IMG/VR virus record: IMGVR_UViG_3300017788_003032
Coordinates: 1-33,650 of that record
Length of the DNA stretch: 33,650 nucleotides
DNA from: a virus
Direction: 5' to 3' (one strand)
Both the position numbers and the translations under genes were made by a program. The notes beneath the pieces were generated by a model. It saw only the letters and a program-made list of their open reading frames with translations, had not been told where the DNA came from and ran no database searches. Positions 1-33,650 of this stretch are shown here, piece by piece. Position 1 is the first letter of the stretch. Every line of letters begins with the position of its first letter.

Positions 1-2
1 AA

Positions 3-104
3 GGGGAATTCAAATTTTACTTTGACGAGAAAATTGTTACATTAGAACATACATACAATACTCAAGATAGTTCAACCAATACTTTATGGGAAGAAAATTT
101 TTAG
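3..104 (+). CDS. C-terminal fragment of an unidentified protein
   Basis: This open frame enters from the left edge and ends at TAG 102-104, leaving 33 residues that end in LWEENF. It is rich in polar and aromatic residues, with no motif I recognise. It lies 17 nt upstream of the methyltransferase gene on the same strand, so the two may be co-transcribed. The function cannot be told from this fragment. Confidence 0.5.
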   Translation, partial: GEFKFYFDEKIVTLEHTYNTQDSSTNTLWEENF

Positions 105-121
105 TATGATTCAACACTTTT

Positions 122-772
122 ATGGCGGAAACAACAATTATTAACAAAGATTTCAGAAACTGTGAAATCCCGAAAGGACTTACTATTACCGATCCACCTT
201 ACAATCAAGAATATTCGTACAACGAATATAAAGATAAGTTGACAGAAGAGGACTACATCGAGTTATTATCCAATATCCCCACCCCTTGTGTGATTATTCA
301 TTACCCCGAAGAAACAATCAACTTGCTCCCAAAGGCGATAAACGCCAAGTGTGAACAGGTTGTTTGTTGGGTGTATAATTCAAACACAGGGAAACAAAGT
401 CGTTTAATTTCATGGTGGGGATGTAAGCCTGATTTCAGAAAGGTTAGACAACCTTATAAGAACTTGAAAGACAAAAGGATTCAACAACGAATCGCTGAAG
501 GAAAGACGGGAGCAAAACTTTATGATTGGTGGGAAATCAATCAGGTGAAGAATGTGAGTAAGGAAAAGACCGAACACCCTTGTCAAATCCCTGAAGAAGT
601 AATCAGAAGAATTATCTTAACAACTGCGGAACCAAATCAAACAATCATTGATGTTTTTGGTGGTAGTGGCACCACCAGTAAAGTTGCCAAAGAGTTGGGA
701 TTTAATTCTATCAGTTACGAGGTGGATGAGAAATACTGTGAGATAATGAAAAATCGGGTTGAAAGTATCTAA
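122..772 (+). CDS. DNA methyltransferase, beta-class (N6-adenine or N4-cytosine)
   Basis: This 216-aa protein carries the catalytic motif DPPY at residues 24-27 and the SAM-binding motif FGGSGTT at about 179-185. DPPY before FxGxG is the beta-class order of amino DNA methyltransferases. Between them lies a short central region with a WWGCKPDFRKVRQP segment, probably target recognition. It should transfer a methyl group from SAM to the exocyclic amine of adenine or cytosine in DNA. No restriction endonuclease is visible nearby, so it is best read as an orphan phage methyltransferase, perhaps protecting phage DNA from host restriction. It is short for the class, but both motifs are intact. The ATG is the first in the frame. 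The recognition sequence cannot be inferred. Confidence 0.85.
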   Translation: MAETTIINKDFRNCEIPKGLTITDPPYNQEYSYNEYKDKLTEEDYIELLSNIPTPCVIIHYPEETINLLPKAINAKCEQVVCWVYNSNTGKQSRLISWWGCKPDFRKVRQPYKNLKDKRIQQRIAEGKTGAKLYDWWEINQVKNVSKEKTEHPCQIPEEVIRRIILTTAEPNQTIIDVFGGSGTTSKVAKELGFNSISYEVDEKYCEIMKNRVESI

Positions 773-797
773 AATTTCCCTATATTTGTTAAATAAT

Positions 798-881
798 GTC
801 GGGGTGGTGGAACAGGTAGACACGCAAGACTTAAAATCTTGTGGCCCAAAGGCCGTGAGGGTTCGATTCCCTCTCCTGATA
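798..881 (+). tRNA. tRNA-Leu (UAA)
   Basis: This type II tRNA has a seven-pair acceptor stem (798-804 with 874-880, several G-U pairs), the anticodon loop CTTAAAA with anticodon TAA at 832-834, an extended variable arm (GTGGCCCAAAGGCCGT) and the T arm GGGTTCGATTCCC. The discriminator is A881. CCA is not encoded. Confidence 0.93.
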
Positions 882-919
882 CAAACACTATCGTTCTTTG
901 AAATAAAGGAGAAGATCAT

Positions 920-1165
920 ATGGATTTAATATCATTTATTTTAGGAATGTCTATAGTTGTGGTCATTGCAGTTGCTGTGGTTGCGGTTATGGCTTTTGTT
1001 AGGGTGAATAAACAAAAAGAAGAAATACAACAGATTCACCAGTTTCTTGCAAGAGAAATTGAAAATCAAATGAGAGACCGTGATAGAATTATTGACGATG
1101 TTTATCGAACAATGGATTCACGTCTTGATAAACTTGAAAGTAAATTATCTAGCCGAAAGGCATAA
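920..1165 (+). CDS. Small single-pass membrane protein with coiled coil
   Basis: This 81-aa protein has a long hydrophobic N-terminal segment (about residues 3-28, rich in Val, Ala and Ile). A charged helical tail follows (about 30-78) with heptad-like spacing, ending in DKLESKLSSRKA. The layout suggests an inner-membrane anchor with a cytoplasmic coiled coil. It is the only gene here preceded by a strong Shine-Dalgarno sequence (AAGGAG at about 907-912), which is unusual in Bacteroidota. It lies between tRNA-Leu and a DUF6435-like gene. I do not recognise the family; a spanin- or holin-like role is possible but unsupported. Confidence 0.7.
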   Translation: MDLISFILGMSIVVVIAVAVVAVMAFVRVNKQKEEIQQIHQFLAREIENQMRDRDRIIDDVYRTMDSRLDKLESKLSSRKA

Positions 1166-1208
1166 ACGTTAAATAAACTTTCAAAGACGATAGTGTTAAT
1201 TATAAATT

Positions 1209-1373
1209 ATGTTCGGAATATTCAAGAAGAAAACTGAGAAGGAAAAGCTACAGGAAACTTATAAGAAGTTGATGGAAGACGCTTATAAGGCTTCTCATTC
1301 CAACAGAACACAAGCAGACAAACTTATGGCGGAAGCCGAAGAAGTTGCTCAAAAAATTGATTTATTGAAGTAA
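1209..1373 (+). CDS. Lacal_2735/DUF6435-like small protein
   Basis: This 54-aa protein begins MFGIFKKKTEKEKLQ and continues as a charged helix ending AQKIDLLK. Start, length and the pattern of MFG-F-KKK, a helical YKKLMEDAY core and a Q-I-LK end match what I know of the Lacal_2735 (DUF6435) family. That family is common in Flavobacteriia and other Bacteroidota, and its function is unknown. The gene sits between a small membrane protein gene and tRNA-Arg. Finding this host-restricted family supports a Bacteroidota host and recent gene exchange. The assignment is by memory of the family, not by search. Confidence 0.72.
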   Translation: MFGIFKKKTEKEKLQETYKKLMEDAYKASHSNRTQADKLMAEAEEVAQKIDLLK

Positions 1374-1381
1374 TTCAATAT

Positions 1382-1456
1382 GTCCCCGTAGCTCAGCTGG
1401 ATAGTAGCGATTGCCTTCTAAGCAATAGGTCACACGTTCGAATCGTGTCGGGGATA
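1382..1456 (+). tRNA. tRNA-Arg (UCU)
   Basis: The acceptor stem pairs GTCCCCG with CGGGGAT. The D arm contains AGCTC, and the anticodon stem-loop ATTGC-CTTCTAA-GCAAT gives anticodon TCT. The T arm is CACACGTTCGAATCGTGT. CCA is not encoded. It reads AGA/AGG codons, which are frequent in these AT-rich genes. Confidence 0.93.
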
Positions 1457-1513
1457 CAAAAAAATATTTGACAAAATAAAAACATTTCATACATTTAAAG
1501 TAATTATAGAACA

Positions 1514-1588
1514 ATGAGAACTACAATTCAGCATATTATCAGTCAGAATCAACAAGAAAATTGTTGGTATGAGATTATGCCCATGTAG
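1514..1588 (+). other. Possible 24-codon leader ORF before a terminator
   Basis: An ATG at 1514 opens 24 codons (MRTTIQHIISQNQQ...MPM) ending in TAG, about 50 nt upstream of an intrinsic terminator. This resembles a leader-peptide arrangement, but there is no ribosome site or run of one amino acid to prove it. The rest of 1457-1639 shows nothing recognisable. Confidence 0.15.
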
Positions 1589-1639
1589 TTCGGAAGTTAT
1601 ATAAGAAAATTTTTTTTACAAGTAAAAACTAATTTTTCT

Positions 1640-1672
1640 AACCCCGAACTTAAAAAAGTTTGGGGTTTTTTT
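1640..1672 (+). terminator. Intrinsic terminator
   Basis: The inverted repeat AACCCCGAAC / GTTTGGGGTT (1640-1649 with 1658-1667, one G-U pair) surrounds an A-rich loop and runs into six or seven T residues. It ends the first tRNA/small-gene unit just before the promoter of the next tRNA block. Confidence 0.85.
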
Positions 1673-1681
1673 ATGACTTCT

Positions 1682-1711
1682 TTTGTTCTTTGAAATATTG
1701 TAGTATCTTTG
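1682..1711 (+). promoter_or_regulatory. Host-type (Bacteroidota) promoter of the tRNA block
   Basis: TTTG at 1682-1685, an 18-nt spacer and TATCTTTG at 1704-1711 match the Bacteroidota -33/-7 consensus (TTTG ... TAnnTTTG). The embedded GTTCTTTGAAAT is typical of host rRNA/tRNA promoters in this phylum. tRNA-Glu begins 13 nt downstream, so the primary sigma factor of the host should transcribe this block early. Confidence 0.75.
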
Positions 1712-1723
1712 TAAGACAAACAA

Positions 1724-1797
1724 GCTCCGTTCGTCTAATTGGTTAGGACACTCCCCTTTCACGGGAGAGCTTACGGGTTCGAGTCCCGTACGGAGTA
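1724..1797 (+). tRNA. tRNA-Glu (UUC)
   Basis: The acceptor stem pairs GCTCCGT with ACGGAGT (first pair G-U). The anticodon arm CTCCC-CTTTCAC-GGGAG gives TTC. The T arm is ACGGGTTCGAGTCCCGT and the discriminator is A1797. Confidence 0.94.
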
Positions 1798-1863
1798 CGC
1801 AAAAAACAAATAAGATGGAGTTTCTTTACCCCGTTAGGGATGAGTTTTAGAAATCTAAAAATT

Positions 1864-1931
1864 AGTCAGGTGGTGTAAATGGCAGCACGCGGTGATTAAC
1901 TGAAGAGCGGGTTAGAAACCCGTCCTGACTT
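1864..1931 (+). pseudogene. tRNA-like element with a defective anticodon arm
   Basis: A perfect 7-bp acceptor stem (AGTCAGG 1864-1870 with CCTGACT 1924-1930) is followed by a good D arm (GTGT..GCAC around a GG-containing loop). A T-arm-like hairpin, GCGGG-TTAGAAA-CCCGT, comes later. Only 18 nt separate the D and T arms, and no 5-bp anticodon stem with U33 can be drawn. The element looks like a decayed tRNA, or a tRNA-shaped RNA with another role. No amino acid can be assigned. Confidence 0.5.
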
Positions 1932-1947
1932 ACATTGAAACTATATG

Positions 1948-2018
1948 GTGGCTGTGGCCTAATGGTAGGGCGGAAGTTTGTGGCACTTCAGGTAAGAGTT
2001 CGATTCTCTTCGGTCACA
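1948..2018 (+). tRNA. tRNA-His (GUG)
   Basis: The acceptor pairs GTGGCTG with CGGTCAC, the anticodon arm is GAAGT-TTGTGGC-ACTTC with anticodon GTG, and the T arm is AGAGTTCGATTCTCT. G1947 could serve as the encoded G-1 of histidine tRNA. Confidence 0.9.
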
Positions 2019-2024
2019 CAAAAC

Positions 2025-2098
2025 GGTCAAGTACCCAAGTGGCTTAAGGGGCTTGTCTGCAAAACAAGTATCCAAGGGTTCGAATCCCTTCTTGACCT
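2025..2098 (+). tRNA. tRNA-Cys (GCA)
   Basis: The acceptor pairs GGTCAAG with CTTGACC. The anticodon arm CTTGT-CTGCAAA-ACAAG gives GCA. The T arm is AAGGGTTCGAATCCCTT. The discriminator U2098 fits cysteine identity. Confidence 0.94.
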
Positions 2099-2112
2099 CA
2101 AAAAATAAAGAT

Positions 2113-2661
2113 ATGAAAATCAACAGGAAGGATTTGTTATGGTTTATGAGTAACATCCGAAGAAAACAAGGTGATAAGGAATTGACTGATGAAGATCTTG
2201 TCAATCAATTGGCTCATTACATGGAGGTCAATCCTGGTTGTGTAGATATTAGAGGGGTGAACACACCTGGTAGATTCAGTTATTCTACCGTTGGATATGG
2301 TGTGTTCACTTTGTTGGGTGAGAAGTATAGAATGGGAAGAATCGAAGTTTTCGATAAAGAAGATGAAAGTGGTTATCAAGTCAGTGAAGGAATCTACACA
2401 ATGCCATTCGAAGCTGCAAATCAATTCGAGGATTTTATCGAATCATTGCAAACCGATTTACCAATTAACATTGAGATTGGATCGCACAAATGGTGTGAAG
2501 AGGAATGTGCGAAATCATTGGGATTTGAAAGTTCTGATGAAATGAGGGACCCTGAGAAAATTAAAGAATTTCGTCAAAAGAAAAATGATGAATATGCTAA
2601 AGAACAGGGGTATGAAAATTGGGAAGATTTGATGTCAAAAAGTAAATTTGCAAAAAAATGA
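2113..2661 (+). CDS. Phage protein of unknown function (182 aa)
   Basis: The start MKINRKDLL at 2113 lies just after tRNA-Cys; an upstream in-frame ATG at 2053 falls inside the tRNA and was rejected. The protein has an N-terminal helical part, a central segment of likely beta strands (about residues 45-90), and a lysine/glutamate-rich helical C terminus containing YENWEDLM. I do not recognise the family. Its stop overlaps the next start (ATGA at 2658), so it heads a tightly coupled four-gene operon ending at the nucleotidylyltransferase-like gene and tRNA-Trp. Confidence 0.75.
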   Translation: MKINRKDLLWFMSNIRRKQGDKELTDEDLVNQLAHYMEVNPGCVDIRGVNTPGRFSYSTVGYGVFTLLGEKYRMGRIEVFDKEDESGYQVSEGIYTMPFEAANQFEDFIESLQTDLPINIEIGSHKWCEEECAKSLGFESSDEMRDPEKIKEFRQKKNDEYAKEQGYENWEDLMSKSKFAKK

Positions 2662-2993
2662 AAACTATGAAACCGAGATTATCAAAAGATCAGAAAAAAG
2701 AAAAAATGGTTGTCGACATGATAAACAAGATGTTCGAGATTGCTGGTCACCCTGTGACTTTTGACGATGTCAAGGACCGTAAGGATAGTTGGTATACTGA
2801 TTGGACTATGACTATGGAACAAAACGACGAATGGAAAAAGTGGGGTAAAAAATACCTTATGAAAGAATTTCGTATGTACGCTAAAACTGCTGAAAAAGAA
2901 ATGTCGATGATTTCTTTGATGTGGGGACTAAAATTTAGTAACTTTGAACTCAATACTGTAGAAGATGACATTTCAGGAATTAAAAATTGGTGA
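2658..2993 (+). CDS. Phage protein of unknown function (111 aa)
   Basis: This small basic protein starts by a 4-nt ATGA overlap with the previous gene. It is rich in Lys, Met and Trp and is probably all-helical, with a W-rich middle (SWYTDWTMTMEQNDEWKKW). A conserved-looking tail, FRMYAKTAEKEMSMISLMWG, follows. It resembles small accessory proteins of T4-like phages, but no function can be assigned. Its 3' end overlaps the next gene by 29 nt, again implying coupled translation. Confidence 0.7.
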   Translation: MKTMKPRLSKDQKKEKMVVDMINKMFEIAGHPVTFDDVKDRKDSWYTDWTMTMEQNDEWKKWGKKYLMKEFRMYAKTAEKEMSMISLMWGLKFSNFELNTVEDDISGIKNW

Positions 2994-3153
2994 CAGAGTT
3001 AAGACGAGATATTCAGGATGGGCAACAGTCGTAGCGGTTGGGTCTTACGGAGGATCGATGGTGAAACTTAAATGCGATAAACCTGTTTGGGCTTGTCCCT
3101 ATTTCTATGAAAGTGAATTGGAATTGGAAACTTTAACCTACGAAACAAAATGA
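2965..3153 (+). CDS. Small SH3/KOW-like protein (62 aa)
   Basis: The sequence MTFQELKIGDRVKTRYSGWA is followed by alternating hydrophobic strands (VVAV, VKLKCD) and an ELELETL end. IGDRV near the N terminus with a following beta pattern is typical of small SH3-like barrels such as KOW-type domains. The ATG lies inside the preceding gene, and its stop overlaps the next start. Both overlaps support a real, translated gene. Function is unknown; a nucleic-acid or protein-binding accessory role is only inferred from the fold guess. Confidence 0.6.
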   Translation: MTFQELKIGDRVKTRYSGWATVVAVGSYGGSMVKLKCDKPVWACPYFYESELELETLTYETK

Positions 3154-3566
3154 AAATTGTAATTGTAAGTGGATATTTCAATCCTGTTCATAAAGGACAC
3201 ATTGAATATTTCAACAAGGCTAAAGAACATGGTGATAAACTTTATGTGATTGTCAACAACGACAAACAGAGAGAGTTGAAAGGTAGTAAAGAATTCCAAG
3301 ACGAAGATGAAAGGATGTTCATTATCCAAAACCTGAAAATGGTTGACAAAGTATTTCTATCTATTGATAAAGATAGAACTGTATGTCAGACACTCGGTTT
3401 GATTCACATCCTTGAGGATTTTGCAAACGAACTTATGTTCGCCAATGGTGGAGACCAAACAAACAATTCGATCCCTGAAAGACAGGTATGTGATTGGTGG
3501 GGGATTAAGTTAATTGATGGACTTGGAGATAAAATCCAATCTTCGTCTTGGTTGTTGAATAAATAA
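3150..3566 (+). CDS. Cytidylyltransferase-like nucleotidyltransferase
   Basis: This 138-aa protein starts MKIVIVSGYFNPVHKGH. It carries the HxGH signature (HKGH, about residues 14-17) of the nucleotidylyltransferase superfamily, which includes TagD-type glycerol-3-phosphate cytidylyltransferases and RfaE/HldE C-terminal domains. A further segment with VNND follows, and near the C terminus an SSSWLL segment sits where the family has its ISSTxIR motif. The expected reaction is transfer of a nucleotidyl group from CTP or ATP to a phosphorylated sugar or cofactor precursor. The substrate is unknown; glycan modification or cofactor synthesis are both possible. It is coupled to the preceding gene by an ATGA overlap. 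The tRNA-Trp gene begins at the first base after its stop codon. Confidence 0.8.
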   Translation: MKIVIVSGYFNPVHKGHIEYFNKAKEHGDKLYVIVNNDKQRELKGSKEFQDEDERMFIIQNLKMVDKVFLSIDKDRTVCQTLGLIHILEDFANELMFANGGDQTNNSIPERQVCDWWGIKLIDGLGDKIQSSSWLLNK

Positions 3567-3637
3567 ACATCTATGGTGAAATGGCATCATCACGGTCTCC
3601 AAAACCGTTGTTCCAAGTTCGAGTCTTGGTGGATGTG
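3567..3637 (+). tRNA. tRNA-Trp (CCA)
   Basis: The acceptor pairs ACATCTA with TGGATGT. The anticodon arm ACGGT-CTCCAAA-ACCGT gives CCA. The T arm is CCAAGTTCGAGTCTTGG and the discriminator is G3637, as expected for tryptophan. It abuts the TAA of the upstream gene (3564-3566) with no spacer, so it must be cut out of a mixed mRNA-tRNA transcript. Confidence 0.93.
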
Positions 3638-3648
3638 CTAAATGTAAA

Positions 3649-3722
3649 CTTCAGTACCCATACAGCAGTGAGATGGGCTAAGTTAGATACAATTCCTCGG
3701 AGCTGAAAGTAGAATGCTGAAG
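3649..3722 (+). ncRNA. Structured RNA element of tRNA size, not a tRNA
   Basis: A closing stem CTTCAG / CTGAAG (3649-3654 with 3717-3722) encloses a hairpin CCCAT / ATGGG (3657-3661 with 3672-3676) and a further GC-containing stretch. At about 74 nt it has tRNA dimensions, but there is no T arm with TTCGA and no anticodon arm. It lies between tRNA-Trp and tRNA-Gln and contains no convincing ORF. It is either a decayed tRNA or a small structured RNA processed with the tRNAs. Confidence 0.4.
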
Positions 3723-3775
3723 AACATTTATAGGTTGATTGGGGAGTTGTAAAAAAGGAAAGTTTATATCAACTT

Positions 3776-3846
3776 TGTCTTATGGTGTAACGGTAACACA
3801 ACTGATTTTGGTTCAGTTATTTCAGGTTCGAATCCTGATAAGACAT
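3776..3846 (+). tRNA. tRNA-Gln (UUG)
   Basis: The acceptor pairs TGTCTTA with TAAGACA perfectly. The first pair is U1-A72, which is typical of glutamine tRNA. The D arm is GTGT-AACGGTA-ACAC, the anticodon arm is ACTGA-TTTTGGT-TCAGT (TTG), and the T arm is TCAGGTTCGAATCCTGA. Confidence 0.93.
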
Positions 3847-3849
3847 CTA

Positions 3850-3936
3850 CAGAGAGTTGCCTGAGTGGTTAAAGGAGCAGATTGCTAATCTGTCATCTCG
3901 AAAGGGATGCATTGGTTCGAATCCAATACTCTCTGC
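3850..3936 (+). tRNA. tRNA-Ser (GCU)
   Basis: This type II tRNA has acceptor CAGAGAG / CTCTCTG and anticodon arm GCAGA-TTGCTAA-TCTGT giving GCT. It has an extended variable arm CATCTCGAAAGGGATG and T arm ATTGGTTCGAATCCAAT. It is separated from tRNA-Gln by only 3 nt. Confidence 0.92.
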
Positions 3937-3937
3937 G

Positions 3938-4006
3938 ATAACATTCTATGACGAAGGAACTCGATTGGGAACTGGAAGTGAGGGTACAATGCACATAGAA
4001 TGTTAT
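3938..4006 (+). ncRNA. Long perfect stem-loop between tRNA genes
   Basis: A perfect 13-bp inverted repeat, ATAACATTCTATG (3938-3950) with CATAGAATGTTAT (3994-4006), encloses 43 nt containing GGAAC and GGGAAC. There is no T arm or anticodon arm, so it is not a tRNA. It follows tRNA-Ser by 1 nt and precedes the next tRNA by 5 nt. Such a long stem is unlikely by chance and would form a stable RNA, either a processing signal or an independent small RNA. Confidence 0.5.
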
Positions 4007-4011
4007 TATAT

Positions 4012-4154
4012 TGTAAGGTGATGAAATTGGCAGACATACCCTCCTGTCTCGGGGGTGAGGAACTACTGATAAACGAGGAATAATGGGTTGACCACAATGC
4101 ATGCAATGTTCCTTGGCTAAAGTCCTCGTGGTGGTTCGAATCCACCTCTTACAG
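4012..4154 (+). tRNA. Type II tRNA with about 60 nt of extra variable arm (anticodon GUC?)
   Basis: The acceptor pairs TGTAAGG with TCTTACA. The D arm (ATGAAATTGGCAGACAT) is of leucine type. The T arm is perfect (GGTGGTTCGAATCCACC). The anticodon stem CCCTC / GGGGG encloses CTGTCTC, giving anticodon GTC, which would be Asp and does not match the Leu-like body. The variable arm opens with GAGGA and closes with TCCTC, but holds about 60 extra nucleotides, including a smaller AGGAA/TTCCT hairpin. Total length is about 143 nt. It may be a tRNA-Leu derivative interrupted by an insertion, an intron-like element, or a non-translating tRNA-shaped RNA. Confidence 0.6.
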
Positions 4155-4163
4155 CACAAAAAA

Positions 4164-4237
4164 GCGGGTATAGCTCAATTGGCTAGAGTGCCGTCCTTCC
4201 AAGTCGGAAGTTGTGAGTTCGAATCTCACTACCCGCT
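4164..4237 (+). tRNA. tRNA-Gly (UCC)
   Basis: The acceptor pairs GCGGGTA with TACCCGC, the D arm contains AGCTC..GAGT, and the loop CTTCCAA gives anticodon TCC. The anticodon stem CCGTC/GTCGG has one T-T mismatch. The T arm is GTGAGTTCGAATCTCAC and the discriminator is U. Confidence 0.92.
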
Positions 4238-4253
4238 CTTTTACTTATAACAA

Positions 4254-4328
4254 TGGGATATAGCTCAATTGGTTTAGAGCATTCGTCTGATACGCGAAAG
4301 GTTGGTGGTTCGAGTCCACCTATCCCAA
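4254..4328 (+). tRNA. tRNA-Ile (GAU)
   Basis: The acceptor pairs TGGGATA with TATCCCA. The D arm is GCTC..GAGC, the anticodon arm TTCGT-CTGATAC-GCGAA gives GAT, and the T arm is GGTGGTTCGAGTCCACC. The start codon of the next gene lies at 4330, one base past the discriminator. Confidence 0.93.
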
Positions 4329-4329
4329 C

Positions 4330-4668
4330 ATGGAAATTCAAGTCGAAAGAAGAGTTAGTAACAAAGCTAAGTTCAATAAGATTGTAAAAGAGTATAAGGA
4401 TGCGAGTTCTTATGAAATTTGGGAAGGAGTTCGAGATAATTTTATCTTTGGGTTCATTGCTGCGACCTTGGTGGTTTTTATTGCAACCAAAACTGACTTA
4501 GCAGTCCTCATAGGATATCTAACATATTATTTTTTTATGGGTAAAATTGTAAATAGACCCAAGTATGTAACTGACTTGGGTAAATTGATTGTTTTTCCAA
4601 TACCATCTACACTCGGCGCGTTTACGGGGTATAAACTTTCATATTATTTTATTCAGTTATTATCTTGA
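4330..4668 (+). CDS. Small multi-pass membrane protein (112 aa)
   Basis: After a basic amphipathic N terminus (about residues 1-33) there are two or three hydrophobic segments, near 37-53, 57-74 and 85-105. KIVNRPKYVTDLGKL forms a charged loop before the last one. No known domain is recognised. The ATG begins 1 nt after tRNA-Ile, so no ribosome-binding site can exist outside the tRNA. Either the mRNA becomes leaderless once the tRNA is cut off, or a downstream start is used, although the next Met lies well inside the membrane region. The gene ends before the TATTTATA-led lipoprotein gene. Confidence 0.65.
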   Translation: MEIQVERRVSNKAKFNKIVKEYKDASSYEIWEGVRDNFIFGFIAATLVVFIATKTDLAVLIGYLTYYFFMGKIVNRPKYVTDLGKLIVFPIPSTLGAFTGYKLSYYFIQLLS

Positions 4669-4709
4669 AAAAAATCCAATAGATTTGACGAACCCGTGAA
4701 TTTTTCATA

Positions 4710-4717
4710 TATTTATA
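4710..4717 (+). promoter_or_regulatory. TATTTATA box, 29 nt before lipoprotein ATG
   Basis: The octamer TATTTATA sits in the otherwise gene-free 4669-4746 gap, in the orientation of the downstream lipoprotein gene. It is the leftmost copy of the recurring box described in the findings. Confidence 0.5.
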
Positions 4718-4746
4718 ATTCGAAAATTAAATAAAAAACAAAAAAA

Positions 4747-4956
4747 ATGAAAAAAAGTTTAGTAGTATTCGCAATCCTTTCTACCATGGTTCTCGTATCT
4801 TGCGGAGGTAAAGGAGTTCAATCTGAAACAGACTCTACAGTTGTTGACTCTGTTGAAGTTGTTGTCGACTCAGTTGCTGTTGAAGGTGAAGAAGTTATTG
4901 GTGGTGGAGCTGAAAGCGTAGAAGTTGAAGCCGCTCAAGGTGAGGCAGTAAAGTAA
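4747..4956 (+). CDS. Small acidic lipoprotein
   Basis: This 69-aa protein begins MKKSLVVFAILSTMVLVSCGG, a signal peptide ending in a lipobox (LVSC, Cys19). The mature 51 residues are very acidic and repetitive: DSTVVDSVEVVVDSVAVEGEEV. It should be lipid-modified and exported. Asp is not at +2, so outer-membrane sorting is plausible. Phage lipoproteins such as T5 Llp block a TonB-dependent receptor against superinfection, and that is one possible role here, inferred only from class and context. The gene stands alone, with a TATTTATA box upstream and a strong terminator downstream. Confidence 0.82.
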   Translation: MKKSLVVFAILSTMVLVSCGGKGVQSETDSTVVDSVEVVVDSVAVEGEEVIGGGAESVEVEAAQGEAVK

Positions 4957-4975
4957 TTTCAACTCAACCAAAAAG

Positions 4976-5000
4976 AACCACTTTCGAGTGGTTTTTTTTT
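4976..5000 (+). terminator. Intrinsic terminator after the lipoprotein gene
   Basis: The stem AACCACT / AGTGGTT (4976-4982 with 4987-4993) closes a TTCG tetraloop and runs into a run of at least nine T residues. Confidence 0.92.
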
Positions 5001-5011
5001 AAATTGTATTC

Positions 5012-5041
5012 TCAAAAAAAAAGACCGATCTATTCGGTCTT
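5012..5041 (-). terminator. Intrinsic terminator of the leftward cluster
   Basis: The stem AGACCGA / TCGGTCT (5022-5028 with 5034-5040) is followed on the minus strand by a T run (A run at about 5013-5022). It overlaps the stop codon of the DUF2061 gene and faces the terminator at 4976-5000. Confidence 0.85.
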
Positions 5042-5353
5042 CTTTGTGTAAACTAATCTTTTTGGCCCTGTGGTTGTTACATTTTCGGAAGTTCCTGTTG
5101 ACATCGAATCCATAATACGTAAATCAGGTTTAATAGGTTCTTCAATTCGATTGACACCAAATTTTATAAATCTATACCATACCCTCTCGTGTATATAGTA
5201 TTGTATTGGTTTCCAAAGTAATTCTGCTAATCCGAACGCGACCCCAACTGTGACTGAGCCTGTTGCTAACCACATAGTTAGGAACCCTATACCAGTGCTG
5301 ATTATTCGATACGAAATTGTTTTTGCGATGTGTCTTTTTGGTGATACTGTCAT
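5030..5353 (-). CDS. DUF2061-family membrane protein
   Basis: The N-terminal half has the recognisable DUF2061 pattern. RHIAKTISYRIISTG (about residues 7-21) is followed by two hydrophobic segments, with FGLAELLWKPIQYYIHERVW near residues 40-60. This family comprises small integral membrane proteins of unknown function found in many bacteria and in phages. The C-terminal 45 residues (IEEPIKPDLRIM...VYTKKTE) are a polar tail beyond the usual domain. It is the last gene of a leftward cluster whose terminator overlaps its stop. Role in the phage is unknown. Confidence 0.85.
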   Translation of the reverse strand: MTVSPKRHIAKTISYRIISTGIGFLTMWLATGSVTVGVAFGLAELLWKPIQYYIHERVWYRFIKFGVNRIEEPIKPDLRIMDSMSTGTSENVTTTGPKRLVYTKKTE

Positions 5354-5359
5354 ATATTA

Positions 5360-5551
5360 TTAACTATTATCAAAGTTAGCTTTGTTCAATTCTTTTATGG
5401 TAATTTGATTATGTTTCCACATTTTCCATGTTTCAAAATCTTTTAAAGATTCAAGAGTTTTTTCATGTACTAAAATAAAACCTTCGGGAGCGACTCCACC
5501 GAATTTACGAACTTCACCTTCCTCTTCCAATATTTTTTGTAAATCAATCAT
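5360..5551 (-). CDS. Small protein of unknown function (63 aa)
   Basis: This protein begins MIDLQKILEEEGEVRKF and contains VAPEGFILVHEKTLESLKDF, followed by a helical tail rich in Lys and Asn. No family is recognised. It overlaps the end of the upstream HAD gene by 8 nt and precedes the DUF2061 gene by 6 nt. It is therefore embedded in a compact leftward operon, which supports it being real. Confidence 0.65.
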   Translation of the reverse strand: MIDLQKILEEEGEVRKFGGVAPEGFILVHEKTLESLKDFETWKMWKHNQITIKELNKANFDNS

Positions 5552-6152
5552 CTAATAAGTACTTAATTATTTTATCTTTTATTCCACTTTGTTTGATTCC
5601 TTCCCACATTCTCGGAGTCCATACAAAGTTCTGTAGTCCCCAATCTCTATCGAATGGACCATAAGAACTATTTGCGACATGAATACCCATGTGGAGGTCA
5701 TCAACTGCAACCCAATGTGTAATTTCGGGATGTGACTTTAGATAATCTTTAATTTCGAAGTGTCTTTCTTGTTCACGACCATCGGTTCTATTCCAATCAA
5801 AATCAGATGGGACACGACCTTCATCTAACCAATTTTTATAATGAAACACTTCGGTAAATCCGATTGGTTTTTTAATAATACCTTGTGATGTGTAGTATTC
5901 ACCTAATTCCTCTAAATTGGCATGTAATCTCCAATCAGAACTCACAACGATTTCAGCTCCTGTGGTTTCTAAAATCTTATTAAGGATTTTGATTGCTTTT
6001 GGGTCAAAATTATCAAAACGATATTCAACAGGAATTGATTTTATATCCATAGACAATTTTCTCCCACCCCACTTATCTTGTTTCTTGTGGCGGGAACCCC
6101 AATTGCTACTTAGGCAAATTACTCCATCATTATCTAAAAATATAACTTTCAT
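5544..6152 (-). CDS. HAD-superfamily phosphatase-like protein (RNA-repair HAD type)
   Basis: The 202-aa protein starts MKVIFLDNDGVICLSS, with HAD motif I (D7-N-D-G). IVVSSDWR supplies the motif II Ser, and WVAVDDLHMG supplies acidic motif IV. A short FLDxDGV...VVSSxWR...DD architecture without a large cap resembles the HAD domains of Swiss-army-knife RNA repair proteins and phage 3'-phosphatase modules. It probably removes phosphate from a nucleotide or nucleic-acid end; substrate unknown. The frame stays open to 6353, but an ATGA overlap with the upstream gene (stop 6149-6151) and the motif I position fix the start at 6152. It could help repair tRNAs cleaved by host defences. Confidence 0.75.
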   Translation of the reverse strand: MKVIFLDNDGVICLSSNWGSRHKKQDKWGGRKLSMDIKSIPVEYRFDNFDPKAIKILNKILETTGAEIVVSSDWRLHANLEELGEYYTSQGIIKKPIGFTEVFHYKNWLDEGRVPSDFDWNRTDGREQERHFEIKDYLKSHPEITHWVAVDDLHMGIHVANSSYGPFDRDWGLQNFVWTPRMWEGIKQSGIKDKIIKYLLDD

Positions 6153-6496
6153 TTCCAAAATAATTGTATTGCAACGATTGTGAATGCGAGAACTAAACAG
6201 GTGACAGTTTTCAAGTTCATGTGTTCTTGAAAAAGTGTTGAGGATAATATTGTGAACACAACTACCCCTAATGCGAATCCAACCAATCTGCTTGGCCAAA
6301 TTTGACCTCCGAATCCTTGCACATAAAGATTCACGGACTTGATGTACAACCAACTAATTGGAATCCCTGATAGTAAAAGTAACCAAAGGTATTTTTCTGA
6401 CCAACCATATTTGATTGAACCCTGTAATTGCATGAAAGACCCAACTTGACCTAAAATCATAAACAGGGTGGCGAGAAGTATTTTGGCTATGTCCAT
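6149..6496 (-). CDS. Four-helix membrane protein, SMR/DMT-like size
   Basis: This 115-aa protein has four hydrophobic helices at about 3-22, 35-53, 66-86 and 94-113. A WLYIKS segment follows helix 2, and LVGFALGVVVFTILSSTLFQE lies in helix 3. Length and topology match small multidrug resistance / EamA-half type transporters, but the SMR active-site Glu in helix 1 is not evident (FMILGQVGSF instead). It may be an EamA-like fragment or an unrelated phage membrane protein. It is first in the leftward operon, overlapping the HAD gene by 4 nt. A TATCTTTA element lies about 5 nt before its ATG. Confidence 0.65.
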   Translation of the reverse strand: MDIAKILLATLFMILGQVGSFMQLQGSIKYGWSEKYLWLLLLSGIPISWLYIKSVNLYVQGFGGQIWPSRLVGFALGVVVFTILSSTLFQEHMNLKTVTCLVLAFTIVAIQLFWK

Positions 6497-6508
6497 TCTG
6501 TAAAGATA

Positions 6509-6540
6509 AAAAAAATCCCCCGAATATTCGAGGGATTTTT
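6509..6540 (-). terminator. Intrinsic terminator after the Oar-like receptor gene
   Basis: A 12-bp hairpin with one mismatch (AAATCCCCCGAA / TTCGAGGGATTT) lies just past the receptor stop on the minus strand. It is followed there by a T run (A run at 6506-6515 on the plus strand). Confidence 0.85.
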
Positions 6541-6545
6541 AATTT

Positions 6546-9500
6546 TTAATTGAAGTTATATCTCAAACCAAATTGCATTCTCCATACATCGGAAACACCT
6601 GCGGTTGGTCGATATGTGGTCTTAACCAAGTCGGTTCCAAAGTTTCTCATTCTGTGTTGTGCTCTTCCATCAGCACTTGCCGCTCCACCTTGAGTGGATG
6701 AAGGGATTACAAGAGGTTGAGTTGTGTTGAATGTTTGTCCGATACCCCACTCAGAATTCAACAAGTTACCCAAGTTAAGAACATCGACTCTGAATTCCAA
6801 AGCGTTTTTCTTTCCTTTGATGTTTGTGAATAGTTGTTGTGCGATAGACATATCTGCTCTGTAAACCATCGGCATGATTACCGCACCTCTTTTAGCGTAT
6901 TTACCTCTGTTTGCACTTAGGTACTTATCTTGCTGAATGTATGCTTCCCATGCGTCAGCTTGTTCAGCTGCGGTGAATGTCTTTCCACTTGCGGTGTACT
7001 GTTGGAAGTTCATTTGGTCTTTGGTCTTTGGAATAAAGATAAGGTCATTTGAAGTTCCACCATCATTGTTTAAGTCACCACCGTAAACATAACTTGCGTT
7101 TCCAAGTGTTCTACCTTCCCAAAATACTGAAACTGATGTGTTTCCGAATTTGAATAGGTCTTTGGTATAACTTGCAGTTGCGAATACTCTGTGACCCATG
7201 AAGTTGGATGAGAATCCAAGACCAGGGATGTTAGGGTCTTGAGAAATTGGATTTCCGAACCAAGTACCTGCTGCAATTGAACCTGGATCTACAGTGTTTT
7301 TGGTTTCACCATAACTGTAAGCTGCTTTCACGAACAATCCATTATCAAATGGTCTTTCCAAAGTGAATGAACCTACCCAAGAATAACCGATTGCTTGATT
7401 CGAAAGAGTCACAGCATTTGGGATTTTGGAGTTGATTCTATTACTTGTAAGCCATCTGTATCTTGTATCAGGTCCTGTAAAATTGGACTGTGGTACAGGA
7501 AGGTTTGCGTTATAATAAGCCATACCGTTTACATCTGAGCTGTAGATGAATTCTGCAGTTGCGATGATTCCCAAAGGTAATTTTTGGTCGATTGCAACGT
7601 TGGTTCTCCATACTTGCGGGAACTTGAAATTCGGTTCAGTGAGAGCCAATTCATAAGATGATGCAGGATTTCCTGTAACTGTTGTTGGTTTGTAAGTATT
7701 CGGGTCAGGATTGAATGGTCTTGTTGTTGTGTTGTCCAACTGAGCAAAACCTGTCAAAATACCGTTGTTTCCAACTTGGTTCGAAATCCATACATAAGCT
7801 GGTCGACCTGTGAATACACCTGTTCCACCTCTAACTTGTGTTTTTTGGTTATTAAATACATCCAAGTTGAAACCCAATCTTGGTGACCACAAAATGTTTG
7901 CGTCAGGAAGTTTGTCCGTTCTGAAGTTCAAGAATGCGCCAGCGGCATTTCTGAAGTAGAAATTTTCAACTTCTGTATTTCTCAATGCAGTTGCACCGAA
8001 GTGAGGAACGTCGAATCTCAAACCAACTGTAAATTTCAAGTTTTGTAATACTTGAATTTCATCTTGAGCATAAAGTCCGAAGTAATCAACTTCGAGTGGT
8101 TGGATTGGTTTCTCGGAACCTGGGATGTTATTCCATCTTACTTGGAATCTTCTCAAGTTTACACCTGATGGAGTTTTGTTTCCGTTTGCCAAGAAGTTGT
8201 TCGCGTCTTTGTAGAAATCGTCCAAAGAGTTATACACATAAACTGACTGAGAACCAGGGAAGAATACGTTTTCAGATTGGTATTTCTCATATGTTCCACC
8301 TGCAGTGATTGTGTGATTTCCAGCAAAGATTTGAAGGTTGTTTTGAACTTGGAATGTTTTGTATCTAAGTTCATTGTTTGGTGTGAAAGGTTCAAAACCA
8401 AATGAAGTATAAGTTGCTCCATTGTTTAGAATATCAACCATTGGGAAGAATTCTCCTTTGTAACCACGACTCTCATCTTGGTAAGTGTAACCAATAATCA
8501 AATTGTTCGATACTTTGCTTCCAAGCCTTGAGTTCAATTCACCAACTACAGAACGGATGTTTTCCATAATACTGTAGTTTGAGTTTTGGAAATTCAATGC
8601 TTCGGGTCTGAAATTTCTATTACCAAAACCTAATGAAGAAGACCCTGACATCAAAACGTCAGTTGAAGAATCCAAATGATTGTATCTCAAACTTAGTTTA
8701 TTGTTGTCATTGATATTGTAATCAAATTTAATCAATCCTTTGGTTGATAAAGTTTGATTATCATAATCTTGGTAAGGTCCTGTCTCATAACCGAACTTGT
8801 CTTTCAAGAAACCACTCAAGGTGTTCAAATCTGATGCAAGAACTCTTGTAACATTTCCTGTGATTGGTTCTCCACCATTGTTTGCTCTCCAAGTTGTGCC
8901 TGGTCTTGATTCTTCATCATCTTCGAATGAAGCAAAGAAGAATAGTTTGTCCTTCACAATTGGACCACCAACTCTGAAACCTTGTTGTTTGTAAGTGAAA
9001 TCTCCAGGATTGAATGTGTTTACACCCGCTTTGGTTCCAACATTGTTGTTGTTTCTCCAAAAGTAGTAAGCTGATCCGATTATTTCGTTTGTACCAGATC
9101 TCGTTACTGTGTTTACACCAGCACCTGTGAAGTTTCCTTGTCTTACGTCATAAGGAGCAACGTTTACTGAAATTTGGTCAATTGCATCCAAAGAAATTGG
9201 AGATACACCTGTTCTACCACCAGGGTTTGAACCTGAACCCAACCCAAATGAGTTGTTAAAGTAAGAACCATCGACTGTGATGTTGTTCAATCTCCCGTCT
9301 TGACCTGCGAAAGATTGTCCATTAGATTGTGGTGTCAACCTTGTAAAGTCGTTGATACTTCTTGAGATTGTTGGAAGTTTTGAAAGATTTTGGTTTGTGA
9401 TTCCTGTTGAAGCACCAGTTCTTTCTGAACTGAATACAGGATTCTTTTCACCAATAACTACAACTTCGTCAATACCCAATGCCTCTTCCTTCAATTCCAC

Positions 9501-9827
9501 GTTGAGATTCTTGGTTACACCCAAACTCAAAATAATGTCTGAAGTTTCTTGAGCCGAGTATCCGATGAAGGAAACCAATAATGTATAAGGACCACCGACC
9601 CTCATGTTTGGAATAAAATAACGTCCCTCGTTATTTGTAACAGTAAAATACTTTGTGCCAGATGGGATGTGGACTGACGCAACAGTAGCACCTGGTAAAG
9701 GTTCTCCTGTGTTACTAACGACTCTACCTGATAAACCTGAAGTTGTTACACCTTGAGAAAACGTCAGTCCGAAAGACATCAGTAAAAACAAGAATGATAA
9801 AACCCCTTGTAATAGATTTTTTTTCAT
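6546..9827 (-). CDS. Oar-like TonB-dependent receptor
   Basis: This is a complete 1093-aa outer-membrane receptor. It has a signal peptide (residues 1-25, ending TFSQG) and a carboxypeptidase-regulatory-like beta sandwich (about 30-115). A TonB-box-like DEVVVIGE lies at 120-127, followed by a plug domain (about 130-250) and a 22-strand-type barrel ending in the aromatic RYNFN. Plug sequences such as SRSINDFTRLTPQ and NNITVDGSYFNNSFG are characteristic of Oar proteins of Myxococcota and Bacteroidota. Such proteins move large substrates, including peptides, through the outer membrane using TonB energy. No frameshift or truncation is seen. Base composition is close to the flanking phage genes, though the protein is slightly more GC-rich in coding style. 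A receptor of this class is not a standard phage gene; roles in nutrient uptake, receptor replacement or superinfection exclusion are all conjecture. Confidence 0.93.
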   Translation of the reverse strand: MKKNLLQGVLSFLFLLMSFGLTFSQGVTTSGLSGRVVSNTGEPLPGATVASVHIPSGTKYFTVTNNEGRYFIPNMRVGGPYTLLVSFIGYSAQETSDIILSLGVTKNLNVELKEEALGIDEVVVIGEKNPVFSSERTGASTGITNQNLSKLPTISRSINDFTRLTPQSNGQSFAGQDGRLNNITVDGSYFNNSFGLGSGSNPGGRTGVSPISLDAIDQISVNVAPYDVRQGNFTGAGVNTVTRSGTNEIIGSAYYFWRNNNNVGTKAGVNTFNPGDFTYKQQGFRVGGPIVKDKLFFFASFEDDEESRPGTTWRANNGGEPITGNVTRVLASDLNTLSGFLKDKFGYETGPYQDYDNQTLSTKGLIKFDYNINDNNKLSLRYNHLDSSTDVLMSGSSSLGFGNRNFRPEALNFQNSNYSIMENIRSVVGELNSRLGSKVSNNLIIGYTYQDESRGYKGEFFPMVDILNNGATYTSFGFEPFTPNNELRYKTFQVQNNLQIFAGNHTITAGGTYEKYQSENVFFPGSQSVYVYNSLDDFYKDANNFLANGNKTPSGVNLRRFQVRWNNIPGSEKPIQPLEVDYFGLYAQDEIQVLQNLKFTVGLRFDVPHFGATALRNTEVENFYFRNAAGAFLNFRTDKLPDANILWSPRLGFNLDVFNNQKTQVRGGTGVFTGRPAYVWISNQVGNNGILTGFAQLDNTTTRPFNPDPNTYKPTTVTGNPASSYELALTEPNFKFPQVWRTNVAIDQKLPLGIIATAEFIYSSDVNGMAYYNANLPVPQSNFTGPDTRYRWLTSNRINSKIPNAVTLSNQAIGYSWVGSFTLERPFDNGLFVKAAYSYGETKNTVDPGSIAAGTWFGNPISQDPNIPGLGFSSNFMGHRVFATASYTKDLFKFGNTSVSVFWEGRTLGNASYVYGGDLNNDGGTSNDLIFIPKTKDQMNFQQYTASGKTFTAAEQADAWEAYIQQDKYLSANRGKYAKRGAVIMPMVYRADMSIAQQLFTNIKGKKNALEFRVDVLNLGNLLNSEWGIGQTFNTTQPLVIPSSTQGGAASADGRAQHRMRNFGTDLVKTTYRPTAGVSDVWRMQFGLRYNFN

Positions 9828-9865
9828 TGTTTTTGTTTTTTGTTATTTATTTGTTTGTTTATTTA

Positions 9866-9900
9866 TAAAAAAAAATCCCGAGTATATCAATACACGGGAT
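9866..9900 (-). promoter_or_regulatory. Terminator-like hairpin in the 5' leader of the Oar-like gene (candidate attenuator)
   Basis: On the minus strand the stem ATCCCG-(A mismatch)-GTAT / ATAC-(A)-CGGGAT (9875-9900) is followed by nine T residues, then about 40 nt of A-rich leader and the receptor ATG. It has the form of an intrinsic terminator, but sits upstream of the gene. It is therefore either an attenuator or a stop for antisense transcription. The rest of the 9828-10094 gap holds two TATTTAT(A/T) octamers on the plus strand (9844-9851, 9860-9867) and a TAATTTTG at 10034-10041. None of these is a convincing promoter for the divergent receptor. Confidence 0.5.
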
Positions 9901-10094
9901 AGATTTTTCCACTGATAAAATAATAATTTTCCGTAAGTCGACAGTTTCGAGTCATACCCTTATAAGTATAAGTGTTTACTACTTGGAAGTAAATTTTTTG
10001 AATTTTTTTTTTAACAACAACATAATCATTTGATAATTTTGAATTTGAGGTTTCGAAGGTCACTTCTCGTAATTATTGTTGAAAAAATCATATA

Positions 10095-12578
10095 ATGACA
10101 AAATATTTTATTTTTATGTTGCTTTTTCCTTTGAGTGTTTTCTCCCAAGAAAAAGTTAAACTTCAGGGTAAAACCAAATCAACTAGTGAAGAAATATATT
10201 TCGCCCACATAACATTTCAGAATAAAGAGGGACAAGTTTTTACTACAATATCTAATGAAAATGCCCAATATGAAATTGATTTGGTTTCAGGAGAATATCA
10301 GGTAAAAGGAAGTTACATTGGATACAAAGATTTCGTAACGAACATTACTGTAACTTCAGATACAAATATAGATATTATTTTTGAGGCGACCGATACGGAG
10401 TTAAACGAAGTTTTAGTTCGAGGAACTGCACAAAAAGTCACAGATATTTCAGTGATGAAATCCATCAGAAATAATATTGTCGTATCTGATGGACTATCAA
10501 TAGAATTTATAAAGAAGACCCCCGATAGAAATTTGGGTGACGCATTGAAACGAGTAAGTGGTGTCACAATTCAGAATGACAAATTTGTTTTGGTTCGAGG
10601 ACTTGCCGATAGATATAATTCGGCATTATTGAATCAAACACCATTACCCTCCACAGAACCCGACAGACGAGCATTCTCGTTTGACATTATCCCAACTTCT
10701 TTGATTGATAATATTATGGTTTCCAAATCATTTTCAGCAAACCAACCTGGTGATTGGAGTGGAGGACTGGTTCAAGTATCGACAAAGGAGGTGTCCGACA
10801 ATTTTTTGGACGTAAGCTTCGGGACGGGAATCGGATCTGTCTCGACTTTCCAAGATTTCAAACTGGTGGAATCGACCCCATTTCCATTAACCTTTCCTTC
10901 CACCTACAAATTCCGAATGAGTGGTAATGGTGATAAAAGATTATTTACAAAACTAATAGGAAACCCAACAGAGAATAGTTTCCAATCCATACCAAACTTG
11001 AATGGAGGACTTTCATTTGGGTATGTGAAAAACAAATTCAATTCATTACTCAGTTCAACAATTAGAAACACAAATACCCTCAACATCATTGAGAGAAAGG
11101 ATTATCAATCTTCAACAGAACTGGCATATGATTATAATGATAGATTATATACACAGAGATTTTCCACAAATGGATTGTTGAACTTAACTTATTTGGGAAA
11201 AAACAAATATAGTTGGAAGACATTGGCAAACTTCCAAAAAGAAAGTTCTTACCTAACCCGAGAAGGTCAAAACTTTGACAATGTTCAAGATGTGTTGAGT
11301 AATGCGTCAAACCATATCAATAACGTGGTAATCAACTCACAGGTTGATGGTAATATTGAAACCTTTGATTTCAATTTCGGATATAACTACATCTTCAGAG
11401 AACAACCTGATTATAGAATTAACCCAATCACCAAATCATTAGGTGTGAATGAACCATTCTCAACCGCATGGAGAGACACCTACAGATTTTGGAGCATCAT
11501 GGATGAAAACTCATTCAACGGAAATATCAAGAAAGATTTGGGTAAATTCAAAGTGGGTGGTGGTTATTTGAAAAAAATAAGAGGATTCAACGCAAGAGTT
11601 TTCAGATATCAGACAACGGATTTATTGGATGAAATAACCAACAATACCGATAGATACACCGCCGACTTTGATTTGGGAAATCTTTACACGATGTATGAAA
11701 ACGAAATTGGAAAATGGAAAATCAATACAGGTGTAAGAGGTGAATATAACTTGTTTGATGTTGAAACCGCAGATTTCAGTGGTCAAAAGGTAAATGTGGA
11801 TAGAACATATTTGGACATTCTTCCATCATTGAACCTTTCTTATAACTTGGAGAAAACAAAATATAGATTCTCTTTGAGTAAGACCTTGGCAAGACCAGAG
11901 TTCAGAGAAGTTGCAAACTTCGCATATTATGACTTTGTTAGAAACGCACAAATATTAGGAAACTCAAACTTGAAAAAAACCGACGTATACAATGTTGATT
12001 TGAAATACGAGTTATACCCTTCAAACACAGAAAACATTTCCCTTTCATTCTTCGGCAAAAACTTCATAAACCCAATCGAACAAATTGTTGCTGATGGGTC
12101 AGTTCCATCCAACTTACTTTTAACTTATGCAAATCCTGAATCAGCACTTGTATATGGTGTTGAAATGGAAGTTAGAAAAAGAATAAATGGATGGTTTGAT
12201 TTTTACACAAACGCTTCAGTTATGAATTCTGAGGTTGATGTGAATGGTGTAAAAAGACAATTACAAGGACAATCAAACTATGTTGTTAATTCAGGTGTGA
12301 ACATCAACAAGAAAAATAATACACTTAATCTAACCTACAATAGAATTGGAGAAAGAATTTCTGCTGTCGGATTTCAGGGCTACCCCGACATATTCGAAAA
12401 TAGTAGAGATGTTTTGGATATTACTTTCTTACATAAACTTCCAAAGGGAGAGTTGAAGTTGGCAATATCAGACATTTTTGCACAACCATCAATAAACTAT
12501 CAAAGAATTTCAAACCGTAATTTAATAAACACAAATAACGAAACAATAGTTTCATTAACCTTAAATCTAAATTTATGA
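10095..12578 (+). CDS. TonB-dependent receptor (827 aa) with carboxypeptidase-like N domain
   Basis: A signal peptide (residues 1-17, ending VFSQE) is followed by a carboxypeptidase-regulatory-like domain (about 20-100, with YIGYKDFV). LNEVLVRG at 103-110 is TonB-box-like. The plug (about 130-235) contains RNLGDALKRVSGVTIQND and VLVRGLADRYNSALLNQTPLP, a recognisable plug signature. The beta barrel ends in SLTLNLNL. The sequence is intact and of normal length for siderophore/nutrient-type receptors. It is translationally coupled (ATGA, 12575) to a lipoprotein gene, the common Bacteroidota layout of receptor plus surface partner, although that partner is not SusD-like. The substrate is unknown. 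It is transcribed away from the Oar-like gene across a 267-bp gap. Confidence 0.93.
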   Translation: MTKYFIFMLLFPLSVFSQEKVKLQGKTKSTSEEIYFAHITFQNKEGQVFTTISNENAQYEIDLVSGEYQVKGSYIGYKDFVTNITVTSDTNIDIIFEATDTELNEVLVRGTAQKVTDISVMKSIRNNIVVSDGLSIEFIKKTPDRNLGDALKRVSGVTIQNDKFVLVRGLADRYNSALLNQTPLPSTEPDRRAFSFDIIPTSLIDNIMVSKSFSANQPGDWSGGLVQVSTKEVSDNFLDVSFGTGIGSVSTFQDFKLVESTPFPLTFPSTYKFRMSGNGDKRLFTKLIGNPTENSFQSIPNLNGGLSFGYVKNKFNSLLSSTIRNTNTLNIIERKDYQSSTELAYDYNDRLYTQRFSTNGLLNLTYLGKNKYSWKTLANFQKESSYLTREGQNFDNVQDVLSNASNHINNVVINSQVDGNIETFDFNFGYNYIFREQPDYRINPITKSLGVNEPFSTAWRDTYRFWSIMDENSFNGNIKKDLGKFKVGGGYLKKIRGFNARVFRYQTTDLLDEITNNTDRYTADFDLGNLYTMYENEIGKWKINTGVRGEYNLFDVETADFSGQKVNVDRTYLDILPSLNLSYNLEKTKYRFSLSKTLARPEFREVANFAYYDFVRNAQILGNSNLKKTDVYNVDLKYELYPSNTENISLSFFGKNFINPIEQIVADGSVPSNLLLTYANPESALVYGVEMEVRKRINGWFDFYTNASVMNSEVDVNGVKRQLQGQSNYVVNSGVNINKKNNTLNLTYNRIGERISAVGFQGYPDIFENSRDVLDITFLHKLPKGELKLAISDIFAQPSINYQRISNRNLINTNNETIVSLTLNLNL

Positions 12579-13771
12579 AAAAACTATTAACAATTCTAAT
12601 CGCATTAGGACTCTTCAGTTGTGATAGAGACTTAGGTGGAGGAGAAGGGCCAATCAATGTTCCATCCACTACAACACTTACAGGAAACATAAATACAACA
12701 ACAACTTTGACATCTGACAAAGTTTGGACATTGAAAGGATATGTTTATGTAACCGATGGAGCAAAACTTATTATCCAACCTGGAACTACCATAGTTTCTG
12801 ACGTGGCTGAGAAGGGGGCATTATGTATTGAAAGAGGTTCCCAAATTATTGCGGAAGGAACCCAATCCAAACCTATCGTATTTACGTCAGGGAGACCTGA
12901 GGGACAACGATCTCCTGGTGATTGGGGTGGTATAGTAATTTTAGGTAGAGCGAAGACAAACCGTTCCTCTGAACCTACAATCGAAGGTGGAATCGGAAGA
13001 CCTTATGGTGGAACAAATGATTCTGACAATAGTGGTGTAATGAGATATGTTAGAATTGAATACGCAGGAATCGCAGCGATGCCGAATTCTGAAATTAACG
13101 CACTTACTTTAGGTGGTGTAGGAAACGGAACAATTCTTGAAAACATTCAAACAATATATGCAAACGATGACGCATTCGAATTCTTCGGAGGAACTGTGAA
13201 CGGAAAAAACCTTTACGCATACGCAACCGCAGATGATGATTTCGACTTTGATTTCGGTTACACAGGAATGATTACAAACGGAGTGGCAAAAAGAGACCCC
13301 CAATTTGTTGATAGTGGTGACGCTGGAAATGGTGTAGAATGTGATAATGATGGAACTGGGTCATCGGCACAACCATATACACACCCAAAACTTTACAATA
13401 TGATTTTGGTTGGTCCGAATGTATCTACAGCACTTGCGAACCACAACTTAGGATTGAGATTCAGAAGATCGACTCAGTTCACGATGAAGAACAGTGTAGT
13501 TTGGGGATGGATGAAAGGTGGATTGAGTTTGGAAAGTAATGAAACTGCACAATTCGTAAAAGATGGTGTATCTGTCTTTGAAAACAATTCTGTTGGAACA
13601 TTCAATCCAACTCTGAATTTCATTAGTAGAGCAACAACAATTCTAACAAGTGAACAATTGAAAACTTTGGCTCTTTCTAAAAGTAATAAAGAAATAGATG
13701 TGGTGATTCCCGAACTGGCGATGCCGACTTGGGTCAACGGATGGACAAGATTTCCGTCAAAAGGAAACTAA
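12575..13771 (+). CDS. Receptor-partner lipoprotein with beta-helix-like repeats
   Basis: The 398-aa precursor has a lipoprotein signal peptide (lipobox LFSC, Cys16) followed by acidic CDRDLGGGEG, which could act as a surface-export signal. A region of repeating short strands follows: GAKLIIQPGTTIV, GSQIIAEGTQSKPIVFTSG, GDWGGIVILGRA, ENIQTIYANDDAFEFFGG. Such repeats suggest a right-handed parallel beta helix. The middle is rich in Asp (ADDDFDFDFGYTG), possibly binding calcium. Similar proteins are encoded beside TonB-dependent receptors in Bacteroidota genomes, and its 4-nt overlap with the receptor gene argues that they act together at the cell surface. The ligand is unknown. It is followed directly by a strong terminator. 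Confidence 0.82.
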   Translation: MKKLLTILIALGLFSCDRDLGGGEGPINVPSTTTLTGNINTTTTLTSDKVWTLKGYVYVTDGAKLIIQPGTTIVSDVAEKGALCIERGSQIIAEGTQSKPIVFTSGRPEGQRSPGDWGGIVILGRAKTNRSSEPTIEGGIGRPYGGTNDSDNSGVMRYVRIEYAGIAAMPNSEINALTLGGVGNGTILENIQTIYANDDAFEFFGGTVNGKNLYAYATADDDFDFDFGYTGMITNGVAKRDPQFVDSGDAGNGVECDNDGTGSSAQPYTHPKLYNMILVGPNVSTALANHNLGLRFRRSTQFTMKNSVVWGWMKGGLSLESNETAQFVKDGVSVFENNSVGTFNPTLNFISRATTILTSEQLKTLALSKSNKEIDVVIPELAMPTWVNGWTRFPSKGN

Positions 13772-13774
13772 AAA

Positions 13775-13802
13775 AAAAGGGAGTCATTGACTCCCTTTTT
13801 TA
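13775..13802. terminator. Bidirectional intrinsic terminator
   Basis: The hairpin AAAGGGAGTC / GACTCCCTTT with loop ATT (13776-13798) has a T run on the right and an A run on the left. It can therefore stop both the receptor-lipoprotein mRNA (plus) and the tmRNA transcript (minus, 3' end 13810). Confidence 0.9.
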
Positions 13803-13809
13803 TTGATTG

Positions 13810-14221
13810 TGGAGGTGCAGGTTACCGCCACCTGGTCTTACCCGCCATATCAAAAATGGACTACACGTTTAGGACAAGGTTTGTCATACCTTCCGAAATA
13901 GATAGTTCCTATTTTGACATTGTCACCAACAACTGTGTCGAGTTCACTTTTATTAAGACAGCCCTCTGAACGTGGTCTCTGATACAGTTCGGGTCGTATC
14001 CACCTTGGAGGGCTTCTGTTCCTAGGTTATATGCCCATTCGACCTGACGTTGTATCTACTTCTTAAGCAGTTACAACAGACGCTTCTCTAGTTAAACCTA
14101 AAGCAGACATCTTAGCAAGAGTATTGCCGTTTACTTTCTTCACCATAGATTTAAGTCATAGATGAATTCTGACTACGTGCCCATTGATTATACAAACGTT
14201 AATCAATTCTAGTTCACCCCC
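13810..14221 (-). ncRNA. ssrA: tmRNA (phage-encoded)
   Basis: On the minus strand the 5' end GGGGGTG (14221-14215) pairs with CACCTCC (13817-13811). The third pair is G-U, the alanine identity element of tmRNA, followed by discriminator A13810. The 5' end continues TGAACTAGAATTGAT, matching the tmRNA TGAxxCTxGAxTxGA block. CTAAACGTGTAG (13872-13861) matches the conserved 3' segment CTAAGCATGTAG. Then come GAC and a T arm CAGGT / ACCTG whose loop GGCGGTA lacks the usual TTC. A tag frame from GGC (14128) could encode 21 residues beginning GNTLAKMSALG and ending REASVVTA before TAA (14065-14063). The 412-nt length suits tmRNA. A host-type promoter and a terminator flank it. It would rescue stalled ribosomes and tag their products. 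The resume codon is uncertain. Confidence 0.85.
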
Positions 14222-14230
14222 ATTGTTTTA

Positions 14231-14261
14231 CAAATGTAAACATAAATATTTCCGAATCCAA
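14231..14261 (-). promoter_or_regulatory. Host-type promoter of the tmRNA
   Basis: On the minus strand TTG (14261-14259), a 20-nt spacer and TACATTTG (14238-14231) match the Bacteroidota -33/-7 consensus. The tmRNA 5' G lies 10 nt downstream of the last G. Confidence 0.75.
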
Positions 14262-14270
14262 CAGAATTGA

Positions 14271-14278
14271 TATTTATT
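14271..14278 (+). promoter_or_regulatory. TATTTATT box, 4 nt before ATG 14283
   Basis: The box directly precedes the start codon of the 348-aa gene, leaving no room for a ribosome-binding site. It lies just outside the divergent tmRNA promoter. Confidence 0.5.
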
Positions 14279-14282
14279 TCAT

Positions 14283-15329
14283 ATGATTAATATAGGAACC
14301 TTCAAAGCTCTTAGGGATTACGTGAAAGGAAAAATATCTGCAAGAGAACTGGAGAGTGTGGAGAAAGTATTTGCGGACGTGAGAGAAAAACCAAAAAGGG
14401 GTGAAAGTATTATTGAAGTCGAATTTCAAAATTCCGAAGATTTTTTGAGAAAATTGGGGATGACCGACGATGACATTTGGATTTATCAAAATGTAACGAG
14501 TCCATACTCTGACTATGATTTTTTTGACCGATACACCTCTATAAATGATTTCATGGAGGGTTATGGATTTTATTATTATTTGGATGAGGAAAATACAGAA
14601 CTATTATCACAAATTTCGAAGGCAATTTTACCGATGAAATTTGATTTGGACGATGATAAATTCAGAATTCAATTGTCCGAAAAATTGATGGAAAATTTTT
14701 CGAGGGAAACAAAAAATATTTTAGATGATTTTACTGACGAAAGAAATTATCAAGTAAGAAATTCATTAAGAAAAGAAGTAGAAAAAGATATGGATGAATT
14801 TTTTTCTCAATTGGATTTTCAAGCTAATGATACAGGATTCAAAACAACGGTTGCAGATTTGTTGATGTTGTATATGGAACACAACGCAATACATTTAAAC
14901 CTTAATGATTTGTTAGAAAAGGTTTATTCTGAAAGGTCGGGTGCTCCTGGTGGATGGTCTGAGGATTGGTATGATTATACTGATGATGACGAATTTGATA
15001 AAATCAGTTTCAATCGGTATGCAAATGGCCAATTGAATCAAATGTTAGAAACAATAGAGGAGGAGGGAGAAGAAGAGGGAGTTGTGTTCGAAAATTTTGT
15101 TGATATGACCAACAGAATTACAAAAAAGTTTAATCAAGGAGAATATTATTTTCTGCCGAAAAATCCGAAAAAAGAAACAAGATTCAAGATTGACGGGTTT
15201 GAATATCCATCAATGAAGATTACAGTAACACTTCAAAAAGGACTTCAACAAACGACCGTAAAATTATCCGAAGAAAATTTTTATCATTTATTATTCCAAC
15301 CTTCATTGTTCAATTTGGATGCAATCTAA
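14283..15329 (+). CDS. Phage protein of unknown function (348 aa)
   Basis: This acidic, helix-rich protein begins MINIGTFKALRDYVKG. It has a long charged region (about residues 115-185, FSRETKNILDDFTDERNYQ...) and many acidic doublets (DDDEFDK, EEEGEEEG). The C terminus looks beta-rich (RFKIDGFEYPSMKITVTL). No catalytic motif is seen. Size and position ahead of enzyme genes in the late region fit a phage-specific structural or assembly protein, but no specific function can be named. The ATG immediately after the TATTTATT box is the only reasonable start. Confidence 0.75.
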   Translation: MINIGTFKALRDYVKGKISARELESVEKVFADVREKPKRGESIIEVEFQNSEDFLRKLGMTDDDIWIYQNVTSPYSDYDFFDRYTSINDFMEGYGFYYYLDEENTELLSQISKAILPMKFDLDDDKFRIQLSEKLMENFSRETKNILDDFTDERNYQVRNSLRKEVEKDMDEFFSQLDFQANDTGFKTTVADLLMLYMEHNAIHLNLNDLLEKVYSERSGAPGGWSEDWYDYTDDDEFDKISFNRYANGQLNQMLETIEEEGEEEGVVFENFVDMTNRITKKFNQGEYYFLPKNPKKETRFKIDGFEYPSMKITVTLQKGLQQTTVKLSEENFYHLLFQPSLFNLDAI

Positions 15330-15345
15330 GTTATTTATATCTTTG
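15314..15345 (+). promoter_or_regulatory. Overlapping host-type promoter and TATTTATA box for the peptidase gene
   Basis: TTTG (15314-15317), a 20-nt spacer and TATCTTTG (15338-15345) form a Bacteroidota promoter. Its -7 element overlaps the phage-type box TATTTATA (15332-15339). The ATG at 15350 is 4 nt past the -7 element, so a transcript from it would be leaderless. Confidence 0.6.
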
Positions 15346-15349
15346 TAAG

Positions 15350-16183
15350 ATGAAAGATATTACTTTGCTCAAAGAAGTTTTGAGCGTACCCACCAAAACC
15401 TATCAAGAACATTTGATGGTTGATTTTTTGGTAAATTGGTTGACAGAAAATAATATAGAACATTATGTGGACAACAAAATGAATATCTATGCAACCAAAA
15501 AAGAAACTTCGGATTTACCTGAGGATTTCTTTTTTCCTTGTGTAATATCTCATACAGACACAGTTCACCATTTAGATAAAATCAACATCGAAGAAATGAT
15601 GTTGAAAAACTCCCAAGGAGAATTAAAATCTTCGTTGAAAGCTTTCAACGATGAAGGATTACCGACAGGAATCGGAGGAGATGACAAATGCGGTGTGTTT
15701 GCATGTCTGACTCTATTGAAAGAATTACCATATCTGAAAGCGGCATTCTTTGTTGCAGAAGAAACTGGATGTCACGGATCGAATGCCGCTGATAAAAATT
15801 TTTTTGAAAATGTTGGGTATGGAATTCAGTTCGACGCACCTGAAAATTGGATGATTACTGAGAAGTGTTTTGGACAACTTCTTTTTGATAGAGGTACAGA
15901 GTTTTTCGAAAAAGTTGATAAAGTTTTGACTGAAGGTATGAATTGGGACCAAAAACAATATATGGTTCACCCTTATACTGATGTTTACGCTCTACGAACT
16001 AAATTCGATTTTGCATGTATCAATTTCTCAATTGGTTATTACGATTACCACACAAGAGATGAATATGTGGTGATTGAAGATGTTTTCAATGGTATTGAAA
16101 TGGGAAGAAAAATGATAAATGAGTTAGGATATAAATTACATTACAAAAAGTCAGTACCCAAAGGATACTTTCACCCATTTTGA
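15350..16183 (+). CDS. M20-type metallopeptidase (aminopeptidase/PepT-like)
   Basis: This 277-aa protein has metal-binding features of the M20/M28 clan in order: SHTDTVH (His68, Asp70), GIGGDDKCGV (Asp111), AEETGCHGS (catalytic/metal Glu137-138), QFDAPEN, and C-terminal YDYHTRDEYV. The spacing fits a co-catalytic di-zinc exopeptidase such as tripeptidase PepT, but it is short, and the lid/dimerisation domain appears reduced. It should act in the cytoplasm on small peptides. That might recycle amino acids during infection; this is inferred. The gene runs into the methyltransferase gene with a 2-nt gap. Confidence in the fold is high; the substrate is unknown. Confidence 0.85.
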   Translation: MKDITLLKEVLSVPTKTYQEHLMVDFLVNWLTENNIEHYVDNKMNIYATKKETSDLPEDFFFPCVISHTDTVHHLDKINIEEMMLKNSQGELKSSLKAFNDEGLPTGIGGDDKCGVFACLTLLKELPYLKAAFFVAEETGCHGSNAADKNFFENVGYGIQFDAPENWMITEKCFGQLLFDRGTEFFEKVDKVLTEGMNWDQKQYMVHPYTDVYALRTKFDFACINFSIGYYDYHTRDEYVVIEDVFNGIEMGRKMINELGYKLHYKKSVPKGYFHPF

Positions 16184-16185
16184 TT

Positions 16186-16815
16186 ATGGAAATATTTGAT
16201 ATTGATGACCTAAAAGTTTTTTATGAAAAAAAATTTGATGGAGGAGGAACTACATTTGGATTCAATGCAATAACGAAACCGATCATCACTGATTATATTC
16301 AAGATTTCGATGATGTATTAGAAATGTGTTCAGGGCCTGGTTTTATTGGATACACTCTGTTAGAAAGAAAAAAAGTAAAAAGACTTGTTTTGTCTGACGT
16401 TAATATCGATTTATATCCAAGTATTCAGGCAACTAATGAATTCAACAAACTTAAAAACGTGGAATTTATTTTGTCTGATTGTTTCGATGAAATAAGTGAG
16501 GAAAACAAATTTGATATTATTGTATCGAATCCTCCACACTTCAAAACTCTAAGACCTGACGGATATAGAAGTAGAGAAGAGAAATTAATCTCGTTGGATT
16601 TTGACATGGAGTTCCATAAAAAATTCTTCGATTCTGCTCACAAATTTCTTGAACCGAATGGAAAAATAATTCTCATCGAAAATTGTGACGGAGTGACTGA
16701 GGAAGATATTCGTGTATTGTCTAATGAACATTTTACGGTTGAAATGGTTGATTACGATTCTTATGGTTGGGAAGGAAAATCAACTTTCTATACCATAATT
16801 TTAACAATCAAATAA
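16186..16815 (+). CDS. Class I SAM methyltransferase with NPPH motif (PrmC/HemK-like)
   Basis: The 209-aa protein has SAM motif I LEMCSGPGFIGYTLL (about residues 45-59), an acidic motif II (LVLSDVN) and catalytic motif IV SNPPHF. NPPx motifs are typical of N-methyltransferases acting on glutamine (PrmB/PrmC) or on adenine/guanine in RNA and DNA. The lack of a separate N-terminal recognition domain makes the target uncertain. A release-factor-type target would fit the translation theme of this phage, but that is inference. I chose the ATG at 16186, which follows the peptidase stop by 2 nt; a TTG at 16180 is in frame but overlaps it. The 3' end overlaps the convergent metalloprotease gene by 8 nt. 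Confidence 0.82.
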   Translation: MEIFDIDDLKVFYEKKFDGGGTTFGFNAITKPIITDYIQDFDDVLEMCSGPGFIGYTLLERKKVKRLVLSDVNIDLYPSIQATNEFNKLKNVEFILSDCFDEISEENKFDIIVSNPPHFKTLRPDGYRSREEKLISLDFDMEFHKKFFDSAHKFLEPNGKIILIENCDGVTEEDIRVLSNEHFTVEMVDYDSYGWEGKSTFYTIILTIK

Positions 16816-17416
16816 AATCTTCTAATTTGTCGATGTGTCTTTGTACTACTGGATGGTCTTGAATATCAGTATATTCTCCACCCGTTTTTTTTATTCTCTT
16901 GATGTCGTTAATAATTTGTTGAATCCCTCCACGAACCATATTCGACATTCTTGGATACTGCTCAACATATGGTGACAACGAAAATAATTTTTTTGCAATA
17001 TCGATCGGAATCCCCAACTTGATTACTAGTTTAGCAACCATTTCTTTTGCAAATTTGTCGGCATCCAACTCCATATTCCAATATTGTTCATAAAGAGCTT
17101 CGAAATCCTCTAAATCGAAATCCGTTAAAGGATTCATCATTTCCAAATCTCTAATCTGTAGTTCATGTCTGATTTCGTGAAATATGGTATATAAAAAATC
17201 TCCGATGGTTTCCATACCAAAAGGAGAACAAATAATAATTTGGTCTCTTGTTCTAACCCCTTTGAACCCTGCGTTACATGAATTCAAGAATTTTACATTA
17301 AGATTATTTTCTTGAATATAGCTGACAACAAAATTTTCGATTACATCGACTTCCGATTGTAAATCTTGTGGAAATGAATTTTTAAATTTGTCTAACAGTC
17401 GGGAAAAATTACTCAT
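16808..17416 (-). CDS. Predicted zinc metalloprotease (HEIRH)
   Basis: The 202-aa protein contains FHEIRHELQ (HExxH zinc motif, near residue 80). Downstream it has NMELDADKFAKEM, an E-x-D-A-D-x-F-A pattern typical of the third ligand region in gluzincin-like and SprT/M48-like proteases. The flanking parts are helical. It may cleave a phage or host protein in the cytoplasm; the substrate is unknown. It is transcribed leftward on its own, with a TATTTATA box 3 nt before the ATG and the ClpC terminator just upstream. Its end overlaps the methyltransferase gene end by 8 nt. Confidence 0.72.
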   Translation of the reverse strand: MSNFSRLLDKFKNSFPQDLQSEVDVIENFVVSYIQENNLNVKFLNSCNAGFKGVRTRDQIIICSPFGMETIGDFLYTIFHEIRHELQIRDLEMMNPLTDFDLEDFEALYEQYWNMELDADKFAKEMVAKLVIKLGIPIDIAKKLFSLSPYVEQYPRMSNMVRGGIQQIINDIKRIKKTGGEYTDIQDHPVVQRHIDKLEDFI

Positions 17417-17419
17417 GAA

Positions 17420-17427
17420 TATAAATA
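17420..17427 (-). promoter_or_regulatory. TATTTATA box (minus), 3 nt before metalloprotease ATG
   Basis: Read on the minus strand, the box follows the T run of the ClpC terminator and precedes the ATG by TTC. A promoter is needed here because transcription from upstream should have ended. Confidence 0.6.
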
Positions 17428-17456
17428 TAAAAAAAGGGGGAATATTCCCCCTTTTT
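17428..17456 (-). terminator. Intrinsic terminator of the ClpC-like gene
   Basis: The perfect stem AAAAAGGGGGAA / TTCCCCCTTTTT (17431-17455) lies 3 nt past the ClpC stop. It has a T run on the minus strand. Confidence 0.92.
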
Positions 17457-17458
17457 GA

Positions 17459-19474
17459 TTACCGACCTTTCTTGATTACTTTGACTTCTTCATTTTCGAC
17501 TTTAATTACATAGGTTTTACCTGGTATAATTTTGTCGGTCAGAACTTCTTCGGATAATAAGTCTTCGACTTTATCTTGGATTGCTCTCTTGAGAGGTCTC
17601 GCTCCATAGACTTCATCGTAACCAATTTTGGATAGATAATCCAAAAGTGATTCATCATAACTTATCTTGTACTTCATTTCATCAAGACGCTTCATCAACT
17701 TTTTAAGTTCGATGTCAGTGATTTTTTTGATGTCTTCTTGAGACAAAGAATTGAATACAATAGTATCGTCGATACGATTGATGAACTCAGGAGAAAAGAA
17801 ATTTTTCATCTCTTTCATCAAGATTTCTTTTTTCGCTTCTTCGTTACTGTAGGTGTTATTGGAGAATCCAATACCAGTACCAAAGTCTTGGAGTTTTTTC
17901 ACACCAAGATTTGAGGTAAGAATAATCAAAGTGTTTTTAAAGTTGATTTTTCTACCCAAACTATCTGTGACGTGACCATCATCTAAGATTTGAAGTAATA
18001 CAGTGAATACATCTTTGTGAGCCTTTTCAACCTCATCGAATAAGATTACAGAATAAGGTTTGTTCTTAACCTTTTCGGTAAGAAGACCCCCTTCTTCATA
18101 ACCCACATAACCTGGAGGTGCTCCAACCAATTTAGAAACCGTATGTTTCTCTTGGTACTCGGACATATCTACACGGATAAGAGAATCTTCACTTCCAAAC
18201 ATTTCTTTTGCAAGTTGTTTAACTAAGTGAGTTTTACCAACACCCGTGGGGCCTAAGAAAATGAATGACCCTATTGGACGATTTGGGTCTTTGATTCCAA
18301 GACGATTTCTCTTAATGGACTTCGCAACTTTGATTACAGCTGCATCTTGACCGATTACTGTACCAACAATTTGTTTATCCAAGTTGAGAAGGGCTTTCGA
18401 ATCATCTGTGGACATTTTATTGACAGGAATTTTGGTCATGTTCGAAACAACATCATATACATCCTCCAAACTGATTTTCTGTTTGTCCTTTGACATCTGT
18501 TCTTCAAACTTCTGTTTTTCTTGTTCTAATTTGTCCAACAACTTTTTCTCCTTGTCCCTGAGTTGAGCCGCTTGTTCGTAGTTCTGTTTTTTTACAACAT
18601 CCAATTTTTGTTGTTTTAACTCCGCAGCTTTACGTTTCAACTCTTCAATTGATTCAGGTACTTTCAATTCAGTTTGCATTCTTGCTCCGACCTCGTCCAT
18701 AATGTCAAAAGCTTTGTCGGGAAATTCACGGTCAGTGATGTATCTCTCGGCAAGTTTCACACAGGTTTCAATTACCTCATCCGAATAAACTACTTTGTGA
18801 TATGATTCATACTTATCACGAAGGTTTCTCAGAATTTGAATTGTTTCTGCAACTGAAGATGGTTCCACAATTACTTTTTGGAATCTACGCTCCAATGCTC
18901 CATCTTTTTCGATGTTTTTTCTAAATTCATCCAAAGTTGTCGCACCGATGACTTGGATTTCCCCACGAGACAATGCAGGTTTGAAAATGTTGGAACCGTC
19001 CATTGAACCAGATGAATTTCCTGAACCTACCAAAGTATGAATCTCATCAATGAAAACAATGATGTTTGGATTCGATTGAAGTTCTTCGATAATTACTTTC
19101 ATCCTCTCCTCGAATTGTCCACGGTATTTTGTACCAGCGACAACGGAAGTTAAATCAAGATTAACCAATCTTTTGTCCAACAAGTTTCTTGGACAATCCC
19201 CATTTACAATTTTCATCGCTAAGCCTTCAACGATTGCAGTCTTACCACAACCAGGTTCACCAATGATAATTGGGTTATTCTTTTTTCTTCGGGATAGGAT
19301 TTGAGCAATTCTAAGAATTTCTCTATCTCTTCCGATTACGGGGTCTAACTTTCCCGCTTCAGCAAGTTTATTCAAATCTCTACTGAAATTATCAAGTACA
19401 GGTGTTGAGGTCTCACTTGCAGACTTCTGTTTTTTACTCATCATTTTGTCTTCGTCGTCCATTAGGTCATTCAT
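17459..19474 (-). CDS. ClpC/ClpA-type AAA+ unfoldase lacking the N-domain
   Basis: The 671-aa protein has two intact AAA+ modules. D1 has Walker A GEPGCGKT (72-79) and Walker B IVFIDEIH (139-146). D2 has Walker A GPTGVGKT (408-415) and VILFDE (476-481). The middle region (about 275-330) carries a UVR-like segment (KKQNYEQAAQLRDKEKK), as in ClpC. A GIGF tripeptide loop at about 534-537, where ClpA/ClpC bind ClpP, suggests docking to a host ClpP, as no clpP is in this window. The two Clp_N repeats that normally fill the first 140 residues are missing; 27 polar residues replace them. That would remove normal adaptor binding. It is divergent from a UVR-motif protein gene. Confidence 0.92.
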   Translation of the reverse strand: MNDLMDDEDKMMSKKQKSASETSTPVLDNFSRDLNKLAEAGKLDPVIGRDREILRIAQILSRRKKNNPIIIGEPGCGKTAIVEGLAMKIVNGDCPRNLLDKRLVNLDLTSVVAGTKYRGQFEERMKVIIEELQSNPNIIVFIDEIHTLVGSGNSSGSMDGSNIFKPALSRGEIQVIGATTLDEFRKNIEKDGALERRFQKVIVEPSSVAETIQILRNLRDKYESYHKVVYSDEVIETCVKLAERYITDREFPDKAFDIMDEVGARMQTELKVPESIEELKRKAAELKQQKLDVVKKQNYEQAAQLRDKEKKLLDKLEQEKQKFEEQMSKDKQKISLEDVYDVVSNMTKIPVNKMSTDDSKALLNLDKQIVGTVIGQDAAVIKVAKSIKRNRLGIKDPNRPIGSFIFLGPTGVGKTHLVKQLAKEMFGSEDSLIRVDMSEYQEKHTVSKLVGAPPGYVGYEEGGLLTEKVKNKPYSVILFDEVEKAHKDVFTVLLQILDDGHVTDSLGRKINFKNTLIILTSNLGVKKLQDFGTGIGFSNNTYSNEEAKKEILMKEMKNFFSPEFINRIDDTIVFNSLSQEDIKKITDIELKKLMKRLDEMKYKISYDESLLDYLSKIGYDEVYGARPLKRAIQDKVEDLLSEEVLTDKIIPGKTYVIKVENEEVKVIKKGR

Positions 19475-19489
19475 AGTTCTTTTTTTTTA

Positions 19490-19521
19490 CAAAGTAATAA
19501 CAAAGTTTATTCTTTTCCAAA
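19490..19521 (-). promoter_or_regulatory. Host-type promoter of the ClpC-like gene
   Basis: On the minus strand TTTG (19521-19518), a 20-nt spacer and TTACTTTG (19497-19490, one mismatch to TAnnTTTG) precede the ATG by 15 nt. Operator 1 begins 4 bp upstream of the -33 element. Confidence 0.6.
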
Positions 19522-19524
19522 TAT

Positions 19525-19541
19525 TATGACAAAATGTCATA
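19525..19541. promoter_or_regulatory. Operator-like palindrome 1 (TATGACA-AAA-TGTCATA)
   Basis: This 17-bp inverted repeat has perfect 7-bp arms around AAA, next to the -33 element of the ClpC-like promoter. Its core TGACA-N3-TGTCA recurs at 19568-19580. A further 12-bp palindrome, TTTTCATGAAAA (19543-19554), lies between the two copies. Confidence 0.65.
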
Positions 19542-19556
19542 TTTTTCATGAAAATA

Positions 19557-19589
19557 TTTGATTTTTGTGACATGGTGTCATATAATTTG
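19557..19589 (+). promoter_or_regulatory. Probable promoter of the UVR-protein gene
   Basis: TTTG (19557-19560) and TATAATTTG (19581-19589) are 20 nt apart, close to the -33/-7 consensus although the -7 element has one extra base. Operator 2 fills the end of the spacer, so a bound repressor would block this promoter. Confidence 0.45.
19568..19580. promoter_or_regulatory. Operator-like palindrome 2 (TGACA-TGG-TGTCA)
   Basis: This second copy of TGACA-N3-TGTCA has its centre 41 bp from that of the first, about four helical turns. Both sites would therefore face the same side of the DNA. Confidence 0.6.
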
Positions 19590-19650
19590 TGTGGGCATCA
19601 AACTTGATTACAAATATACGAAAATAAACTTAAACAAAAAAAATATAATT

Positions 19651-20028
19651 ATGTTCGGTAGAGAAAGAAACTTAAATGATTTGTGGAAAGCTTTTGACGA
19701 TATGTTCAAACAATTCGATGACGTAAATGGACAATGGAAAACCCATAAGAAAATTTCCGATGATGGAAGTATCGTATTCACGAGTTATTTTTATGGTGGA
19801 AACCAAGTCCCTAAAGAAACAAATACTAAGACTCTCAAACAACAACTAGATCTTGCAATCGAAAATGAAGATTTTGAAAAAGCGGTTGAATTGAGAGATA
19901 AAATCAAAAAACTTGAAAGTAATCAAGTTGAAATCGAAAAGTTGGAACTTGAACTCAAACAATCAATCAAAGAACAAAATTTTGAGAAATCAATTGAAAT
20001 TAGAGACCAACTCAAGAAATTTAAGTAA
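19651..20028 (+). CDS. Protein with two UVR motifs, possible ClpC adaptor (McsA-like)
   Basis: The 125-aa protein starts MFGRERNLNDLWKAF; an upstream in-frame ATG at 19558 would cross the promoter and was rejected. The N-terminal half is globular (about 1-60). The C-terminal half has two UVR motifs in tandem, LDLAIENEDFEKAVELRDKI and the related SIKEQNFEKSIEIRDQLK. UVR motifs occur in UvrB/UvrC, in ClpC and in its adaptor McsA, where they bind ClpC. No zinc-finger cysteines of McsA are present. Divergence from the ClpC-like gene across shared operators suggests the two proteins work together. A DNA-repair link is possible but less likely. Confidence 0.8.
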   Translation: MFGRERNLNDLWKAFDDMFKQFDDVNGQWKTHKKISDDGSIVFTSYFYGGNQVPKETNTKTLKQQLDLAIENEDFEKAVELRDKIKKLESNQVEIEKLELELKQSIKEQNFEKSIEIRDQLKKFK

Positions 20029-20030
20029 TC

Positions 20031-20062
20031 AAAAAACCCTCACCATCAATGAGGGTTTTTTA
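20031..20062 (+). terminator. Intrinsic terminator after the UVR-protein gene
   Basis: The stem AAAACCCTCA / TGAGGGTTTT (20033-20042 with 20050-20059), with a 7-nt loop, runs into T residues. Confidence 0.92.
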
Positions 20063-20098
20063 TTTTTATAATAGTCAAAATGTAAAAAGTTTTCATAA

Positions 20099-20106
20099 TA
20101 TTTATA
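20099..20106 (+). promoter_or_regulatory. TATTTATA box, 3 nt before ATG 20110
   Basis: The box lies downstream of a strong terminator and directly before the start codon, so the following genes need their own promoter here. Confidence 0.6.
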
Positions 20107-20109
20107 TTT

Positions 20110-20445
20110 ATGAAACCATTCCAAAAATATTTGAATAACTCTCCGTTTTTGAATGAATTATTGGAGACCTATTTGGAACTCAGACAACATCTACAAGAAC
20201 TTGGATTCAGTGAATCAGAACTTGATAGTCCTCCCCAATATACTTTTAAGATGATGAATCTTCAAGAAAAATTTCAAAGTCAATTCAATTCTTTGATTAG
20301 GTTTATTATCGATTATGGATTCGATGTCACCAAAGAAGAAGTTCAAGACTACATTATGCCGTTACTATTAAAAATAAACGAATTAACACCACTCCGAGAT
20401 GGCGATACTGAAAGAAGAGATCAAGGGGACGAAGATTCTCAATGA
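20110..20445 (+). CDS. Phage protein of unknown function (111 aa)
   Basis: This helical protein begins MKPFQKYLNNSPFLNELLET and has a polar tail, RDGDTERRDQGDEDSQ. No motif is recognised. It starts 3 nt after the TATTTATA box and overlaps the KTSC gene by 47 nt in another frame. That overlap lies in its low-complexity tail, which suggests the tail is tolerated rather than functional. Role unknown; a small virion or assembly factor would fit the context. Confidence 0.7.
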   Translation: MKPFQKYLNNSPFLNELLETYLELRQHLQELGFSESELDSPPQYTFKMMNLQEKFQSQFNSLIRFIIDYGFDVTKEEVQDYIMPLLLKINELTPLRDGDTERRDQGDEDSQ

Positions 20446-20641
20446 GATTAAATCTTCAAACATAAAAAAAACAGAATACGATACTGAAACGAAAAAACTC
20501 GTTGTTGAATTTAACAATGGATTAAAGTACGAGTACGAAGACGTTCCACATCAGACATATACTAAGTTTAGAGTGTCCGAGTCACAAGGAAAGTTTTTCA
20601 CTACGGACATATCGAGAGCATTCAAGTACAAAAAAATATAG
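20399..20641 (+). CDS. KTSC-domain protein
   Basis: The 80-aa protein carries a KTSC-type domain over residues 18-78. SSNIKKTEYDTETKKLVVEF is followed by LKYEYEDVPHQTYTKFRVSESQGKFF. The S-S-x-I-x-x-x-x-Y-D-x-x...L-x-V-x-F-x-x-G...Y-x-Y-x-D-V-P pattern matches what I know of KTSC, which is found at the end of some lysyl-tRNA synthetases and as stand-alone phage proteins. The function of the family is unknown. Its start lies inside the previous gene, implying coupled translation. Confidence 0.8.
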   Translation: MAILKEEIKGTKILNEIKSSNIKKTEYDTETKKLVVEFNNGLKYEYEDVPHQTYTKFRVSESQGKFFTTDISRAFKYKKI

Positions 20642-20649
20642 TATTTATC
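20642..20649 (+). promoter_or_regulatory. TATTTATC box, 3 nt before ATG 20653
   Basis: The box begins right after the stop of the KTSC gene (20639-20641). The spacing to the ATG equals that at 20099 and 17420. Confidence 0.55.
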
Positions 20650-20652
20650 TAA

Positions 20653-21396
20653 ATGAATAATTTTCAAAAAATTCTTAACAGTTTTTCAGTACAAGAAACT
20701 CTCAATCCGAAAGTATGGGAAAATCCTGAAAATCCTCAAAAAGCTAAAATGATTCCTAAAGTGAAAAAAGCTTTAATGAGAATTGCTGAAGAATTTATTG
20801 ATTATTTGGGAGAAGATGTTTTTGTTGAAGATATTGTTTTAACTGGTTCGTTGGCTAATTTCAATTGGTCAGAGTTCTCCGATTTTGATCTACACATTAT
20901 TGTTGATTTCCAACAATACGAAGACGAGTCAGATTTATACAAAGAATTATACAATTTGAAAAAACAGGTTTTCAACGATAAACACAACATTAAAATCTTT
21001 GGGTATGATGTTGAGTTGTATACCCAAGATAATGAGGAGCCACATTTTGCGACAGGTGTTTATTCTGTTATGAACGATGAGTGGGTTACAAAGCCCAAAA
21101 AAATAGACATAGAAATAGATAGAAATGTCTTAGAGAAAAAAATTAAAAATTGGACTGAAAAAATTGATAAAGTTGTTGATTCAGAACAATCCGAAAATGA
21201 TGTAAAATTAATTGACTCAATCAAAGAAAAATTAAAAGATTACCGTAAATCAGGATTGGAAAAAGAGGGAGAACTGTCATATGAGAATTTAGTTTTTAAG
21301 TTTCTCAGAAGGTCTGGTCACATCGAAAAGTTGTTTGATATTTCAAATAAAGCAGTCGATAAAGAACTTTCTGTTGAGAGAAAATTGGAAGACTGA
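20653..21396 (+). CDS. Polymerase-beta-like nucleotidyltransferase
   Basis: The 247-aa protein contains LTGSLANFNWSEFSDFDLH (about residues 63-81), the GS-x(n)-DxD signature of the pol-beta/MNT nucleotidyltransferase fold. A third acidic strand is likely in DVELYTQ. The C-terminal half is helical and charged, unlike tRNA nucleotidyltransferases or poly(A) polymerases. Similar stand-alone nucleotidyltransferases occur in T4-like marine phages, where the substrate is unknown. It could add nucleotides to a protein (AMPylation-like) or to RNA. The ATG follows the TATTTATC box by 3 nt. Confidence 0.82.
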   Translation: MNNFQKILNSFSVQETLNPKVWENPENPQKAKMIPKVKKALMRIAEEFIDYLGEDVFVEDIVLTGSLANFNWSEFSDFDLHIIVDFQQYEDESDLYKELYNLKKQVFNDKHNIKIFGYDVELYTQDNEEPHFATGVYSVMNDEWVTKPKKIDIEIDRNVLEKKIKNWTEKIDKVVDSEQSENDVKLIDSIKEKLKDYRKSGLEKEGELSYENLVFKFLRRSGHIEKLFDISNKAVDKELSVERKLED

Positions 21397-21428
21397 TACT
21401 TACACCATAATAAATGTGAATAACCATA

Positions 21429-21436
21429 TATTTATA
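21429..21436 (+). promoter_or_regulatory. TATTTATA box, 13 nt before the mucin-like gene
   Basis: The box lies in the 53-nt gap before the 435-aa gene. AAAAATTA separates it from the ATG, giving the A-rich start context preferred by Bacteroidota ribosomes. Confidence 0.55.
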
Positions 21437-21449
21437 AAGAAAAAATTAA

Positions 21450-22757
21450 ATGGCTTTTAATTATTATATTGCATCTTCTTGTAATTCTACCACAACACTT
21501 TATATAAAATCGGAAGAAACCCTTATCGGGAATAAGTCCTATGACTTGATTATTGAGGGTGGTGGAAACGGTTGTTACTCTATTGTGCCAGGTTTTGAAA
21601 CTCCTTTAGCTTTAACAGCAACAATATTCAATGGGCCATGGGATAGTTGTGTTGAATGTTTAGGAGACATTACTCCGACCCCAACTGCTTCAAACACTTC
21701 AACACCGACTGTTACTCCAACACAGACCGTTACGCCGACAGTTACTCAAACTGTTACGAAGACTTCTACAACAACTCCAACCCCAACGGTGACCAAAACT
21801 GTTACTTCAACTAATACACCGACAGTCACCTCAACTCCAACAAATACGGCAACAGTCACCTCAACTCCAACTCAAACTGCATCTGTAACTCCAACCCCTT
21901 CAATTACGCCAACAAACACTGTTACACCTACAACTTCTACATTAGCATATACATATTATATCATATCCCCTTGTTCAGGGGGTTCTACTTTATACGCTAA
22001 GTTCAGAGGAACTTTAGTAAATAATAAGACTTACGATTTGACATTTGAGGGTGGATCTCACCAGTGTTACACCGTGACTAATGGATTCGAAACTCCTTTA
22101 GCATTAGAAGTGTCCATATTCAATGGACCATGGGATAATTGCGTAGAGTGTCTTGGAGATATTACTCCTACACCTACAGCATCAAATACTTCCACACCAA
22201 CTGCAACACCAACTGAAACTCCGACATCTACCCCAACTGTAACACCAACTACAAGTCCGACATCTACCCCAACTGTAACACCTACAGTGACTGTGACTAC
22301 TACAAACACGTCTACACCAACTGTAACTCCAACTGAAACTGCAACTCCGACTAATACCACTTCTGTGACACCTTCACCAAGTATAACCGCATCTCCAACT
22401 GGAACTGCGAATGTGACTTCTACACCAACAAGTACTGCAACGGTTACTCCAACTCCAACTGGAACTGCGGCTGTGACTTCTACACCAACAAGTACTGCAA
22501 CGGTTACTCCAACACCAACTGGAACGCCGCCAGTCACACCAACTGCAACCCCAACTCCGAGTGTGACTTTCAATTATACAATAGAAGTAAACCAACAATA
22601 CGAATATACAATTGATATGTTGGGTTCATTCAGTGGAGGAACCGCACCATCGGGTTCAACAGTCCCTTACCAAGTAATGACTGATGAAGATGGCAACGTA
22701 ACAATAATTCAGTTGAACGCAATATCTTTGGGAGGATTCCAAGGATTAAATAATTAA
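21450..22757 (+). CDS. Thr/Pro-rich (mucin-like) fibrous protein with duplicated globular domain
   Basis: The 435-aa protein has two homologous globular domains of about 70 residues (about 4-76 and 167-240). Each starts YYI-S-C and ends FNGPWD-CVECLGDITPTPTA. They are separated and followed by long linkers made of TPT, TVTPT and SVTPTPS repeats (about 76-165 and 240-375). The C terminus is again globular (FNYTIEVNQQYEYTIDM...). The conserved Cys pairs could form disulfides or bind metal. Such Thr/Pro linkers resemble virion surface fibres or decorations and are candidates for O-glycosylation or sugar binding. It lacks a signal peptide, which fits a virion protein. Nucleotide repeats in the linker suggest active expansion and contraction. 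Confidence 0.75.
   Translation: MAFNYYIASSCNSTTTLYIKSEETLIGNKSYDLIIEGGGNGCYSIVPGFETPLALTATIFNGPWDSCVECLGDITPTPTASNTSTPTVTPTQTVTPTVTQTVTKTSTTTPTPTVTKTVTSTNTPTVTSTPTNTATVTSTPTQTASVTPTPSITPTNTVTPTTSTLAYTYYIISPCSGGSTLYAKFRGTLVNNKTYDLTFEGGSHQCYTVTNGFETPLALEVSIFNGPWDNCVECLGDITPTPTASNTSTPTATPTETPTSTPTVTPTTSPTSTPTVTPTVTVTTTNTSTPTVTPTETATPTNTTSVTPSPSITASPTGTANVTSTPTSTATVTPTPTGTAAVTSTPTSTATVTPTPTGTPPVTPTATPTPSVTFNYTIEVNQQYEYTIDMLGSFSGGTAPSGSTVPYQVMTDEDGNVTIIQLNAISLGGFQGLNN
22394..22526 (+). repeat. 60-bp tandem repeat in the Thr/Pro linker
   Basis: Two near-identical 60-bp units (starting at 22394 and 22454, beginning TCCAACTGGAACTGCG) and a partial third encode 20-residue linker units. A second, shorter duplication (CCGACATCTACCCCAACTGT) lies near 22220-22280. 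These are coding tandem repeats, not CRISPR: there are no spacers. Confidence 0.85.
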
Positions 22758-22783
22758 ACATAGAAAAAAAAATAAATTACAAT

Positions 22784-23977
22784 ATGGGAGATTTGAAACC
22801 ACTTGGCAGTGAAAAATTGACTGGACAAGATAAGATAAAAAGAATCATGGAAATTGCTCGTTTCAACGAGGTAATTCCAGCTACTATGAATGAAACTGCA
22901 AAGTCTGAATATTCTATTTCACTTGCTGATGGCAACAATTATGAGATAGTTAAAGAAAGACAAGGGTATATCATTAAGAAAACTATTTCTGAGTCTCAGA
23001 CTGAATATATTGAGCCAATGAAAAATAGAAAGTACTATTCTTCATATTCTCAGGCATTCAAAAGACTGAACTTGTTGGCTGGTGAATTGAACAGACTCAA
23101 TGAGAATGAAGAAGGAGTATCTTTTTTCGGAGAACAGAAAAAATTCGTTTTGAAAACCCCAAAGCCAGCGGTTGATGAAATGCCAGCAATGGCAGAACCT
23201 GCAGCACCTGCGGCTCCACCAGCGGTTCCAGCTCCATCACTACCTCCATCTCCTGCAGAAGCACCTGCGGCGGGTGAAGATATGAGTGTAGACATGGGAC
23301 CTGAAGGTGAAATGGGAGTTGACGTATCAATGGATGTTGAAACTCCTAGTGAGGAAGAAGTATCTTTCAAAACTATTCAAAAACTTACAGGTAAATTGAC
23401 TCAGAAAATTAGAACATTGGATAGTCAAGAACCAATGACTTCTGAAGATATTAAATATGTAATCAACATGGTACTTTCTTCAGTTGATTTAAAAACTTTA
23501 TCCGAAGAAGATAGAGAAGACATTCTATCTAAGTTTGATGAGGAATCTGAAGATTTAGGTGGAGATGATATGGGTGGATTGGACATGACGGACGATTCAG
23601 AAGTTGAAGATATTCAAGCTGATATGGACGTACCTGTTGAGAGTGAAATGGAAGAAGGTGGATACGGAAACGGTGCAATCATCGACAGTATTTTTGGTGA
23701 ATCTGCAATCGATAAAGTTATTTCCAAGTATTTTGAAATTTCAAAGAAAGAAATTCTTGAAAGTAAAAAAAATAAAATGAATGATTCTTTGTCTGTAAAA
23801 AAACAGATGGAAGAAGTTGTAAAATTAAGTGAGACAATCGAACAAGAATTGACATCAAAAAAATTCTTACAGGAAAATTCTTCAGCTAAAATTGTTGGAA
23901 TTACGAATAAAAAAAATTTGGTGTTCGAAAATAAAGGACAACAAGTAAAAATATCACCTGAAGGATTATTAGTATGA
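22784..23977 (+). CDS. Acidic phage structural/assembly protein (397 aa)
   Basis: The N-terminal part (about 1-125) is globular with a helix-strand pattern. An Ala/Pro-rich linker follows (about 135-165, APAAPPAVPAPSLPPSP). The central region is very acidic with Met-Gly-Asp repeats (DMGPEGEMGVDVSMDVE; DLGGDDMGGLDMTDD). The C-terminal helical part is basic-acidic and ends QQVKISPEGLLV. The acidic, low-complexity composition resembles scaffold or internal head proteins, and the last gene in the window has a similar composition. No enzymatic motif is seen. Its stop overlaps the next gene start (ATGA at 23974). Confidence 0.72.
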   Translation: MGDLKPLGSEKLTGQDKIKRIMEIARFNEVIPATMNETAKSEYSISLADGNNYEIVKERQGYIIKKTISESQTEYIEPMKNRKYYSSYSQAFKRLNLLAGELNRLNENEEGVSFFGEQKKFVLKTPKPAVDEMPAMAEPAAPAAPPAVPAPSLPPSPAEAPAAGEDMSVDMGPEGEMGVDVSMDVETPSEEEVSFKTIQKLTGKLTQKIRTLDSQEPMTSEDIKYVINMVLSSVDLKTLSEEDREDILSKFDEESEDLGGDDMGGLDMTDDSEVEDIQADMDVPVESEMEEGGYGNGAIIDSIFGESAIDKVISKYFEISKKEILESKKNKMNDSLSVKKQMEEVVKLSETIEQELTSKKFLQENSSAKIVGITNKKNLVFENKGQQVKISPEGLLV

Positions 23978-24369
23978 GTAATTTGATATACGTAAATGGT
24001 TTGGGGCCTAATTTTAGGGGAGACAATCTTTACGAATTCATTTTCTCTGATAGTCTTGATGTTTGGGGAGATTCTTGGGACAACAAGCCATCAAATGGCT
24101 ATCCAGGACCACCTGAATTACAATACATAAAAAAAGTGGGAGTTCTGAGAAATACTGATGTTAAATTGGAATTGATTCAGAACTCCGATTTTTTTTCTAT
24201 GGAAGATGCAATCGATGATGTGGTTGCTTTAGCCTGGGAAACAGACGAGGATGAAAATCAGAAAAGAATGGTTTTTAGATTTGGAATGTCCGAACAACAA
24301 ATAAAAGACAAACTCTACGAAAGAGATTTGATATTGGAATTCGAAAAAAAAGTAGTTTATGAAAATTAA
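23974..24369 (+). CDS. Phage protein of unknown function (131 aa)
   Basis: The protein begins MSNLIYVNGLGPNFRGDNLYEFIF and contains Trp-rich VWGDSWDNKPSNGYPGPPELQY and a beta-rich middle. It is followed by an acidic helix (MEDAIDDVVALAWETDEDE). The compact alpha/beta look, and its place two genes upstream of the terminase, suggest a conserved structural accessory protein such as a head-closure or tail-completion protein, but I cannot assign it. It is coupled by overlaps to both neighbours (4 nt upstream, 11 nt downstream). Confidence 0.7.
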   Translation: MSNLIYVNGLGPNFRGDNLYEFIFSDSLDVWGDSWDNKPSNGYPGPPELQYIKKVGVLRNTDVKLELIQNSDFFSMEDAIDDVVALAWETDEDENQKRMVFRFGMSEQQIKDKLYERDLILEFEKKVVYEN

Positions 24370-25282
24370 TAATAAGGCTCTCGAATTGATTGAAAAAGGA
24401 TTGTCAGCGAATACTGTAGGAAAATTGACAGAATCACAAATCAATATTTTACATTCGAAACTTGTGAGTGAGGTCACAATGGTTTCTAAAGATGATATCA
24501 ATACTATCACCACTCTCAAAAATCAGAAGAAACCTTTCGAAGTTTATGAAAAAGATGGTGAAGTTAAAGAAACTGAAACTGATGATGTTACTGACCAAAA
24601 CGCTTTGGGGGCAATAGCCTTACAGGATTTGACGGGACAAGAGGCTCCTCATATGGCGAATGATATGGGTTGTGATGGGATGGACGATGATTCATGTAAT
24701 GATAGAAAGATGATGGGAATGTCTGAAGAAAAGAAAAAAGAACAAAACCCATGGGCGATATGTACCGCACAATTAGGTAAGGAGTTTGGTACAAGAGAAA
24801 GACACATGTGGTCGGCAAAAGAAAAAAACAAGTACGAAAGATGTGTGAAGGATGTAAAAAAATCTTTGAAGGAAGGTAAAAATCCTGTATCTTTGTTTTT
24901 AGAAACTGAAATTATGAAAATCGTAGAAAGAAATTTACTCCCGAGAATTACCAAAGGTGATTTACTAAAATATTTGTCTGAAGCTCCAACCGAAGCTCCA
25001 CCAAAACCTATTACCAAACCTGATACGAAACCAACAACAAGACCTGCACATCCAGGAAAAAATCCAAGACCAGGAGAACAAATCGACCCGAAAGCTGGAG
25101 AACCAACTACCGCACCAACTAAACCAATTACCAAACCTGACACAAAACCAAGAACGAGACCTGCACACCCTGGAAAAAATCCAAGACCAGGAGAACAAAT
25201 CGATCCAAAAGCAGGAAGAATATCCCCCGAAGATGCGAAACAAGAAGTAATTGATGTTATACTAAATTTATTGGGCAAATAA
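24359..25282 (+). CDS. Phage protein with internal Pro/Lys repeat (307 aa)
   Basis: A helical N terminus (about 1-45) is followed by an acidic stretch. A middle segment has four cysteines (MGCDGMDDDSC, WAICTAQLGKEFG, KYERCVKDV), where a conserved-looking WAIC...Y-RCV pattern could form a small helical hairpin domain. The C-terminal third has a 32-residue Pro/Lys repeat in two copies (KPITKPDTKP..RPAHPGKNPRPGEQIDPKAG) and a last helix, EVIDVILNLLGK. The function is unknown; the flexible repeat suggests a tether in the virion. It overlaps the preceding gene by 11 nt. Confidence 0.7.
   Translation: MKINNKALELIEKGLSANTVGKLTESQINILHSKLVSEVTMVSKDDINTITTLKNQKKPFEVYEKDGEVKETETDDVTDQNALGAIALQDLTGQEAPHMANDMGCDGMDDDSCNDRKMMGMSEEKKKEQNPWAICTAQLGKEFGTRERHMWSAKEKNKYERCVKDVKKSLKEGKNPVSLFLETEIMKIVERNLLPRITKGDLLKYLSEAPTEAPPKPITKPDTKPTTRPAHPGKNPRPGEQIDPKAGEPTTAPTKPITKPDTKPRTRPAHPGKNPRPGEQIDPKAGRISPEDAKQEVIDVILNLLGK
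25004..25216 (+). repeat. Two-copy 117-nt-period coding repeat
   Basis: Copies at 25004-25099 and 25121-25216 encode nearly the same 32 residues. The nucleotide sequences differ mainly at third positions, so the duplication is not recent and the protein sequence is under selection. Confidence 0.85.
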
Positions 25283-25283
25283 A

Positions 25284-26558
25284 ATGGCAAAATTAAAAGA
25301 ACAAATTAAGTACGGGGATAGACCTGAAAGAATGGACCCAAGATTGGAACTCAAATTGGGTAGTCCTGAAAATTTGTATGCAAAGAATCCTGCAATGAGA
25401 AAGGGTGTTGAAGACGTACAAAGATTGGTAAGTTCGAGATTTGGTAAAGTTGCTGACAAGTTAAAACAAGTAACTGGAATTGAAGATATTAGTTCTCAAC
25501 AAGTACAGGGCATGATTTATCAGGAAATGATGAGTAAGGTCCCTGCAATAACAAGAATCGAAGGAAGACACAGAGAAGAATTGGAACAATTAGCGATTGA
25601 CGCTTCTTTGGAAGAAACCCAAGTGCCTGCAGACTGGTTTGAAATCGAAGCATCACTGAATAGAGCGCCGATTAATACTTCGGACTTTAGAATGAAAATG
25701 TCCAAACCTGAAAAAAAAGACGACGATTCTAAACAACCTGAAATCCCTTCTTTTGATGTTGAAGACTTGACTGAAGACGAATTGATGGAATTGGAAATTC
25801 ATAAAAGAAATATGATTAATGCAATCATTCAAGGTGCAGCAAAGAAAGGACATTATATATTCCAAAAACCAGAGGTAAAAGAAAGACTTGATGCAATTGA
25901 CCCCCAACTTTATCCAGCGTATTTGGGAATTATGGCAATCAATGATTTTATGTATTTTTCAATGGAACAAATGATTGAGATGATGTCTCGCACAGGAAGT
26001 GGTGTTGCGGGTAAAGTAAAGGTGGAGAATAAAGATGAGGATGAGGAGGAAGAAGGTGGAGAAGATAGACCCGACACTAAAATTGTTGCTGAAGGATTAA
26101 TATTCCCTATTTTGTGTCATGAGATAATTAAAGGTTTGGAGGAATCTATTGCAAGACATGGATTACCTGAAGATTCTGAAATGTCAAGAAATGTAAGAGG
26201 TGTAACTGATGTGTTGTCCAACGAACCAATGCAACTTAGAATTGGTCCTGAAATCGTAGAAAAAATCAGATTCGCTTTACCAGATGAAATGTTTGATGAA
26301 GAGAATAAAGGTTTGGTTCCTTGGTTTTATTCTAATCTGTATCAGACACCAGCTCAAGAGTTCTTAGAAATTATTGGAAACGCAATATCTGAAGATGAAT
26401 CGAAAGTCAAAAAAGCGACCGCAAAATTCAAAGAAATCATGAGAAAGGCTCAACAACAGAAAAGTGAGTATGATGAGTCCAAAGGGACCGATAGTTCCGA
26501 AGACGAAGATGATGATTATGACCAACTCTACAGAGATTTGGGAATACCAAGACCATAA
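25284..26558 (+). CDS. Conserved-looking phage protein upstream of terminase (424 aa)
   Basis: This helix-rich acidic protein begins MAKLKEQIKYGDRPERMDPRLE. A central core (about 170-235) contains ELEIHKRNMINAIIQGAAKK. An acidic insert, EDEEEEGGEDRPDT, follows, then FPILCHEIIKGLEESIARHG and a charged C-terminal tail (SEDEDDDYDQLYRD). No catalytic motif is evident. Its position directly before the large terminase and 1 nt after the preceding stop suggests part of the packaging/head operon, perhaps a small-terminase or neck component. That is a positional guess only. Confidence 0.72.
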   Translation: MAKLKEQIKYGDRPERMDPRLELKLGSPENLYAKNPAMRKGVEDVQRLVSSRFGKVADKLKQVTGIEDISSQQVQGMIYQEMMSKVPAITRIEGRHREELEQLAIDASLEETQVPADWFEIEASLNRAPINTSDFRMKMSKPEKKDDDSKQPEIPSFDVEDLTEDELMELEIHKRNMINAIIQGAAKKGHYIFQKPEVKERLDAIDPQLYPAYLGIMAINDFMYFSMEQMIEMMSRTGSGVAGKVKVENKDEDEEEEGGEDRPDTKIVAEGLIFPILCHEIIKGLEESIARHGLPEDSEMSRNVRGVTDVLSNEPMQLRIGPEIVEKIRFALPDEMFDEENKGLVPWFYSNLYQTPAQEFLEIIGNAISEDESKVKKATAKFKEIMRKAQQQKSEYDESKGTDSSEDEDDDYDQLYRDLGIPRP

Positions 26559-26579
26559 ATCATATATTGATTTGACTGT

Positions 26580-28340
26580 GTGAATAAAGAACAATTAATT
26601 ATAGAATATACGAAGTGTATGAGGAATACCCCTTATGCACTTCGTACTTATTTACAGACATACGATAATACAGTATCCAAATATGTCCCTTTAGATTTAT
26701 TCCCCGACCAAGTATCTCTACTCGAAGATTACGAAAGTCACAACGAAAATATTGCCCTTAAATATCGACAAGCAGGTGTTTCCACAGTAACAGCTGCATG
26801 GGCATCAAAAAAACTAGCCTTCGCAAGAAAAGAAAAACCTGAAAAAGTTTTGATTATTGCCAACAAATTGGATACGTCCGTAGAAATGGCAAACAAAATA
26901 CGTGGGTTTATAGAACAATGGCCAGCATGGGTTGGGATTGGATTTTCAGCAGAAAAGAATTCTCAAAGACATTTCAAATTAAATAACGGATGTGAAGTCA
27001 AAGCGGTTGCTACATCGAAGGATGCCTTGAGAGGTTATACACCTACAATCCTTATTTTTGACGAAGCTGCCTTTATCGAGGCCGACGGAGACTTTTGGTC
27101 AGCTTGTATGGCATCCCTATCTACAGGTGGTAAAGTGATAGTTGTATCTACACCTAACGGGTATGACCCGATTTACTATGAAATTTATGACCAAGCCCTG
27201 AGAGGTATGAATGATTTCAAAATCTCTGAAATGTTTTGGTACAGAGACCCGAGATATACCAAAGATTTGTATATGGTCAAAACAGGAGATTTGGTACATT
27301 TTCTACTCAATAGAGAAGATTACCCAATAGATAATATCATAGATTTATCTATGGATAATCCATATGACCGAGATCATACCCTAACAACAGATTACATCGA
27401 AAAAGGGTATAAACCATGTTCTTCTTGGTTTGAGCGGATGGTAAAAAAATTGAAGTATGACAGAAGAAAGATTGCACAAGAATTGGAATGTAATTTTTTG
27501 GGTTCAGGAGACAACGTTTTTGATTCTGAATTAATGCAAAATATTGCAAAAAATCAACTTCAGGCCCCACAGGCAAAACTTATGGGTAATGCTTTATGGA
27601 TTTTTAAGGAACCTGTAAATGGTCACAAATATGTAATGGGTGTAGACGTTTCTCGTGGTGATTCCGAAGATTTTTCATCAATACAAATTATAGATTTTGA
27701 TGAAAGGGAACAAGTTTTAGAATATGTTGGAAAAGTTCCTCCTGATGTGTTGGCAGAAATTGCTTACAAGTGGGGGACTATGTATAACGCATTTTGTGTA
27801 ATTGATATTACTGGTGGTATGGGAGTTTCAACTGCAAGAAAAATGCAAGAATTACAATACCAAGCAGGACTTTATGTTGATGGTGTAGACACAACAAATA
27901 AATGGAAATGGGATCCAAAGATAAATGACAGAATACCTGGAATTAATTTTAACACAAAACGAGTTCAAATTATTTCAGCATTCGAAGAAGGTGTCAGACA
28001 TGGATTCAAAATATACTCTCATAGAACCTACAATGAAATGAACACCTTCGTTTACATAAACGGAAGACCAGACCATCAAAAGGGTCAACATGATGACTGT
28101 ATAATGGGATTATCGATGGCAATTTATGTTGCAGAAAAATCATTCCAATCCCTAACCAAAGTGGTCAATCACACAAAGGCAATGTTGAATTCATGGGCGA
28201 CCGTGGTCAGTGAGAACAAAAATACGTCGGACTATTTTAATCCTATGGTTCCTCAAATGGGTAAAGACCCCAACTTGATGAATAATGGATTATCCAAATC
28301 GGATTATCAAAAATATGGGTGGTTATTTGGTGCTAAATAA
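26580..28340 (+). CDS. Terminase large subunit (T4 gp17-like)
   Basis: The 586-aa packaging motor has an ATPase domain with a variant Walker A, KYRQAGVST (61-69). Arg is upstream and the usual P-loop Lys is absent, as in other phage terminases. Walker B is LIFDEAAF (158-165). The C-terminal RNase H-like nuclease has conserved acids in MGVDVSRGDSEDF, FCVIDITGGMG and HDDCIMGLSMA. It pumps and cuts genome concatemers at the portal. The frame starts with GTG at 26580; an ATG at codon 14 is possible but would shorten the N-terminal domain. The portal gene follows after 36 nt with its own TATTTATA box. Confidence 0.95.
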   Translation: MNKEQLIIEYTKCMRNTPYALRTYLQTYDNTVSKYVPLDLFPDQVSLLEDYESHNENIALKYRQAGVSTVTAAWASKKLAFARKEKPEKVLIIANKLDTSVEMANKIRGFIEQWPAWVGIGFSAEKNSQRHFKLNNGCEVKAVATSKDALRGYTPTILIFDEAAFIEADGDFWSACMASLSTGGKVIVVSTPNGYDPIYYEIYDQALRGMNDFKISEMFWYRDPRYTKDLYMVKTGDLVHFLLNREDYPIDNIIDLSMDNPYDRDHTLTTDYIEKGYKPCSSWFERMVKKLKYDRRKIAQELECNFLGSGDNVFDSELMQNIAKNQLQAPQAKLMGNALWIFKEPVNGHKYVMGVDVSRGDSEDFSSIQIIDFDEREQVLEYVGKVPPDVLAEIAYKWGTMYNAFCVIDITGGMGVSTARKMQELQYQAGLYVDGVDTTNKWKWDPKINDRIPGINFNTKRVQIISAFEEGVRHGFKIYSHRTYNEMNTFVYINGRPDHQKGQHDDCIMGLSMAIYVAEKSFQSLTKVVNHTKAMLNSWATVVSENKNTSDYFNPMVPQMGKDPNLMNNGLSKSDYQKYGWLFGAK

Positions 28341-28341
28341 C

Positions 28342-28349
28342 TATTTATA
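28342..28349 (+). promoter_or_regulatory. TATTTATA box, 27 nt before the portal gene
   Basis: The box starts 1 nt past the terminase stop codon, in the 36-nt gap before the portal ATG. Confidence 0.55.
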
Positions 28350-28376
28350 TTATCAGGGTAAATAGTAAAATTACGT

Positions 28377-30227
28377 ATGGCAGAACAAAACATGACCGTT
28401 TGGCAGAGATTGTCTCAAACCTTTGGGCCGAACTCACTTCTCAATCAGGATTATCCAACATTTAAGTTTGATAAAAAGGAACTACTGCGAACAAAAAGTA
28501 GAGAAGAGTACGAAAAAGAGAAACTTCAAGCACAACAAACATACTACCTCACAAATCAGTGGGCTAAAGTAGAAAACAACTTATATTCCCAAGCAATTTA
28601 TTATGAACCAACAAGGTTGTCTGCTCAATATGACTATGAGTCAATGGAGTATACCCCTGAAATTTCAGCTGCTTTGGACATATATGCTGAGGAATCTACT
28701 ACAACAAATGAGGATGGATTCATTTTACAAATTTATTCTGAATCGAAAAGAATCAAAGGTGTTTTAGCTGATTTGTTTAACAATGCATTGGACATTAACA
28801 CCAACTTACCAATGTGGACTCGGAACACCTGTAAGTATGGTGACAACTTTGTTTATTTGAAGTTGGACCCTGAAAAGGGTGTTGTTGGGTGTCAACAATT
28901 ACCGACAATTGAAATCGAACGACATGAGGTTGGAGCGAGTGGAAAAATATCTGTCGATGTAAAAAATGAAGTCGAGAAGGACCAAAAGGCATTACACTTC
29001 ACTTGGAAAAATAAAAACATGGAATTCCAATCTTGGGAAATGGCTCACTTCAGACTATTGGGTGATGACAGAAGACTTCCTTATGGAACATCTATGTTAG
29101 AAAAAGCAAGACGTATATGGAAACAACTTCTTCTCTGCGAAGATGCTATGTTGATTTATAGAACATCTCGAGCACCTGAAAGAAGAATTTTCAAAGTTTT
29201 CGTTGGAAACATGAATGATGACGATGTGGAAGCATACGTACAAAGAGTTGCCAATAAGTTTAAAAGAGAACAAATTGTTGATAGTAAGACAGGTAATGTT
29301 GACATGAGATTCAACCAAATGGCTGTAGATCAGGATTACTTTATTCCTGTTCGTGACCCTGCGGCACCAACACCAATCGATACATTGGCAGGTGCTCAAA
29401 ACCTATCAGAAATTGCCGATATTGAATATATCCAAAAGAAATTATTAACAGCATTGAGAGTTCCAAAAGCATTTTTGGGATTCGAAGAAGTTGTTGGTGA
29501 TGGTAAAAATTTAGCATTACAAGATATTAGATTTGCCCGTACAATCAACAGAATACAAAAGAGTATGTTGGCTGAATTAAACAAAATTGCAATTGTTCAT
29601 TTATTTTTATTGGGTTTCGAAGACGAACTATCAAACTTTACACTTGGTTTAACAAATCCTTCAACACAAGCGGATTTATTGAAAATCGATGTGTGGAAAG
29701 AAAAAGTATTATTATATAAAGATTTGGTTGCAGATCCAGGGAATGGAATTCAAGCAACTTCATCAACTTGGGCTAAGAAACATATATTTGGTTGGTCCGA
29801 TGAGGAAGTTCGTTTGGATTTACAACAACAACGAGTTGAAAGAGCAGTCGGTGAAGAACTGAAGGCAACACCAACTGTAATTACAAAAACTGGATTGTTT
29901 GACAACATCGATAAATTGTATGGTTCTCAGACAGGAGCAACTCCTACGGCTGGTACAGAAACAACTACGGATGGAGGAGAAGAATTAGGACCTCCACCTT
30001 CGTCATTAAGTGGAGATTTGGGAGGTACTGAATTGGGTGTTGAAGCTCCACCACCAGCAGAACTTGAAGCACCACCAGCAGCAGAAGTTACTCCAGAATC
30101 AAGGAAAAAAGATTTGAATATTTTGGTGGAAAACAATTTAATCGAAGGTTCTCAGATAATAAATTTGGGTCAGGCACAAGATTCTTTGGGAGAAATTTCA
30201 AAAGAGCTAGATAAGTTATTAAATTGA
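28377..30227 (+). CDS. Portal protein (T4 gp20-like)
   Basis: This 616-aa protein shows the T4-type portal pattern. SAQYDYESMEYTPEISAALD (about 82-101), WTRNTCKYGDNFVYLKLD and an RLPYGTSMLEKARRIWKQL helix are typical. ALRVPKAFLGFEE and an LFLLGFEDE region lie in the crown/stem part. It forms the dodecameric ring through which the terminase packs DNA. The C-terminal 100 residues are an Ala/Pro/Glu-rich extension (APPPAELEAPPAAEVTPE) not needed in classic portals, ending in a short helix. It follows the terminase directly; T4 places gp18 and gp19 between them, which are absent here. Confidence 0.95.
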   Translation: MAEQNMTVWQRLSQTFGPNSLLNQDYPTFKFDKKELLRTKSREEYEKEKLQAQQTYYLTNQWAKVENNLYSQAIYYEPTRLSAQYDYESMEYTPEISAALDIYAEESTTTNEDGFILQIYSESKRIKGVLADLFNNALDINTNLPMWTRNTCKYGDNFVYLKLDPEKGVVGCQQLPTIEIERHEVGASGKISVDVKNEVEKDQKALHFTWKNKNMEFQSWEMAHFRLLGDDRRLPYGTSMLEKARRIWKQLLLCEDAMLIYRTSRAPERRIFKVFVGNMNDDDVEAYVQRVANKFKREQIVDSKTGNVDMRFNQMAVDQDYFIPVRDPAAPTPIDTLAGAQNLSEIADIEYIQKKLLTALRVPKAFLGFEEVVGDGKNLALQDIRFARTINRIQKSMLAELNKIAIVHLFLLGFEDELSNFTLGLTNPSTQADLLKIDVWKEKVLLYKDLVADPGNGIQATSSTWAKKHIFGWSDEEVRLDLQQQRVERAVGEELKATPTVITKTGLFDNIDKLYGSQTGATPTAGTETTTDGGEELGPPPSSLSGDLGGTELGVEAPPPAELEAPPAAEVTPESRKKDLNILVENNLIEGSQIINLGQAQDSLGEISKELDKLLN

Positions 30228-30230
30228 TAA

Positions 30231-30238
30231 TATTTATT
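30231..30238 (+). promoter_or_regulatory. TATTTATT box, 12 nt before ATG 30251
   Basis: The box starts 3 nt past the portal stop codon and precedes the 232-aa gene. Confidence 0.5.
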
Positions 30239-30250
30239 TGAAAAAAGACA

Positions 30251-30949
30251 ATGACCTTCGGAATAGTAAAATCCCTAATAGAAAAAAATCTCTTGGAATC
30301 TTATAGAAATGAGAACGAATTCAAGAGAACGATACGAGAATTCAAACACAACGTTTTGAGTAATAAAGCTATGTCAAAAGCATACGCAATATATGATCAA
30401 CTAAGTTCACCTCAAGGGATAAGTGAACAGGATGCAAAATTTTTTATTGAAGAAGGGGTTAATCTGTTAAATAAAATTTTACCAAGTATCAAATTACCAA
30501 AAAGTTTTTCTCAGGAGATTGAAAACAAATATTCCGACATTGATACATTAGTCTACAACCAAGGGATTGATTTAATTGAAAGAGTAAATGCGAAGAAAAA
30601 TATTTTGAAAGTAATTATATCTGTAAAAGAAAATATTAAAGAAAATATTAATATCCCAATAAGTTCAATGGTTGCAGTCGCGAACCAAACTGTCAATAGT
30701 TACATTTTGAATTTGGATGAAAATTCCAAAAAAGAATTTTTTCAAATAGTTTCCGAAGATACAAAAAGTTTAGAAAGTAAGTTTGAAACAATCAGAGAAA
30801 GTGCAATTTCTAAACTCGAAGCACTTCAGAACAATGAAGAATCTCAAGATATAAAATCAAAAATTTCTGAAACAATTAATAGAGTAAAATCTGAAAAATT
30901 TGACCAATTAAATTTTCTTAGATTAAAAAATTTGGAAGAATCAATTTGA
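30251..30949 (+). CDS. Helical head-region protein of unknown function (232 aa)
   Basis: This almost wholly helical, Lys/Glu/Asn-rich protein begins MTFGIVKSLIEKNLLESYRN. Long amphipathic stretches include NAKKNILKVIISVKENIKEN and a C-terminal coiled coil (about 165-230). It occupies the place of T4 prohead core genes 67/68 between portal and protease, so a head-core role is possible, but no homology is visible. Its 3' end overlaps the convergent bS21 gene by 9 nt. Confidence 0.72.
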   Translation: MTFGIVKSLIEKNLLESYRNENEFKRTIREFKHNVLSNKAMSKAYAIYDQLSSPQGISEQDAKFFIEEGVNLLNKILPSIKLPKSFSQEIENKYSDIDTLVYNQGIDLIERVNAKKNILKVIISVKENIKENINIPISSMVAVANQTVNSYILNLDENSKKEFFQIVSEDTKSLESKFETIRESAISKLEALQNNEESQDIKSKISETINRVKSEKFDQLNFLRLKNLEESI

Positions 30950-31132
30950 TTTATCTTTGATACTTTGTAAGTGTTTCGCTTTCAAAATTTGTGCTCTTCT
31001 AAGTACAGATTTTTTTGTGAACTCCCTTTTGTCAAATAAAATTTGATTTTGTTTTGTTTTGATTACTTTTGATTTTAGAGTTTTTAATGCTTTTTCAAGG
31101 GTATTTCCCTGAGTAATTTTTACTATTATCAT
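30941..31132 (-). CDS. rpsU: Ribosomal protein bS21 homologue
   Basis: The 63-aa basic protein begins MIIVKITQGNTLEKALKTLK and continues KREFTKKSVLRRAQILKAKH, matching Bacteroidota bS21 without gaps (I-x-V/P-I...E-x-ALKxxKxK...xxF-K-xSV-xRxxxxKAxxxQ). bS21 binds the 30S platform near the 3' end of 16S rRNA. In Flavobacterium bS21, bS18 and bS6 hide the anti-Shine-Dalgarno sequence. Position 54, an aromatic residue in the host protein as I remember it, is His here. It is encoded leftward inside the rightward head operon, with its own TATTTATT box. It could replace host bS21 and bias ribosomes to phage mRNAs. Confidence 0.88.
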   Translation of the reverse strand: MIIVKITQGNTLEKALKTLKSKVIKTKQNQILFDKREFTKKSVLRRAQILKAKHLQSIKDKSN

Positions 31133-31146
31133 ATATTAGAAATATC

Positions 31147-31154
31147 AATAAATA
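31147..31154 (-). promoter_or_regulatory. TATTTATT box (minus), 14 nt before the bS21 ATG
   Basis: Read on the minus strand, this is the second leftward copy of the box. It is again in the orientation of its gene. Confidence 0.5.
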
Positions 31155-31163
31155 TAAAAAAAT

Positions 31164-31193
31164 TTTGACATTTCTCCATATAATGTATATTTT
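31164..31193 (+). promoter_or_regulatory. Possible host-type promoter for the 146-aa gene
   Basis: TTTG (31164-31167), an 18-nt spacer and TATATTTT (31186-31193, 7 of 8 match to TAnnTTTG) lie 37 nt before the ATG at 31231, divergent from bS21. Confidence 0.35.
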
Positions 31194-31230
31194 TTCATTA
31201 GCGAAATAAACAAGTCTAATATCATTATTA

Positions 31231-31671
31231 ATGAAAAAAGGAAAAAGTGTAAAACTTAACCTGTTCAGTCCAATAAAATCTCAGTACGGTACAGTCGATT
31301 CTAAAAACTTAAAATCAGTTTATATTAATATCCAATCATGGGTTACACCTAAAGAAGAATTCAATAATTGGAACCGAGTTGTTTCTAGTTTAGGTAGAGA
31401 AATAAAAAATTCAATTTTCGAATCTATCGATTCCAAAATTTTTCAACAAAAAAATATAGTTGACTTAGACCTGAGAACGAGCGGTATATTCAAAGGTAAA
31501 AAATCTTTCTTCAATCTCGAAATCAATCTTTATACAACCAAAGACATAGATTTCAAAAGTGATGAAATTAAAGAATCAGTCAAACAAATTGTGAAATCAA
31601 TATATAAAAACAACGTTGTACAAAACAAATACTTTGATTTTTCAATTTCAAAAAAAGGAAATGACCAGTAA
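31231..31671 (+). CDS. Phage protein of unknown function (146 aa)
   Basis: The protein begins MKKGKSVKLNLFSPIKSQYG. It has a basic N terminus, a helix with WNRVVSSLGREIKNSIF, a beta segment (NIVDLDLRTSGIFKGKKSFF) and a C-terminal helix plus strand ending DFSISKKGNDQ. The alternating alpha/beta pattern suggests a small two-layer domain, but no family is recognised. It is divergent from bS21 and precedes the protease gene. Confidence 0.7.
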   Translation: MKKGKSVKLNLFSPIKSQYGTVDSKNLKSVYINIQSWVTPKEEFNNWNRVVSSLGREIKNSIFESIDSKIFQQKNIVDLDLRTSGIFKGKKSFFNLEINLYTTKDIDFKSDEIKESVKQIVKSIYKNNVVQNKYFDFSISKKGNDQ

Positions 31672-31687
31672 TATATCCGACTTGATA

Positions 31688-31695
31688 TATTTATC
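31688..31695 (+). promoter_or_regulatory. TATTTATC box, 12 nt before the protease gene
   Basis: The box lies in the 36-nt gap upstream of the prohead protease ATG at 31708. Confidence 0.5.
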
Positions 31696-31707
31696 TTAAA
31701 AGATTAA

Positions 31708-32424
31708 ATGAAAAATCTAAGAATTTTAGAAGCAAGTGAACTCGGTCACGGAATCCTAATAGAAATGGATGCGGGTTGGGTTTCTCCAAAAGATGCTCAT
31801 AATGTGGATGTACTCAAGGAGGCATCCAATATGGACTACAGAAACCCTTTTGAATTTTATGCGGTTTTACAAAAATACGATACACCTAATAGAAATGGTA
31901 GAACGTATCCTGAAAGAATTCTCAAAAGAGAATCTGACAGGTATAAACAAGCGATTGCAAAAGGTTTGTCCACATCAGAATTAAACCACCCTGAATCTTC
32001 CCTTATAGACTTAGACAGAGTGTCTCACATCATAACTGATATATGGTGGGACAAAAATATACTCATGGGAAAACTCAAACTATTAACCTCTCCAGGGTTT
32101 CACGAAAGAGGTATAGTTTCAACAAAGGGTGACCAAGCAGCAAATTTGATGAGACAAGGGGTGACTTTGGGTATTTCATCAAGAGGTGTTGGTTCTTTGA
32201 AAAAGGTTGGAGAACGGAATGAAGTTCAAGATGATTTTGAATTGATATGTTTCGATTTAGTTTCATCACCATCTACTCCTGGTGCTTACTTGTTTTCTAA
32301 CCCTGATGATAGAGCAAAATATGAAGAAAATTTAGATGAAGAAAAAAAATCTAAACAAAATAATGAGTATGTTGGTAAGCAGGTTGACTTAATGAAAAAA
32401 TTAACCGATTTTTTAGGAAAATAA
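31708..32424 (+). CDS. Prohead core protease (T4 gp21-like)
   Basis: The 238-aa serine protease has the T4 gp21 signatures: NRNGRTYPERIL (about 61-72), ELNHP with catalytic His94, GISSRG with the nucleophile Ser (157/158), and CFDLVSSPSTPGAY with the supporting Asp183. It is assembled inside the prohead and cleaves scaffold and head proteins during maturation. The C-terminal 40 residues are a charged helical tail that could anchor it to the scaffold. The order portal, protease, scaffold-like protein agrees with T4 genes 20-21-22. Confidence 0.94.
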   Translation: MKNLRILEASELGHGILIEMDAGWVSPKDAHNVDVLKEASNMDYRNPFEFYAVLQKYDTPNRNGRTYPERILKRESDRYKQAIAKGLSTSELNHPESSLIDLDRVSHIITDIWWDKNILMGKLKLLTSPGFHERGIVSTKGDQAANLMRQGVTLGISSRGVGSLKKVGERNEVQDDFELICFDLVSSPSTPGAYLFSNPDDRAKYEENLDEEKKSKQNNEYVGKQVDLMKKLTDFLGK

Positions 32425-32428
32425 AATT

Positions 32429-32638
32429 ATGGACGAAAAATATTTTGTAGCAAAAATTCAGTACGATTTTCCTGACGAAAACACTGGTAAAATTAAAAAA
32501 GTAAGAGAAGAGAAATTGGTCAAAGGTTTTTCTGTTACTGATGTAGAAGCAAAGGTGACAAAAAAATATGAAGGATTTACTCATGATTGGAGAATTACTT
32601 CAGTTTCTGAAAGTAAAATTGATGAAGTAATCGAATAA
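32429..32638 (+). CDS. Small DUF4494-like protein
   Basis: The 69-aa protein reads MDEKYFVAKIQYDF, then EEKLVKGFSVTDVEAKV and DWRITSVSESKIDEVI. A strand of the form YF-AKI-Y, a K-V-E-L-V-A/G-F-S-x-T-E/D-A-E-A-helix and a final strand resemble the DUF4494 family of Bacteroidota, whose function is unknown. It follows the protease gene by 4 nt and is closed by a strong terminator, so it belongs to the protease transcript. Assignment is by pattern only. Confidence 0.65.
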   Translation: MDEKYFVAKIQYDFPDENTGKIKKVREEKLVKGFSVTDVEAKVTKKYEGFTHDWRITSVSESKIDEVIE

Positions 32639-32663
32639 TCAAAAAATTGAAAAAAAAAACAGA

Positions 32664-32688
32664 AGTGGTCAAAAGACCACTTTTTTTG
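32664..32688 (+). terminator. Intrinsic terminator after the protease unit
   Basis: The perfect stem AGTGGTC / GACCACT (32664-32670 with 32675-32681), with an AAAA loop, is followed by seven or eight T residues. Confidence 0.93.
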
Positions 32689-32697
32689 TTTTAATAC

Positions 32698-32766
32698 TAT
32701 TTATTAACAATAATTCTAATCAGGAGTACCAACAAATGAATTTTTTTCATTTTGGTACTATTTATA
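32698..32766 (+). promoter_or_regulatory. Two TATTTAT boxes flanking a hairpin, upstream of the scaffold-like gene
   Basis: TATTTATT (32698-32705) and TATTTATA (32759-32766) share the context TACTATTTAT and are 61 bp apart. Between them AGTACCAA...AATGAA pairs with TTCATT...TTGGTACT (32725-32759, a 2-nt bulge and a T loop), ending at the second box. The second box is 22 nt before the ATG at 32789. Two promoters with a structured leader between them could give strong, tunable scaffold expression. Confidence 0.5.
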
Positions 32767-32788
32767 TGTTAAAATAAACAGTTTTTTC

Positions 32789-33650
32789 ATGCAAGAAAAT
32801 AAAAACTTAGTACAAGAGGCGTTGATTCAAATGAAAAATGTTGAAGAGGCAATCGCCCAAAATGCAAAAGGAATACTTGCTTCTACTATGAAGGAAGAAA
32901 TCAACCAACTAGTAAAAGAATCTCTGTCAGAGCAAGATATGGAAGATGAGATTGAATTAGATACAGACATCGAAACCGATGTTGATGTTGATAATGAAGA
33001 TGAAATGGGTATGGACATGGAATTTGATATGGACATGGACATGGATTCTGAAGAAAGTCCAATAGATTTAACTGATGCTTCAGACGAAGAAATTCTTAAG
33101 GTTTTCAAAGCTATGAGTGATGAAGATGGAATCATCGTGAAAAAAGATGATGACGAAATTCACTTAAAAGACGAAGACGCTGATACAGAATACTTAATCA
33201 AGCTAGGTGAGTCAGAAGAGGAAGAAGAATTAGATGAAACTATGCACGTAGATGAAATCGATGAAATGGATGTTGATACAGGAGAGGTAATTAAAGCAAT
33301 TTTCTTAAAAGACGGTGACGTTGAGGATTTCGACGTTGAAGATGAAGAAGTTATGTATGAGATCGAATTCGATGAGGAAGAAGAAGAAGAGGAAGAAGAA
33401 GGTGAAGACCTTGACGAAGAAGATTACGGCATGATAGAAGACGAAGACGAAGGAGATTTGGACGAATCTTACAACCATAGAAGAGCTGTTAGAGAGGCAA
33501 AATCGACAGTAAAACCTAAAGGTGTTGGAATTGGTTCTGGGCCTAAATTCACTTACAAAGATAAAGCTAAAGGCGGATTCGATGAAAAGAAGAAAGAAGG
33601 ACCTAAATCAGTAGGTACTGGTAAACCAAAATTCGAATACAAGAAAGGTG
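32789..33650 (+). CDS. Acidic scaffold-like prohead protein (5' part, runs off the window)
   Basis: The frame opens at ATG 32789 (MQENKNLVQEALIQMKNVEE) and stays open to the window end, at least 287 codons. After a helical N terminus (about 1-50) it is extremely rich in Asp, Glu and Met (DMEFDMDMDMD; EEEEEEEEGEDLDEED). It then changes to a basic region with a near repeat (GVGIGSGPKFTYK ... SVGTGKPKFEYKK). The location directly after the prohead protease, and the acidic helical composition, match the scaffold gene 22 slot of T4-like phages. The basic repeats may contact the capsid or be cleavage sites. The 3' end is not in the window. Confidence 0.75.
   Translation, partial: MQENKNLVQEALIQMKNVEEAIAQNAKGILASTMKEEINQLVKESLSEQDMEDEIELDTDIETDVDVDNEDEMGMDMEFDMDMDMDSEESPIDLTDASDEEILKVFKAMSDEDGIIVKKDDDEIHLKDEDADTEYLIKLGESEEEEELDETMHVDEIDEMDVDTGEVIKAIFLKDGDVEDFDVEDEEVMYEIEFDEEEEEEEEEGEDLDEEDYGMIEDEDEGDLDESYNHRRAVREAKSTVKPKGVGIGSGPKFTYKDKAKGGFDEKKKEGPKSVGTGKPKFEYKKG

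Follow-up and report, generated by a model that had tools for sequence, protein, structure and literature searches.

The stretch of DNA analysed here (the window) is an entire IMG/VR virus record of 33,650 b. It carries ten tRNA genes at 798–4329 and encodes a T4-type terminase, a Gp20 portal and an S77 prohead protease at 26580–32424; the source contig is that of a T4-like phage. Between the tRNA genes and the late genes lie three intact open reading frames, at exactly the coordinates given in a sequence-only reading of this DNA: w13, an Oar-like TonB-dependent receptor of 1093 aa on the minus strand (6546–9827); w14, a TonB-dependent receptor of 827 aa on the plus strand (10095–12578); and w15, an outer-membrane lipoprotein of 398 aa, coupled to w14 on the same strand (12575–13771). 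A terminator-like hairpin at 6511–6540 (minus strand) ends w13, and a bidirectional one at 13773–13801 ends the w14–w15 unit.

Domain architecture of the encoded proteins

w14 has the plug, C-terminal outer-membrane beta-barrel and signal peptide of a TonB-dependent receptor. Pfam and an alignment of viral relatives give it an N-terminal CarboxypepD-like domain, a plug and an OMP_b-brl_3 barrel; the Pfam scores are 90 bits for OMP_b-brl_3 (2e-25; cut-off 27), 34.8 bits for Plug (2.5e-8; cut-off 23.9) and, slightly below the cut-off of 32.2, 31.5 bits for pf13715. In the translation the signal peptide ends in FSQ and is accompanied by a TonB-box-like stretch, NEVLVRG. Barrel strands are present in an AlphaFold model of w14, the mean pLDDT of which is only 57, from a shallow alignment. 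Phage w14 occurs in two forms, one of ~825 aa with the N-terminal CarboxypepD-like domain and one of ~750 aa lacking it.

The w14 and w15 reading frames overlap by 4 nt, an overlap which is kept in essentially every viral locus where both genes are complete. w15 has the lipobox LFSC and matches no family in Pfam or NCBIfam. It thus lacks a SusD domain, which excludes a SusD-type partner as found in a SusCD/PusCD complex. An AlphaFold model predicts w15 to be a right-handed parallel beta-helix (pLDDT 79.6). All neighbours of this model in a Foldseek search of the PDB are beta-helix proteins, the best with an E-value of 1.9e-3 and none below 0.001, and the model resembles beta-helix proteins that act on polysaccharides.

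For w13, Pfam detects OMP_b-brl_4 (5e-45, 154.6 bits) and CarboxypepD_reg (5e-19, 68.9 bits). It is counted as Oar-like on the combination of CarboxypepD_reg, a plug and OMP_b-brl_4 within ~1000–1100 aa, with a plug that is sub-threshold (18.7 bits against a cut-off of 23.9). Its signal peptide also ends in FSQ, and a TonB-box-like DEVVVIG is present. The earlier reading of both receptors as intact is borne out. Searches of PHROGs, NCBIfam and PDB sequences returned nothing informative for w13 or w15.

A PhoB-box-like operator upstream of w14

Three 11-bp direct repeats, TAACaacaacaTAATcatttgaTAAT, lie at 10012–10037 on the plus strand, and the third of them is followed, 36 bp downstream, by a -7-like promoter element, TAATTATTG (10070–10078, plus strand). 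The triple occurs once in the window (0.1 expected), just before w14, and is shared with bacterial homologues. Its recurrence was assessed in 42 thinned phage w14 upstream regions, with 400 other phage genes as control. In the w14 set, whose members are in part related by descent and thus do not give independent counts, TAA(C/T) recurs at 11 bp in 46 pairs against 3.1 in shuffles; such a pair is found in 29/42 w14 promoters and 16/400 other genes (p 4e-24), a triple in 10/42 and 0/400, and TAAY exactly 36 bp above TA(A/G/C)TTATTG in 17/42 and 0/400. The exact pair is missing from 13 of the 42.

In promoters of the bacterial homologues the 11-bp TAAY repeats are much more pronounced still (175 against 3.6 expected, compared with 22 against 7.8 for background genes). 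The repeats are mostly absent from Chitinophagaceae PiT/DUF47 genes. An overly strict pattern, two copies of TAACATTN4, gave no sites in 12 genomes and was then relaxed to TAACA-N6-TAACA-N6-TAAC, which has 12 distinct sites in 19 bacterial genomes. Seven of these 12 precede Pho genes, namely four w14 homologues, one PiT gene and two PhoB-like regulators. The 2.5-Mb Aquirufa genome has only two such sites, one before the receptor–lipoprotein operon and the other before a PiT gene, and at both the repeat lies 36 bp above a TAnnTTTG-type element, as in the phage geometry.

On this comparative evidence we take the repeats to be a PhoB box of Bacteroidota that the phages carry. A Pho box in the promoter, one mark of a phosphorus auxiliary gene, is thus present as an in silico prediction; in cyanophages, Pho-box prediction has been found unreliable without binding data (PMC10976474). 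The same comparison provides evidence for what a Bacteroidota Pho box would look like, that is, 11-bp TTAACA-type repeats 36 bp above TAnnTTTG.

Bacterial homologues and the phosphate regulon

Among the best 80 bacterial relatives of w15, whose loci amount to 1.40 Mb of DNA, every one has a w14-type receptor nearby, nearly always immediately upstream. A PHO4/PiT gene lies within ~10 kb in 24 of the 80 loci, against ~0.35 expected, an estimate made from about one PHO4 gene per genome and the 1.40 Mb. Neighbours of the bacterial pair confirmed by Pfam include PHO4, PhoU_div, Porin_O_P, Alk_phosphatase and HisKA/response-regulator pairs. Two loci (L221 and L222) contain the run pstB-pstA-pstC-pstS-(porin-like)-TBDR-lipoprotein-pstS-response regulator; in the first, Pfam confirms the PBP, ABC and BPD domains, the porin-like protein being without such confirmation. 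Roughly two in three bacterial loci, for example those of Pedobacter, have no PiT or DUF47 gene within 10 kb. A family of ~400 aa with no Pfam match, x397, is convergent to w15 in 22 of the 80 loci (L091–L170) and may be a further Pho-linked gene.

A characterised counterpart is found in Flavobacterium johnsoniae, where the phoBR operon includes the TonB-dependent transporter Fjoh_0545 (pf07715, pf13715, pf14905) and the lipoprotein Fjoh_0546 (IPR011050, pectin-lyase fold), with log2FC values of 8.0 and 9.9, respectively, on Pi depletion; the pair is induced by Pi depletion only, and not by that of N or Fe (PMC8115612). This PUSIV arrangement, with Fjoh_0546 as its FII lipoprotein, shares with w14–w15 a Plug/CarboxypepD/OMP_b-brl_3 receptor followed by a beta-helix-type lipoprotein, pf13715 being marginal in w14 and the fold of w15 coming from a model. 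The genomic link to phoBR and phosphate transport is likewise found in the bacterial homologues of w14–w15, which adjoin phoBR, porin and pit/pst genes. By architecture, context and fold, Fjoh_0545/0546 would be the counterpart of w14–w15. The phage copy differs in lying apart from phoBR and the transporters, a linkage confined to the bacterial homologues, and in its 4-nt overlap, its own operator and its residence in T4-like phages.

A more distant parallel is provided by Caulobacter, in which phosphate starvation leads to production of the surface lipoprotein ElpS, which is linked there to a TonB-dependent receptor, Cc0171 (PMC2996285). The FI/FII lipoproteins are 31–36% identical to ElpS (PMC8115612). 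In contrast to the phage pair, ElpS and Cc0171 are chromosomal, involve a T2SS-dependent release step, and include a receptor reported to be constitutive (PMC2996285). The gene comparisons made here show w14 and w15 to descend from a bacterial Pho-linked operon.

A proposed role in phosphorus acquisition

We propose, with a probability of about 0.78, that w14–w15 serves T4-like Bacteroidota phages as an auxiliary module for phosphorus acquisition, placed behind a PhoB-box-like operator for the host's PhoB. In this reading it corresponds to the receptor and surface lipoprotein that Bacteroidota make as part of their Pho regulon. The pair resides in phages, its coupling is conserved, its bacterial relatives are Pho-linked, and operator and promoter geometry are common to both. 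A host-derived, probable phosphorus-acquisition gene lies inside a phage genome. When the host is starved of phosphate, its own PhoB would bind the operator and switch on w14–w15 during infection. At the cell surface, the beta-helix lipoprotein w15 would bind a phosphorus source, either phosphate or an organophosphate, or present it, and w14 would import it into the periplasm with energy supplied through TonB. Host phosphatases and PiT/Pst transporters would then complete uptake in support of phage DNA synthesis. The infected cell would probably keep importing phosphorus in this way, to the benefit of the phage. Of the three roles put forward in the sequence-only reading, restored nutrient uptake during infection is the best supported, and for w14–w15 the evidence narrows it to phosphorus.

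It is unlikely, though conceivable, that the pair instead imports a non-phosphorus cargo such as a metal chelate, vitamin or glycan, the Pho context in bacteria covering only part of the family. TonB-dependent receptors vary in substrate, the w15 model matches polysaccharide-active beta-helix proteins, and Lidbury et al. (2020) suggest that FI/FII bind cell-wall glycan (PMC8115612). However, in bacteria the pair is repeatedly found linked to genes for Pit, Pst, porin and PhoBR, the operator is common to a PiT gene and phoB-like genes, and the F. johnsoniae counterpart responds to Pi depletion alone (PMC8115612), all of which argues for phosphorus.

Phages commonly use TonB-dependent receptors for attack and do not usually bring their own. 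Most known phage phosphorus genes come from cyanophages and act in the periplasm or cytoplasm. To our knowledge, w14–w15 would be the first system for TonB-dependent nutrient import to be encoded by a phage, and no paper on a phage-encoded TonB-dependent receptor was found in a search of a library of open-access papers. The established periplasmic equivalent is cyanophage pstS under PhoBR (PMC10976474). Cyanophage pstS and phoA share with w14–w15 a T4-like phage, a host-derived phosphorus gene and a Pho-box-like promoter, as well as a patchy distribution and changing gene neighbourhoods (PMC10976474 and work cited there). In contrast, w14–w15 is an outer-membrane receptor with a surface lipoprotein rather than a periplasmic binding protein or phosphatase, and it belongs to phages of Bacteroidota, in one long-lived phage clade as opposed to host-by-host acquisition. 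What is new relative to known phage phosphorus genes is thus the location (outer membrane, TonB-dependent), the host group, and a single long-lived module exchanged among phages.

More broadly, it appears likely that one clade of T4-like Bacteroidota phages possesses an outer-membrane uptake system that is long-lived and exchanged horizontally, comprises receptor, lipoprotein and host-PhoB-responsive operator, and remodels the infected-cell surface for phosphorus scavenging, sometimes together with an independently acquired Oar-like receptor. If so, phages of the abundant Bacteroidota would also manage the phosphorus supply of their hosts, at its first barrier, and would offer a clear, testable regulatory link between phage and host. 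The work also points to a possible function for a receptor–lipoprotein family about which little is known.

Two modules with separate histories

The two receptors and the lipoprotein had been described as a single cassette. The closest syntenic relatives of the window (L012, 142 kb; L014; L015, 326 kb; and L075) carry w12-w14-w15-w16 in the absence of w13, while L010 has w13 and lacks w14. The window has two different receptors next to each other, as do L002, L059, L074 and L077. The w14–w15 pair occurs in at least eight different phage gene neighbourhoods. Since w14–w15 and w13 can each be found without the other and differ in their histories, they do not form one cassette; they are two separate modules, adjacent here by chance.

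On the w15 tree, phage lineage, as set by w16/w17/w20 synteny, requires six changes, so w14–w15 has passed from one phage lineage to another. The w15 sequences of IMG/VR phages all group in a single clade (100*), within or beside which Aquirufa falls; the closest bacterium is Aquirufa antheringensis, whose w15 is 69% identical. The fork that holds L151 fits transfer in either direction, from bacteria to phage or from phage to Aquirufa. A distant w15–w14 pair, in reversed gene order, is present in a 634-kb uncultured phage (LR745206.1, 72170–89048; L239), where the 11-bp repeat box was not found; this pair excepted, the 'phages' collection gave weak matches only. A patatin-like gene, as read from the sequence, lies near the LR745206.1 pair. 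Directly upstream of w14 in L026 and L043 is a look-alike of a tRNA-gene 3' end (GGTTCGAATCCC...CTCCACCA) followed by a terminator; the w14–w15 module may insert beside phage tRNA genes.

The Oar-like receptor w13

In the w13 tree, two phage clades are nested among Cytophagales Oar-like receptors, and the clade that includes the window is sister to chromosomal genes of 75–76% identity. The phage protein is full-length and 75–77% identical to the chromosomal copies (genomes G539 and G194), from which it differs in being phage-borne, in two separate phage clades with no gene neighbourhood in common. As judged from the tree, w13 came into phages twice, apart from w14–w15. In other phages w13 is preceded by a block that includes GroES- and IMPDH-like genes; in L003–L009 the GroES- and IMP dehydrogenase-like genes, read by eye, lie upstream of w13 in a block that adjoins a clamp-loader-like gene.

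Because its phage promoters have no Pho-like repeats, w13 is left out of the phosphorus interpretation. A phosphorus role for w13 is nevertheless possible, because more distant Oar-like genes adjoin w14–w15 with 11-bp repeats in L154 and L224, and because an orphan TonB-dependent transporter of F. johnsoniae with pf13620, Fjoh_3841, is Pi-induced (PMC8115612). These two points also count against the idea that, instead of importing a nutrient, w13 follows the Oar route and handles the export or processing of a secreted product, an idea that we regard as unlikely. The Oar-like domains of w13, the missing Pho-like operator and the nearest bacterial homologues, which are single genes with no Pho neighbours, would fit such a route, but no exported partner is encoded near w13, and nothing here supports the role suggested earlier for export of a phage product.

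The presence of two different receptors side by side, together with the general use of TonB-dependent receptors by phages, could also reflect superinfection control or receptor replacement, whereby adsorption of competing phages is blocked or progeny are allowed to re-adsorb. This is improbable: w14 never lacks its lipoprotein partner and in most cases has a Pho-type operator as well, neither of which a receptor swap would need, and its plug and barrel motifs are strongly conserved in the alignment of phage sequences, whereas receptor escape would favour variable loops. Nothing in the analysis points towards such a function.

In the window, the leader directly before the w13 start codon has a hairpin with a T run behind it (ATCCCGTGTATTGATATACTCGGGATTTTTTTTT in w13 sense; 9875–9900, minus strand). 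L002 retains this hairpin, and L010, whose w13 is just 43% identical, has it with a differing sequence. It may act as an attenuator or, as a terminator, insulate the module.

Phage context and authenticity of the locus

Relatives of w14, at 62–97% identity, are found in 79 IMG/VR viral loci, and relatives of w13 in ten; together with the tRNA and late genes of the window, these homologues bear out the view of the receptors as phage-borne. An independent contig, 3300005805_000361 (L002/L013), repeats the order w20-w19-w18-w17-w16-w15-w14-w13-w12-w11-w10-w09, with both receptors included, and thereby supports the contiguity of the window. Among the 50 longest records, 22 also encode a T4 portal and none encodes ribosomal protein S9. 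Misassembly, which had been named as the result that would overturn the phage assignment, and bacterial contamination are ruled out by this synteny, the 79 viral loci, the portals and the absence of S9. The receptor genes are clearly bacterial in origin, with Cytophagales relatives of w13 at up to 77% identity, but host contamination, a chimeric assembly or accidental cargo is extremely improbable given the second contig, the missing S9, the conservation of the w14 promoter among phages and the intact w14–w15 frames in many phage neighbourhoods (71–96% identity).

Also in the window, a ClpA/ClpB-like AAA+ protease ATPase (phrog_4871; 17459–19474, minus strand) is 80–94% identical among these phages, above its neighbours. 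The conserved module neighbour w16 (14283–15329, plus strand) diverges fast, at 28–58% identity where the flanking genes are at 70–95%.
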